From: Gracilariopsis chorda | Taxonomy: Eukaryota; Rhodophyta; Florideophyceae; Gracilariales; Gracilariaceae | Assembly (NCBI GenBank): GCA_003194525.1 | Contig: NBIV01000056.1 | Coordinates: 248,001 to 312,000, forward strand | Reading direction: 5' to 3' | DNA length: 64,000 nt | Shown here: positions 1-64,000 of the stretch, piece after piece | Position numbering within the stretch: the stretch's first letter is position 1 | Layout: each line of letters begins with the position of its first letter | Translations under genes and position numbers: made by a program | Notes under the pieces: model-generated | What the model saw: only the letters and a program-made list of their open reading frames with translations | Database searches by the model: none | What the model was told of the DNA's origin: nothing

Positions 1-2
1 GA

Positions 3-200
3 GCCTCTACCTCTTTCATAAGGACTAAAATTACCAACAACAACAGCATTAACCCATACTCTGCCGCAAAGAAATCTACCATTCGGAGCAAGCAACCCTC
101 TCGAAGAAGAAAGACAGGAGCACAGTGCTGGAAATGCGGACGAATAGGACACATCCGTTATGAGTGCTGGTCACAAAAAAAGAACCATACGTACAACTAG
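3..200 (+). pseudogene. copia gag C-terminus with CCHC zinc knuckle
   Basis: An open frame runs from the window edge to a TAG at 198-200. It holds a basic stretch (KQPSRRRK) and then a CX2CX4HX4C knuckle at 126-167 (CWKCGRIGHIRYEC). Such knuckles bind the element's genomic RNA in the capsid. The four zinc ligands are intact, and the frame ends soon after the knuckle as in copia polyproteins. The N-terminal capsid region is outside the window. Confidence 0.75.
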
Positions 201-233
201 AGGCAACAAACTCACCAGAAATCCAAGCGGAAC

Positions 234-677
234 ATGAACCACCACGAGGACCGAAACCATAACACGAGCAGAAACTGGGATACGCACCGTCACCCACGAA
301 AAGCAAATAACAATCGTAACAACAGCGAACAAATTGGTCCCAACCGAGGTTTCGTTGCCATAGCAAATGCCATTCTTCATTATGATGACAGCATACCAAC
401 ATGGCTACACTCAGGCGCAAGTCACGTCTTCGTCAACGAGAAGGACCTGTTTTGGGACTACCAACGGAGTACACCACAAACGTTAAACACTTGTGACCAC
501 ACATCTGATATAATAGGCTTCAGAACAATACCACTACCGCTTGGAAATGGGATACTGTTACCTGCAAAGCATACGCCATCCTTCGACTCTAACCTCGTAT
601 CCCTCTCCGTGCTTTCAAGGCACGTAGACTTGAAATTTTCCAACAGCCAAAAGACTTTACCCTTTGCCAAGTCCTAG
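234..677 (+). pseudogene. copia aspartic protease segment
   Basis: This 147-codon stretch contains WLHSGASHVF followed by EKDLF, which aligns with the copia protease core W-x-D-S-G-A-S-x-H-x-x. Retroelement proteases cleave the Gag-Pol polyprotein. The catalytic aspartate before SGAS is His here, so this copy could not be an active protease. The frame then drifts and is followed by the integrase segment in another frame. Recognition rests mainly on the SGAS block and its position. Confidence 0.65.
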
Positions 678-1599
678 GCCTCCCCCACGCGCACAAACAG
701 TGTCACACTCTCCAGGCAACACTGCCAAGGACTGGCATGAGAAACTTGAACACCCCGGTCGCGATCTGCTTCTATCTTGCATCGACCAATGCGATAGAGT
801 ACCCACACTATCCGCTACAGAAGTCAAGAATATTTCCTGTACCCCGTGCATCGACGCTGGTACCAAACGTGCTCCACTCAAACAATCTGACTCGATTGCG
901 GAAAAGCCATTGGAACTAACACACACGGACCTCACCTGCTCCATAACCCCAAACTCTTTACAAGGTTCTAAGTACGTGCAGGTCCTTATTGACGATAACA
1001 CAAGGGTAAGCTCCGTTTACTTTCTCGACAAAAAGACTCAGTTCTTTGAGTCAGTACGTGGAAACAAGGCTCGCGCAGAGAATGAACTCTCTCCAAACCG
1101 AGTATACCGCGTTCGCCTTGACGGGACTGGTGAGGATAGGTGCGACGACTTTGTCACCTATGCCATGGAGAACGGAATGATACTTGAATTCAATCCACCG
1201 TATGCGCATCAATCAAACGGTGTCGCGGAGAAAATCATCCAGGACTTGTAGAAGATGGCGCGAACTTTCCTGTTCGCCTCAAATTTGCCTCATCAGCTAT
1301 GGGAGGAAGCCATCTCGCATGCCAACTACCTAAGGAACCGCCTACCAAATCACCGAGTAGTATTGAAGGTCCCCTTCACACTATGGTTCGGACGAAAGCC
1401 TGACTTTTCAAATATACTCAAGTTCAGACAGCAGGGACATGGGTATATATATCGGTCCGAGACAGTGGCGAACAAGAAGCTACTACTTCGTGCTGTTCCA
1501 GGGCACTTCGTTGGGATGCATAGCCCACGAACTCTGTTAAGAATTTACATTCCCTCTATGGGAAAAATGAAAAGTGCCACGAGGCAGATGTCAAAATGA
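664..1599 (+). pseudogene. copia integrase (zinc-binding and catalytic core)
   Basis: The segment begins with the GAG-pre-integrase HHCC-type zinc-binding region (WHEKLEHPG, later CTPC). It continues with the integrase core: THTDLT (first Asp), RLDGTGED (second acidic block) and NGVAEKIIQDL (Glu region). A TAG at 1249-1251 splits the core from a second piece at 1255-1599 that starts MARTFLFASNLP and includes LWFGRKPDF, typical of the copia integrase C-terminal half. Integrase inserts the cDNA into the chromosome. The domain order is readable but the frame is broken. Confidence 0.8.
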
Positions 1600-2327
1600 A
1601 AAAAGAAGCCCTTCCATCCATCAACGAGCTAATATACTTCTCTTCAAATCGTCGTCACGAAGCCGAGAGAAGAATGGAAGAAGATGACCAAGAGCGTTTG
1701 GATACCTATTTAGTGCATTGTTTGACTGCACACTCTCGCTTAAGAGATCTTAGGGATGATGGTAGAGTTCCTAAGAGCTTTGAGGAAGCACGAATAATGC
1801 CAAGATGGGCAGAGGCAATCGACAGAGAATACAACGTTTTAGTGCAACGAGGAACGTGGAGGCTTGTAGAAAGAAAACCAAGTATGAAGCCCTTACCATT
1901 TTTTTGGAGATTCATAGGAAAATATCCGAACTCGTATCACCCACAGATATTTCCGAAAGTACGCTGCGTAGCACGGGGCGACTTACAACGCCCTTACTTG
2001 GACTTCAACCCCGACGACCTGTACCCCCCCTTCACACAACAATAAACTATACATCTCATCCTCTCCAAAGCTGCAGCCCAATTCATTATGTCGGAGGCGA
2101 TGGAAATAAGCAATGCGTACCTCTACGGAAATCTGGACGAACCCTTAATAGTGTAGCAACCACAAAACGCCTCCGGATCCTCATTGGTCTCTGGCAAAGT
2201 ATGCCTGTTGCTCAAATATCACTATGGGGCTCGCCAATCCTGAAAGATATGGGGTTCAATTCTACATAAGACACTATTTGGTTTAGAACTCACGCAATCT
2301 AGTACGGATAGTCGCCTTTACATATAT
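1596..2327 (+). pseudogene. copia reverse transcriptase, N-terminal part
   Basis: The start of an RVT_2 domain is visible in the ORF ending at 2045 (W-A-E-A-I-D-R-E-Y, then RGTWRLVER). Weaker matches in shifting frames follow up to about 2327, where the solo LTR begins. The last readable piece (TDSRLYIY) belongs just before the catalytic region. Stops and frameshifts are present throughout 2045-2327. Confidence 0.7.
2323..2327. repeat. target-site duplication TATAT, left copy
   Basis: The 5-bp TATAT directly precedes the TG that opens the solo LTR. The same 5 bp recurs at 3395-3399 directly after its terminal CA. Five base pairs is a usual duplication length for LTR retroelements. Confidence 0.85.
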
Positions 2328-3394
2328 TGTTTGTGCCGTCATGAGACGGTGATGCAGGGGGCCCAAATCAACGACAAATTAGCCTAAAGAGGGTATTCCT
2401 CGTAGCTCGAAGCCCCAAAGAGATGAAACGACACGAATAAAAGATCAAACGAACAACCAATGCAGGGCCGAAAAGGACTCAACCTGCAACGATAACAACA
2501 AATACAAAAGAAGAGCACAAGGCTCAATCCAAATAAAAACTTCTTGATACTTCTTGAAACGGCGCACAACTCAAGAATTATTTCAAGGGTCACTAGGAGT
2601 CAGACGCCTGGCTTCCGGGAATACACTCCGGATATGAAGTGATTTCTGCAGCCTACCCGCTTCTGCACCAACCAGAAGCAGGTGCGTACAATCCTTACAG
2701 GGCTTCCAAAGGAGAGCTACTAACAGTGGGATACGCTTTCACTCTATACCCAATCTGGCCCTTTGCAGGAGAGGTTGCACGGCACGTCGCCTGCGGACAG
2801 CTTCCCGTCAAGCATCTCCGGCCGGAAACGACCAGGTCTTTCGACCGTCACCGCTATCCGAGCAAAGCTCTGGTGGGGGCTCACAGACGACAGAAGCGCC
2901 TTTGGTACACACTACCCGTCTCCCGTCGATGCCAAGGGCGCTTCAACCGCTCTCAGCGACGGTAATGCCCCACCCCAAGTATGCACAAAGCGGCAAGCGC
3001 CTCACTAAGTGCGGTTGAGAGTTGATGGTTGATAGTAATTGTTGAGATAGTTGCGGGGGTGAGGACTTTGAGATGTCGTTCTCCTTAAGATGAGTCCAGA
3101 ACGAAGTTCGGAACTCAACTCGCCCTTTTACAGAGTCAAAAAGCATGCAAAACAACACAGAAACGCATTACTACTCTCTATTTACTCATGTGTGCGTCTA
3201 GGTTACTCCATTGGCTTCCAGAAGCCTCTGGAGCTGCACACTAACCAATAGTAATCCAGCAATTGGCGAATGCATCACCGAAATACAGTGGTAATGCTGG
3301 GCCAGCGAAGCTTACAATGCACCAGACACTGCTGGAGCACTCTACACGTGTGTTCCAGCAGTGCTGGAATATTCTACCAATTTTGCGACCGACA
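2328..3394. mobile_element. solo LTR, copy 1 (1067 bp), inserted in copia RT
   Basis: The segment starts TGTTTGTGCC and ends GCGACCGACA, the TG...CA ends of an LTR, and is flanked by the 5-bp duplication TATAT. Taking out the LTR and one TATAT rejoins the copia reverse transcriptase frame across the junction, which confirms both ends. It aligns along its whole length, in the same orientation, with the 1063-bp copy at 13108-14170. No internal retroelement genes are present, so it is a solo LTR left by LTR-LTR recombination. ORFs inside it are incidental. The superfamily is unknown. Confidence 0.9.
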
Positions 3395-4411
3395 TATATA
3401 AATCCACAAGTGGTACATTGTCATTAGTGATCGTCGTGGACTACATCTTGATGTCATGTGATTCGCATTCCTTACTTAATGATTTCAAAGTGGAGATGCA
3501 GAAGCTGTTTGAGGTCAAACATCTTGGAGGAGTGAAGTCATTCATTGGACTTGACATTGAGAGGAACAAAACCGGCTTCAAGGTCCGGCAGACTAGATAT
3601 GTCGAAAAGATCTTGAAAGCAAACGGATTGAGCCACTCAAAAGGTGCTGGGACACCATTACCTTCTCAATGCGACCTCACAGTTCGACGAGAAGAAGAAC
3701 GCAGTCTTGCTCCTGGCATTCATAATCGGAACCAGAAGATGGTGGGCAACTTAATGTACTTGGCAGTGTCTTTCATGCCAGACATAATGTTTGCAGCATC
3801 TATGCTAGCAAGGCAAGTCCACGACCCATGCATGAGGCACGTGGGACTTGGAAAGAGAGTACTTAGGTACTTGAACGGTACAAAGGGTCATTGCTAGATC
3901 TTTCCCACGCATTCTATGGCGCCAATGGAGGCATATTGCGATGCCGATGGGGGTGGATGTCGTGAGACAAGGAAGTCTACGACTGGATTGTTGATGAAGG
4001 TGCATGAAGCATCGATCATGTGGACGACCAAGAAACAAACGCTTGTTGCGTTGTCGTCTGGAGAAGCAGAGTATATTGCACTTTCGTATTGCGGTAAAAC
4101 GATTATGTGGTGGCGGAGATTGTTTTGGGAATTACGAAATGAAACAGTCCTAACCGATGAACCCAAAATGTACCCAATATCTATTTTTCACAGACAGTTC
4201 GACTGCGTTGTCCATTGTGAGGAACCCCAAAGTCTCGGAAAAAAACAAGCCCATTTCCCTTAAATTTCATCACGTCAAAGAACTGATGGAGACCAATGTT
4301 GTGGATGTGAAACTAATCGGGACTGAAGTGCAAGTTGCTGACGTGCTTACCAAGCCTGTATCCTACGAATTACTCAAGCGGCTATCGTTGCTTTGTGGCT
4401 TGATGTCTTAA
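3395..4411 (+). pseudogene. copia reverse transcriptase C-terminus and RNase H
   Basis: After the LTR the RT resumes with STSGTLSLVIVVDYILMS, where the usual YVDD catalytic block reads VVDY. FEVKHLGGVKSFIGLDIER and the thumb follow to a stop at 3895-3897. RNase H continues at 3916-4263 (ADGGGCRETRKSTTGLL, VALSSGEAEYIAL) and, after a frameshift near 4160, at 4157-4411 (DSSTALSIVRNP, FHHVKEL, ADVLTKPVS). Together these are the canonical copia C-terminal blocks. The changed YVDD block and the breaks mean that it is dead. Confidence 0.85.
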
Positions 4412-4900
4412 ACTCAGTATTATTACTACCGACTTCGACTTCTTTCTGATTTGACTGACGATTTTGCTTTTCTATCTCTCTAACTTTATATATCTTACAT
4501 ATCGGCTTGTTCTTTTTCTGCGGACGGCTACATTGTTTTTATTTCTTGCAGGCTTGCTTAACAAAACTGGCAAGAGGGCTATATCTTTTCCTTAAGATAC
4601 AGATTTTTCCTGAGAGGTTTTACTGTGTTGAGGTTTTTAATGGTAGCCACTACGTCACTTGGATAGAGTAGAACGCAAGACGATTCTAACTAAGTCGTTT
4701 GCGAGGGACGGTGTGAATGGACGGACTGTGGCCGCTCATTGGAACGAGCTACAGGGTCTATACACTAGCCTTAGGGAGATAGTATAAACAGACTGAACGT
4801 TCTCACTCTCCTAAGGAGAATAAAGAAGGAAGTGCGACAGCTGCTACACTGACAAATGCATTTATGAAACATATGGACCTGGCTCATTATGTTCTGTTCA
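4412..4900. other. copia 3' flank, no gene recognised
   Basis: AT-rich sequence follows the copia pol stop. It probably holds the element's 3' untranslated region and LTR remains, but no TG...CA boundaries or duplicated ends could be matched because the 5' LTR is outside the window. An AATAAA-like string (gagaataaag) occurs near 4820. Confidence 0.3.
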
Positions 4901-6436
4901 AAGGTGCAAGCACCTAAAACTCGCTCAAGCGGATAATTTGAGACTACTTCAGTTGCCTAGAAACTTTGGGTCAGGGCTTTCTTAGGCAGAAGAAACAAAA
5001 AGATAAGAAGACTCAAGCTACCAGGATTTTTCCTCTTCCTGAAAAAACTGTATATTCATTGGAAAACAAGGTGAATGAACTAACTTTTCACATAGCTGAG
5101 TTTACAGTTTTTTTATAACAAAAACAGGCTTCAAACGAAGAGAAAAATTTTCTTCTTTGACCATTTTGTTACATTTCAGAACATGGAACGCATGGATTTG
5201 AGACTCCGCATCGGAATACTCGATTTTTACAATGTGGAAAGCTGGGGCACTCGAAAGCTCTTTGTCATGAAAAAAGCATATTTCAGAGCCGTTTATCGCC
5301 ACAAATGACACAAAAATGAAATGAGAAGAGGAACAAACAAAGGAATCTGGAAAGGATGAGAATTATACAGTTAGGATAGTAATTGACGAGACGAAAGAAG
5401 AAAGGAATGTCAATGCTACAAAGCAGGAGGCTGAGGGAGGAGCATTGCCAAATTATTCAAACATGAAAAGGATGGCCGTGAAAGACTTCCTTAACCCTCA
5501 GCCAGGTCCTGTCATTTATCTCATGAAATGTCTACCAATTTTAAAGAGGATCAAGCCCAATCCCGCGAACTGGCCCAGAAGAAGGCCCAGCAAGCCCGAA
5601 AAGATGACGATTTAGATTTTATAGAACTGTATAATCTACTTATTGCAGTAGCAAACGCTTCATCTCGACTCTTCTTCTGCCCAGTTTCTCCTTGGAGGAG
5701 CCGAAAGAGGCGAACAGGCAGATTCAAAATCTTTTCATGAAGAATGCTAGACGTTAGAAGGATGCTCTCGCTCATACGTCTGGAAGTATCAGAAGACTAG
5801 AAGTTGTGAGATTGAGGCTATTTGTAACCAAAACTAGCGCACTGCTAAAGTCAGGAGGGGTCTTAAACCCTCATTTTGCTTTACTTGTTTAGCAACTTAC
5901 ACTCTCACCAGAAACAAAGACAAGAAAGGTAAAAGTCACCAATAGAAGCTATAATGTAGTACAAGATGTTTTCAAAGACGTCTCTGCGCTATTTGGTAAG
6001 TAGTAGACCTTGATAAACTTTCAAGTTGCTGATGAACCACCAATGGATGTGATTACCTGTTCGCCGACCTTGGAGAATATTCAAGCCTTCATCGCCATGA
6101 TAAATCATACGATTACTGTAACTATAGAAGACAAAAAATCCCTGTAAGGTCTTCAGTACGATGAACGTATTCCTGATATGTGAAGATCTGAAACCGATAG
6201 TGCGGATTTTGCCTCAGACTCAGAGATATACCCAGCATCTTGCAGTTCGGAGAATGAAGTGGGTGAAGAGCATGTTGTGGCTCTTGCAAAGGAGATCGAA
6301 ACCACTCCACAGATGCATTGTCAGATTGATGAGAAAGAAAAACTCCCCCAGCCTTTGTAAGTAAATGAAAAAAGTGGCACTGAGGGAGTGGTGCTACATG
6401 TGTTGAACATGGCTGAGGCGAAAAAACACCCAAAAA

Positions 6437-7290
6437 TTGGCATTATTCGGGACAAAGGTCACATATCTCTTGAAAAAGGCGCAAAGGCTGCTTTCCGCGA
6501 CACTCATAGACTCGAAACCCGTTGCTTGGTCTTTGGAATACCTTCCAATTTCTGACATTCTAGTGAGTAAATCTTTCGAGCCAAGAGATTCAGAACCATT
6601 AAGCTATCAAGCAATACGTCTCCCATGGCGATAAAATGATTTGGTAAGAAAGAAAATTGATAAAATGCTTCGTGCAACAATCATTACATCAGCAAACTCT
6701 TCTCGCTATTCCCTCATTATATTTGCAACCATGAAACTCAGAAGCCAGAGATGTTTCTTGGAATACTCTGCATTGAATATCAAAATGAAGTCCGATCTAT
6801 GGCGATTACCATACATAGAAGAAGTGTTTGATGAACTTCGTGGATCTTTGCTATTCACAACTCCAGACTTGTTTTCAGGATAAAGGCAAGTGAAGATGGC
6901 CAAGGACTGCGAAGCTACGACGACCTCTGTCTGCAGGTTCAGTACATTTAAGTTTCAAGTGATGCCATTTCGGTTGAAGAGTGTACCGCCACATCTCAGA
7001 GAATGATGGAGGCCGTGCTGAAAGATTTATCCTTCGCTCTTGTGTACATGGAGAACGTTGTTATTTACCGTGAAAATATAGATGGTCATCCTAGGTATTG
7101 CGAGAAAGTAATCAACAGAACTTCCTTTAATGGGCTGAAAATTGGGCTTGCTAAGTGTAGTCATGACCAACCTCCGGTCAAGCTCCTAGGCGGCATCATC
7201 ATTAAGATTGGAGTTGTAACCAAGCTATACAGGAAGCTCCACTTCCACCCTCTGCGACGAAGCTAATAAGTTTCCTGGGACTGACCAGGT
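6437..7290 (+). pseudogene. gypsy relic 1 reverse transcriptase
   Basis: The first ORF (6437-6634) resembles the region before gypsy RT (SEPLSYQAIRLPWR). The next (6641-6883) has TSANSSRYSLIIF, EYSALNIKMKSD, LPYIEEVFDELRG and FTTPDLFSG, the fingers-palm blocks of gypsy RT. The third (7003-7266) has LVYMENVVIYREN, where the catalytic YxDD reads YMEN, and then a thumb-like LAKCSH...VKLLGGII. Around 7270 SFLGLTRYNRQFIP marks the connection domain. The catalytic aspartates are lost and three frames are needed. Confidence 0.8.
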
Positions 7291-7720
7291 ACAATCGACA
7301 GTTCATACCTAGATTATATGAAGCACCCGCTACTTTGCATGACGCCACGTCACCAAAACAAAGTGGCTCTGAACACCATAAATGGAAGAAACTTTCCTAA
7401 ATCTCAAGTCAAAGTTAGTGGAAGCACTTGTTCTGGGATTTACAGACTTTGATGAACCCTTCGTACCCAGAGAAACAAGCTGATGCACGAATGATGCGCA
7501 GGAAATATATCCTTTGATTGTATGCGCAGAACATCACGTGTAGTATCCAAAAGCATATATGGAGCACAACTTACGTAAGACTTACGCACATCCAAGATTT
7601 TGCCGGATATCCAAGTGATGTCAAAAACCAAGTAAATTGATTGCAAGGTAATTCCCTTGATTTTTTGGACATTATTCGGACATCCAAGAAATTTGCAGAT
7701 ATAGCTGAGACGTACGAGTA

Positions 7721-8320
7721 TTGTGGGCCTGCTGTAATATTGGATACTACTCGGGATGGATACTCCCTGTAATCAAAGGATATTCCTGCTGCACATCTTA
7801 CCCATATCACCCTGCTTCTCCTAGCTTGGTTCAAACTGATGCATCCAGTGTTTCTCCAGGGGCAATCCTTTCTCAGAAAAAGGAGGGCAAACGAAATCCT
7901 ATACCTTTTGCCATTCTTACAATAAAAGCAGCTGAGCGACGCTATTAGGCCTGTGAACACGAAACATTAGCATTCGTCTTTGCTTGAAAACGTTTCACGT
8001 TTACTTGCTGTCTTTTTTCCCGTTCACAATCACCACAGAACACCAGGCTTTGCTTTATGTGTTTAGAAAGCGCGATAGCCATGGAAGACTTGCAAGCTAG
8101 ATGGAATTTCTTTCAGAATATACTTTTGAAGTAAAGTAAAGGGCGGAAGCAAGTAATCGTGTTGCAGACTACTTCTCGCGGATAGAAGTATTTGTAGAAC
8201 CATTGAACGATGAAACCGTACGAACAATTTCCTTGGAAGGGCCGATATTTGAAGACTAAGAAGGACTTTTTCTCGATACAGGGAATTAGGTATTTGGACT
8301 GACATTGTAAACATATAATC
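7721..8320 (+). pseudogene. gypsy relic 1 RNase H domain
   Basis: QTDASSVSPGAILSQKK followed by a pro-Ile stretch and AERRY (to 7948) matches the gypsy RNase H opening. After a TAG the sequence continues with a CEHETLAFVFA block, then TEHQALLYVF and GRLARWNFFQ up to about 8115. These blocks are standard for the RT-linked RNase H. The domain is broken by stops and at least two frameshifts. Confidence 0.7.
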
Positions 8321-8599
8321 TCCTTCAACTTCGCAAGAATAAGAGTAACACTAAGAATTACATATTTTGGAATGAAACACTTCTCCGCAGGACTAAGAAC
8401 GTACTTCTAGTGATACTAGGGGTAGAAGATCGATTGCATATCTTGAAGAGTTTTTATGATGAAATTGAACACTGAGACGTTGATTTGAAGCAACGTCTCT
8501 ATACGAGAAATTCTTAGAAGGTTTTGGCGGGTTTACCCTCTTCTGAGGTAGGCTAAGCGATAGGGATCTCTGTAATCACGTTTTTTGGATTAAAGACCA

Positions 8600-9340
8600 A
8601 AGTGGTCACTGGCTCATCCTATGGAGGTGATATCAGAAATCAGTGAGCTGGCTGGTTGCCTTGAGGTGCAAAACTGTGTAACCAGTGTTCTTCCGCAAAG
8701 AGAATCAAAAATAAAAGAGAGGGGAGAAAGAAAAAGACCAAAAGGAAAGGTATCAATCCGTCCGATCATGTGGAAAGCCGGAAGAGATTCGACGGTGAGA
8801 GTGATGCTTGTTCGGCGAGCGCGGCAAAACTCAATACTGAGTGGAACAACCATCTGCCCCCAAGATAATAAAGATAGATAAAACGGTTAAGACAGGTGAC
8901 ACTGAGTGAGCCTACAAGGTTAACAAATCAGAGGCCCCGTAAGACACAATGTGGGTGTTTATAACGAGACCGAACGCAGTGAGACTCCGTGAGGATTTAG
9001 TCAATGCGCGCAGCTAATAAACGCAGAGAGTCACAGCCTACCTTTAATTCAAGATGAAAAGGCAAGGCCGTTCTTTATTAAGTACTACTGGATCATAATG
9101 AACTAAGAATACTAACTATCGTACTGCATCATGCTTTTGGTTTACATATTTGTGTCACTGGGTGGCCCGGGCGGCCACGGTGCAAGATATGAGGTATGAA
9201 TCACACTAGCCTTGAAGCCCTGCCCACACGCTTGCAATGCGTCTATCTGTTCCATTACCATAGACTTCCCCTGTAAATATACCAGAACACCCAATAGAAT
9301 TCATGCTGAATTTCACCCAAAATTCCAACGGTCCGTTCAT
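8600..9340. other. unexplained insert between gypsy RNase H and integrase
   Basis: This stretch has no gypsy similarity that I can see and separates RNase H from the integrase zinc-binding region. It contains an 86-codon plus-strand ORF (8621-8881, Lys/Arg-rich) of no known family and a GC-rich inverted repeat, GTGGCC-CGGGC-GGCCAC, at about 9162-9178. The heptamer GGTGCAA occurs near both edges (about 8664 and 9178), which hints at an insertion, but TG...CA ends were not found. Confidence 0.3.
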
Positions 9341-9355
9341 ACCTGAGTTTAACCA

Positions 9356-10429
9356 ATGCCACTTCGGTACTTTACCATTATTGATCCACCTCATTCAGAA
9401 GACCTGAAAACTCGCATAGCTCTACAGTTGATTACACCAAGCAATTTTTTAGAACGTTACTGGGGGCAGGGATTATACAAGCATGTTGCAAAGTATGTAA
9501 GCAGCTGTGATAGATGCCACCGTGCACAGATTATCCCTACGTGTAAGAAAAAACTCCGGTACCCTTAGATGGGCTTATTGTGAATGCTTTCTATTGATTT
9601 TTCCAAACATTTACCCCCCACAGTTCTGGAAAATCGATTCATGTTGGTAGGGGTAGAGCATGTAACAGGCTGGCAGATTCCAAAGGCCCCACCACTGCAA
9701 AACCGTCATAGAAGTGATTGAATTTCTAGAAGGTGACATCGTGACCCTACTAACCTCCCATCGCATTGCGATCTCTGATAATGCTACAAATTCCACTCCC
9801 ATACCTCTCTCAGAATTCAACAAACCCAAAGGCATCACCTGGAAGACTGTGATGGTATATGCACCATCGCCGAATGGGAGGGCCAAACGATGATTAGCAT
9901 TCTCAATAATTCTATGACAGAGAGCATCTTACAGTACGCAAAACCATGAAAAAACTTTTTACGGAAAGTACTGTATGGATACAGATGACGTCATTTGAAG
10001 AACGATCCTTATCCATTTGAATTGCTGTATGGTGTTCCCTGACTAAATATGCAGGCCTTTCTGTCAGCTCTCATCATATGCAGTGGTCGCTTGCATTGTG
10101 AGGTGGACTTGGACTCTGCCATGCGTCAATGGAGCACATGGGTTTTGATGCATCCAACACCTCAACGGGATGTTAAAGAGGAAGTATTTCAGGTAGAGAA
10201 GGAATTGCTAGTGGCTCGAGGAGCAAGTCTAAGCAAAGCTAGAAATTGGGCACCGTACACGCCTACGTTTTATGGGCCTTGTACGATCATTAGAGTTAAG
10301 CACCCTGCATATGTTCTAAGTTCAAGGCATGGAAGAATAAGCTTTAGTACTATTCATGCTCAAATTCTTGTATCATACGTGAGAAGATCAGCAGTTGCCG
10401 AGAACCAAAGTGAAGTTGAACAAGTATGA
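9356..10429 (+). pseudogene. gypsy relic 1 integrase
   Basis: 9356-9568 holds the integrase zinc-binding end (YWGQGLYKHVAKYVSSCDRCHRAQ, with the CX2C pair intact). Around 9590-9720 a broken core follows (IDFSKHLPPT, MLVGVEHVTGWQIPKAP). 10049-10429 carries the C-terminal part (YGPCTIIRVKHPAYVLSS, FSTIHAQILVSYV). The order is right for a gypsy integrase. Catalytic residues after the first Asp are not all traceable, and stops are frequent. Confidence 0.7.
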
Positions 10430-10570
10430 ATGGTGGGTTGAATGAATCTAGCATACACTATTGAAGTGTGATTTAGAAAAGCAAATGCAGGTATGCAATT
10501 TTTGCGCAGATTATTGAATCGATGCATATCATTGAAGTGTTAGTAGTTGAGGATGAAACATAATCAATGA

Positions 10571-10936
10571 CTAGTCCTTCCCTTCACGGTTTGATGCATG
10601 CATTCTGCGACGTTTCCTATGGTTGCGGTGGTCGTGAGGAGTACGCTTCGAGTTGCTTCGCTGTGTTTGGACTAATTTCCGAATATCCAATACATGAATG
10701 AACGTCGAACCACCACCAACATAAGCTTCAAAATCTTGCTCCCATACATGAATCCGGTAAGCTTCAGGGCAGTCAAAGATGTGTTTTTGATCGGTATCGA
10801 TCGCGACTGTGTGATAAGCCCCACCGAAACCAAGGAAAGTGAGAAGATAAATATTCGTAAAAAGATTGATAATTACCGAAGAGAAGGAGCAGTGCCGAAG
10901 TGAGCTCTCTCCAGGGTCACATCTCTCTTGCGACAT
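10571..10936 (-). pseudogene. possible Ulp1/C48-like peptidase C-terminus
   Basis: A 121-codon frame contains GGAYHTVAIDTDQKHIFDCPE and then a basic tail (NHRKRRRMH). The spacing of His in YHTVAID and Asp in IFDCPE resembles the His-Asp part of C48 (SUMO/ubiquitin-like) peptidases carried by several eukaryotic DNA transposons. The catalytic Cys region would lie downstream and was not recognised. It is probably a fragment of a decayed transposon gene. The assignment is by pattern only and is weak. Confidence 0.35.
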
Positions 10937-11904
10937 CTAATTATGAATATCTCGAAAGTTTCTAATGCGTGAAGGTTAAATCAAGAAGTTCCCAAATGCT
11001 TCCAGATAATAGAGAAGCTTACCTCAATAATCATGAAAGATTGGTGATTGGATTGCAATTAGTCCCTTACAAACTCCTGCACAGAGAAAAAGGATCATCT
11101 CTTCCCAGAAGCAAATCGGATGCTCTTCATGGAGCTCGTAACCCCGAAGGTCGGGGTTGTCAACACGAGACTGACCGGTGGACATTTACAAATAACGGCC
11201 TGGATTGTGAAAGAATCACTCGAAAATCGCAGAGATTGCCATGATACGGCCACCAGTTCTAAAGCGGAATCGATGAGAAGAATACACCTTAGAACTGTAA
11301 TATACAGGTTTCCCGAAACTACGAAGAGTAACAAATCAATCGCATGTTCTTGTTTGGTGCTTTAACGAAACCGAAGTACTTATGATCCATGTATACGATC
11401 TTGTCTATCATCAAGTCACACCGTGGCAGTGTTCAATAATTTTTGTTGCATCTGACAAATAATGTGAGTCTGAGGCGATAAAAATAAGGGAATGAGTACT
11501 CCCTGCGTGGATATTCATCTAGAAGCAGTGAGATGGGTGGCACAAGCAATCAGAAAAACCATTCATTGGAAAAACTCTCTTCATCTCTGTTGGCACATCT
11601 TATACTATAGTTGCGTGGCCCTACAATTCCTCAAAAGAAATCCTTGTAATTCAACTTTGTATGAAGAGTACACTCATGAGTATATTGGGGGACTAAAACC
11701 CCCCTTCATTACATATTGATTGATAAAATGTAGGCTTACAGTATGCTTAAAGTAGTGGCAATGGACAAAGACGGAAGCTCTAATGGACGATCTACGAGGT
11801 ATCTTGGAAGTAAAAGTGCTGACGGCGCCAATCGGGAAAGTTAAAGCGCTGTAGTTAGACAATGCCATAGAGGGCGGTGAGAAAAAGCGCAATGACGAAG
11901 CGAC

Positions 11905-12070
11905 GGCACCAGATTGACCTGGGTAGCAGGATGCCCGGTTGTGTTGGGAAAGGGCACCAGTTTATGTTGACACAGATGCCCAGGTTGCTCTGGGTGGCAA
12001 GGCACCGGGTTGCGTTTGTGCAAGGCGCTGAGGAACGTTAGGCAGCAGGACGCCAGAATGTAGTGTGGAG
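11905..12070. repeat. degenerate ~24-bp minisatellite
   Basis: Alternating words of the type GGCACCAGATTG, TGCCCGGTTGTG, GGCACCAGTTTA, TGCCCAGGTTGC and GGCACCGGGTTGC recur every 21-27 bp. The copies are diverged and do not keep a frame. Confidence 0.45.
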
Positions 12071-13102
12071 CTGGGCACCAAAGTAAGTTATGTGGCAAAG
12101 CGATCGCAAAGGGATAGCGAGGAGGACACTAGCTTCCATCTCTAAAAAGCACGAAGGGAGCATTAATTCACAGATTGAACGACAGGTGGCATGCAATAAG
12201 CGGAAAGCCCCCAAATAGCGACAATAATTCCTAAATGACCCTTGACGGCCTCATCCGAAAATTAGTAGAGAGACTCTTCTATGTCTGGATGAATGTCAAA
12301 CCCCACCCAAGTAGGCGTATGCCTGGTACTTTTCCTTGGCTGGAAAGCAACGTTTTGAGTCTGCGGATGCTGACAGAGGACCGTAAACGTATCACTACCG
12401 CTTCATTTGCCAGCGCAAGAAACTCTCTTGCTGCTTAATATCCGTATCTCACATTGCTTTGGTTATTCCTCTAGGAACATTCTCGTAAGCCTGCTTCCGC
12501 GTTCTCCGTCTCCCACGCTCCCAATCAAGCGTTTCTACTGCGATGGAGATTCATTTTATTTTGAAGACCGAGCCCCGACAGACAGTTCGCTTGCCGTAAA
12601 CCTGTGCGCAAAACGTCTCAAAGCGTCGTCCAGAGCCTTGCCAACTTACCCTGCGCAGTTTGGCATTCTGCCTGAGCAGCAGCAGTTTGTTTCGTTTTAA
12701 GTGAATGTCGCTGTACGCTAACGTCACAAAGCCACTTATACGGCCTCGCCTGCTCCGCATGCCCATGTTTTTACTCTGACTGCGCAGCAGCCCCTTAACG
12801 TCCCCCTAGGTGAACAAAGCAGAGCACGGAGGCCTGCAAAGCCGCTTCTGCTGCCTCACCTACGCCTCCTGCGCATTCTCCAACCCTGCTCGTGGAGCAG
12901 GCCGCCACTTAAGTGAACGAAACTGAACACGAAACTTCGCAATGCCACTTTTGCAACTATGTCCGCTCTGTCTCTACATTCTATTCCCGTGCCTGCGCAG
13001 CAGCTCCCCACTTCCTCCCCTATCATAAATTTGAAAACAAATGGCGTACGTATGGCTTACAAAGTGCCTACACGGTGTTAAGTCGAACAGGAAATATATG
13101 CC

Positions 13103-13107
13103 ATTAG
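13103..13107. repeat. target-site duplication ATTAG, left copy
   Basis: ATTAG precedes the TG of the second solo LTR and is repeated at 14171-14175 after its terminal CA. Confidence 0.85.
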
Positions 13108-14170
13108 TGTGGGCACCATCACAAAACGGTGACGCAGGGGGGCCAAACTTAGCAATAAAGTAGGATAAATAGGGTATCCTCGTAGCTAAAAGCCCCGTAG
13201 AGATGAAAATGATAAACAGAAAAAGCGAACGAATGGAAATGCTGGGACCAAAAGGAGTCACCCTGCTAAGCAAATATGAAAACAAAAAGGAGAGCAAGAG
13301 CCTCAATCGCAGAAAACTTCTTGAAAACTTCTTGAAACGGCGCGCGATCAAATACTTATCTCAATGCCCACTAGGAGTCAGACTTCTGGCTTCCGGTCAG
13401 ACACACCGGATGTGTAGCGAGTTCTGCAGCCTATCTACTTCTGCGCTAGCCCGAAGCAGACACGTACAATCGTTACAGGGCTTCGAAAGAAGAGCTACTG
13501 GCAGCAGGATATGCTTTCACTCTGTACCCATTCTGGCCCTTTGCAGGAATGGTTGCACCACACGTCGCCTCCAGACAGCTTCCCGTCGAGCACTTCCGTC
13601 CGGAAATCGCCAGGTCTTTCGACCGACACCGGTATCCGAGCAAAGCCCCAGTGGGGCTCATAGACGACAGAAGCACCTTTGGTACACACTGTCCGTCTCC
13701 CGTCCATGCTTGAAGCGCTTCAACTGGTCTTAGCGACGGCAGTTCCCCACCCTAAGTATGCACCTAGGGGCATATGCCTCACTAGATGCAGACGATGGTT
13801 GAATGGTTGATATAAAGAGTGGAAAAGGTTGGTGGGTGAGGTTTTTGTGTGAGTGTGATGTTGAGTTGAGTCCAGACCGACGTCCGGGCCTCAAAATGCC
13901 CTTTTATAGCGTCTAAAATCACATGAAACAACACAGAAACGCATTAATACTTTTTATTTACTCATGTGTGCATCTAGGTTACTCCATTGGCTTCTAGCAG
14001 CCTCTGGAGCTGCACACGAACCAATAACACTCCTTCTTCTGGCACCAGCGTCACTTAAATACAGTAGCAAGGCTGGACCACAGAAGCAAAGAATGCTCTA
14101 GGAGCTGCTGGAACACTCTACACCTGCGTTCCAGCAGTGCTGGAACATTCTACAGGTTTCGCAACCAACA
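13108..14170. mobile_element. solo LTR, copy 2 (1063 bp)
   Basis: It starts TGTGGGCACC and ends CGCAACCAACA, giving TG...CA ends with a 5-bp duplication ATTAG. It matches the copy at 2328-3394 from end to end with scattered substitutions and small indels, in the same orientation. Shared landmarks include the GGGTAT(T)CCTCGTAGCT block near the left end and the GGTCTTTCGACCG block in the middle. The two have different target duplications, so they are independent insertions. ORFs inside it, such as the 176-codon one at 13203-13733, have no recognisable product. Confidence 0.9.
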
Positions 14171-14175
14171 ATTAG

Positions 14176-14937
14176 TAGGCCACTTGTTTTTAGATTTCTG
14201 GTAGGCCAGCCAAGTGAACGATTACGTCACCAAACGGCATGGCACAACACTCAGTGCCTCCCATACTCTGCAATGTTTTCCCGGTTACCCCAACGCAAGA
14301 AAATCCTCAGAGCAGCTCGTCCCAATCGCAAATATTGCCAACAACTGAAGCACGTCAGAACCCCGAAGATGAAGCAGAAAGGCCTTCATCGGGAACTATA
14401 AGTTACGCTCAGCCCTGTGTGAGTTCCATTCCGCGCAACAACCCCCATTCTGTAACCTCAATATTGAATGGCGATGAAAGTTGAGAACCAACTATAAACA
14501 TCCAGTCCATACGTGACCATGCCATCCATGTAAGCAGTGATATTTTTTGTATTCCAGGGAATGAAGTCAAGCTGTCTAAGTCCTATCTTCACGGGTGTTC
14601 ATTTCATTGGAGGGAGCATTTCTCGCCTTTTTACACATATGTACGGCAGAAAAAGGGTACAATGCTACTGGAAATATGTCAAACCTTGGGTCTCAAAGTA
14701 CATAACTGATCCAAAGAACTTCTTTTAGCTCGTAGTTTACTGCAACGTTCTCTTGAGATCTGTAATCGCTCTTTTTAAGATGCAATTACTAAAGGTAATA
14801 CGGAATTGAGTGAGTTTAGTGAGTGGGGAGCTGCTGCTCTACGTCGTTTAGAGACGTAAGAGATATTGCCTGACATACCTGAATCGATACAGCGTATCTT
14901 TCTATCGTAGAATGAGTGTGTTGCGCGTGCTGTTCAT
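14176..14937. other. no gene firmly recognised
   Basis: An 81-codon Ser/Gln/Pro-rich ORF (14239-14484) and a 63-codon ORF (14537-14728, with a Lys/Trp-rich end) are the only frames of note. Both could be remains of the gene that continues at 14938. No domain is recognised. Confidence 0.35.
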
Positions 14938-15279
14938 ATGACAAAGAAAAACTCAAGTGAGACTCCGGGTAAAAAGGGCGAATCTAGTAGCAGCGAGCCT
15001 AACGTTTCTTTGAATGAGTTTGCCCGCTTCATGGTTCTAGTACGAGATAATGAGCGTTCTAAAAACTCGTTGATGCAAAGGGCCGGACGCGTGCCTGGAA
15101 GAACTGAACTTGATGCTCACGTTTCAAGAAACGCATTCTGGGTTATGATCCAGAAGAGGTTCAATGATCACAAAACTGGCAGTTGTCAAAGCTATGCAGG
15201 TTACTTAAACGATTTATGGTCTACCTGGCGACCAGTTTCTGTACTAAAGAACAATTTCTCAAGGGGCGTAAGACCGTAA
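14938..15279 (+). CDS. unidentified 113-aa ORF, Myb/SANT-like pattern
   Basis: The ORF starts with a Lys/Ser-rich leader (MTKKNSSETPGKKGESSSSE). A helical stretch follows (NEFARFMVLVRDNERSK), then a FWVMIQKRFND block. Spaced Trp/Phe with RFND resembles the Myb/SANT-like or MADF-type DNA-binding regions of transposon-associated proteins, but this is pattern resemblance only. It stops at 15277-15279. A further 103-codon ORF 360 bp downstream may belong to the same broken gene. Confidence 0.35.
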   Translation: MTKKNSSETPGKKGESSSSEPNVSLNEFARFMVLVRDNERSKNSLMQRAGRVPGRTELDAHVSRNAFWVMIQKRFNDHKTGSCQSYAGYLNDLWSTWRPVSVLKNNFSRGVRP

Positions 15280-15642
15280 AGAAAGTCAACGATAACTGAG
15301 CAGCTTTTGGACAGAATGATCTGGAACATATTATGGGGTCTCTAAAGATTATGACCACTGGTGAGGTACCCCAGGACTCGAAGCGATGTATTATCTGCTT
15401 TATTTTCTGTAGGATTGGAATGTCGCAAGAATATTCGAAATTTTGATGGATCTTTGAAAGCTAATCTAGAGTGGTGTAAGAGGACATGAGATGATATAAT
15501 GTCTAATAAGAAACTAACGTATGCACGAAAACAATCTACCACAACATCTTCGGCTTGTAATGGCGTAGATCTGGGAGGAAAGTTTGGTCTTATCTCCAGA
15601 ATAATAGACAAGTTTCATGACGTGGTATGGGAGTAGATCAAT

Positions 15643-15954
15643 ATGCAAAGGGAACAGAGCGCTACGACTGAGAATCACAAATACAATTACGCGGTTCAAG
15701 CCGTGGAAGAGATCCCGCTGGTAGAGAACGTACTGGCAAGTGCTAGTGGTTGCAAGCGAGCAGTAGAAATTGACAAAGATTCTATTGTGAACATTACAAG
15801 CACTCAAATGGAGCGTAGCAAGAAGCGGTTCAAGAGCTTTTGTGAGGAAATTTACCAAATTCGTAGTATTGGTAACAGAGGACACAACACATTCTACGCT
15901 TCTTCATTTCTGTCTTGCTTAGGTACATATTTTAACCTTGGGATCGTGCATTAG
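15643..15954 (+). CDS. unidentified 103-aa ORF
   Basis: A charged, probably helical protein containing SKKRFKSFCEEIYQIR. No domain is recognised. It lies downstream of the Myb/SANT-like ORF on the same strand, with AT-rich sequence and stops between them, so it may be the C-terminal part of the same decayed gene. Confidence 0.3.
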   Translation: MQREQSATTENHKYNYAVQAVEEIPLVENVLASASGCKRAVEIDKDSIVNITSTQMERSKKRFKSFCEEIYQIRSIGNRGHNTFYASSFLSCLGTYFNLGIVH

Positions 15955-16918
15955 CTTTATGATCGTATTGATTGCCTAACAGCAATTTCAGTGCGGTGAA
16001 GGGATCAATCACTAAAGAATTGTGTACCTTTGATACATCAATGTTCTCATAATCTTAACACCACCCATACTCTAATGATTTGTTTATGTATGAGGGGAGT
16101 GTTGTTGTTTGACGGGAGTCATTGCGCCAATAAACACGCCCGCACGCCCCGTTCAGCGCGTGCAAAAACCTTTCTTAGCGAAATGCTTGCCCTTCCATTC
16201 AAAACATTCAAAAGCAGCAGCAGCAGCAGATTCAACAGCAACAGCAGCAAACCTCAAAGCTTATTGGCTGCTGCTTTATGTTGACTCCCGCTGCTGCTGA
16301 ATGGCTGACACTACGGCAAATGACTGCAGTGCCAGCCACTCAGCAGTAGCTGGTTTACGCGACACGTGGCTTGCGTATTGCACTGCACCAGTGCAGTACA
16401 ATACATAAAGGATATATACTGCACTGGCGCAGTGCCAAATGCATCTATTTTGCTGACCGTAATCACTATTTTCACTTTCCATTTTATGTTTGGCCAATAG
16501 CGCTGTGTCGTAACCATTTGCTACTTTGGGCACTGTTGCTGGGCTGGGACCTAGGCAAAGCTGAGCTCGTGTGCAGGTCGCCGAAAGAGTAATCCACTGA
16601 ATACGACGAAGTTGGGAAAGGTCAGGTGCTACCCTGTGGTATAATGGTCATCTGATGGCGATCCAGGACGTCTGGGGGTTTCCCGGACCTAATAACAGCT
16701 TGCCGTGTAGGGTCTGGGTCGGCCGCAGTGTCGTACCTCTTCGGGCCGGAAAACACACTTCGGTGGGTGAGTAAAGGCATACCAATCCTTACAACCGGAC
16801 GCGGGTTAAACATCAAATGACTTGAAAACCGGCTAGGCACACTCCGCCAGTCATAATCCCACAGGAGTGTGTCGAGAGTCCCTGTGCTGCGCACGACTGC
16901 ATGGGATGAATATAAGTC
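15955..16918. other. non-coding stretch with triplet repeat and short hairpins
   Basis: Contains a CAG-rich tract at about 16212-16255 and a hairpin at 16375-16404. A GCACTG-GCG-CAGTGC repeat lies near 16426. A GC-richer block at 16620-16930 has a 101-codon minus-strand ORF of unknown nature. No gene is recognised. Confidence 0.4.
16375..16404. repeat. 13-bp hairpin with 4-nt loop
   Basis: GTATTGCACTGCA, loop CCAG, TGCAGTACAATAC. The arms pair with one mismatch. Function is unknown. Confidence 0.6.
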
Positions 16919-17129
16919 TTGCAGCAATTTTCTTCAATTGCTCATGCGACTAAGCCCGGTGGTTACAAATCAGCAAACTGCAACAATTTTTTCACTTTCA
17001 ACTTTTTGTTGTATTGGAAAATTTTCTGGAACCCTGCCAATTCTTTAAGCGTTTTAAACTATAGAATTGATAGTTTCTTTTTTTATAAAAAGACAGGACG
17101 CGAGGAGGTCCACTTCATACCTCTGGTGG

Positions 17130-17455
17130 GGCCAGACCGAACTCTGGTGGTGCTCGAGCGAATTCCGGAGGTGTCAGAGCCAATTGTGGAGGTGCACGAG
17201 TCAGTACCGGAGGCACCAAAGCAAATTCTGGAGGCACCAGAGCCAATTCCGGGGGTGCTCGAGCCAATGCCGGAGGTCCCAAAGAGAATTCTGGACGTAC
17301 CAGAGCCATTTCTTGAGGCGCCAGACAGAATGCTGGAGGTGCTTGAGCAAACAATGGAGGACCCAGAGCTACTTTAGGAGGAGCCAGAGCCAATTCTGGT
17401 GGGGCTGGAGCCAAATTGGGAGCGCCCAGAGTGGGCTCAGGTGGCGCAATGCCAG
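17130..17455. repeat. 21-bp tandem repeat encoding Pro/Glu-rich heptapeptides
   Basis: About fifteen diverged 21-bp units of the type GAGCCAATTCTGGAGGCACCA follow each other. On the plus strand they translate to heptads such as EPIPEVP and KQILEAP (to the stop at 17375-17377). On the minus strand they give APPELAL/VPPEFAL heptads in a 172-codon ORF that stays open across the whole array (17115-17633). The coding strand cannot be decided from sequence alone. Confidence 0.7.
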
Positions 17456-17640
17456 GAGCTGGACGACAGCGACGATCACCAGTTCCTCGCGCTCCAGATG
17501 AGATGCCGGTCATTGAGAATGAAGTGCAACTGCAAGGACCCACTGTTCCAGCCGTGGAAAAGGACGAAATTACTCGTGGACCTACTTGCGTCGCTGGGGC
17601 AAGTGGTTCCAGGCCCACATCATGACCAAACACCTCTCCT

Positions 17641-18315
17641 ATGCCTCCATCTCTACCACCAATGCCTGCGCCTGCTGTTGATTATGAGGGCCAGACAACC
17701 TTGGGGAAAGATGCAAGCCCTCTGCAGCAAGTTGAAGAAGTAAAACAGATGCCCATTCCGATGGATGTGGAACAGGGCAAGATCAATCCTGCTCCCTTAC
17801 AACCCCTGCAGCAGCCCTCTCTGCCGCAAGTTGAAGAAGATTAACAGATGCCCATTCCGATGGAAGGGGAAGAGGAGGAGATCACTCCTGCCCCTTCACA
17901 GCCGCTACAGCAACCTACTATGCCACAAGCTGAACAAGAAGAACAGCAGATGCCAGTTCCCATGAAAGTTTAAGTGGACGAGATCACTGCTACTTCCTTA
18001 CACCCACCACAGGAGCAGCCGCAGCAAACGCAGCAACCGCAGCAGCCGCAGCGCCCACAGCCGCGGCTTGACACAACGATCATGCAGTGCGCTGGACGTC
18101 CGGATCGAGTACTGTATCGCGTGTACTATGCGTGGGATACCGTCTCAGATGGAGCTCGGAATGATCCAGCCATCCATGCAAACGTTCCAGGGTTTGAAAC
18201 GCTTTCCAATGTGGGTCAAGGGAGATGCGAAAGATGCAGCGAGCACGCACACACGCTCCTCTCCTGCCCGTACCCAGACTGGAAATTGAGAATTCCTAGC
18301 CGCAAATTCTGCTGA
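17641..18315 (+). pseudogene. Gln/Pro-rich repeat protein with CX2C-H motif, two stops
   Basis: A single frame runs from ATG 17641 to the stop at 18313-18315, interrupted only by TAA at 17842-17844 and 17971-17973. It contains about three ~108-bp repeats (QMPIPM ... PLQQPSLPQVEE and variants), then a Gln/Pro tract. It ends with GRCERCSEHAHTLLSCPYPDW, a CX2C...H...C arrangement like a small zinc knuckle. It lies just upstream of the Helitron gene on the same strand and may be that element's accessory gene. No family is recognised. Confidence 0.45.
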
Positions 18316-18378
18316 TGCGTTTTGCTTGGCAAAAAGACCATTGTAGTGTGCTGTTGAATAAAAAGAATATGAGGATGG

Positions 18379-18837
18379 TTAGTCACGTTCCGCAGAAGGC
18401 ATAGAAGCGAGTTGGTTTGCAGTCTTTATAGCATGAGAGCGTTGCACAGCCATTTCCTTAACTTTAATATGCTCTTCAAGACAACGCAAGCGTTCATTGA
18501 CATGTCGTATGTGACGGGAGGTGGTTCCTCCTTTCTCAGACTTGAGGGCAACACAGCGCTCGCTTTGCTCACCCAGAACCAGACCAACACGCGCTACAGC
18601 TTTCTGTGGGATACCGGTCTGCCTTTCTTGGATCCATCTCACTATGCGCGTGCCAATCTGCGTGCATTCATTTAGTACACCATCGTCAAAGACATAGTAC
18701 CCAAGCTGTACGATGTGATCCATCCTAAGCCAGACGTGGTGCGCGAACATTACCGATCCATGCTCACCATGCAACCGCAACAATAACAACGAAGTGCGGA
18801 GACCGTCCTGGATATCCGCGTGCAAGCAGCGGAACAA
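18379..18837 (-). CDS. unidentified 152-aa ORF opposite the Helitron gene
   Basis: A complete frame on the minus strand has a charged, probably coiled-coil C-terminal half (RHVNERLRCLEEHIKVKEMA) and a hydrophobic N-terminal half. No family is recognised. The opposite strand has broken frames here, which favours this one slightly. It is convergent with the repeat protein ending at 18315, with 63 bp between them. Confidence 0.35.
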   Translation of the reverse strand: MFRCLHADIQDGLRTSLLLLRLHGEHGSVMFAHHVWLRMDHIVQLGYYVFDDGVLNECTQIGTRIVRWIQERQTGIPQKAVARVGLVLGEQSERCVALKSEKGGTTSRHIRHVNERLRCLEEHIKVKEMAVQRSHAIKTANQLASMPSAERD

Positions 18838-19159
18838 GGATTAATCGTATTTGGATACGAAGAAACCCGAGAGGCTCCATTCAGTGATCCTGGTGCAGGT
18901 GCTGGTGCTCTCCCTGAAGATGTTCCGGGTGGGGGTCACCAGTGATGAAAACGCTCTTGGTTGATCTGACTGGCCTGCCCCGAGAGGAGTCTCAAATACT
19001 TCGCTTGGTAGAAAGATCCGTAACAGAATAGCACGCTACCGTAACGACTGCTGCTTGTGCTGGAGCAAGGGCGACTGCGAATGCGTCAAACAATGCACAA
19101 GTGTGGTATTGACTTCTAAAACAGGCATCCTAACTTGCAGAGACGGGCACTCTCTCTTT

Positions 19160-20057
19160 TTTCTACCCGTTAGGTGATCAGCACGAACCGTTTGACATCA
19201 GCCTTTTTCTGGATGCAACGAACTCCAAAAAGCAGCGTTCAGGTCTCAGCGTCAAAGAGTGGGAGCTCCGAAAGCTCACCTACGCTTAGATCGCGATGCG
19301 ACGTTTGTACTCAGGCAACATTCTTCTAAAACGTGGAACATTGACGCAGTTGTGGATGCTCTGGACGCACACAAACATTGAGGAAATGCGGCTACGTTTC
19401 TTCGAGAGAGAACAACAGGCACGTATTGTACAAGAGCAAGAGTTCCAGCAAGCATAAAAGCGAGCAGGTCATGTGTAACCATCACAATCCGCAGAAATGG
19501 AACGCATATTTCTGCCCGATGAGTCGTTCAAATCAGCAGCGCACTGGAAGAACAAGGGCATGGATGTACAAGCGATCATAGCGCGGAGAGGACCATCTTC
19601 TCTTTTCATTACAATCAACATGAACATCCGGCGAGAGGAGATCCAGCCCCTTGGTATGGAGATCAGCAACTGGAGCGCATTTACGGAACGGAGTAACTGC
19701 GCTCGACCATTTGACTGACCGGAGCTGATTTCAAGGGTTTACAAACAGTACGCAAACGACTTTATGAAGGACTTGGAGAAAAATTCGGAGCGCATCTTTG
19801 GATTGAAGTGCTTGGGCTTTGCATCAAAGCTTGAGTTTCAAGAGCGCAATCTGCCTCATAACCTCATGCTGGTGTGGCTCGAAAGTGCGGGTTTAAACAC
19901 GTTGATGGGATCAATAAACAGATTACTGCAGAAATTAACCTTCGAGGAGAAGACGACGCGTTGCGTGCACGCATTCATTCCATGCACAGGCACCTCCACT
20001 TCCCCCATTGCTGGAATCGCGCTAGACGGTGCAAGTTTTGATAGGACAGCAACATAA
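19160..20057 (+). pseudogene. Helitron transposase N-terminal and Rep domain
   Basis: Readable blocks include FDISLFLDATN, YSGNILLKRGTLTQLW, MRLRFFEREQQARIVQ and ERIFLPDESFKSAAHWKNKG. They continue with RRGPSSLFITINMN, VYKQYANDFMKDLEKN and LEFQERNLPHNLMLVWLES. These are the successive motifs of the Helitron-like N domain. The HUH nickase motif, normally LPHxH, reads LPHNLM, so the second metal-binding His is missing. Stops occur in the frame at about 19290, 19456 and 19716, and a frameshift at about 20057. Confidence 0.8.
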
Positions 20058-20059
20058 TT

Positions 20060-20937
20060 GTGCCGGAGACGTACATTGAAGAAGGCAAGAATCGCGTGAT
20101 ATACCACAGAATAAAGCAAGGAGACCTCAAGCCTTTGCCGTATAATCGAACTCTGACCACGACATACCCCTCTCATATAAACCTACAACCCAGGCGAGGA
20201 GGGAGCGCAGTGGCTTATCTGATGAAGTACGCGTTTGAACAGCCCAAAGCCCAGGAGTTGGTGCTCAATTTGAGTGATGCTAATGACAAGGGCACAGAGA
20301 ACGAGCAGCAACAAGAGCCCCAGGGACAGGAAGACATTCGTGCATACGTGCGAGCGCGTGTGGTGGGCGCCGTCAACGCAGCCTTTAGAAGTTTTGAGTT
20401 TCGACATGTTCGCATCTTTCCAACCGTAGAGCGACTGCCCATTCATTTGGAAGGAGAGCGAACGTTTCTGCTCAGAGGTCCAATTCAAATCCATGCCACA
20501 TCGCAGCCGTCTACGTTGGAGAGATACGTTCTCGGGCCCGAAGCATATGCAAACCTCTACTACTGTTTGTACTTTGAAGAAATGCGATTATATCGCTCGC
20601 CTCCTGCCTGCCTGCTTAACTAATACGACGGAGACAGCACTCACGAGCGCACAGAGGACTGCGAGCTGCCCATGTAGGTGGTAGAGCGCACGGAAGATGA
20701 GCAGTGCGTCGCAAGGATCAGAGGTCTTACACCGTCTGATATTGAGCGCTTTGCTCTGTGCTCGCTCCTCATGAATCACTTCTGGAGCTCTTATAAAGAT
20801 GCATGGACATTCAACGGACAGCAGTAAGGATCATTTCTTGAAACTGCGATGGTAAGCGGACTGCTCGCGGACGGATCCAAGGTTGATATTGAATTCCAGG
20901 AAGCAGTGCAGATCAACAGCACGCCCTCCGAGCCACG
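20060..20937 (+). pseudogene. Helitron transposase, Rep C-terminal and linker region
   Basis: The 187-codon ORF 20060-20623 has RIKQGDLKPLPYNRTLTTTY, then SAVAYLMKYAFEQ, which holds the paired tyrosines (Y-L-M-K-Y) of the Rep active site. VRARVVGAVNAAFRSFEF and VERLPIHLEGERTF follow. Beyond 20624 the similarity continues in another frame (ERFALCSLLMNHFWSSYKDAW, SGLLADGSKVDIEFQEAVQ) to the helicase start. Both nick-forming tyrosines are present although the His motif upstream is lost. Confidence 0.75.
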
Positions 20938-22742
20938 ATGTCTGGTTGTCACACTATACCAACAAGGCACAGATCCAGAAAAATGGCCGTCGTAAACTGG
21001 GAGGCGCTATGTCGTAACATAAATATAGGAGATGAGCAGCAACGAAAGCAAAACATTTATCGGAGTGTGGTGGAGATCTCAAAAGGCCACGGTGGACGAC
21101 TGCTTCGCAATCATAGCTTCTTCTCGCAGCAGCTACCGCAGGATGCTGCAGCACTGAATGAGACAAATCCAGCTTCAACTACTCGAGACGCGCGCGTGCT
21201 GCGAAATGCGTCATCGTTGCAGTCAAGGTACGCCAACTTAAAAACTCGCCAAAGACAAGTCATTGACACCGTCATTGTCGCATTTCAACAACAGCAGGCA
21301 CTGCAGGAGCGAACAAGCACTCTTTCAAAGTTTTTCTTTCTCCAAGGAACCACGGGAACCAGAAAGACATACGTGCTCAACCTCTTTCGTGGTAATGCTG
21401 AGTCAAAAGGAATGTTCGCCGAAATGACTGCTACAACAGGCATTGCAGCATCAGTGTACGAAGGTGGCCACACGTTACATAGCCTGCTCGGACTAGGTGT
21501 AGCTGAGAAGGACGGTACAAGCAGCTCTACAGCCACTTTTTCAAAGTACGATCCCCGATCTCAACGTGCTGAGTTGCTACGCCAAATACAACTGCTCGTC
21601 TTGGAGGAGGCGTTCATGCTCTCACGAAAGCTCTTCGAACTAATGGATGCGTCGCGTAAAGATCTTCGCTGCAGTGGAATGAAAAGTCCCCCTCTGTTTG
21701 GGGGCTTGAACATTGTTCTATCCGGCGACTACTCACAGCTGCATCCAGTGGTGCCGCAGGTGTACATGGAGGCCGAGCCAATTGGAAATGTGAGACAAGT
21801 TTACACAAAAATTCTCAACGAATTGCCGTGGAAGAGTGATCTGTGGACGTTGTGCTCGGGTCAAGTGCTGCATCTCACCGAAAAAGTACCCCAAGCCGAT
21901 GATCCCGCATTTGCGTCGCTGTTACGTTCCATTGCACGAAAAAAATATCCAACAATGCTCCAATACCACTCAGATCTACCGGTGGCATGCAAACTGCCTA
22001 CCAATTCCTGTGGAAGTGGCTCACAACACGACGCGAGGAGGATGTGGATCTCAGCAGAATGCTTATTGCCTCCACAAACCAGTTGTTCGACGAACACAAT
22101 CCGGCAGCGCTAGATCAATTTCCTGTTGAATGCTTCACTCTTCCGTCAGCTACGACGGTACAACCTGATCGTGAACAGAATCCAAAGTCTGACTTCGCCA
22201 GTTCCATCGTCCCCGAATTTGCATATCATTATGCGCTTACTGGAGTACCGCCCCATAACTTGGACTTGAAGATCGGTGTGCCATTTATGGTCATTCGGAA
22301 CGTGCTGCATCCCGCTGTGGTCGACAGAAAGCTGTTCGTAGTCGCGCTTGTCGATCAATTTACGATACAGATGGCTTGACTTGACGAGAACGGACAGGTG
22401 CTCAAACGACAGCTCCTGCATCGTATCAACTTCGGGTTTTCTTTCGCAGACATTCGCATGATTCGAAGGAAGTTCCCCATTGGCCTCGCGTTTGCTGTTT
22501 CCGTTCATAAAAGACAGGAAAAACCCTTGAATGGCTTAGTTGTGGATGTGTAATACAACTTCTTCTGCACCGATCAGCTTTATGTTGAATTTTCAGGCGT
22601 TCGAAGGAACGACCATGTGCTGCTCTTGCATGACCCGCAGCCTATTTCCGCAAATGCACACACAATTCATCCAATGCCTGTGGCGATCGCCGACCCAGTG
22701 GTGCCTGAAACCATTCATTTTTGCATCCCTCCACAACCGTAA
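20938..22742 (+). pseudogene. PIF1-like helicase of the Helitron
   Basis: The 391-codon ORF at 20938-22113 carries FFLQGTTGTRKTY (Walker A at about residues 133-145, with Arg where Gly is usual), TATTGIAASVYEGG, LLVLEEAFMLS (Walker B, EE for DE) and FGGLNIVLSGDYSQLHPV. After a frameshift, 21987-22379 gives STNQLFDEHNP and PPHNLDLKIGVPFMVIRN. After TGA at 22378-22380 the same order continues with FPIGLAFAVSVHKRQ and LYVEFSGVRRNDHVLLLHD to a stop near 22741. The helicase unwinds the strand during rolling-circle transposition. Motifs Ia-VI are traceable but the gene is broken. Confidence 0.85.
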
Positions 22743-24754
22743 TCATATTTCTTGCCTCTTTCATTCATTGGACTAAACTACTTGCTTTTCTGTTTTTGCT
22801 CTCTCCATCCTTTTTCTTCTCATCACTGTTCATCACTCCTTCACTGCGGTGCGCAGAGCCGCAGCCGCCGAAGGCCGCTTCCTCTTTCTTTGCTCTAAAG
22901 CATTGGCTAGCACACTAAGAGTTGACTGTTGCAAATTCTGTTCATAAATGCCTCTTAGTGATTATCACCCCAGGCATACTCTTCATGAGTTCTTCTTGTT
23001 CTCGCAGACCTCGCACCCTACCATTTTTTCATTCTCATCTAGTCACAATCTGAATCGTTTTGAAGCAAATGCATCCAACTATGGAAGCATTTAATTCAAC
23101 TCCTTGTAAATGCTGACTTATACAACTAAGATTCATCAATTTTTGCAAGCGTAATGACCTCAGGCCCGAATGCAACTTTCAGCAGCAAGTGCAGCAAAAA
23201 CAGGCACAACCCTGCAACGAACCTGGATCGCCTTCCTATTCGCAGATACATTATTATTCAACCTGGCGAGTAGCACCGTGGCCATGGAAGTGGCTGTAAG
23301 ATTACAGATCACATCAGAAGCAGTGACACGAACAGATAATGAAGTCTCCATGGTATCAGCGGCGTTGGTGTCAACAAAGAGATCAACACCTGTATAGATT
23401 CTCGTGTAACCAGACCTCGCTGTCTTATCTCCTACCTCACGAACTTCAGAATTCTCAACTACCTCCAAAAAGGAGAAGGGTCTTCCAGTAAACAATGTTT
23501 GTAAAAGCTGAAAGAAGGAAAACCAAGGTTGAGTGAGCTCGAGACGGCGAAAAACTTAGAGTACGGTGCCTGGGCGATGGGAGTGGCAACCGTCAATGAG
23601 ATGTAAAGTTCAGTGTAGTAGTAGCAGTATTGACCGGGTTGCTTTGCTCCCATAGTGCTGGATTTAAGATGAGTAGAGCACCGGTAGATTATTCTTTGCT
23701 CAGCTCAGTGCATCGTATGTTGTGATACAATTCAGAATATTTCATGGTGCTACGCTGCAAACCCAAGAATTGAGGGACACCACAGTTCTTTAAATCGATT
23801 TATTGCGACGAGATGTTTCATTTTTTTCGAAATTAACCGCGGAATGAGGGTATTACCGGCACTTCAATTGACAACGCGCTCCATTCTTTTCCAAGAAGCT
23901 TCACACGCAAGAACCATCCTGTTTTATCTCACAGCTTCCGTCCAACTTGAATTCTCTAAGCTGCGAGTTTTTTGTCTTCAAAACAATCATTTTGGCGCTC
24001 CATGCACAGAGTGATGATCTCGGAGCATGTTTGAACCCAGTATTCTAGATTTTGTAATAGTCACCACCTTAGAACCAGGATCCCAAACTCCTGATCCACG
24101 TGAATCCTTAAAGAAGATAAGAGTAATTTGAAACCATCTCTCTACTATTCAATTACTTGAGATTGGGGGTTAGGGGATATTCAACTTTCCGTACAGAGAA
24201 AGATCTCATCCCTCTCGATCTAGAACTCCAATAAAAGCTTGTTTCTCACAAACATTTCTCCAACGACCATAACGAATGTGCCTGATATTTATTTGTTGAA
24301 CTAACACAGCAAACAGAAGCGTCCACAAACCTATAGTTAGAATCGACAAACCCAGGAAGAGCGTAGTACCCTTTCCTACAATTGTACGATGCAGTTGGTT
24401 GACATTTTGGCTTCTTTATGTGTAGTGCAGTCCCAGGCAGTGCACCCTCGCCGCTAGTAGAAGGACTGACCCTTTTCTAAGAGTATTTGAATCCAAATGA
24501 AAACTTTTGTAAAGAATCCCAAGTTGTCGGAAGCTCGGCCAGGAACAGAAACTTCATAAGTGCTAAGTGTTTTCCATAAAATATAGAATATATCATCGAG
24601 AGCCCTACCTTGAATTCTATCATTGCACCTAAATAGCTTCTGGTAATCAAATTGCAACCGTTACCATTCATGAAAGGACTTTTGCTCTAGATTTGGATTA
24701 TGATTTCAAGACACCGAGCCTAACGGTCTCCAACGGATACGGAATATTTCACAA
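22743..24754. other. no gene recognised
   Basis: AT-rich sequence. A 111-codon minus-strand ORF (23160-23495) overlaps a 75-codon plus-strand ORF, and neither has a known domain. The stretch 23650-24700 lies just before gypsy relic 2 and may hold its decayed LTR and gag, but no repeat pair was found. Confidence 0.4.
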
Positions 24755-25120
24755 ATGATTCTGGTATTTTTCGTTTCTTACTCTTCTCTGAGAGAGAGAG
24801 AGATTGAGAAAGGCCGTGCTCTTTCAATGAAAGGTGAAGTTAATTTTGAGCAAGACATAGTTTATGCTGAGAAAGTGGAAAGAATTCTGGATTTGCTTGA
24901 AGATGATCTTGGAGAAGGAGATCAGAATAAAGATGATAAAGGAGTCAAATCACAGACTGTTGCCCAAAAAGATGATAAACCCTCTGCTCACTTAGCGACA
25001 AAGTTGAATCACTTACCAAACGATGTACAGCAGGCGTTGAGCTCAAAGATGAACAACAAAAGCATCATTGATTATTTCTTGGAAGATCTACACACATCTG
25101 ATATTTCAGTGGGACAATAG
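24755..25120 (+). CDS. gag-like charged ORF of gypsy relic 2
   Basis: This 121-codon ORF is rich in Asp, Glu and Lys (ERILDLLEDDLGEGDQNKDD) and ends before the RT remains. No capsid or zinc-knuckle motif is visible. Its place directly before gypsy RT suggests a gag or gag-protease remnant. A (GA)n run at 24786-24800 lies within it. Confidence 0.35.
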   Translation: MILVFFVSYSSLREREIEKGRALSMKGEVNFEQDIVYAEKVERILDLLEDDLGEGDQNKDDKGVKSQTVAQKDDKPSAHLATKLNHLPNDVQQALSSKMNNKSIIDYFLEDLHTSDISVGQ

Positions 25121-25254
25121 TTCGAGCTTAGTGTTCCAGCACTAGTATACCGTATGCTGCGAAAACTTTCTCCGAAATAATGATGTGGTGCTAAAAAAAA
25201 TTAATTATACGCTACGTATTGGTATCTTTACCTCTTCGGCTTCTGAGAGATGAT

Positions 25255-25650
25255 TTCCAGTTGTCATTGCATTGAAGAAAGGTGGCAGACATCGCTCCAT
25301 TGCTGACAATCAAGCTTTGAATGCAGTGGTAAAGGCCGATTGTCAGCCTTCATCCAAGATCAAAGAGGTATTAGATGAACTCAGGGGGTGAAGCATTTTC
25401 ACACCATAGATTTATTCTCTGGATACCGGCAAATGAAAACAGGCAACCATTGCAAATGTAAACAACTTTAGTTTACAGATATGGTAGTACCGAATTGAAT
25501 TCATGCGGTCTGGGCATATGAATATTTCTCTGCTATTTTCATAGAATAATGTACTTTGTTTCCAAACCACTAGAAGTTGCTATGGTATATATGGATAATG
25601 AAGTAATCTTCTCAAGAAATAACGAAGATCCTGTTGATCAATGATTACAA
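25255..25650 (+). pseudogene. gypsy relic 2 reverse transcriptase
   Basis: Fragments in shifting frames: VIALKKGGRHRSIADNQALNA (fingers), KIKEVLDELRG, a FILW...RQMKT-like piece, and MVYMDNEVIFSRNNEDP, where the catalytic YxDD reads YMDN. Frames change about every 100 bp, so this is long dead. Confidence 0.6.
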
Positions 25651-25939
25651 GCGTTTGACCTGATGGCATCTTATGTAGTGAAGATTGCGTTTAGGAAATG
25701 CAGCTTTTCTCATTGCTAAGTGAGATATCTTGGCCACGCCTTTGATGGTACTGGAATGCAAGTGAGTTCAAAGAATAAAAAAGTTACACAGAAGGCATCT
25801 AAGCCATGCAATGCATCTGAATTAAGAAGTTTTATGAAGCTGCCCGGGTATTAACATTGTCTTATATCACACTGCAGAAACGCGACCAGTTCTCTATGAA
25901 TCTACATCTGAAAAGAAGAAATGGAATTGGAACCCCGAT

Positions 25940-26400
25940 ATGCAGAATTCTTTTGAAGAACTGAAGCAGAACTTGATTGCACCACCCGTTCTCGCATTTT
26001 TTGATTTCGAATCTCCATTTTTCGTACAGATGGATGCCTCTTCCGTTTTGCTTTGTTCTATTATTTATGAAAGAAAAGAAAATAATAATCTCAGCGCCAT
26101 ACAGTTTGCCAATCGAACTATGACAGCGGCAGAACGAAACTATCCTGCATGCTAGCGTGAAGCACTTTCAGTCATATTTGCTTCAGAAAACTTCAGAGTA
26201 TCCTTATTGTCCTCATTTCTTAGACCCATAATTGACCACCAGGAGCTGCAGTTCTTATTTAAGAAAAAGGACATACACAGAAGGCTTGCAAAGTAGATGG
26301 ATGTCCTAGACATGTACGCGTTCAGGATGCGGTACCGCCCATAAAAAAAAAATCAAGTGGCAGACTATCTGTCACGATTCATCATTGGTGGGATCGAAGA
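25940..26400 (+). pseudogene. gypsy relic 2 RNase H
   Basis: 25940-26155 reads FEELKQNLIAPPVLAFFDF, VQMDASSVLL and MTAAERNYPAC, the start of the gypsy RNase H. After TAG the frame continues with REALSVIFASENFR and DHQELQFLFKKKDIHRRLAK, then fades. The blocks and spacing match the family. Confidence 0.7.
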
Positions 26401-26599
26401 ATCACCGGATGGTGTAGGTTGTATCGTTGTGGAAGAAGTTAAGTCTTTGAGAATTGAGAATCATTTCAAGGATACACCGAAATAACTCAACGTAAGAGAA
26501 ATTTTAGAAACAAACCCCAAACGTGGAAGAAGTATCAGCCGTAATGCAAAGCTGTTTCATTCTTGGAATGATAGAGGGATGAAACCTACTCTGAAGGCC

Positions 26600-27560
26600 A
26601 CCGATTGATTCCTCCTTTTACTTCTAGACCATTAATACTGAATACAATCCATGTTGATATTGGACACTGGGACGTTAAGTGAACTGAGACATTTGTTCTG
26701 TACATATATTGGTGGCAAACAGGTCACCGTGATATCATTGAGTATGTGAGAAGCTGTGAAGGATGCCAACGGTCGGTGTCTATACCCACCTACAAGACGA
26801 GACTGAAATGTACAATCACAGACTTGTTTCTCATTGTTTCTAGTAAATCTGCAAGAGCATTCCCATTGAAAACTTAGGGAGTAAATTCATGTTAATTGCA
26901 ATTGAGCGTAACTGGATGACCTCTTGCGTGGCATGCGCAAAAAATACACACCTCAAGTCATCGATTTTGTGCGAAAGGAAATAATCTATTCGTATGGGCA
27001 ATCATATCTCATCATATCTCATCATATCTGACCATGCGAGTTGCTTTACCGCAAGCAATCTCGTGAAATTCATGAATGCGCATGGTATCGCTTGGAAAAC
27101 AGGACCTTCAAATCGTAGAGCTGAAACGATGATGGCGACATTGAAAAATGGTATGAAATAAAAAACTATTTTAGAGTCTCCAAATTACTGGAATAAAGCA
27201 ATTTCGGGCGTCCTATGCGGATATCGGTACTGCTCACTTCGAGGAGGCAGTCTCCCGCCTGAGCTACTCTATGGTTTGAATATAACTATTTTCCGTTGCT
27301 AACGCGTGAGGTATATATCTCTTACCCCATTAATGGAAAGATTGCGTGGTGGAACTCCACAAAAAAGTTTAGGTGACGCCATGGAAAGTCTGTAAGGACA
27401 GGAATCGGCACTATCAACTGTGTTCGCTTTCGAAGAATCAATGAGAATGAAATGGTCCAGTCTACGCTGATTGCAAAGACGAGTGAAGTACAAATGAGGA
27501 CCAGCTGGTCCGCATTAGTACTTCGTTCGTTTGCAGAGAAAGTGACTAGGTAGGCAAACG
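26600..27560 (+). pseudogene. gypsy relic 2 integrase remains
   Basis: Short traces of the zinc-binding end (a HRDIIEYVRSCEGCQR-like reading near 26730-26775) and of the core and C-terminal part (YGQSYLIISH, MRTSWSALVLRSFAEKVTR) appear in several frames. A minus-strand ORF over 27322-27636 is judged a shadow. The position after RNase H supports the call. Confidence 0.45.
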
Positions 27561-27888
27561 TGTAGGTGTACTTCGGTATACGTCGAAGCTCAAGCGCGAG
27601 ACTAAGAAGATTCAATAGCAGTTCATGCGCTAGCAACAGCTTACATTACATGGGGACACTACAGACGCGCGTTTTCTTGTCGATCTGCGAGTTCTGCGGC
27701 TTTCGTACAGCCCGAGAGCGTTATAGAGCCATCTGATACGCGCAGTTCGTAGCGGCAGCAAGAAGACAGTTGCCGCTGTTCTGTCGTTAAAAGAGCCTGT
27801 TATGGTGGGTATCTTGAAATTGCCTCAGGCCAGAGACAGTTGAATGAGCATCAGGTTTTGCAAAAACAATGCTACATCCAGGAAATCT

Positions 27889-28560
27889 TCAAATGGCATC
27901 TAATATCCTTTCTTTATACCCCTGTGGAGCCCAAGTAGAAGATGAGGAAATGCTAAAACGAACACGGAATTTCTTCTTCGGATGTTCTTGTTGTGCATGT
28001 GAGATGTTACCAATAATGGTTCGGGGTACGGAGTCCCCGTCTTCTTTGAGGAACGATTTCAAATTGACATCAAGCTGATGAAATTGATCAATTTCATCTG
28101 GACAAAATTCACCTACGTAAATCTCACTGTCTCGAAAACTTTTGCTTCCAAGTTGAGTTTTGTCTCCAATCGCTAGCTTCCCAACGGCCCATTCATCTGG
28201 CGACATTTGAAGTCGACCTGAAGATCATACATCCGCAGAAATATAAGAAGAAATCAAAGAAAACACACTCCGTGAAGAGAACTGCTGATTACTATGTGGT
28301 AAAGAGAAAATGACAAAAGTAGAGGTGCCAGCAGCGTTTGACCATAAGTGAGTACATTCGTCCAGTATTTCATCAACCATATCTGCAATATATGCAAGAA
28401 GATAAAATGTTGGATCATGGTGGACGCACTTTGGGTTGGGGTGACGACGACGACCAGAACGACGAATCACGAGATTGCTTCGTTGCATTCGCACGACGTG
28501 TGGTATGCGCCATGTTCGATGATTTCGAGTTTGAATTTCATCATGTTCACCTTGTTTCAT
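27889..28560 (-). pseudogene. unidentified minus-strand ORF pair
   Basis: Two ORFs (28225-28560 and 27889-28206) follow each other on the minus strand with only one stop between them. They read through HPNPKCVHHDPTFYLLAYIADMVDEI and later YVGEFCPDEIDQFHQLDV and EHPKKKFRVRF. The mix of charged and aromatic residues looks protein-like, but no family is recognised. They may be one broken gene of a transposon. Confidence 0.35.
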
Positions 28561-28724
28561 ATTTGTTTCGCAGGTTGAGTTCTTCTGTTGCTCGCATGTT
28601 TATTTGTTGGCGTTTTCATCTTTTCGCGGCTTTCAGCTACAAGGACACTCTTTTTTTGGCCTGTTGTATCGCTATGTCTGGCCCCCCTTCTTCCACGTCT
28701 TCGTTGGTGTTCTCGTTATGCTAA

Positions 28725-29042
28725 TTTGGCATTCAAAAGGTAAAGAATTAAAATGAACGAATAACGACTCTTCAAACCCAATTTTGAATGAATCAAATTT
28801 CTCAAAATAATTCCATACATAGCACAGAGCTAGTTTGCTTAGGCCAAAAGACTAGCAGTATACTAGACATTTCCCAGTTTCTTTGGAGGTAAAACTAGCG
28901 CCAGACTCCACTAATACCTACCCTCTCAGGTGCACGTGGAATCTAAATCTTACTGGTCCTGAGCGAGTGCCCCTTCAAATAGCAAAATAGAATAGATAGA
29001 ATAGAAAGAATAGATAAATAGCGTTTACATAACCAAATAGCT
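28725..29042. other. AT-rich gap, nothing recognised
   Basis: Only a short GAATAGA-type repeat at about 28989-29020 (aatagatagaatagaaagaatagataaatag) is visible before the next gene. It separates the transposon remains from the C-rich block that begins at 29043. Confidence 0.5.
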
Positions 29043-30494
29043 TTGGCTTTCTATCACCCGTTGCTTGACCTGCTCCCTGCATCACATGCTCTACCCCGCG
29101 CCCTACGAAAAGACGCTCTGCATCACGTGCACCACCTCATCTACGTTCGCCATAATATTACGCTCCCCGATATCCCACTCCGCCACCACCCTCCCTTCTC
29201 TGTTTCCAAACATCCCGTTCTCCGTTCTCCTTCCCCCGCCATGATACCCTGTTGCCATCCCCGTTGCACCTTCTATGGCTGCACCGTGTTCTCTCTCCAG
29301 AGTGACCAATGCAGGTGCCCTCATTGACTCACCCCCGACAAGCGCCCTTCCTCCTCCGCCAACGCTCCCGTCCAGTTCCCTCCAAGGACCAAGCAACGAA
29401 AATCCGTTCCAAACCTCTCCACCATTCCTCCTCCCACTCCCCCACACTGCCCCTCCGACAGCGTCCCCCTCCCCGAAGATGAACCGTATCACATCCAACA
29501 GGCCTCCCTTTCCCTCCAAACACAAGACGCACACCACATGGCAAGTCACGCCCTCTGTTCAGTCTCCTCCTCAAACCCACCTCCCTATACCTCGTCCCAA
29601 TACCCCTCCCCTTTCCTCAACAACCCCCATCTCGAGCAACTCGTTCTCTGCATCTCCTCCATCACTTCCTCCTTCAGCACACGCAAAGCCGATGAACTCA
29701 TCTCCCTTCTCAACCACCCGGACTTCTCCAAGTCAGCCTTCCAGAAATCCATCTCCTTCGCAAAGCAGTGCCTCCCACTCCGATACCACCTCGTCAAGGG
29801 ACGTATCAACTCCACCAGTTTTCTCCCTCTCACAATCTCCGACGAGCACATATCCTTCTCCGCAACTCTCTTCCAAAAAGGCGCCATAGACGTCCTGAAG
29901 CAACAAATCGCTCTCGCACACTTGAACATCATCTTTTTACAACGCTTGTCCCAATCTTCACCTTACTCTTCTTCAAACCCCGCCTTCTCCCATCCTATGT
30001 CCGCAGCATTCGGAAACAAAATGGTTTCTGTCTTGAAGCAGGCCATCACGCAGTGCCACATCAATGATATCGTCTGGCACACCCCCAAAACAAACGGTAT
30101 GGAATCATTCGTCTGTCTCGTCCAGGTATACTCCGATACGTCTGTAACCTCACTCAAAGGCTCCTCCATCACCTCGTACCCCCTTCACATCACCCTTCTC
30201 AAAATTCTCCGACGCATTCCACCGAAAGTGTGTCTCCCCAAACCTCACCCTCCTCGGATAACTCCCAACTTTCTTCTCCCCCTCTTCCTCCCCCGGCGAT
30301 GGATACTCCATCCCGCATTCGTCCTCCAACATCCCACGCAAAACAAGAATGGCCCTCATTCAGCGCGCTATCTCCACAATCTTCCGTTTCGAAGGTATCC
30401 ACAGCGCTACCTTCGCTTCTCTACTCCCATTCCTAGCTATAAAACGCGGTTCACCTTCATCGCAACCTTCATTCTCCAATTCTTTATGATGTAG
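29043..30494 (+). pseudogene. unknown protein, one frame of 484 codons with a single stop
   Basis: One frame runs from ATG 29043 to 30494 and is interrupted only by TGA at 29325-29327. The first part ends in a Cys/His cluster (IPCCHPRCTFYGC, then CRCPH). The middle is Pro/Ser-rich. The C-terminal half is helical and well balanced (KADELISLLNHPDFSKSAF, GAIDVLKQQIALAHLN, NKMVSVLKQAI). After about 30230 another frame (RMALIQRAISTIFRFEG) reads better, so a frameshift is likely near the end. The plus strand is C-rich throughout. No family is recognised. It converges with the minus-strand gene at 30.5-32.6 kb. Confidence 0.45.
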
Positions 30495-30499
30495 TTCTC

Positions 30500-32574
30500 T
30501 CACCCTCTCCCACGCCACCCCAAGTATTTTCTCCACCGCAAGCCGAAGATACTCCCCGTACAACTAGGAAATAACAACTGCCTTCTTCTTCCACGCCCCA
30601 TATCTGTGTCCATTGCTGTCAAAACAAATCTGATCCACGCATCCAAACGAGCCAAAGGCATCACTGTCCCATCAACGTACTCCATCTTTCCCTCCATTTC
30701 CGTATCCACCTCATATCCCATGAATTCTTCCAACACTTCCACCGCAGCCCCGTTCTTGAAGTACATGTCTTCTTCACTAAACTTCTTCAGCCGACCAGTA
30801 ACCTGAAATCCAGAATACGTAAGACCCTTGATTGTTGTCATCCTCCAAGAACATAAACTACCGCTCTTCGCTTCCCCATTCCCCTTGAACTGCGTCTATG
30901 CTTCCTCTAACTGCTTCCTCAACTCAATGTCTAGCCCCATCCCCTCTTGCGGTCTCACACGTCTGGCAATCAATTCATATCCAAGCAACGAAAGCATTTT
31001 GTCCGGTGCCGCACGCTTCCGAATCCCAATCACATCACTCAAATTCTGCTTCATACGGTGTCTCAAACACCTGTCTGCAACAACCTCCGGCACGCATTGA
31101 TCCTTCCTACCCACTTTACGAATCGACTGCCATCTCTCCACTTCAATCTCAACGCCAACCGAGTACTTCAATTGGTCATTACTTCCTCCTCGCGACGAAG
31201 GCATGTACGACTTCATCTCAGACGCGATCTCAAACGGACGGCGAGGCACAATTTCCTTTCCTCCGACAACAAACACACTCCACTCTCTTCCCTTCCTCAA
31301 TAATTTGCATCGATTCTTCCAGTTTCTTTCCACACCCATCGAAGTAAAACAAAACTCCGATACCTCTACCTCCGCATAGTACAACAACCTATCATATAAT
31401 ACCCTGGCAAACCCATGAAAACTCTCTTGCACATCAACAACATACTTCCTACGCCCTCTCAATCCATTTTCACCTTCAGATCCCTTTCTCTCCCCTCTTC
31501 CCACCTTCATCCATTCCCGTAAGCTATCTATTAATATACTCTTCTCGCTAACCTCTTCTCTCATCCTCTTCAGTTCCTCTTGCGTCAGCTTCAGCGACAT
31601 CTTTAGGCGGCAGTGGTCCCCTTTGATCTGTCCGAGTTCTGCCTTCAATATATTGACCCTCTCAACTAACGATGATCGAGAAATCACAACGATGTCGTCA
31701 TTTACTGCATCTACCAAAACATTGACAGGCAGGCTTCGCTCGTCAGCACGTTCACTTGGCGACCGATGAACATTTCATTTTCTCTCTCGCATGCCTTCCA
31801 GAGTTTGCGGCGTTCTGCTTCCTTTATCACTTTCCAAGTTTTCAGCCATTTGCACCTTTCGCGTCCGCACGAGTGTGCTTGTACGGTCTCCGCTTTTCGA
31901 TGCTTCCTGTATTCCATCCGTCGCTCTGACCACCTCTTCCCCTTCTCGCGTTTCTTTTAATTAGGGCAGCGTCCCACTTCTTCGTTTATCATATATCTCG
32001 TCCATCTCTCCTTCACAATGTGATCCTCTTCGTCTCCATCACTTTCTTCCAAAGAGAAATTTAACTCTCCTACATCTCGGTTTCCACTTGGGGCCCCGCC
32101 TCTCTTCAGCGCACCTAACTCTTCTATTTGTTTCCTTCCGGGCATATCTTCATCCTTATTTCGGTCTTCGACCGGCACATTTCCTTTCAATCCTCCCTGA
32201 TCTATTACCTCTTCTGTTCTCCGAACAACGAACCCTTTTCTACCCTCCACTCTACCACCCGACCCGGGCATAGATCGCTGTCCCCGAAACCAATCTCTCC
32301 CGCCCGCTATATGCGCATGGGCATCAGCCTTCAAGTTCTCACTCGTCGTGCGCTCACTCGTCGTGCGCTCGAATCCGACGTTCTTTGCCCCACCTCTTCT
32401 CCCTCTCTTCCAAGCACCTTCTCCTGACCTCTTCCCCGATAATCCAACGCTGGGAAAACATGATTTTGCTTTCGTTCCACTTGCGGTTCGCCCCTCAATA
32501 GCCTTTCGCCGCGTCTTAGGCGCACTCGCCGCACCACCCCTTGCCGGGCCTCGCTTCTTTCCCTTCCGTGCCAT
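30500..32574 (-). pseudogene. unknown nuclear-type protein with coiled coil, broken into four frames
   Basis: The chain starts at an ATG at 32574 inside a 249-codon ORF with a basic leader (MARKGKKRGPARGG) and an acidic end (LEESDGDEEDHIVKERW). It continues at 31917-31711 (KVIKEAERRKLWKACEREN) and at 31717-30896, a 273-codon ORF. That ORF has a clear coiled coil (RVNILKAELGQIKGDHCRLK, LTQEELKRMREEV) followed by a folded-looking region. It ends at 30841-30500 (KFSEEDMYFKNGAAVEVLEE). Each joint needs a frameshift or a short intron. No domain is recognised. It lies head-to-tail upstream of nothing obvious, and the minus-strand SET/MTase genes follow 310 bp away. Confidence 0.45.
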
Positions 32575-32884
32575 TCTTGGAGTCAAACCTCTTGCAAAAG
32601 TGGCTAGTGACGCTCTGGGATGGCGCAAGCCGTGTGTTTTCAGGGAAAATCTCGCCACCCGACGCGCACAAAAATCTTTGCTTTTTGTGAAATATTGAAA
32701 ATACAATCCTTGGTGGTACCCAAAATGGACGTTTCTGTGTCACATCGATATCGCTTTGTATCTTCTATCCCTACTGAAAAGTAATATTGTCCTAAGTTAG
32801 GACTAGATATACGTTCACATAATAAACGAAATCCTTTAGCCAAGCTGTGGAGAACGGTTTATAACAACAAACTAATCAATGACG

Positions 32885-33574
32885 GTCGTTCCATCCTCCA
32901 CATTCAAATGGGCTTGCCAGTCATAAACATTAACTTATCTGGCGAAGAGTTCCTCTCCTTGCTCTATGTTGGCTGCTGCCTCCATCTTAATAAGTTTGTA
33001 GTCCGTTATTCCCCCTGGTGTTCGTCCCACTCCCGGTGTCCATTTCACTCGCAAATTAGCTTCCCTTTTTTCACGAGGCCATCCACCATGGCATCTAACT
33101 GTTTATCCCGTTTGACGTACTTTGGATGGTTGATATACCCCGCAATCCAAAAAGGGGGAACGAACCACCCATAAAATGGGGTTTGCTTGTTTTCCATGCC
33201 AATTCGTCAGCTGTTTTCGATGCGGGAATGATTGGAACTGTTGACCGTAGACTTCTATCTCCACCACATACTTCCGGAAGCGATCCTTCGTCACACCCAT
33301 GACTCCCTCCCGTAGGTCTTGTGCATTTCTTTCCAATTCGAAAGGTCATGATAAACCAACATCCCGTAGAAATAGAACACTACCTCCCCTGCAGCAATTC
33401 GACGAGTTGCAAACACTCCAACACCAGCCTTTTCGTGACGAATAGTAGACTTGCCCACTCGCAACCCATATTGGACAGCCTCCATTGCCAATAGAGACTT
33501 CATGTTCTCCAGATTCATTCTTCCTTGCAGCTCACTCGGCCATCCATCCATAGCTTTATTCCTTCCCAACTATC
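32885..33574 (-). pseudogene. SET domain, second (degenerate) copy
   Basis: The frame 33569-33291 reads MDGWPSELQGRMNLENMK and AGVGVFATRRIAAGEVV, then LVYHDLSNWKEMHKTYG, matching the first copy. After about 33291 the match continues in other frames (AGYINHPKYVKRDKQLDAMV near 33120) down to about 32890. It has no methyltransferase domain in front and several frame breaks, so it is a leftover of the tandem duplication. Confidence 0.75.
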
Positions 33575-34264
33575 GTCCCATCCTCCACATTCAAATGGGT
33601 TTGCCAGTCATAAACATCACCGTATCTGGCGAAGAGTTCCTCTCCTTGATCTAGGTCGGCTTTCCCCTCCATCTTAATACGTTTGTAGTCCGGTATTCCC
33701 CCTGGTGTTCGTCCTAATCCCGGTGTCCGTTTCATTCGCACATTAGCCTCCCTTTTTTTTCACGAGGCCATCTATCATGGCATCTAACTGTATATCCCCT
33801 TTCACGTACTTTGGATTGTTGATATAACCCGCAATACAAAATGGGGCAAGAACCACCCCTTAAAATGGGGTTTGCTTGTTTTCCATGCCACATTGTCAGC
33901 TGTTTTCGATAAGGAAGTGATTGTAACTGTTGACCGTAGACTTCTATCTCCACCGCATACTTCTGGAAGCGATCCTTTGTCACACCCATGACTCCCTCCC
34001 CGTACGTGTTGTGCACTTCTTTCTGATTCGAAAGGTCATGATAAACCAACGTCCCGTAGAAATAGCACACTACCTCGCCTGCTGCAATTCGACGAGTTGC
34101 AAACACTCCAACACCAGCCTTTTGGTGACGAGTAGTAGACTTGCCCACTCCCATCTCATATTGAACAGCCTCCTTTGCCAATAGAGACTTCATGTTATCC
34201 AGATTCATTCTTCCCTGCAGCTCCCTCGGCCATCCATCCATAGCTTTCTTCCTTCCCAACTTTT
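33575..34264 (-). pseudogene. SET domain joined to the methyltransferase, first copy
   Basis: Residues about 141-314 of the ORF 34676-33732 hold a SET-type fold. AGVGVFATRRIAAGEVVCYF is the N-terminal glycine-rich AdoMet-binding strand, and LVYHDLSN follows. In a second frame come AGYINNPKYVKGDIQLDAMI and, after a frameshift near 33750, EANVRM and GEELFARYGDVYDW, the C-terminal GEEL-x-x-x-YG block. SET domains transfer methyl groups to lysine, usually in chromatin proteins. The usual NHSCxPN motif is replaced by GYINNPKY...ANVRM. Here it is fused or directly continuous with a DNA-type methyltransferase. Confidence 0.7.
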
Positions 34265-34439
34265 CTAGAATTTTACTTTGCCAAAAAGTGGAGAGAGAGT
34301 CGACAAGGTGTGAGGGAAGAATTTGGTGCGGTGGGAATCCGTCGACAGCCCTCCATAACACGGTGTGCCTGCTTCTTCCCATTGGGAATGCAGAGGAAAC
34401 ACAATGGGTAATCTTTCGAAGCTCCTGGCTCTTCTCAAT

Positions 34440-35411
34440 ATCCGTGTGTCCTTCGCGTATTATGGAAGCGAAGCGAACAATAGTGGCATGCCTGGCGTGT
34501 TCAAAGCAAGCTTTCTTCATTTCACACCCCACAAACGTCCGATGCTTGGGCAGTTCCATGCACGCCATCGCTGTCGAGAACGTTCCGGCAAACATGTCGA
34601 CCACGAGGTCTCCTGGCTGACCGAAACTGCAAATCAGCTCTCTCAACAGTGTCCTACACTTCTGTTCCGGTCCCACCCTCTTCCTCGTATACTTCCCATC
34701 CGTGTTTTTTCACAGACCACATGAGCTTCTCACTATTTGACATCGGCGGCGCCTGATCCATGATTGCATGATACGCAGGGTATCGTGAAGCAACATAGTT
34801 GAAGTTCTCATAGTTGACCATCCGGTGCTGTTGTGCATAAGGAGCTCCAGAACGAACAGCATGTACAGCGTATTCTGTTGTCTGGTGCAACCGGCAACTT
34901 CTTCTCCCAACGTTACCCGTCGTATTACCTAAAGACCATACGAAATGGAGGTGCTGTTCGTCGACGACAAAGGAGTAACGCATCGTATCACAGTCATCCA
35001 TGTAGGTAACTTTCCATAGCACATCCTGCCACAACGGTACCTGATCCCATGAGCAGAACTGTATATATTTCCACCAGGACGTATAAGCTTTGACGACCTC
35101 CTTGCTGACCTGCTCATGCACTTCTCTGTCCGAATATCGTGTTCGCTGTTCTCCAAACGACGCTCAGAACGAGTCCCATATGGCGGATCGGAAAGCAGAA
35201 ACTGTACCCTTCCTTCAATAGATACCTCGCTTTCGCCAGACTTGTTGTCGTCAACCTCGATGAGATTTTCGAACTTGCAGTTGTGGAGACGGAAGTTTCG
35301 GGACATTTCCTTCTCAAAATACTTGTAAGCTATCACATCGTCCAAAGTGGTAGGGTACGGTGGTGCATGAATCCCCGTGCCTTCGACCTCATACGATAAG
35401 TTCTGCGACAA
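34440..35411 (-). pseudogene. N6-adenine/N4-cytosine-type DNA methyltransferase, beta class
   Basis: The ORF 35411-34929 carries GRVQFLLSDPPYGTR, with the catalytic DPPY at 35189-35178. A frameshift near 35110 leads into ORF 35121-34654 (WWKYIQFCSWDQVPLWQDVL, NYENFNYVASRYPAYHAI), which fits the target-recognition region. The ORF starting at 34676 then gives RTLLRELICSFGQPGDLVVD and MFAGTFSTAMA, the AdoMet-binding motif I. Catalytic motif before motif I is the order of beta-class amino-methyltransferases (N6_N4_Mtase family). DPPY is intact, while motif I is altered (FAGTFS for FAGSGT). Two frameshifts make this copy doubtful as an active enzyme. Confidence 0.75.
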
Positions 35412-35471
35412 AGCTGTTGTCTGCAGTCCTTCAGTGGCCTTTGGTGCAGTACCACGTTCCGCAGTACCACT

Positions 35472-36053
35472 TTACGCATCCTTTACCATCTCTATCTCTT
35501 CCAGTTCTTCCAACTCACCCTGATCACCACCTTCCACACGCTCAGCACGTTCGTTCCCACCACCAGCCGTACCAGCTTCTACCGGCTCCATAATGATGTC
35601 AACGTCTTCTGTGCGCTCTGATTTCACAGCTTGATGTACTTTGACCTTGCTTCCATGCCATACAATGAGCTTCAGAGGCTTTATGGCTTCTTGAACCGTA
35701 GTGACAAGAGATTCACTAAAGTTCTCAAACCACAGAGGGAAAAGTCTCGTTCTCGTGATGATGAACCTTTTGAGGGCATCCCATTTGCTGGGAGCAGAGA
35801 TGTCAAACAGTTTCTCTTGTACCACCAAATTAGAAAGGTCACCAAGGTATTCTTTGGCACAAATGCGAAGGGCTGTATCCACTGGGTCCGGCAGATTCCG
35901 TGCCCATTTGTTAACGTTTTCTTCTACGGTGGTGACGTTCTTCTCCTCCACAAACTGTTTGGAACAATCTTTGTGTTGGAAGCCCATGGAGCGTTGTGCG
36001 ATATTGGTGAAGACTACACTGATATTGTCGAGTCGAATGTAAGGCAAGATCAT
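35472..36053 (-). pseudogene. unknown segment upstream of the methyltransferase
   Basis: A 193-codon frame reads through VEENVNKWARNLPDPVDTAL, KWDALKRFIITRTRLFPLWF and VQEAIKPLKLIVWHGSKVKV. It ends in an acidic tail (GELEELEEIEMVKDA). No family is recognised. It sits between another unknown segment (36096-36679) and the methyltransferase on the same strand with only short gaps, so all may be one long broken polypeptide. Confidence 0.5.
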
Positions 36054-36095
36054 AACCTCAACGTTGGGAAACCCGAGGAATTGGGCGAAACAATC

Positions 36096-36679
36096 CTAAG
36101 ACCTGGTCACCAGCTGCACACCATACCCGACTCTCTGACTCTGGGTCTTGTCCGACAAACTCACCTTCGAGAACTTCTTAGCTGCCATGCCCCTTTTCCT
36201 CTTCATACCACTTCCTCTCCTATCCACGGCAATCTGTTGCACCATAGACAACCCAATGAACATTGCAAAGTCGGTGCAAGGATCCGTGTGGAAAGCCGAA
36301 GATTTCTTGGTTGCTCCCAGAACATGGGACTTGCAAGAGACAGATAGCAACACGTTACGGTGAATTCTTTTAAGCCCTTCCCTTTTACAATAAACCTTCC
36401 AAAAGTCCCTTACACGCCTGTCTTCTTCACAGTCCTTTACGTCCACCACTCTTGCCATAAGATAGAGTTGACGTGGAGGGCCTCTGAATGCCATGTTACG
36501 GAGCTCGGAGTCCGAAGACGAGATGTAATCCGGTCCGATGAGAGTGAGAAACACTTTCTTGGCAGAGTCATGAACGTTGCGACTTTGTACCGCGAACTCC
36601 ACAAGGTCGGTGTGCTTCAAACTTTTAGGCTCATCCACATTTTGCCTCGTCGCTGCGTAGTCATCACGAACTGCAAGAT
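36096..36679 (-). pseudogene. unknown N-terminal segment of the methyltransferase/SET gene set
   Basis: The frame opens after a TAG at about 36690 with LIDAYLAVRDDYAATRQNVD and has no ATG near its start, so its true beginning may lie in another frame or exon. It continues through DSAKKVFLTLIGPDYISSSD and CTDFAMFIGLSMVQQIAV, with basic patches (MKRKRG). No domain is recognised. It is the gene part nearest the palindrome array, about 85 bp away, and is read away from it. Confidence 0.45.
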
Positions 36680-36762
36680 AAGCATCAATAAGCTATTCTC
36701 CGGTTCCGTGCGTCTTGAATGAACCCGTTTCTTTCGGATTATGTTTCTCTTCGTTTTGGGTC

Positions 36763-37025
36763 GAGGACCGTGGTCCGTGGTGTCATGGTGCTCCATCGCG
36801 ATTACAATGGAGCACCAGGCATGATGTTTAATTTGAATTTCGCGTCCTGGCACTCCATCGTAATCGCGATGGAGCGCCCGGCATGAATTTTAATTAAATT
36901 TTCGCGTCCTGGCGCTCCATCGTAATCGCGATGGAGCGCCAGGCATGAATTTTAATTGAAATGTTGGGTCCTGGTGCTCCATCGTAATCGCGATGGAGCA
37001 CAACCACACCCTGGACCACGGACCT
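36763..37025. repeat. array of four palindromes, 62-bp period, between divergent genes
   Basis: Four palindromes with stems around CTCCAT/ATGGAG start their CTCCAT core at 36791, 36853, 36915 and 36977, an exact 62-bp period. The third is perfect: arms CCTGGCGCTCCAT and ATGGAGCGCCAGG around loop CGTAATCGCG. The first has the loop inverted (CGCGATTACA), and the others share CGTAATCGCG. Spacers are AT-rich (GCATGAATTTTAATTAAATT). An outer inverted repeat (GAGGxCCGTGGTCC at 36763 and its complement ending at 37025) encloses the array. It lies between the divergent methyltransferase/SET and ParB-like genes and probably acts as a shared operator, promoter or protein-binding centre. Confidence 0.85.
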
Positions 37026-37317
37026 CTACCAAAAAATTAACAAACTCTTTTGCAATGCAAGTAATTGGGAGGGGAATTGCAGGGATGCTACGTTGACGAC
37101 AATGGATGTCATGAAAACGATATATAGTGCTTACTTCCATCTCTTCGGAACCAAGCATACGTGATCACGGGAGTATTTGACGTCAGCGGGTGCCAAGAAA
37201 ACGCAAGCGCGACCTTTGAAGTACTTAGCCATAGATTCCACTGGGAATAAGGTAAACACGCCATCACGGAAATGGACTCCGAGGAAGCCTGTTTCGGCAA
37301 AGAGACGTGTTATAGAC

Positions 37318-39948
37318 ATGTCGACCACGCGAGGCAAAGCGAAGAGCCGGGGCGCCACCCAAACTGCCAGCCACCCTGAGCCATCAATTGGGGGCAATAC
37401 CGGTCAGGTGCTTAAGGGCAATGCGGAGGTCAATCTGTTCGTACGAGTTGGGAGTAGTGATGCAAAGGTGAAGGTGGGGGAGGCGAAATTGCGCGGTGTG
37501 CGTTGCTGCGGGGCCGGGTACAAGACTCTGTCGTTCACTACGCAACCATCCCCTGTCCTCTACGCAGAGATCTAGGGAGGACGTGGTGGTTATCTTTAAG
37601 ACAAACATTTCGTCACACCAAGATGAGAAGTACCCTTATGTTTTTGGAGGTCCCGAGGAACCGCCTGCAACTATGAAGGAGATGGTTTCAGCGGGTTTAT
37701 ATGCATGGGACACTGCGATGATGAGTGTCACAAATGAAGGCGGAGAGGGGAATGAGTCGGTTCCACCGCAGTCAGGAGCAAATGGGAAGACTGTCCACAG
37801 AATTACAGCTTCCAGGACCACTGTGAGACAAGTCAAGTGCCTTCCCGCTGTTGTGGTACACCATCAAGCGTTTTGGTGACCAAAGCGCCGGTGAGGAGCC
37901 TTGAGAGCGGTGGAGAGGCTCCGGTGAAAACCCGTCAGAGTGGTGGAGGAACATCAGGTGCTCTCGTGGGCGGCTCTGGAAACCAAGGAGGCCCTGAAGT
38001 CGGAGCAAGCTCCAATGATGACGTCATAGAGGTGCCTGTACTCTACAGGAACAATCTTGATCCGGAGGAGAGGGTTTTATATGATGACAGTGATGCTGTT
38101 CCTTCGGAAGAGGTGGATAACAGTTTGGGTGTCTTAGACATCAATCGAGATGATTATGACCAGCAAAATTGCGTAATCGATATCCACAACATTCAATTTC
38201 TGAAGAACATGGTGCGTTCGAAGAATGACAAACATCTTCAAGATACTTCGAACAAACTGAGGAAATTCGGAAGGCTCCCTTCTCTTGGGTTGATTGCGGT
38301 GGCTCTGTTGGAGGGTGTGCCGGTTCGTGACGCTATTGATGCGAGTGGGCGTTTGATTGTTCCTGTGGTTTTAGTGGATGGCTTCCATCGAGTGAGTGTT
38401 CTACTGGACCTCGAGCAGGATGGTGCGAAATGGGCACGGATTACTGCTGGTTTGAACGTCACGCTTTGGGAACGGAACCACGGCCGGAGAATGACATTAA
38501 ATGAGGTGTTGTGGCTGGGGAAGACGTTGAATGATTTGAGCTCCAATGTTCTGGTGATGTCCTTCGCAGATAAGATTCACACTGCTGTTTCGTTTATTCG
38601 TAATGGCGTAGAGCAGGATGGGTATGATCTGTCAAAGCTTAAACCAAGCCAAATCACGGGGTTGTTGTGGAGCAGTGAGACGAACGGGAAAGAAGGGAAG
38701 ATACGTCATTTCAATCGCCATTCTGCTCTTACTCTGAAGTTTGCGTGTAGTCCCGGTCTGTTAGAGTTATTCGATGTGGTGTGGCAGGAAATGCCTCAAA
38801 TTGGAATAACTCATGTGTCTAGTGATATTCTGCTTGGAATGTCAGGGGATACGTTTTGTTTTACTATCCAATGTCTACAGGCGCATGTTCGAATGAGGTC
38901 GGCGGCCACTGTGAAGATGGGACCGTTTGAGGGTTTCCGAAAGTACTTCTTCGACTGTGCTTCTAGAACGTATGACACTTGCAGTGAGCTGGGGAGTTCC
39001 ATGAAGAAGAAAAAGAATGTACAGGAAGTGATGAATACCACAGTTGCCATCGGCAATTCTGACCAGACTATGTCAAATTATATCACATCTCGTCTGGGGA
39101 AGTGGTATACGAAAGGGAAACGCAGTTCACTGGAGTCCAGAGTGAGTAATAAGGTGAAAGAGGCTCGTAGGACGTTTTCCAGCGCTTTGCCGGGCATGCA
39201 GAGACAGGATGCTACTGCTGCTGCTCCCTCTGTGGCCGATGTGGACGTGATCGAGTTGCTTGGTCTGAATGAGGAAGCTGCTCAGGAGCCTCTGAAAGCT
39301 GACCAGGATCCTCGAAGAAGTAAGAGAATCTCAAAGAAGCGTAAAGTGGAGGTCCTGGACGAAGATGAAGATGAAGAGTCAGTTGATTTTGAGCCACCGG
39401 TGAAGAGGCAGAGACCATCGAATCGTAAGCCGATTGCACCTGATGTGAAGCGGCTTGGCTTTGGTATCTCTCAGGAGGTGATGGGGGTGCTGCGTAGTAT
39501 GGAAAGGGGAGATTTGAAAAGGTGGTTGACAGCAAAGGAGATCATTGTGCTCGAGTCCAGCGAGGATGAAGCTCAAGAGAACTTCGTGGATGATGAGGAA
39601 GACGAGGCAGAGGAGCACCAAACCGCAGGCAGCTTTGACGATAAGAATCCTGACAAGCTTCCAGCTGGCTTAAGTACGCCAGGAGAACTGGCTATGGGAG
39701 TGGACATGTCTTGCGTGGACCTGGTATACTCTTTGCTTAGTGAGTGGCGTGCAACCGGAAATGCAGTGAAGCATTCCCATCCATGGATGCAGAGGATAAA
39801 TCTGAGAAAGCACCATCGGAAGGACTGCCTATCACCTGATGACTTCCAAATGGTTCATCATACTGTGTACTGGCGTGCGTCACGCAACATGCACAAAGAG
39901 ATAGGTACTACGACACGTGCAGTGCTGGGCGTGAAGATGGGGTCGTGA
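37318..39948 (+). pseudogene. ParB/sulfiredoxin-like nuclear protein
   Basis: The chain starts at ATG 37318 (MSTTRGKAKSRG), shifts frame near 37575 (DVVVIFKTNISS, EKYPYVFGGPEE) and back near 37860 into a 703-codon open frame ending at 39948. That frame holds a core of about 200 residues with GRLIVPVVLVDGFHRVSVL. The DGFHR block is the ParB/Srx-fold signature, here at residues 181-185. Later come a nuclear localisation signal (SKRISKKRKVEV), acidic tracts (DEDEDEES, DDEEDEAEE) and a conserved-looking C-terminal domain (PWMQRINLRKHHRKDC). ParB-fold proteins bind specific palindromic sites or act as nucleases. A frameshift before 39946 would add a charged tail to about 40042. The two breaks could also be explained by an intron. 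Confidence 0.65.
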
Positions 39949-40241
39949 AAAGGAGGTTGGAGGAGACGGACGAAGAAAGATTGGAGGTTAAGAGTCGGTT
40001 GAAGAGGAGGCATGGAAAGAGGGAAGCGGGAGAAGAAGGGTAGTGATGTTTAGGAGTGTCGTTGAGGCTGTTAGTACGACGGAATGGGTGGTATTGGAAT
40101 CTGATGCGCGGTGCGTCGGGTGTGTGAGAACGGAGAGAGCTGCCCAGATGAGTTCCTGAGGATGAGTTGGAAGTCAGACTAGGGCAGTATTAAGTTTGAA
40201 ATTCAAAAGATGGAAATAAAAATGTTATTTTTGGTTGGGTG

Positions 40242-40284
40242 CTCGAAATGGCACTGGCCGCTGCGCAGCCAGCGCCATTTCGAG
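40242..40284. repeat. 17-bp hairpin downstream of the ParB-like gene
   Basis: Left arm CTCGAAATGGCACTGGC (40242-40258) and right arm GCCAGCGCCATTTCGAG (40268-40284) pair with one mismatch around a 9-nt loop. It is about 300 bp after the ParB-like stop. It could be an element end or an RNA 3'-end structure. Confidence 0.7.
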
Positions 40285-43200
40285 ATCTGTATCTAGCCTT
40301 TAGCGGAGAATGAACTTGCTCCAAACTTGAAACTAGCGATGCGCAATGCAGGTGAGGCAAGGCTCTGTAAGATATGGAAGTGTGAATTCCAAAAATATTT
40401 TTTTTACTTGGCAAGCGCCAGAAACTACCATAATCTATCATTTTCGTAGTATTTTTGAGCTTTTGCCTAAGAAACTTGCAATCTAGCACCTCTATCTAGC
40501 ATTCCGAGAACACCGACGTTGTGATGACGCCCACAATTACGTTTCGGTTTCCCTGGGAACCCTACCAAAAAACCTATTTGGCTCTACTCATAGCTTACCA
40601 TAGCAATCCCGTGCACACGCCAAGAAATTGTGGGGAACGGTTCAGTCACGGTGTCAATTTGGTAGTTTAATACTCTCTACGCATGTTCTGTGGAGAAAGA
40701 CCTGTGCATTTTCTGCTTGCTACAGTATCATTTTATTTGTATACCTGCGTTGGAATGGGTTCAAATCTACATCATTCGACTAGTCCATAATAGTTTTACA
40801 AACGAGGATCTTTTGTGCCTTACCGACGTTTCCAAGCATATGTTTTAAGTTCAGCAACGTCTATCACCCCACTAGATCTTTACTGTTTCCTACCTTGCGA
40901 GGAACTATACGTAAGAAAGCGCTCCAAACCATTGGCTTCATGACCTGGCACTCGATGCTCTTTACGGCCGAGTGAGCTATACATGCAACCCTTCAATCGG
41001 TCTCTCTGACCATTTTATGGCTTGTATGGGCATTCCGCAGCTTCAACAACTCGTATTACACTGATATTCTGCTGTGCATTATCCTACAAAAACATAACTT
41101 TGAAACTAATACCAGTGGAAATACACTATACTATTTCGATATGATATAGATAAAGATGTAGCAGAATGTATATACTTCCAATTTACCTCAGATGAAGTAT
41201 TGATATATTGTTCATTCCGGAAGCATGTATGCGTGCCTATCGCGCAAGAACCCGATACATATGTCTCATGTTTTTGATATCGTTTGAAACATTTTCAGAT
41301 ATAGGAAATTTTGAAATATATTGAACGAATATCAAAATCTCATGAAAACTGTACCAGTGCGTACCAGCATTATACCACGTTTATATCTTGAGCGTATCAA
41401 ACATATCATCGGCAATACTATTTACATTTCAATCAATGGTCACTTAGGTATCAGCCACGCATCATAACTATGCATTCCCACCATATCTGTTCTATATCAA
41501 AACGATATCTTGACTTTCTACTTGGTATTGGTCAAAACGTCTTCAAATGAGCACAGTTATTGATGTATGTTTGGGCCAGTTGAATTCGAAACATTGTGCA
41601 TTTTCTGAGTGCGGTGAGCAGCGTACGCGTAATCTAGAAGTTCATCAACGTCTACCACATCACCAGTGGCAGGCTGCTCTGTTTTCTGAACTGTCCTGTC
41701 AGCAAGCTTCAGTTCCAAACCACTTTTTCACGTGATGTTAAACGCTTCTTACGGCCATGGCCCTCTGCTCCACTCTTTAATCGCTTGAGATGCGCAGTGT
41801 ACTATTCGTACGCATATTTGCCCAGATCTTACACGTCTGTTTCCGTGTTTCTGATACGCTTTACTCTTCCTTGTGCCCAAAATTCTCGTTGAAGCCAGAA
41901 CGTTGCCCAAATGTGGCGACAATGTGCGCTATCCTGGTATTTAGAACAACAATGATGTCCAAATCTATAAAAATGTAGATTACTTACAGTAAGACGGAAA
42001 GACCCCAAGATGTTGCTTTTATAATGATATGAATCTTTAAAAAATCCAAATTACCCACATCTCAACCATAATCTAGGCATTCCCTGTTTCATATGACGCA
42101 AATAAGTTCTCTTGAATACCGTTTTTATCGGGTATGCTTCGGAGGCGCACTGTGTTCGGTAACCATTTTCGTTGCACTATGGAGGCCATTCTCGTGGCTC
42201 ATAGTGTTAATGCCTCACATTTTGTGTTGCTTGTATCATAAAGAATGAATCGAGACGATACGATTCTGTGCTAATCAAGATTGACATGATTCTTGGCACC
42301 GGCAAACTTCATTCCAGCCCCCACATTTTCCATAACTGAAATCAACGTTTTCATACTACGTTCTGTACTACGTTTGTCAGTAGCAACACTGAACTCTGAG
42401 TGAACAAGTAAATATCAGCCTTCTTGTTGTATGTGAATGCTGCTCATGATAAGAGGCATCCTTTTCCCAGAACACAATGAGTCAAAAATTCTCTATAGTT
42501 TTACTTCAATTGTTTCAAAATGTTTGCAGGCACCTCTGCGGGTTTTTGGGACCCCATAATTCAATTATTATGCTCTAGAATACGTAATAGCTCGTATTTA
42601 CACTACAAAAGACACCCCGTTAAGATTTAGGGGTTCCGAGAAAACTCCTGGTAATAATAGGAGTGCATTTGGACGGTGCACAGCTGTTCTGGATGAAGTT
42701 CGGAAGCTAACTGGAGGCCATCCCGAGTTCTCAGCATCTCTCCTTCGGCCCTCGATGCTCGGTTTCCAAATTGATGGTGCAAGGAGCGCAAGCGGTACGC
42801 GGAGAGAGTGCTGTCTACAAAGTTTGCATTTAATTTGCACCAGGACTGCAACATTTTGTAATTTTCCACACTTTATTTGCAATCCGCACGACATCCGGAA
42901 AATAAGAAAAGTCCATTGATTGCGCGAGAGGTGGTCTATTTCGAGGATACAAGGCGTTCTGCGTGAACCCCAATGGCCTATCAGACCCTTCAATATTGCA
43001 CTCTGACTGCACTCCTCAAATTCCAAGCATTTGCTTTAGGGGTGCTGTATGGAGCCACGAAAACAGTCTTGACAGAGAGATATTGTGGATAAAAATCTAG
43101 AATTGAGTGTAGCAACGTGCAATTAGTTTAAAAACGACTGAGCTCCAGACGGGGATAAATATTGGCTACCGATGTACGGGCATTTGATTTTGCTATGGTG

Positions 43201-43857
43201 ACAATGGCAGTTGGAAGCGGGTAGTGATCAAGACCGTGGACAATATTGCTCTAAGATATCAGTGATTTTAGTGGCCATGTGAATTCCAAGATGTTTCTTA
43301 GTTTCTGGAGACATGAGAGCATCTCCTTTAGAAAACAATTTCAATCAACACAGGCCAGAATGCGTAAAATCTTCTTCGCGTGCTTCAAAACCTCGTTACA
43401 AAGTCCAAAATTGACTCTCAACTGGTACCATTGATTTTACATACACCGCAACCGGCCACACGGGCAACTGGTTGATCCAACCACCATGGTGGCATGAACT
43501 TCTTTGGCTTCTTTTTCAAGGAAGAGAACAGCGGTGAACCCAGGAAAGTATTCTGGACGCAAATGTTGTCGCAGTTCTTGATGTTCTTTAAAGATGAATA
43601 AAACCCTGACGATGTGCCTCTCGAAAACCTCCTAAACTTATAGGAATCATGCAAGCATTCATCACTTTTATATGTTGAAACCTCCCCTCCAGCATTTAAA
43701 ATATTTGAAAAAATTCCTTTATTTTGCGAAAGTCTCTAGTAGTCTTCGAGAAGCGTCAACCGAGAAAGCATCAGAGCAAACCAACGCCACCGCTACCTTT
43801 CAGCGTTAAATAGGTATCTTATTGACCCACTTCAAGTGGCGGAGTTGCTAGGTCTTT
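40285..43857. other. 3.5 kb without a recognisable gene
   Basis: AT-rich sequence with only short ORFs. A 142-codon minus-strand ORF at 42598-43026 is the longest, without recognisable domains. No tRNA, LTR pair or transposase remains could be identified. The chromovirus similarity begins abruptly at about 43858. Confidence 0.5.
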
Positions 43858-44650
43858 TTGGGTGGTATTATCATCTTCTCCAATAATTTGGACGAACATC
43901 TCACCCATGTCAGGGAGGTTTTCTCAGTAGTCTGTGATGCGGGAATTGCTCTCAAGCTGAGGAAGTGCGACTGCCTCACTGAGAAGGTGAAGAATCTGGG
44001 ACATACTATCCATCCGGGATGGTGGATGATCGAGAAAGCTCGAGTCAAATGCCTTGTTGAGGCCTCAACCAGGAGTTCTTCGTGGGGCTGGTCAAGGTTT
44101 ACCTACGGTCTACCCAGAACATTTTGGGCATCGCACCAACTTTAAACGCGTTTCTACCTGAAGAACATGCCTCAAAATTGGGACAGTTGACCCTCAGGCA
44201 ATCGGAAGCGTTTAAATTTATAAAGGAGGCTGTCACGTCAGCATCCATCTTATCCTTACCCAAAGTGGGACCTACGTACTCTAGGAACACGGAAGTGTGC
44301 CACAACCAAGTTGGTTGTGCTCTTATCCAAGTGCCTCCGACGAGGACCGAAAACCAGTTGGATATTGGTAGGGCTCGCTCAATATCCACGAGCGAAATTA
44401 CTATGTCTCGGAGAAAGAGTGAATCGCCGTCGTTTGGGCACTTTGCACTCTACGCGCCTATCTTATGGGAGTGCATTTCACCGTATAGACGGATGGCTCT
44501 TCGTTGAGGTGGCTAATGAGTATCACCGATCCGTCAGGCCGCCTTATGCGCTGGAGACACGCCTTGCTGAATAATGCTTCCAAGTCATATATTAAAATGA
44601 TGCTCTCAAAACCCACACCAACGCTTTGTCGCGTTTACACAAAAAAGCAG
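43858..44650 (+). pseudogene. chromovirus RT C-terminus and RNase H
   Basis: 43858-44145 reads GGIIIFSNNLDEHLTHVREV and LKLRKCDCLTEKVKNLGHTI, the end of gypsy RT. The YxDD box itself lies before the break. 44082-44507 carries the linker and RNase H start (CALIQVPPTRTENQ). In another frame SEKE-stop-IAVVWALCTLRAYLMGVHFTVY follows near 44410-44490, and GRLMRWRHALLNN at about 44540-44580 closes the domain. At least three frameshifts are needed. Confidence 0.75.
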
Positions 44651-44942
44651 AAGCGCGCTGAAAGAAGTATGACGACATTCCATTCATTATGGCAGAATAA
44701 TCGCATGATCCGTAGTGGATGTTCGAAGAATGGCCAGAAAACTGGGATGAAGATGTTGAATTTGACAATTTACTCACATCCCGTGAGACCCTTGAGAGTC
44801 CCTGACCAGAACGTTTTGTACCTGTTTCACTGGAGGAATTGCTCCGAGAACAATTCGGAGACCAATTCTGTAAGAGGATTCGTGCCCGTCTAAACGGCAG
44901 TGAGGACCTGCCATTCTAGATAGACAATAAGGGGTACATCGT

Positions 44943-46272
44943 TTGGTTGTTCGAAGCTCGCCCACAGATTGTGGTACCTCATTCCTGCAGTGGCGGGTGT
45001 TACATCTTTTGCACTATGCGAAGCTCGGTGGCCACGTAGGTGGAAGGATGCTCTGCCTAACCCTACGAAGGTCTTTTTACTGGCCCGCCATGGCAGTCGA
45101 TTGCTACACAACTCTGCGGTTTCATACCGAATGCGCGAAGAACCGGATGAAGCTCTGCAGGAACGCGAAAGGAAATGAAGTTATTCCCTGCTAGGGCGCC
45201 ACTAGAGTTTATCTAAATCGATATTCTCGGACCTCTCCTCACTACAAAGAGAGGGAACAAGTTCTTACTTGTGATCACCGATCGCTATTCAAAGCTTGCT
45301 CGGACTGACCCTCTTCGAAGGAAAACCGCTTTCACTGTGGCCCAGGCTCTGTTAACGCACTGGATCTTTGTCTACGGTCCTCCTGTGGAGGTGCTCTCCG
45401 ATAATGGAAGGCAGTTGGCGTCCAAGTTCTTCCAGGACGATTGTCGCATCCTGGAAATGAAGAGCTTGTTCACTAATACCTACCATCTCCAATGTAATGG
45501 GCAAGTCGAACGGATCAACGAAACTTTGTTGGCCTGTCTCCGTTCCTACGTTGCTGATCACCCTAAGACTTGGGACTTTTATACAGAAGCTTTAACATTT
45601 GCATACAATACGCAAGTTCACCGGACTACCGGAGTGTCACAGTTCGAATTGGTTCTATCTCGTTCACCCCAGCCTGTGGCCTTATAATCCCAAGCCACCT
45701 TGGACAATTTCCCATCTGTGGGTCGCTATCGCCAGGAATGGAAGCAATAGCTTACTAAAATGGTCCCTACAGCGCGGAAGTCTATGGAACGCGCACAAGC
45801 CGCGTAGAAGCGGGATTTCGACGCTTGTTTACGAGATAATGCTCCCCCCGTACGGGCCAATACCTACGTCTTTATACGTAAGGAATATTATAACACGGAA
45901 CGGGAGAAGCGTCACAAGCTTTCGCCTGTGGCGGATGGACCATTTAAAGTGGTATCCGTTAAGTCCGACACTGTCAAAGTGGAGATGGGCAAGGCACACG
46001 AGCAGATTTCCCGCAATCGTCTTGTACCTGCCCCTCCTCCTTCATTTGAGGTGGTCCTGGAAACAGGGTATCCCGTCTGTACGGACTCAGCAATGCCGGA
46101 AATCTCCCGACTAAATAGACCGACTACTCAACCAAACCTTGCTCGCTGCATCTTGGGTTTACTGACTCTGCCGGAAACCCCGGCTCGGCCGGATCGTTTA
46201 GGTCCAAACGGAATCTTTTCTACTCCTAACACTACCGCCCCTTCGGCGCGCATTTACACCCGCCATTCGTGA
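44943..46272 (+). pseudogene. chromovirus integrase
   Basis: 44943-45194 holds the HHCC zinc-binding end in two frames (YAKLGGHVGGRM, FYWPAMAVD, CAKNRMKLC). The core begins near 45215 with IDILGPL (first Asp), then the 138-codon frame 45271-45687 with VLSDNGRQLASKFF (second Asp) and CNGQVERINETLLACLRSYV (Glu). All three catalytic residues are present. The C-terminal domain resumes at about 45820 (VRANTYVFIRKEYYNTEREK) and runs through DGPFKVVSVKSDTVKVEM to about 46060, then to a Pro-rich linker. Two frameshifts remain. Confidence 0.85.
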
Positions 46273-46308
46273 TATCCTACTGCTACTCCCCTTGCTCCGT
46301 CTAAGGAA

Positions 46309-47001
46309 GTGGAGGAGAGCTATCGCTACGATGGGAATTTACTACCGTCGCAATGGGATTTGAGCTATGAGACATGGAATGTAGATGAAGCCTCGCAATC
46401 CCCCACACAAGGTTCCGGAACGACGCAGGTACACCGTATGATACGGGAGAGTGGAACGACATTCAACTATGTACCCCTCAACCAGGGAAATTCCCTGAAT
46501 CAGGATAGCGATATTGTTTCGCAGACCCCTCACCAGGGTGTACTCGCAGAAACGTTGTTGACAGAATTTCCCGCCAAAACGGATTCCTCAGCACCATCCA
46601 CTTCACTGGTAGCGGGTAACAAACGCGTTGGGAATCCAGCAACGCTGGAACGTGAAGAGAACCTCTTGGGGGAGGAAGACAGGAATGCACCTCTTGCAAC
46701 GTAAGTCCATGGCTCTACAGCCCCGGACTTGAGAACCGTTTATAACGGGAATGTTGTCCAAAATTCGGAGATTGAGGTGCTGAAGTCTCCGCGAAATCTC
46801 GTTAATATACCGAGCGTCTCGGAAAAATCCGGCGTCGTCACCAGGGTTACACCGGTCGTCCTGGATGATGCACCTCTTGAGGAAGACATCACACCTCACT
46901 TAGAGGCAAAGTCACCGGACAGGGTGTCCAAGGCGCCAGCTGTTCATGACCCATCAGAGAGTTTGATGCAACACACCGGAGCACCGGAAGTAATCGCCTG
47001 A
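46309..47001 (+). pseudogene. chromovirus integrase-chromodomain linker
   Basis: Two open stretches in related frames (46309-46704 and 46729-47001) are low-complexity, rich in Ser, Pro, Glu and Thr, and contain short recurring words (NSLNQDSDIVSQTP, EEDITPHLEAK). They link the integrase C-terminus to the chromodomain. No separate domain is recognised. Confidence 0.5.
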
Positions 47002-47175
47002 TACCGTGTGCCAACACAGCAGTGCACGGCTCAGCCAGACAGTGTAAGGCCCATGCCACGGGAGGCGAAACGCTAGGAGGTGGTTCAGAACCACATGTAG
47101 TGGGAGTCACGTGAACGGGCGGAGATTGTGCGCCGCGCACCAATCACCGCGTGACGCGGAAAGCCCCACCAGAAA

Positions 47176-47682
47176 ATGACCTCTGCAACTCCACCGAAGC
47201 GGCAAGATGCCCGCAAGCTCGTGGTTCGAACGAACTACCGTCAACATGGGACGGAGGACCCCTGCAAACTAGCGGTGCGACCCAAGTACAGCGGAAGGCA
47301 GCAACCGTTCCACGAAGACACCCCGTTGAGGGATATTATTCCGCACTCGGCGCCGTATCCTCCGAGTAAGACCGGCAATTTGCATCCTGGCGTACCCCTG
47401 AGGGAAAATATCCCGTCCCACGGGCAACCCTTGACAAGAGAGGTCACCATAACACGGCAAGGCCAGCAAGTATACAAACAAGAGTTTGTGACTGACCGAA
47501 TCGTCGGGCACACCTGGAATCAGGAAGGTATTCTAAGATACTGCGTCCGTTGGCACGGTTATAAACCAAGGTTGGACGCCATGGAACCCATCGAACACCT
47601 CCCTCGTTCGAAGGTGGTCCAATATCACCGCAGCGAGGGTACTGCAAATCCATCTACGCTGTGCAACGCCCAAGTGGGGTAA
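47176..47682 (+). pseudogene. chromodomain at the chromovirus C-terminus
   Basis: The 168-codon ORF ends with EFVTDRIVGHTWNQEGILRY and CVRWHGYKPRLDAMEPIEHL, the strand-helix pattern of a chromodomain (E-x-V-x-x-I, Y-x-V-R-W-x-G-Y, then W/M-E-P-x-E-x-L). In chromoviruses this domain directs the integrase to marked nucleosomes. Two of the three aromatic-cage positions look kept (Phe and Trp), and the usual Trp before EP is Met here. Confidence 0.75.
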
Positions 47683-47973
47683 AAATGCCGCGAAGTCGGG
47701 GAAGGTAGGAAAAAGGAGTACACACCCTTTTGTATGGACTCCGTCAAGGACAGGAATGAAAGAGGAAACGCAGTTCTAAACGGGAAAGTCTACTCAGGAG
47801 CCTTGCGCTCCCGTTTGATACTAAGCTACATTACTTGCTAAGCCAAGGAAAGAGACCGGGATACTGGATTAGAGGTTTGACCCCTCCCCATCTTCCGGGG
47901 CGTGAACACCCGCAAGGTGGTAAGCCAAGGCATCCGCTATCGCTGTGACGTCACCCGAAACCTCTGCAGCGCT

Positions 47974-49916
47974 TTAACCCGCTCCGCGGAGGAAGCGGTC
48001 AATGGCATCGCTTTCATTCACGGTACCCCCGCTGGGAAGTGAAGGTCTGGCGCTTGCCATCGGAGGACTGGGAACCGGAGGCACCCCCTCGGGAGATGCG
48101 TCTACGACCATGTCAGCAACATCTAGTTCCATGTCCCCCGGCTCTTTGGGTTTGCTATCAACCATCAGGTTATCCCCGCTATACGCGCGGTAGTAATCGT
48201 CGGAATCAACGTACCCAATCGGGTGGTCGTTCGGCACGTGCTGCGGTGCGTCGCGGAGTTCCCTCGCCTCCTCGAAGGAATCTCCTGGAACTCCCAGGGA
48301 TCAAAGTAGATGAAATCTACCGCGAGGGCGGTGTTTCTACCAAGACCCGGACCACTGGTACCACCACCACCGCCGTCAAGCCGACCGCTCTGTTCCAGCG
48401 AATCCTCGCTCCAGTTAATACTGTCGATCAAACCAAGTAATTGGAGTACTTCATCATGGGTGGCAATACCCCCAGGGGAGACACTGAGGCCCAGATTGCC
48501 AATAGTGGCCCGCACACGCGGTTGGATGAACCACAGTCGATACTGGTCATAAACCTCCGGGAGGATATACGCTGCAGTGCGGGCAGCCCACCCGGTTACA
48601 ATTACTGACCAAAGCCCTGACCGGGGATCCTGCATCAAAAAGGAGCAGAGGTACGTCCGTGCCAGCGGGAGCTCAACGTAGCAACCCCGGCAGTCCTCGT
48701 GAAACCTCTAGTATTCAGGGAGTGCGACGTCCCGACCCTGTCGGTGAGGCGGAGCCATCCGCTCAATCTCCATGTTTTGATACTGGACAAAGTACGCAAG
48801 TCAGGATCGCCAGCGCCGTTCATGACGGATGAAGTTTTGGCGGAAGTTGGACCGGGAATGCCGTGGAAGGTACCGTATTTCAGCCCGAAGTATCGGTCGT
48901 TCCCAATACAAGGCTTCTTGCCGCGCAGCGGGAAAGTCACTCCACACAAGGGATTTGAGGCTGGCCAGGCGTCCGCTGAAACCGATTTCACTGCACGTGC
49001 GAAATAGGCTGACGTCGAAGCCAAAGCCAGTAGGCAGCGAGGATTCGAAAGCCTCCCGGCTCTGCTGTTGATATTCGATCCGCACCAGCGCCGCATGAGC
49101 TGCAGTCGCTGATTCTCCCGAGTCTCTTCGGAAATGGTGCAGTGGGACGGCGATTCGATGCCGCCAGTCCCACGAAGAGGTGACGAGGCTGGGTAGATCC
49201 CCAGGCAGGGTACCGGAACCATCTGCGTAGGCCCTTACCAGATCCTCGTCGAGGGCAGCCATGGGATGGAACCACGACGCAAGCCAGAGCCGCAAAGCGT
49301 GACTTCGACTCATCGGATCTAACCCTACGAGGGCATTATAAGAAGGCCAAGTCGCCGCCGGGATCAGTCCGAAAGGAGCCACCGCTGGTGGAAGTTGGAA
49401 CTCATGTTGGGACACTGTGCCAATGTTGGCCGGCTCTGCTGGAGTTCGCCTTTATTGTGGGAAGGGTACCGACTGGAAACTGGTTGTAAAGTTACCGACT
49501 GGAGTCGGTCTTGGAGGCTGGTTGTCGTTGTTGTTCATATTCCCCTTCGAAAGGGTGTGATCTGACTGATTTGAGTAAGAAGGAGAAGAGCTTGCACTTG
49601 TGGAAGGCTGGTTCGCTGCTTTCGCAGGAGGTTGTTTTTCTGAGGCCGAGGTTTGAACTGGTGACCCGGAGAGTTTTTGACCTTTATCACCCATTTTCTG
49701 CTGGGATTCGCCCGCGTTCGCGGTTGCTTCCTCGACTAAGGAAGGTGATATGAAGTGCAATGCCATCAGGGAGGTAGTCTTGGTACTTAGCTGATTTCCC
49801 CAATTTTGCGGTAATGTAGTCATTGCGTGAACTACGACCACTAATAGTGGATTTGACACGTGGGACACGGAAGAGTGAATTGGCGGTTGGCCACAGTAGT
49901 GGGCATGAACCACCAA
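47974..49916 (-). pseudogene. antisense ORF chain beside the chromovirus, unknown product
   Basis: On the minus strand, four frames join into about 640 codons. 49916-49452 is a Ser/Gln/Pro-rich leader. 49415-48801 gives 204 codons with LRLWLASWFHPMAALDEDLV and WDWRHRIAVPLHHFRRDSGE. Then 48800-48640 shifts frame, and 48638-48165 reads WAARTAAYILPEVYDQYRLW and LLGLIDSINWSEDSLEQSG. 48237-47974 is an acidic tail (DMELDVADMVVDASPEG). No domain is recognised. It could be the gag of another retroelement on the minus strand or an extra antisense gene of the chromovirus, which ends 290 bp away. Confidence 0.5.
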
Positions 49917-50484
49917 AGTGGAGTAGTTTAGTTAAATCTATTTATTATTTTTACATCCATTTCTGGGACGGTTAGTAATCAGTGCGCTGGGGAGTTGCCG
50001 TAGCACCAGTAAACCTTCCCCAACAGAGGACCCGAACCTGAGGAATTGGCTCTAAACTTCACCGCCTTCGTGTGTTTTCTACTCTTCCTTGGAGGGAAGC
50101 ACCGTATCATACCGAGCTTCTAGACACCTTGGCCATCTAAAGGACCGGGTATTTGGATTGTTATTTCAACTGTCTTGGTGTCCGCCTTGTATAAGATTTA
50201 TTTACTGGCAATGCCGTTAGTCTTGGTCAAGACAATCGTGACTCAGCTCGCTCTTATTCTTCCCTTTACAGAGTGGCTTTCCCACTACCGACGGCCCGTG
50301 TTCGCTGGTGCCACCAACTTGGAAATCTCACGTCTCTAGAGAACGATCACCCCCATACACTGCTCCTGCGGATACCCGATTCTTGCCTCAACCTTCCTGC
50401 GCAAGTTGCGACGGGTGGCCTCGGTCTTACAACCCGACATCGTCATGCCACTCCTGGGAGTGCTCTACCCAGCTGGGCTCACCT
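49917..50484. other. no gene recognised between the ORF chain and the Harbinger relic
   Basis: The stretch holds a plausible retroelement terminal region by position (just upstream of the minus-strand ORF chain), but no repeat of it exists in the window to prove an LTR. Short plus-strand ORFs at 50273-50589 have no recognisable domain. Confidence 0.35.
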
Positions 50485-51563
50485 CTAAAGAGGAAAGATC
50501 CAGAACATCCCTCGGTGCACTCCCGCTTCCGGGCATTGCAATACAATAAGTATCCCAAACACTTGCTCACTACTCACAAGACAAGATGAATGATACGAGT
50601 TGAATGAATCTTCTCTTCGCGTTTCACCACGCCCCGCATATGGTGTGATAACTTGATTATATTTTGAATAAGCTTCATTGGCCACAACCGTAGCCCACTC
50701 AGGTAGAAAATCACTGTTCAGAAATCCATGTAGTGCCGTAGCTGTACATGCTGTTGAATCATATGTGTTACCTGCATGACGTTGAGACAAAACAAAACTT
50801 GTAATCAGTTTTAACAGCAGCCTCAACGCATATGGCAATAAAAAGCTCCATGGTATAATACTTGCGTGGATCAGGAACGTCTTTGAAAAAGATCGTCGAC
50901 GAATTCCTATAGCACTTCCGTCCAACTGTGAAATAACCCCGTCAAATGGCGAATTTCGTAGCTTTTGAAACTTTGTCGCGTTTGATACGCACTATTTGTT
51001 TTTTGAAGGAAATTGATTCTGAGGCAAACCCTTGTCGAAAGCAAGAAGCTTTTTGTTAAAAACATATGAAAAGTAGACTCTGCAATTATATAAGGCCACC
51101 AAACATCTAAATAACTTGCTGCAGCGATTAATCGAAGAGAAAAGAAAACCATTATTTTCATCGATATAGATGCTCTAATAAAAGCATGAGTAAGGTGATA
51201 TCGCACTAGTTTGGAGCATACTACTTTCAGTAGTTTCCTGAACTGTGTCTTTGACAAGCGATACAGTCCTTGAAATTTAAAGTGTGATAGATTTGCTTCA
51301 TGTGTTGGAAAATGGAACCAGAATATTTGCAAAACCGTGAAAAAAGGGCTGCTGAATCTACATATTTCACCGCATATAGAAATCAAGATCACAGAAACGA
51401 CAGCTGTATTTGAATGTCTCAGTTCTTGAACATTTTCATACTGCTTCGCACAATCTCTGCGACGGCGCGAAGACCGAATTTTTAAGGTTTGGCGAGGTTT
51501 CCACGGCATGACCAGAGTTTGGGATGTATTGAGTTGCAATGTCTCAGACAACGAATGCAACAC
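50485..51563 (-). pseudogene. PIF/Harbinger-like DDE transposase relic
   Basis: The 218-codon ORF 51563-50907 reads YRLSKTQFRKLLKVVCSKLV and a helix-rich region, as in the N-terminal half of Harbinger transposases. The second ORF (50925-50485) begins LDGSAIGIRRRS (first catalytic Asp). It continues with RHAGNTYDSTACTATALHGF (second Asp block), ANEAYSKYNQVITPYAGRG and SFNSYHSSCLVSSEQVFGIL, where Glu precedes xxFG, matching the DDE_4 order. Frames are broken between and within the ORFs, and no terminal repeats were found. Confidence 0.65.
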
Positions 51564-51659
51564 TGCTTATCTGGAAAATTACATGAATTGTATTTTGGAA
51601 ACTTCAAATGTTTTCTTATTTACAAATTTCGAATTAGTGAATCACAAAGTCATAGAACC

Positions 51660-51663
51660 TTAA
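51660..51663. repeat. TTAA target duplication, left
   Basis: TTAA abuts the left piggyBac inverted repeat, with its twin at 54853-54856. piggyBac elements always integrate at TTAA. Confidence 0.9.
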
Positions 51664-52065
51664 CCCTTTCGCTCCCAAAACCGTCAGTGATATTTATAAG
51701 CTTTAAGGTGACAAAGAACTGAATGCCGATTGGCTTTGAAGCGCTATATGTACCTAACAGAGGCCTGACTGCCACCTGTCCCAGGAGATATTTACTAGGC
51801 ATATATATAGCGGATAACCGCTTGATTTCGATTGGGTAGAAATCACCTGGGTAGCCATGACACTACGTTCCTGAAGTCCGAAATGTTGCAATTGATTGAC
51901 CATTCACGAACACAGTACGCTTTCAACGAATACAACGGGGGTGTAACTCAGTTGTAGCTCAAACGACATCGTCACAATTTGAATCCAACTTACTCATGTG
52001 GCTTCCGCACTACCACAACTCGAGCGAATGTAGTTTAGCAAACGGCAGTGCATCCCGACAATCTG

Positions 52066-52224
52066 ATGGCCAACGAAATGCCAACCACCATTGACTTTGA
52101 CAGTAACACTATACTTTCATCACCGCAAGTCTCAGACACCGAATTATTTCTAACCGAGTGTAATGAAGAACAATTAGTAACCATGCAAGAGCGTATCGAT
52201 GATTGCTTCCAATTAATCCCTTAG
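52066..52224 (+). pseudogene. piggyBac transposase N-terminal acidic segment, out of frame
   Basis: ATG 52066 opens a 52-codon frame (MANEMPTTIDFDSN ... LSSPQVSDTELFLTE) that stops at TAG 52222-52224. The acidic leader is what precedes the DDE domain in piggyBac transposases. The main frame begins at 52203 in another register without an ATG for about 50 codons. One frameshift near 52200 (or a short intron) would join the two. Confidence 0.6.
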
Positions 52225-53909
52225 TACCGGCCGATGTTGACAAGCTTGATAGCATTCCTTATTGCAAAAAATGGTCTTCGCATTCAGAACTACATATTCT
52301 GAAGAAGGGTCTAGTTCAACAAGCGCTGGATAGCGAGCGACGAGAAACTAATCTTATGAACTTATTTCTAAAGTCTTCTTTCATTGAGTGTATTCGGGCA
52401 TGGACAAGTAAGGTCCTCGCAAGGAGAGGCAAGAAGTGCCTTACTACGACCGAACTGAAAGCCTTTATTTGTTTGGAGATAGCCACATCATTGTCAAGGA
52501 TGAACAGAATACAGGATTACTGGAGTACGAAGATATTTGTGGGTCAGGTTGATTTTCAACGGATTACGTCTCGTAACCGTTACCAAGATATCCGAAGTGC
52601 CTTGCGCCTTTATTGTTCTTATGAGCACAGTTCAGATACGGACCCTCTGTGGCATTCTAGGATCATGATTGAACATTTCTTGAAAAACGCAACTTCTACT
52701 GCAGTACCCGTTGGTGTCACAACCTTGGACGAGACCACAATACGTTGCAAGGGTAGGACAGCTGCTCGATCATATATTAAATCGAAACCTGTGCGCTTTG
52801 GCATCCGATTGTACGTTGTCGCGGCTTGGAAATATGCTTATATAAACACGCTGTTGGACAACGGATCAGGAAACAAAACTGGAGTGGCGCCGGCGATTGC
52901 ATACACTACATTGTTCCGCACCCGGAGGGGTGTGTTTCATGGTAACTTGGATGGAAAGTTGATAAAAAAATCCAGTGCTTCTGCGCTATGGTGTATTATG
53001 TTGACACATCAATGTCAGGCTACAATAACAGGGGACCAACAAAGGCTTGTCGTGATGGATAGTTTTTATACGAGGCACACATTCGCCAAGCAATTGAAAA
53101 GTATGACCGACAAGAAACTGAAGGTACTAGGCACTGTGCGGCTGAACAAAATTGATAATATCAACCGAGCAGCTGTTGAGGAGGCTCTTGAGCACCTAAA
53201 GGAGAGACGAAGAGGATCCTGGGTTTTGTGTCAAGCTTATGACAGATCCAGTGAGCCATATGTCGAGCCCACTGTGGCGCAGTCGTCTGGATACATTGTA
53301 TTCAAAGACAGGAAAGTCGTCATATTCTACATAAACGACCTTGCATGCACACCGAACTCTAGAATTGTGGAGCCCAACAATCATGCCATTGAATGTGTAA
53401 ATGGAATAGGCCCACTTGAGCGATGGGTCGGAGACGAAGCCTTACATCGAACCAAATTTGCGGTTCCGGCGGTCATTGTGGCTTATAGCATGTTTATGAA
53501 TGGCGTCGACCGTTTTGATCAGCTGCGGTCAACGAATGCTATCGTGCGAAAGGAGCAACGTGTTCCAATGAGTGTATGTACCTTCCTCATTGATGCTAAT
53601 ATACTAAATGGGTTTGCCATTCTACAGGCATCTTCAAACGGGAACTTTGGATGCACGGTGCATGATTTCAAACGCAAGTTAGCTGAACAACTTGCTTCTA
53701 CACTAATAGATTTTCGAACGGCGAAGATTGCTATTCATTCACTGCTTTCCTCATGGACAGGAGAAGTTGCGGAAAGATTGCCGGTCCATTTGCTACTTGA
53801 AACTACGGGCAAACAGCAGGGACAGTGTTACTTGTGTAGGATAATGCAGAACTCTAAGAGAGTGATTACATCCATTTACGCGTGTTCAGTTTGCTTGCTT
53901 GCGTTTTAA
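52203..53909 (+). CDS. piggyBac-type transposase (DDE_Tnp_1_7)
   Basis: This 568-codon frame starts at a non-ATG codon because its N-terminus is in the frame opened at 52066. It holds the piggyBac blocks in order: LKAFICLEIATSLSRMNRIQ, VTTLDETTIRCKGR (Asp 176), VVMDSFYTRHTFAKQLK (Asp 286) and YSMFMNGVDRFDQLRS (Asp 436/439). These match the three catalytic aspartates that cut and join at TTAA. The C-terminus has a CX2C...CX2C cluster (residues about 542-564), like the cysteine-rich domain that binds the ends. The full length is right for the family. Only the frameshift at the start argues against activity. Confidence 0.9.
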   Translation: MLPINPLVPADVDKLDSIPYCKKWSSHSELHILKKGLVQQALDSERRETNLMNLFLKSSFIECIRAWTSKVLARRGKKCLTTTELKAFICLEIATSLSRMNRIQDYWSTKIFVGQVDFQRITSRNRYQDIRSALRLYCSYEHSSDTDPLWHSRIMIEHFLKNATSTAVPVGVTTLDETTIRCKGRTAARSYIKSKPVRFGIRLYVVAAWKYAYINTLLDNGSGNKTGVAPAIAYTTLFRTRRGVFHGNLDGKLIKKSSASALWCIMLTHQCQATITGDQQRLVVMDSFYTRHTFAKQLKSMTDKKLKVLGTVRLNKIDNINRAAVEEALEHLKERRRGSWVLCQAYDRSSEPYVEPTVAQSSGYIVFKDRKVVIFYINDLACTPNSRIVEPNNHAIECVNGIGPLERWVGDEALHRTKFAVPAVIVAYSMFMNGVDRFDQLRSTNAIVRKEQRVPMSVCTFLIDANILNGFAILQASSNGNFGCTVHDFKRKLAEQLASTLIDFRTAKIAIHSLLSSWTGEVAERLPVHLLLETTGKQQGQCYLCRIMQNSKRVITSIYACSVCLLAF

Positions 53910-54852
53910 GTTAACTGCTTTGCGATATATCACAATCTCAGTGAAATTTGTCGTGACCGGGTCGAATTATTCGAATTAATTCAAACCGCAATGACGATAA
54001 GAGAGAATTGTCCGCGTCGGAAAAGAACCATCAATTCCGCAACGTCCCTACAGCATGCCAGGTTGCCATTTCAATCTTGATTCATTATTGCTCTTTGAAA
54101 CACATGTACCTGTCATTTGGGTCTGGATAGCTCGCGCAAATTGCCGCTACGACACAATGCGGAAGTCTAATGCGTCTTATTTTACCCAATATGCCATGTT
54201 TGTATTAAGTGTATCTTTGATAAGCGCGTTTTCGTCGCGCAGACTTGTCAGAGTTTGACGAGTGTTGCTTAGGATTGTTATTCACATTCTCCATGACCTC
54301 GTCACCATGCTGCAGCCAGTAACACGGAGTTTTACCGCATTGTAAACACATTCGATCTTCCTCAGATGATTGCCTCTCTAGTGATTTTTTTTCCTTTTCC
54401 TTTAAATTGTTACTTGTCTCAAAATTTCCATGAATCGCTGTGATTGTTCAGTGTCTAAAGGTTTCAATCGTAGCTCGCACGGAAATTGAGGGTTAACAAG
54501 AACATACCTTGGTTTGAGTTTTTCTCTAAGTCTCCATGGGTCTCATTATCCCTTGACAAGGGTTTGCTCATTCTTGTTTCGCTGCGTTGCAAAAGGGCAG
54601 TGCGCTGTCGTTGATATGAAAGATCTTGTAGCCGGGGTCGTTGTAATTCCAAACGTAGTGGTGGCCGTGAACAAGAACCCATTTCAAGTGTGCTAAGACG
54701 GTACAAGCAGAGTGCAGTGAAGTTGCACGTGAAAATCTCACACCTCTGAATACTCGTACTTGATGAATGAAAATATCTTAGATTCAAGCTATTACATTGG
54801 CTGACTGGTTTGGCTTATATATATCGCCTATCGTTTTCTGGGAGCGAAAGGG

Positions 54853-54856
54853 TTAA
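54853..54856. repeat. TTAA target duplication, right
   Basis: TTAA directly follows the right inverted repeat of the piggyBac element and matches 51660-51663. Confidence 0.9.
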
Positions 54857-56784
54857 GGGCTGAACGTCTTACAGCGCCACAGCTACATCATCGGGGGAAG
54901 CTTTTGATTTTCGGCACGGGTGGCAGGTAACGATGGAAATGAGGTGTTCACTATCGTCGGCACCATGGCACACGAGGCTGATTGACAATGGCACGGACTG
55001 GGTATGCACTATAATAGCGTCGGCACGGCTTCACGCCAATGATACACTTCAGCGGTGTGTGCGCTATGGTGACGAGCGTCAATGGCACGCACACCATGCC
55101 GATGTCAACTAAAAACCGTGACGAATATCAGGCAAGTTGTTCCCGATGATAAGCGCTCCTGAACGCTAGCAGTCTGGGTAGTAGCGATCGCCATTACATA
55201 GTGGTGCGTATGGCAGGAGTAGTGGGAGACCAACAGCGGAAGGGGCGTGAGGCAGGACAGTAGCTCTACGAAGGCGCGTTGCAGAGAGAGACGACACGCC
55301 CTTTGCGTAGCGCAATGGTTTGACAAGAGAGTCGAATACAGGTTTAGGGAAAGATTACGAGGTAGTACATCCCCTGCATTTCACCTCCAACTTGAGTAGC
55401 GTTAACGAAGATGTGCAGGCTTTCATAGCAGGGGGTTGCTCCCAAGGTAATCATGATGACGTAAGCGTATTGTGGAAGCAAGCGGGAAGCTTTGGGAACG
55501 GACACAGGCGATGTGATTAGACTCCGAGAGTGGGAAGGGCAGTGTCGGTGCGTTGACCTTACAGCGTGCTCGCACTTGAAATTTTTGAATGTTGAACGCG
55601 AGTATGTAGAAGTTGTGGTGGAATGGTATGCAGAGCACTTGCGAAAAGGTTACAACGGGCGCAGGACATAATTGCGTACCAACAGTGGCGCACTCTGATG
55701 TGGATGTGTGCTTCTAGACGACTGGATAAATAGGAGCTGTTGGGCAGTCACAGATTGCAAGAGCTGCATTGAAAGCTGTTTGTCGAGTACTGGACATGTG
55801 CTGAAGTTGTGCGCAATGGCCAAAGTGGGTGCGGACGATCAGAATGAGGAACGCGTGCGGGAGTAGTTGCTGACGATGGGCGGTGAGGATTGAGGAGCAA
55901 GAGGATTGGTGATGAAAGCAGGGAGGGGAGCATCGTTTGCGGGATGCAAGGGCGCAACAATGGGGCGTTGCGTTGTGCGTGCGGTATCTACGAACGGTAG
56001 AAACTTTTTACACGGGACAGTGGTACGAATAGCGAGACTTTGGGGGCGGGATAGAAGCGACAGTGTTGTGAGCAGAGGCGAGCAAGACAGGGGCTGGACT
56101 GAGGGAGAAGGTTGTAAGCAATGGGGCGTTGGGGGGGGGGGGGGGAAAGCGTTTGGAATGAAGGAGAGTTGTGAGTGGCTGATGTGGAGCAGCGCGTGTG
56201 GCGAGTTGAGTTAGGGCCAACGTTAATTTGTATAAAGATGGGGGGCGGCGGGTGTTTTTTTGTAATTGGACAGCGCGCGATCTGCAACGATCTGCAGCGG
56301 CGCTTTTGAACGGGGGCGATGCAAAATTGCACTTGTAAGCCACACCGCGCCATACAAATTATTCGTTTCTTTTTGACAGCCTTATGTGGCGCGCGCGCGC
56401 GCCACGTGTACGCGCTGTGGGCGGCGCGTGCGACTGGATGGAGCGCTGTTTCGTGCCGGTCGGCGGCTGTGCTGACGCGGCGGCGCTTTTTGCCACATGG
56501 TCGGAAAAAGGCGTCCCTCGCGCTCTCAGCGCCCAATTTTGATACCTCAGCGCATTTGTTCTCGGCAGGCAGCCGCTGTCGCGCGTTGGTGCCCATTGCC
56601 ACACGTCAGTCGCTCATATAACAACCCTCCCTTGCAACTCCTCCCCAACAGCCACTCCCCCACCCCCTCGCCCATACAAAAGTATGCGTACAGTCTCCCC
56701 GCATACTGCCGCTCCCTTCCGACGGTGACACCATTCACAACACTCCCCGCAACACAACTTCTTTCCCACACCAACCCCCCCACA
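54857..56784. other. GC-rich upstream region without a clear gene
   Basis: G-rich sequence with a poly-G run at about 56130-56145, a (CG)n run at about 56390-56402, and long overlapping ORFs on both strands, none with recognisable domains. The composition resembles that of the adjoining host genes. It marks the start of a host gene island after the transposons. Confidence 0.4.
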
Positions 56785-57243
56785 ATGCGTCCAATTCTCC
56801 CCCTTCTCCCCCTGGAGCTTCCTTGCGCCCTTCTGCGACAACCGCAACCAACTTCTCCACGTCGCCCACCAACATTGCCCTCAAAGCTCAAGTCCACCTG
56901 GCGCACCGTCGTCGTGCCCGGCACAGCCCCTTCAATGGATGCCGACGTCGTAGGCGTCGCCCTTCTAGCAGCTGAGGCCCGTCGTCGAGGCGGCATCATG
57001 ATCAGAGAGCGAGGCTTCGTAGGCCTCAAAGGAAAACGCGCAAGCCCCCTTCTGAAAGATCGCGTCAGACTACTTGAGAAGGATGTCAACGCCATTGTGA
57101 AAACCATGGTTCGCGCAAAGGCTCGTGCAAAGGCTCATATTCGAATGAGAAGAAGCATCGCTGCTACTGCTGCCGCTGCCGCCGCCGCCGCCGCCGCTGC
57201 CGCTGCCGCCACCGCTACCGTCACCGCTGTAGCTAACCGATAG
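56785..57243 (+). CDS. uncertain 152-aa ORF with polyalanine tail
   Basis: ATG 56785 opens a frame (MRPILPLLPLELPCAL) that continues through TWRTVVVPGTAPSMDADVVG, EARRRGGIMIRERGFVGLKG and LLKDRVRLLEKDVNAIVKTM. It ends with basic residues and a run of about 20 alanines from a GCN repeat. The middle is charged and helix-like, and the reading frame extends upstream to 56497 without a stop. No family is recognised. Opposite-strand ORFs also run through here, so the coding strand is not certain. Confidence 0.4.
   Translation: MRPILPLLPLELPCALLRQPQPTSPRRPPTLPSKLKSTWRTVVVPGTAPSMDADVVGVALLAAEARRRGGIMIRERGFVGLKGKRASPLLKDRVRLLEKDVNAIVKTMVRAKARAKAHIRMRRSIAATAAAAAAAAAAAAAATATVTAVANR
57161..57235. repeat. 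GCC/GCT trinucleotide repeat
   Basis: A run of gct/gcc/acc triplets at the end of the 56785-57243 ORF encodes alanine and some threonine and valine on the plus strand, and Gly/Ser on the minus strand. Confidence 0.75.
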
Positions 57244-57683
57244 CGTGCTTGCTGCCGTCTTGGCCCCGTGCTCTCGCACTTTGTACACCACTGTTTTCCA
57301 CCTTCTTTTCCGACCCTTGTGCGTGCTCCTTGTACCGCGCCTACATCTTTGGCTGGCGCGCAGCGCTTGTCCCTTCACAACTGCATCGCCTCTAGCTTGA
57401 GCCATCGACGTGCGACACACACATTTGCGCGCTACGACTCCACGTCGCGGTCGTCGCCATTGGTGTCTCGGGTCGAACGCGCGCACCTTTCTGTACATAT
57501 AATTGGTGTCGCTTTGCGTCGTGTGTTGTGTGCACCCGCTGAGTCAGTGAGCTGCTCCGCTTCCGCAACCACTGTTGCTTACAAAACGCACATGCCACCT
57601 CCACCATCGAGCGCTAGTGCTCCCAAGCACAACGTTAGCACCCTTTTCGCCTTTAGTGTTGTAAATACATTATCCTTGCTATG

Positions 57684-58314
57684 CTATTGTAATTTGGCGT
57701 TGCTAAAGTCCATTTCAGGGTGCTCCCTCTTGAACTTCTCAAACAGCTGCATCTTCTGTTGCTCATCACTCGTGGGTAAACCAGCCGCTTTCTGGCGTTG
57801 GTCATACATCATTTTCTCAACCATGCCGCGTGTCTCGCTATCCAGCTCGTCCAATCTACTATTATCCGGCTCTATTTTGCTCAGATCTACGCAGCTGTGC
57901 CCTTGCACGACGCACGGCCACCAGTTCATTCGGTCTTGTTTTTCAAGGTGTATGCTCACTGTAGCGTCTTGTCGATCGATCTGCCAGTAACACTCGTCGG
58001 CGCGAACGGCGTTGGATAAGTGGCCTTCAATGTGCGACACGCCGTTTATGACCAGCTTTATGCTCTTGTCTGAAATGTCGCATTGCACTTGTTTGGCGGT
58101 GGTTTCCCGTGCAACGGCTGTTGTGAGCGTCACCTCGGCCAGCGTTTGAGACCAGCTGTAGTTGGGTCCTTCTCCGCCGTTACCTGTATCGGGCGCGACG
58201 ACGGCTACATTTTTTGTTTTGTTTTCGGACTTGGGTCAGATGACGGTGTGTGGCTTTCGGGAGGACGGCGCTTTTCCACGGTTACATACCTTTGTTGTCG
58301 TTGGAGGTGGACAT
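57684..58314 (-). CDS. nudC: NudC-family CS-domain protein, two exons
   Basis: Exon 1 is 58314-58290 (ATG then 25 nt), the intron is 58289-58205 (85 bp, GTATGT...TGTAG) and exon 2 is 58204-57684. The join keeps the frame and gives 181 residues. The CS fold begins NYSWSQTLAEVTLTTAV and continues with CYWQIDRQDATVSIHLEK. The C-terminal tail MVEKMMYDQRQKAAGLPTSD and HPEMDFSNAK is diagnostic of NudC proteins. These act as Hsp90-associated co-chaperones in dynein-linked and other protein folding. The gene diverges from glutathione synthetase. Without the intron no ATG would give the expected N-terminus, which supports the model. Confidence 0.93.
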
Positions 58315-58771
58315 GAAAGTTTTGTTGAGCTGAGTGTTCGAAAGGTGAGGGAGGGCGCGAGGCGGAGTACAAGCGTGCTCTTGGGTTGCTATGCGCTTTG
58401 TACAACGGTACTTGGCGGCGGCGCCGTGCACTTGTTGTTGCTGCTGTTGCTACGCCACGAGCTGGGCGAGACTTCCACTGCAACACGTGTGTGAGACGTG
58501 TGAATCGTGGCCACGTGCAACACGTTCGTGAGCCGTGTGCGTCGTGGCCACGGGTACACATGCCGTGCGTGTCCATTGGGCGACCTCCTTTCTCTGGCAA
58601 CGGAGACAACCGCGAGCGCATCATAGGCGGGGGGTGGAGCACGCGTAGATCTACGTAGATAGTCACAACTCTTATGTTGCGCTTTGTCCGCAGAATGGAA
58701 GCGGCGGACGCAATCGCGCGCCGACAGCAACTTCGCCGCCAAGCGCAACGCTTTCGCTCCCAGCAAACAAC
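58315..58771. promoter_or_regulatory. shared upstream region of nudC and glutathione synthetase
   Basis: A 457-bp interval lies between two divergent start codons. It holds the 37-bp tandem repeat at 58481-58554 with CACGTG-type cores, GC-rich stretches near 58410 (ggcggcggcgcc) and the short upstream ORF of glutathione synthetase. It is likely a bidirectional promoter. Factors are unknown. Confidence 0.6.
58481..58554. repeat. 37-bp direct repeat with CACGTG-like cores
   Basis: The units 58481-58517 and 58518-58554 each begin CAACACGT and end CGTGGCCACG(T/G)G, with substitutions between. They contain G-box words (CACGTG) that bHLH/bZIP-type factors recognise in plants. They sit in the middle of the divergent promoter. 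Confidence 0.75.
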
Positions 58772-58775
58772 ATGA
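58695..58775 (+). CDS. upstream ORF overlapping the glutathione synthetase start
   Basis: ATG 58695 opens 26 basic codons (MEAADAIARRQQLRRQ...) that end at TGA 58773-58775. The stop overlaps the glutathione synthetase ATG (58772) in an ATGA arrangement. If transcribed in the leader it could control translation of the enzyme by reinitiation. No function is known. Confidence 0.5.
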   Translation: MEAADAIARRQQLRRQAQRFRSQQTT

Positions 58776-60217
58776 CCACAATGAACATGCTGCAGCATAA
58801 CCCGGCCGCCATCGCCGAAGCCGCGTCATACGCCGCGTCCCACGGGCTCGTCATGGCCCGCTCGAAGGACGTCACCACCGGCACTCAAATCGTGCACGCC
58901 CCGCTCACCTTCTCTCCAACCCCGTTCCACGCCCCCTCCTACCGCCACGCCATCCGAATAACCCCCGCCCTCAACACCCTCGTCAATCGCATCGCAAACG
59001 ACCACGCCTATCTCCGCCACACGCTCGCCCAAACCGCCCAAGCAGACCCGTTCACAGCGCGACTTCTCGCCATGTTGGACCATGTTCCACCCGTCAATCG
59101 CGGCGTGCAGCTCTCTATTGTCAGATATGACTACTTTATGCACGCCTCTGCTCACGATGCCTATGAGCTTCGCATGGTTGAGATGAATTGTATAGCCGCC
59201 AGTTACATTTGTCTTGGCACCAAAATGTCCGCCATGCATCGCTTCATGGCCACTCATCCCGCTACTCGACTCCACTTGCAGCTCGATAAACTGCCTGCTA
59301 ATGATGCAATGCATGCAATTCCGAAAGGACTGGCAGCTGCTCACCACGCCTTTGTACGCACCCAGCTTGCAGGTCAGTCCAACAACGTCGTGCTCGTCAT
59401 GATCGTCCAAGCGGGAGATACAAACTCTTATGACCAAGACCTGTTGCGTAATACCCTTTGGGAAAAACATCAACTCAACATGATCCGACTTTCCTTATCC
59501 GACATTCATGCGTACGCCTCCCTTCAGTCTGATTCCACTCTATTGTTAGATGTGCCTAATTATCCGCAACCGCTCATTGCATCCGTCGTCTACTTCCGTG
59601 CTGCATACACGCCACACGATTATCCAACGGATCATCACTGGCAGGCACGAACGCTTATTGAAAAGAGCAACACTGTCAAGTGCCCCTCTGTCGCCATGCA
59701 ATTGGTCGGCACCAAGAGGATTCAACAAGTACTGGACGAACCCGGTCGTCTTGAAAGATTCCTTCCCACCGAAGACGCACATCAAGTCCGCGCCACGTTT
59801 GCTCGACAATATGCATTCACGTCGGACGAAACGAGCGAAACACTGGTAAAGAAGGCCATTGCGAACCCGCAAGATTACGTGCTCAAACCACAGCGTGAGG
59901 GAGGTGGAAATAACCTGTATTCTCAACAACTCAAGAATGCATTAAGCACAATGTCTCCACAGCAGCGTTCTGCTTTCGTGCTCATGGATAGAATTCGACC
60001 ACCACAGTTTACAAATGTTATCATTCGGGACGGTGTTGCCAAGCTTGATGAGGTCGTGTCAGAGCTCGGCGTCTTTGGCGTCTATGTTAGTGTCGATGGA
60101 CGTGAGCAGGATAATTACGACGCTGGTATCTTGCTTCGAAGCAAACCGGCCGCTACTGATGATGGAGGCGTTTCGGCAGGTGTGGCCCTTTTAGACAGTC
60201 CTTTACTATTCGATTAG
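58772..60217 (+). CDS. GSS: glutathione synthetase, eukaryotic ATP-grasp type
   Basis: An uninterrupted 481-residue frame, close to the usual length of about 475. The enzyme joins gamma-glutamylcysteine and glycine with ATP to make glutathione in the cytosol or plastid. Visible blocks are LSIVRYDYF (about 114-122), RMVEMNCIAAS (substrate-binding, about 134-144), VYFRAAYTPHDYP (273-285) and KCPSVAMQLVGTKRIQQVL. KPQREGGGNN (372-381, the glycine-rich loop), LMDRIRPP (404-411), ELGVFGVYVS and DDGGVSAGVALLD follow, all in family order. No frameshift or intron is needed. ATG 58772 is preceded by a 26-codon upstream ORF. A targeting peptide is not evident. Confidence 0.97.
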   Translation: MTTMNMLQHNPAAIAEAASYAASHGLVMARSKDVTTGTQIVHAPLTFSPTPFHAPSYRHAIRITPALNTLVNRIANDHAYLRHTLAQTAQADPFTARLLAMLDHVPPVNRGVQLSIVRYDYFMHASAHDAYELRMVEMNCIAASYICLGTKMSAMHRFMATHPATRLHLQLDKLPANDAMHAIPKGLAAAHHAFVRTQLAGQSNNVVLVMIVQAGDTNSYDQDLLRNTLWEKHQLNMIRLSLSDIHAYASLQSDSTLLLDVPNYPQPLIASVVYFRAAYTPHDYPTDHHWQARTLIEKSNTVKCPSVAMQLVGTKRIQQVLDEPGRLERFLPTEDAHQVRATFARQYAFTSDETSETLVKKAIANPQDYVLKPQREGGGNNLYSQQLKNALSTMSPQQRSAFVLMDRIRPPQFTNVIIRDGVAKLDEVVSELGVFGVYVSVDGREQDNYDAGILLRSKPAATDDGGVSAGVALLDSPLLFD

Positions 60218-60434
60218 GCGTTTGTACACAATCTATTCCTTTTTTTGTCATGCATATTGTATGTATATGTGCGTGTATAAACGGTACCCACATCAACTGA
60301 AGCAAGCGTTATGAATTCTATCATCTCCCCGTGAGATGTGTGTGAGTCACAATGAAAAGCGTACTACGATCACTGGTGATGAGTGTGGGATGCAGTACTC
60401 CACTCTGCAGTGTGTCGATCATGAGTGTGAGACC

Positions 60435-60957
60435 TCAAGAATCATCGTCATCGTCATCATCGTCGTCGAATACTTTTCTTCTGCGCATGATGGTTACTTT
60501 CGTGCGCTTCTGCGTCTGCTCCGTTACAGAGCGGAGAAGGTCTTTCACCTGATCCTCGCCTACCTTTCCGCCCAGCTGCCCCGATTGCGCAGAATTTATG
60601 AGGTACGTCTCCACTTGCTCCGCGCGCTCGGGCTTGACGAGCCTGATATTCGCCAGCTTCTCACGGGCTTCTGGCGTCATGATTTGGTTGAGGATCATTC
60701 GACGCTGGTCTTGTTTTGCTCTGTTGTTGATACGACGGTAATGTTTCGTTGGGGGTGGAGATGGAACAGTAAGTTAATGCGCCTGCGAAGCGGTTTACAA
60801 ATCTGCTGCGTTGCTAGGTAAGCAAGCACACGTACTCTTCTTGTTTCCTTCGCATTTCCAGTTCCTCTGCAGACGGGCCTTGCGCACCGCCCGCTGCACC
60901 TCGCATTTGGGCCAAACGTTGAGCGCGCCATTGCGCAAGTTCCGGGTCGTCCGCCAT
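60435..60957 (-). CDS. PDCD5: PDCD5 (programmed cell death 5) protein, two exons
   Basis: Exon 1 is 60957-60836 (MADDPELAQWRAQRL), the intron is 60835-60721 (115 bp, GTACGT...CAACAG) and exon 2 is 60720-60435. The frame joins cleanly to 135 residues. The second exon gives RRMILNQIMTPEAREKLANI and VETYLINSAQSGQ, followed by a run of Asp encoded by a GAT/GAC repeat. PDCD5 is a small DNA/chromatin- and chaperonin-associated protein conserved from archaea to man. Its length is usual for the family. It is convergent with glutathione synthetase (217 bp apart). Confidence 0.95.
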
Positions 60958-62261
60958 GTTTGATTCCTACGCTTACCCTTTTAGCCGGGGTGAAGTGTTT
61001 CCGTCGCCTTGTTGACAATCCCGTAGTGCGATTTCTTTTGTGGGTGTCTTGGCATTGACAACTGCTTCAGGGTTGCGCATGCGAAGACACGTCCTTTAAT
61101 GGATCACAGAGCCCGTGTTCAAATGAGTGAATCTCAAAAAGTGTACATGTAAATCCCCAGTTCTTTTCACGCCGATTGGGCGGCGCGAGATATTCCATTT
61201 CAGCAATGCAAACTTTGTACGGTAGACATACCAGGTAGATATAAGGTAGATAAGTTACCAACGGTACCGTTGGTAACATATCGGTAAGGGTTACCGTTTA
61301 CCGTTGGAAACGGTAGACTACCAAGAAGTCTTTACTGCAAATGAAAGCAAGCTGAGATTGCGCCAGCTACGCCATGTTTGTCTTATCTTGACGATTCCTT
61401 CATCATCAGATATCTCAAATCTAAAAAAAGGGTCACCAAGGCTACGAAGAGTAAACGGTTATCACGATACCAAGAGTATCCTCCACACCCTTTGTAATCT
61501 TACCCTTAAACGCCTTTCGCCATTGTAGGAGAGGCGTGTTGAATTCAGGACCTTTGGTGCTTATGTCGCCACGCACCACATGCTCAAGACAATACCGACT
61601 TGGAATCTGCCTCTGTTGGAATAGCGGTACGGTGAATGGCTATCACTCAAAGAAGTTTGCTGTGTCTTCACCATATTTTCATCACGGGCAGAAGAGTTTA
61701 GTGCTATCCCTATGAGCGATAAGCATCGCATTAAGTGGGGTTCCACGATCCTGCAAGAATTACAAGACCACCAGGTGACCCTTTGAAATAGCCATGCCCG
61801 TGTCACGTTTGGGAAGGAATGTAGGTCTCTTCTTCGAGAATAAGCAACAGTGAAGATGCATCAGCTTCTCGAACCGTTAGTATCTACAGAAGAACAAAAA
61901 CATAATGCGCAAAGGTTTCAGGAATAACCCACTCTGCACAACTTCCAAAGGGGGGCTCTCGATTTGAAGGGAAGAATTCTTCGAGTACGATGGCCGTTTA
62001 GAGTAAACCATGCTCACAATACTCTACACAAACATTGATTTTGATGGACTTGAACTCCCAGTGTTCCTTTTGCCACTGGACAAAGTTCATGGCAGAGGGA
62101 ACGGGATGTAGTGAAATGACAAACAGAATCCGTAGGACTTATGCTGACATGAATACGTTCTAATACTGCTCACAAAACAGCTGTTGGTCTCGATGAGAGA
62201 TCCAATCGCCACTCCATTGTGCTTTCTCAGCAGAAGAGGAAAGACAGGAAAACCTCGAAAC
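60958..62261. other. no gene recognised beyond the PDCD5 upstream region
   Basis: Short ORFs only. 61254-61277 is a perfect palindrome within a run of ACCGTT/AACGGT words (61230-61310). The rest up to 62261 has no gene that I can support. Confidence 0.45.
61254..61277. repeat. perfect 24-bp palindrome
   Basis: GTTACCAACGGT is followed directly by its exact complement ACCGTTGGTAAC. Related words (TTACCGTTTACCGTTGG) follow within 40 bp. Confidence 0.8.
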
Positions 62262-62318
62262 TAGGGGTCGGCTCGTGCACGCATGTACTAAGTACATGCG
62301 TGCACGAGCCGACCCCTA
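62262..62318. repeat. perfect 28-bp inverted repeat with 1-nt centre
   Basis: The left arm is 62262-62289 (starts TAGGGGTCGGCTCGTGCAC), the centre is a single A at 62290, and the right arm 62291-62318 is its exact reverse complement. Such a perfect long palindrome is unstable in most genomes. Confidence 0.9.
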
Positions 62319-62426
62319 CATTGTACTTACTAGGCAGGAAAGGGCGTTCGAAAAGCGTTTTGAAGTCGTAGTCGGAGTTCTCTCCGATTCTCGTGAACAC
62401 ATCAGTGATCTTCTCAGAATCTGTCT

Positions 62427-62491
62427 GTCCCTAGGTCCAAGACTACGGTAGGGGCTATTCTGATTAGTACCGTAGTCTTGGAATTAGGGAC
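62427..62491. repeat. 24-bp inverted repeat with 17-nt loop
   Basis: Left arm 62427-62450 (GTCCCTAGGTCCAAGACTAC...) and right arm 62468-62491 pair with two mismatches (AGG against AAT). It lies 109 bp after the perfect palindrome. Confidence 0.85.
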
Positions 62492-62504
62492 ACGAGCCCA
62501 TATA

Positions 62505-63099
62505 AACACACTCACGCACACACACACATCAGTGGCTAGAGATTACCAAAGCTTTGTTGACTTGTAGCAATAACCGCAACGATATCAGTTCAAGAAAGCG
62601 CAACCTTCTTCAATGTGGTAGAAGACCCAGCGATAACCGGGCTCTCGATTTTGCTCATTAAATTGCTGAGAGTGTGGTTACAGGGATAGCTATCCCTTTC
62701 AAATCAAGCCGCGGAGAAGGTTACCAGGCCGAGACACGAGAGGTATCCTTCCTTTCTAAACGCTAAGAAGTTTTATTGTTGACAGCACTACTCTTGAACT
62801 TCGCTACTACTACTGGGTTCTTCGGACGGGAAAAGTTGTGAGAACTGTGCTGGTCACATCCCAACACTGCAACACACATCAGCTCATCTGCAGCCTAAGA
62901 AGGCGATTCTTTTTCTATGCGTGTCTGTTTACATGGGCTTCGCTCCCCAGATTCCAAGGATATGATACGGTACTAACTCTTCTGGTCAGAAGTAGACTTC
63001 TAGTAAGGAGCCTTACCGTGCTTTCGGAATCAGAACCACCTCCCATAAGCAAACAAGTAGAAGCTATCTCCACTCGGCGGCCAAGTTCCTCTAGTAGAT
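62505..63099. other. CA-rich stretch and unassigned ORF
   Basis: A CA-rich tract at about 62505-62528 is followed by an unassigned plus-strand ORF (62838-63311) with no known domain. The ORF probably shadows the reverse-transcriptase-like remains on the other strand. Confidence 0.35.
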
Positions 63100-63645
63100 C
63101 CAATCGCGGATCGATTATCTTAGGCGAACGACTTCCGCTCCTTCAACGTAAAATAAGGACACCATTAATCACTTTGCCTTTAGCTACTAGCTTTTCTTGC
63201 ACAGCAAGGATGCCCTCCGCGCGAGACCGACGTGACCTGACTGCCATCGACATCATGAGGACGTTATCAGAAAAGCTGCTAGAATATCGTGAGATAGTGC
63301 GTGGACCTTGAGCAACCTTAACCGCGATTAAACATTTGATGTCATCAGCACATATCCGCGTGTGACTGTAGACACAAATGGGAATAGTGTCCTCTCCTAT
63401 GCTACATATATACCTGTGGGCCATTTATCTTCCGTTGTAAATTGCCATGTACGAAACTGGCTTCGATATTTGGAGGCCAGCTCATTAACAGCAATAGTAA
63501 ATGAAAACATACAGACAACGCTCAAGCCCTGGCGTACAAAGTCTGATTTGTACTCCATTATACGAATGTCTCTTCTGAGACTACTTGAGTTGCCCCGAAG
63601 TACGCCGCCGGGATATATGTGCAAGTGCTTAGTATAGCAAACCAA
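63100..63645 (-). pseudogene. possible LINE-like reverse transcriptase remnant
   Basis: The minus-strand frame 63645-63397 reads RRDIRIMEYKSDFVRQGLSV and VCMFSFTIAVNELASKY, like the G-x-R-Q-G...LF-x-x-x-x-N-x-L block of non-LTR reverse transcriptases. The next ORF (63424-63143) has ICADDIKCLIAVKVAQ, like the (Y/F)xDD box. The ORFs are short and broken. The match is by pattern only, and the element may be a fragment inserted at the 3' end of the membrane-protein gene. Confidence 0.4.
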
Positions 63646-63965
63646 AGAGGATGCGGAATGACGGTCAAGTTTTGAACCCCAAACAGAGTTAGCAATACCC
63701 CTAGTGTAATGGCCAGGTGGATCTTATGCGAGGATGCAATTTTTGCCGCCGCATATCCGCCCAAAACACTTCCAACGATGTACGATAGTTCCACAAACAG
63801 GAAAGCTCCAAGAGGCAAAGACATAATGTGATGGAAAGAGTAGGGCGCGACAGGGTTAGCAACAGGATATATTCGGTGACCAACGCTCTGAATAAGTGCT
63901 ATGACCACTGTTGCGACCAATAAACCACAGAGGAAGGCGAAGGCATTTCCCAAGACTGGATGCAT
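63558..63965 (-). CDS. small four-helix membrane protein, bacterial-like
   Basis: The 135-residue protein (MHPVLGNAFAFLCG ...) has four hydrophobic segments at about 6-27, 47-77, 81-102 and 105-127, joined by short loops (IASSHKIHLA, PHPLWFAI). The pattern and the PLWF block recall a family of small uncharacterised bacterial inner-membrane proteins. The frame is open upstream to the window edge, so the true start may be earlier, and no upstream gene is visible. The gene is intact within the window. Function unknown. Confidence 0.6.
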   Translation of the reverse strand: MHPVLGNAFAFLCGLLVATVVIALIQSVGHRIYPVANPVAPYSFHHIMSLPLGAFLFVELSYIVGSVLGGYAAAKIASSHKIHLAITLGVLLTLFGVQNLTVIPHPLWFAILSTCTYIPAAYFGATQVVSEETFV

Positions 63966-64000
63966 CTTTTGCGTTGCGCTAGGGAGATTGATGCTACTGC

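What the first reader, a model, noticed from the sequence alone, without database searches (positions are those of the whole stretch)
33556..39948. Divergent DNA-methyltransferase/SET and ParB-like gene pair around a palindromic centre: a candidate new element
A beta-class amino-methyltransferase continuous with a SET domain and two unknown segments reads away from a palindromic array on one side. A ParB/sulfiredoxin-like protein with a nuclear signal and acidic tracts reads away on the other. In bacteria and phages, ParB-fold proteins often neighbour DNA methyltransferases. Finding this pair in a eukaryotic nucleus, with a SET domain and a likely shared site, suggests a selfish or mobile element that marks DNA and chromatin. 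I know no named transposon family with this gene set.
Basis: partly seen in the sequence, partly recalled or inferred. Interest (0 to 1): 0.88.

Follow-up and report, generated by a model that had tools for sequence, protein, structure and literature searches.

The report
Giant algal transposon writing chromatin marks
The gene pair is cargo of a large jumping gene, probably in a red alga, that carries its own DNA- and histone-marking enzyme next to a possible DNA-binding protein, which would let one mobile element set the chromatin state of its own copies.

Summary
The divergent pair is real. It is the inner part of an 11.8-kb degenerate DNA transposon at window 28702-40518, with 22-bp terminal inverted repeats and a TT duplication. 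Sister copies C550 and C332 (about 18.3 kb, one end estimated) together show four genes: ParB-like, open frame 1417 aa; palindromic centre; N6/N4-methyltransferase-SET fusion, 1060 aa (intact in C332, split in C550); coiled-coil protein, 539 aa; convergent Plavaka transposase, 1118 aa (PF18759, 76.8 bits). Three copies read at both ends have 2-bp duplications (TT, TC, TA). In this 91-Mb genome 51 of 60 ParB-like loci face a methyltransferase divergently; 77 of 113 Plavaka loci face it convergently; none showed another orientation, the rest had no hit in range. Palindromes persist while their sequences differ between subfamilies. The only relative named with an organism is from Chondrus crispus, so the host is probably a red alga (inferred). 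ParB is only suggestive: right register in profile alignment, but no named Pfam, PHROG or PDB match. That protein's C-terminus shows an H-x-D...H...R pattern like 2-oxoglutarate dioxygenases (unproven). Likely role: marking the element's own chromatin. Plavaka is a known kind; none of ten paper searches found this gene set.

The parts
28700..28701 (.). left copy of the 2-bp target-site duplication (TT)
   Evidence: flank read; right copy at 40519-40520
28702..28723 (+). left terminal inverted repeat CGTTGGTGTTCTCGTTATGCTA
   Evidence: 86% identical to the reverse complement of 40497-40518; near-identical sequence at the ends of sister copies
29145..30384 (+). remnant of the Plavaka transposase gene (aa 1-415 of 1118, two frames, rest not found)
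   Evidence: tblastn 62-63% identity to the C550 transposase, which matches PF18759 at 2.2e-21
30378..31774 (-). remnant of the coiled-coil gene (aa 25-488 of 539, two frames)
   Evidence: tblastn 61-63%
32875..36728 (-). N6/N4-MTase-SET gene (aa 19-1060 of 1060, broken): DPPY segment in ORF 34929-35471, FAG motif and SET start in ORF 33732-34709
   Evidence: Pfam; tblastn to the open 1060-aa relative; motifs in the relative
32886..34261 (.). ~690-bp tandem duplication inside the SET part (two copies 89-92% identical), absent from the sister loci compared
36754..37035 (.). palindromic centre: four 30-36-bp palindromes in 62-bp tandem with outer GGACCGTGGTCC (36765) and GGACCACGGACC (37013)
37246..39939 (+). 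ParB-like gene, aa 58-1035 of the 1401 compared (DGFHR core at about 38377; basic NLS-like and acidic tracts near 39.3-39.6 kb by reading), C-terminal part missing
   Evidence: ORF; tblastn to C550; breakpoint
39940..40518 (.). subterminal region shared with L002 and L008
   Evidence: both alignments end at 40518
40497..40518 (-). right terminal inverted repeat TAGCATTCCGAGAACACCGACG
40519..40520 (.). right copy of the 2-bp target-site duplication (TT)

Best explanation
SHOWN: the pair is cargo of a large Plavaka-type transposon with terminal inverted repeats and 2-bp target-site duplications; 126 MTase loci were counted in this genome, many of them degenerate. Gene order is ParB-like (reverse), palindromic centre, MTase-SET, coiled-coil protein, then the convergent Plavaka transposase. 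INFERRED: the transposase moves the element, and the cargo is a self-marking device. The ParB-like protein binds the palindromes of its own subfamily and loads on the element. The MTase-SET protein, made from the same centre, adds methyl groups to DNA bases and to a histone there. The combined mark sets the chromatin state of element copies, most likely keeping them expressed or hidden from host silencing. My split: Plavaka transposon carrying this cargo 0.95; cargo acts on the element's own chromatin 0.5; ParB-like protein binds the palindromes 0.45; net effect is anti-silencing rather than silencing 0.35.
For: Transposase PF18759 at 2.2e-21. Terminal repeats and duplications TT, TC, TA in 3 of 3 copies read at both ends. 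77 of 113 Plavaka loci convergent with an MTase hit at 1-7 kb, 0 in another orientation, 36 without a hit within 10 kb; 12 of 15 divergent-subfamily contigs that I checked by name are among the 77. 51 of 60 ParB-like loci divergent from the MTase at 0.7-3.0 kb, 0 otherwise, 9 without. The same divergent pair with a different palindrome array in a subfamily whose ParB-like core is 34% identical to that of C332. Codon comparison between subfamilies A and B: dN/dS 0.13-0.33 for all four genes (dS 0.64-1.44, so near saturation). C332 and C550 are 99.7-99.8% identical over 8.7 kb with different flanks, so these are separate, recent insertions. MTase: PF01555 3.6e-18, PHROG DNA methyltransferase 1.5e-22, DPPY before FAG (beta order); SET 2.2e-4, and SET is listed for 15 of 29 relatives. 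Precedents: a captured bacterial amino-MTase coupled to SETDB1 in bdelloid rotifers (PMC8885841, abstract and passages); fungal Plavaka carrying TET/JBP dioxygenases (PMC12730594, passages).
Against: No activity, expression or methylation data. SET is just under Pfam's cut-off in the open copy (22.0 vs 22.4 bits) and shows IND where canonical SET domains have NH (recalled). The ParB fold is not proven: no named ParB match in Pfam, PHROGs, NCBIfam or PDB (best weak PHROG hit is an unnamed family at E 0.011), phage hits only at E 6, PF02195 0 of 1 in this genome, low-confidence fold (pLDDT 46.8) without a PDB match at E <= 0.001, and in global mode the profile alignment barely beats the best shuffle (9.56 vs 9.52). 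Binding of the palindromes is untested. In 14 subfamily C contigs checked no Plavaka hit lies near the subfamily C MTase. No copy that I read has all four genes open: C550 has a split MTase-SET, C332 a stop inside the ParB-like gene and a shortened transposase frame.
Confidence: 0.6

Rival explanations
1. Self-limitation: the MTase-SET and ParB-like pair silences element copies (copy-number control, truce with the host), as bdelloid N4CMT with SETDB1 does for transposons, rather than protecting them.
For: The closest functional precedent is silencing (PMC8885841). Subfamily A is abundant and many of its listed copies carry stops.
Against: A young subfamily with stop-free MTase segments coexists with the cargo (67-68% rows; 99.7-99.8% identity). 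A purely self-silencing cargo is hard to keep under purifying selection (dN/dS 0.13-0.33).
Confidence: 0.25
2. Methylation timing of transposition, as Dam methylation does for bacterial Tn10/IS10 (recalled): the mark controls when the transposase acts on the ends, and SET and ParB-like proteins are accessory.
For: An adenine/cytosine amino-MTase linked to a transposase at 77 of 113 Plavaka loci.
Against: The 22-bp terminal repeat holds no GATC or GANTC (by reading); the recognition site is unknown. Does not explain the SET domain or the central palindromes.
Confidence: 0.12
3. The palindromic centre is only a bidirectional promoter or a transposase/replication hairpin site; the '-DGxHR-' protein is not ParB-like and has another role.
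For: It lies exactly between two divergent genes. No named database hit for ParB; first small profile test not significant.
Against: Profile-profile alignment puts strand, NPR-like R, helix and DGxHR on the ParB motif in register: local score 22.06 against 17.16 for the best of 60 column shuffles and 13.3 reversed. The palindrome sequences change between subfamilies together with the proteins while palindromy is kept.
Confidence: 0.35
4. The pair is a host chromatin gene cluster that was merely copied or hitch-hiked, not transposon cargo.
For: Some copies lack the transposase or one of the pair.
Against: Terminal repeats and a 2-bp duplication enclose the whole gene set in the window copy; internal-deletion derivatives C34 and C232 keep both ends.
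Confidence: 0.02

Closest known systems
[quoted passage not shown] PMC12730594, passages read)
   Same: PF18759 transposase with CPRC (C2C) and HLLDH (H3H) motifs; terminal inverted repeats; 2-bp duplications; some fungal families carry an epigenetic enzyme (TET/JBP).
   Different: Termini 5'-CG..CG-3' instead of TGT..ACA (PlavakaA) or CATCA..TGATG (PlavakaB); cargo is an MTase-SET fusion, a ParB-like protein and a coiled-coil protein; host probably a red alga.
Plavaka giant repeats of Amoebidium (PMC11244446, passages read)
   Same: Large, cargo-rich units with a Plavaka transposase; [quoted passage not shown]
   Different: Their cargo is tyrosine recombinase genes in tandem clusters, up to 50 kb; no MTase-SET described in the passages I read.
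Bdelloid rotifer N4CMT with SETDB1 (PMC8885841, abstract and passages read)
   Same: Captured PF01555 amino-MTase tied to histone lysine methylation and transposons.
   Different: A host gene with a chromodomain and an SPPY motif, separate from SETDB1; here DPPY, SET fused in one protein, and carried by the transposon itself.
HarbingerS and MuDR SET transposons of Phytophthora (named in a passage of PMC12730594; the reports themselves not seen)
   Same: SET histone methyltransferase as transposon cargo.
   Different: Other transposase superfamilies; no DNA MTase or ParB-like partner mentioned in the passage.
Bacterial ParB/parS and mobile elements carrying ParB-like plus MTase genes (F plasmid leading region)
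   Same: ParB-family protein and a DNA methylase on one mobile element (about 4.7 kb apart in F); P1 parS is an array of ParB sites.
   Different: No terminal repeats or transposase linkage; ParB membership of the algal protein not established.

Membership tests
Plavaka transposon | transposase matches the Plavaka profile | tested here: met
   PF18759, 76.8 bits vs cut-off 26.3; 12 of 12 listed database relatives carry PF18759
[quoted passage not shown]
   CPRC at 468 and HLLDH at 746 of 1118 are present, but their position relative to the catalytic residues was not checked
Plavaka transposon | terminal inverted repeats with 2-3-bp target-site duplications | tested here: met
   TT, TC, TA in 3 of 3 copies with both ends read
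Plavaka transposon | termini TGT..ACA (PlavakaA) or CATCA..TGATG (PlavakaB); CA..TG in most of CMCT | tested here: not met
   termini are CG..CG; so not PlavakaA or PlavakaB as published, but a separate lineage or variant
beta-class N6/N4 DNA methyltransferase | PF01555 with DPPY (motif IV) before FxG (motif I) | tested here: met
   PF01555 3.6e-18; DPPY 519, FAGT 718; PF01555 listed for 29 of 29 relatives
SET domain | profile match and catalytic tyrosine motif | tested here: inconclusive
   22.0 vs 22.4 bits in L059; P0003 28.5 and P0013 26.4 bits pass, P0029 20.5 does not; listed for 15 of 29 relatives; GDEIFSEYG present, NH motif replaced by IND
ParB/Srx fold | significant match to ParB_N | tested here: inconclusive
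   hhalign local E 0.007, Prob 5.4%, 0 of 60 shuffles as high; global 9.56 vs best shuffle 9.52, Prob 0.5%; an earlier, smaller reference gave E 0.097; HMM searches negative
ParB/Srx fold | CTP or NTP binding and specific palindrome binding | not testable with these tools
   needs protein
2-oxoglutarate Fe(II) dioxygenase (C-terminus of the ParB-like protein) | double-stranded beta-helix with HxD...H...R | tested here: inconclusive
   HTD at 1223, H 1298, R 1314 in P0043; R and distal H invariant in 4 of 4, first H in 3 of 4 aligned copies; no Pfam or PDB match; model pLDDT 35

The most novel reading that the evidence does not exclude
One transposon carries a complete locus-specific read-write-erase circuit. 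A ParB-type DNA clamp, loaded at subfamily-specific palindromes ('parS' of a eukaryotic transposon), carries at its C-terminus a 2-oxoglutarate dioxygenase that can remove base methylation, while the divergent MTase-SET fusion writes base methylation and a histone mark on the same copies. The palindrome and clamp co-diversify, so each subfamily addresses only its own copies.
Probability: 0.2. Interest if true: 0.88.

Novelty: new variant of a known kind. Interest (0 to 1): 0.64.

Why it matters
If the inference holds, a eukaryotic transposon encodes in one polypeptide both a DNA-base writer and a histone writer, with a bacterial-type site-binding partner. That would give a direct system to test how a genomic parasite sets its own epigenetic state, and whether amino-methylation of DNA (m6A or m4C) has a role in red algae, on which my paper searches found no report. 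It also parallels the capture of TET/JBP erasers by fungal Plavaka elements, suggesting that these transposons repeatedly pick up epigenetic enzymes. The palindromes that keep their symmetry but not their sequence make site-protein co-evolution testable at once.

Tried and rejected
ParB by HMM: Pfam, NCBIfam, PHROGs and PDB sequence searches gave no named ParB match; tblastn to phages gave 2 records at E 6. ParB by fold: AF2 on an 11-row alignment gave pLDDT 46.8 and Foldseek nothing at E <= 0.001. First hhalign with 15 references was not significant (E 0.097); the larger reference of 44 gave the suggestive local result and a marginal global one, so two references were tried. Of three viral-contig scans for ParB references, one gave 1 locus, not used. 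Dioxygenase: Pfam, PDB and phage searches gave nothing convincing, AF2 pLDDT 35; kept as a motif-level guess. Host gene cluster or chance adjacency: rejected by the termini and the genome-wide order. Rfam over the window: 0 matches at gathering threshold. Ten paper searches (88 nearly repeats 36) gave no listing or passage describing this element; only the held open-licence library was searched, and I saw no Repbase report. I recall, without a check, that red-algal expansions of such MTases may have been noted in reviews of adenine methylation.

Counts: the lists were typed. Further fragment rows of loci already listed were left out; one search also left out the distant N-terminal rows (added, apart from a few fragments). 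ParB-like hits within 3 kb, MTase hits within 4 kb and Plavaka hits within 2.5 kb on one strand were merged to loci. One search's own table was cut off, one search lists the first 100 of 120 places (99 distinct), and the gene lists leave out subfamily B and some fragments. All searches of G000 score only the best candidates, so copy numbers are lower bounds. For one search the alignment was trimmed to 163 columns.
Full report
The observation. The window holds, on the minus strand, pieces of an N6/N4 DNA methyltransferase followed by the start of a SET domain (33735-34709: PF01555 E 3.7e-10, SET E 0.0023) and, on the plus strand, a 730-aa ORF without Pfam match (37756-39948). Between them is a 62-bp tandem of four palindromes. 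The core pattern occurs 120 times in the genome with up to two mismatches, against 0 for the backward-read control; 97 of 99 distinct listed places lie within 4 kb of one of the two genes, 52 of them between a detected pair.

It is larger than reported. Sister copies showed where homology ends: L002 and L008 both stop at window 40518. The 22 bases there recur inverted at 28702, 86% identical. The flanking dinucleotide is TT on both sides. Two young copies read at both ends have TC (C34, 7,228 bp) and TA (C232, 7,985 bp). So 28702-40518 (11,817 bp) is one transposon copy. The negative GC skew from 29 to 37 kb and its reversal after 37 kb fit that span. Seven other end windows that I fetched by estimate showed no terminus, as those copies differ in length or the contig ends.

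Gene content. Copy C550 is nearly complete in length; its left end lies about 0.2 kb beyond the contig start, so I estimate 18.3 kb from the C34 alignment. It encodes a ParB-like protein (1401 aa read in L060, open frame 1417). The open MTase-SET of 1060 aa is read from sister copy C332; in C550 that gene is split over two frames, and in C332 the ParB-like gene has a stop. C550 further encodes a 539-aa coiled-coil-like protein and a convergent 1118-aa protein that matches the Plavaka transposase profile (PF18759, 2.2e-21), with CPRC and HLLDH motifs. Twelve listed database relatives of the transposase all carry PF18759. Aligned to these proteins, the window copy keeps aa 1-415 of the transposase, 25-488 of the coiled-coil protein, 19-1060 of MTase-SET (broken, with a duplicated SET part) and 58-1035 of the ParB-like protein. 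None of the four is intact.

Genome-wide order. From the listed hits I formed 60 ParB-like loci: 51 have an MTase hit 0.7-3.0 kb away in divergent orientation, none in another orientation, 9 have none within 12 kb. Of 126 MTase loci 75 have no ParB-like hit; the three of these that I read were deletion derivatives (C34, C232) or a divergent pair that the first search missed (C637). Of 113 Plavaka loci, 77 have the MTase convergent at 1.0-7.0 kb, none otherwise, 36 have none within 10 kb. Twelve of 15 contigs of a divergent subfamily checked by name (MTase N-terminus 29-34% identical to the window's) show the same convergence. Against this: in 14 subfamily C contigs no Plavaka hit lies near the subfamily C MTase, so these may have lost or replaced the transposase, or it is too divergent.

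Palindromes keep symmetry, not sequence. Subfamily A (window): four units of 30-36 bp. Subfamily B (C550): two near-perfect palindromes of 90 and 94 bp (45- and 47-base arms). Subfamily C (C637): cores with 13-19-base arms inside about 80-bp palindromes, spaced 215-255 bp. A and B share an outer GGWCCRYGGWCC motif; C lacks it. Twenty shuffles of each stretch reached arms of at most 12, 12 and 11. The ParB-like cores of C332 and C637 are 34% identical. This is what co-evolving site and binder would look like, but it is not proof.

Selection and age. Codon comparisons between A and B give dN/dS 0.13-0.33 in all four genes, with dS 0.64-1.44. C332 and C550 are 99.7-99.8% identical over their shared 8.7 kb and have different flanks. 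So the element was maintained as a coding unit and moved recently, while many A copies decay.

What the ParB-like protein is. D and G of the DGxHR core are invariant and H and R nearly so over 13 aligned rows from several subfamilies. Profile HMM searches found no named ParB. Profile-profile alignment of the 13-row core to 44 ParB_N sequences gave local score 22.06, E 0.007 and low probability (5.4%), in the expected register; 0 of 60 column shuffles scored as high (best 17.16), reversed 13.3. In global mode the margin was tiny (9.56 against 9.52). A smaller reference had given E 0.097. I call it ParB-like, unproven. Its C-terminal 390 aa, missing in the window copy but present in many sister copies, hold HTD...H...R, with H 73 residues after the D and R 16 after that H, as in 2-oxoglutarate dioxygenases (recalled); no search supported this.

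MTase-SET relatives. 29 proteins matched at E <= 0.001 among the candidates scored; PF01555 is listed for 29 and SET for 15 of them. One bears an organism name: adenine specific DNA methyltransferase of Chondrus crispus (36% identity). Five of the 29 were rescanned: all match PF01555, and SET passes its cut-off in two. The host is probably a red alga; this is an inference from that one name.

Mechanism. Most likely the element marks its own chromatin: ParB-like protein on palindromes, MTase-SET writing base and histone methylation. Precedent for coupling of an amino-MTase to histone methylation comes from bdelloid rotifers (PMC8885841, abstract and passages); precedent for epigenetic cargo on Plavaka from fungi (PMC12730594, passages); cargo-rich Plavaka units from Amoebidium (PMC11244446, passages). 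Whether the mark protects or silences the copies is open.

Literature. Ten searches of the open library listed no paper that I could recognise as describing this element; most listed papers were seen as listings only. A 2025 survey of eukaryotic 6mA (PMC12695648, term search only) holds 0 occurrences of 'red alga' and 'rhodophyt' in its main text.

Noticed in passing
window 43852-44145 (+): ORF that reads like a Ty3/gypsy reverse transcriptase piece (motif recalled, not searched), about 3.3 kb right of the element.
   Followed up: no
window 49751-50554 and L063:1850-2674: A second repeated sequence, 71-74% identical, beside the C34 element copy as well as in this window.
   Followed up: no
window 799-997 and L066:3439-3637: The sequence just outside the C332 element copy matches another part of the window at 68%: insertion into or beside an older repeat.
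   Followed up: no
window 32886-34261: 690-bp tandem duplication whose halves are only about 90% identical, suggesting exchange between two diverged element copies rather than a simple recent duplication.
   Followed up: partly
window 40242-40284: 20-nt inverted repeat (90%) with a 3-nt loop in the subterminal region of the element.
   Followed up: no
G000 C637, C58, C378, C539, C379, C236: Subfamily C has the divergent pair (read in C637) but no Plavaka domain was found near its MTase: a different or very divergent transposase may be there.
   Followed up: partly
G000:C6:13305-13378: Two core palindromes 50 bp apart with neither listed gene within 4 kb: a remnant or a separate binding site.
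   Followed up: no
P0028 and P0029: Two longer MTase relatives (1450 and 1487 aa) with the MTase domain starting only near residue 719-745: possible further fusions.
   Followed up: no
L093:9167-9850 and 14539-16497 (F plasmid): DNA methylase and ParB-domain protein lie in the same leading region of the F plasmid, a bacterial parallel to the pair.
   Followed up: no
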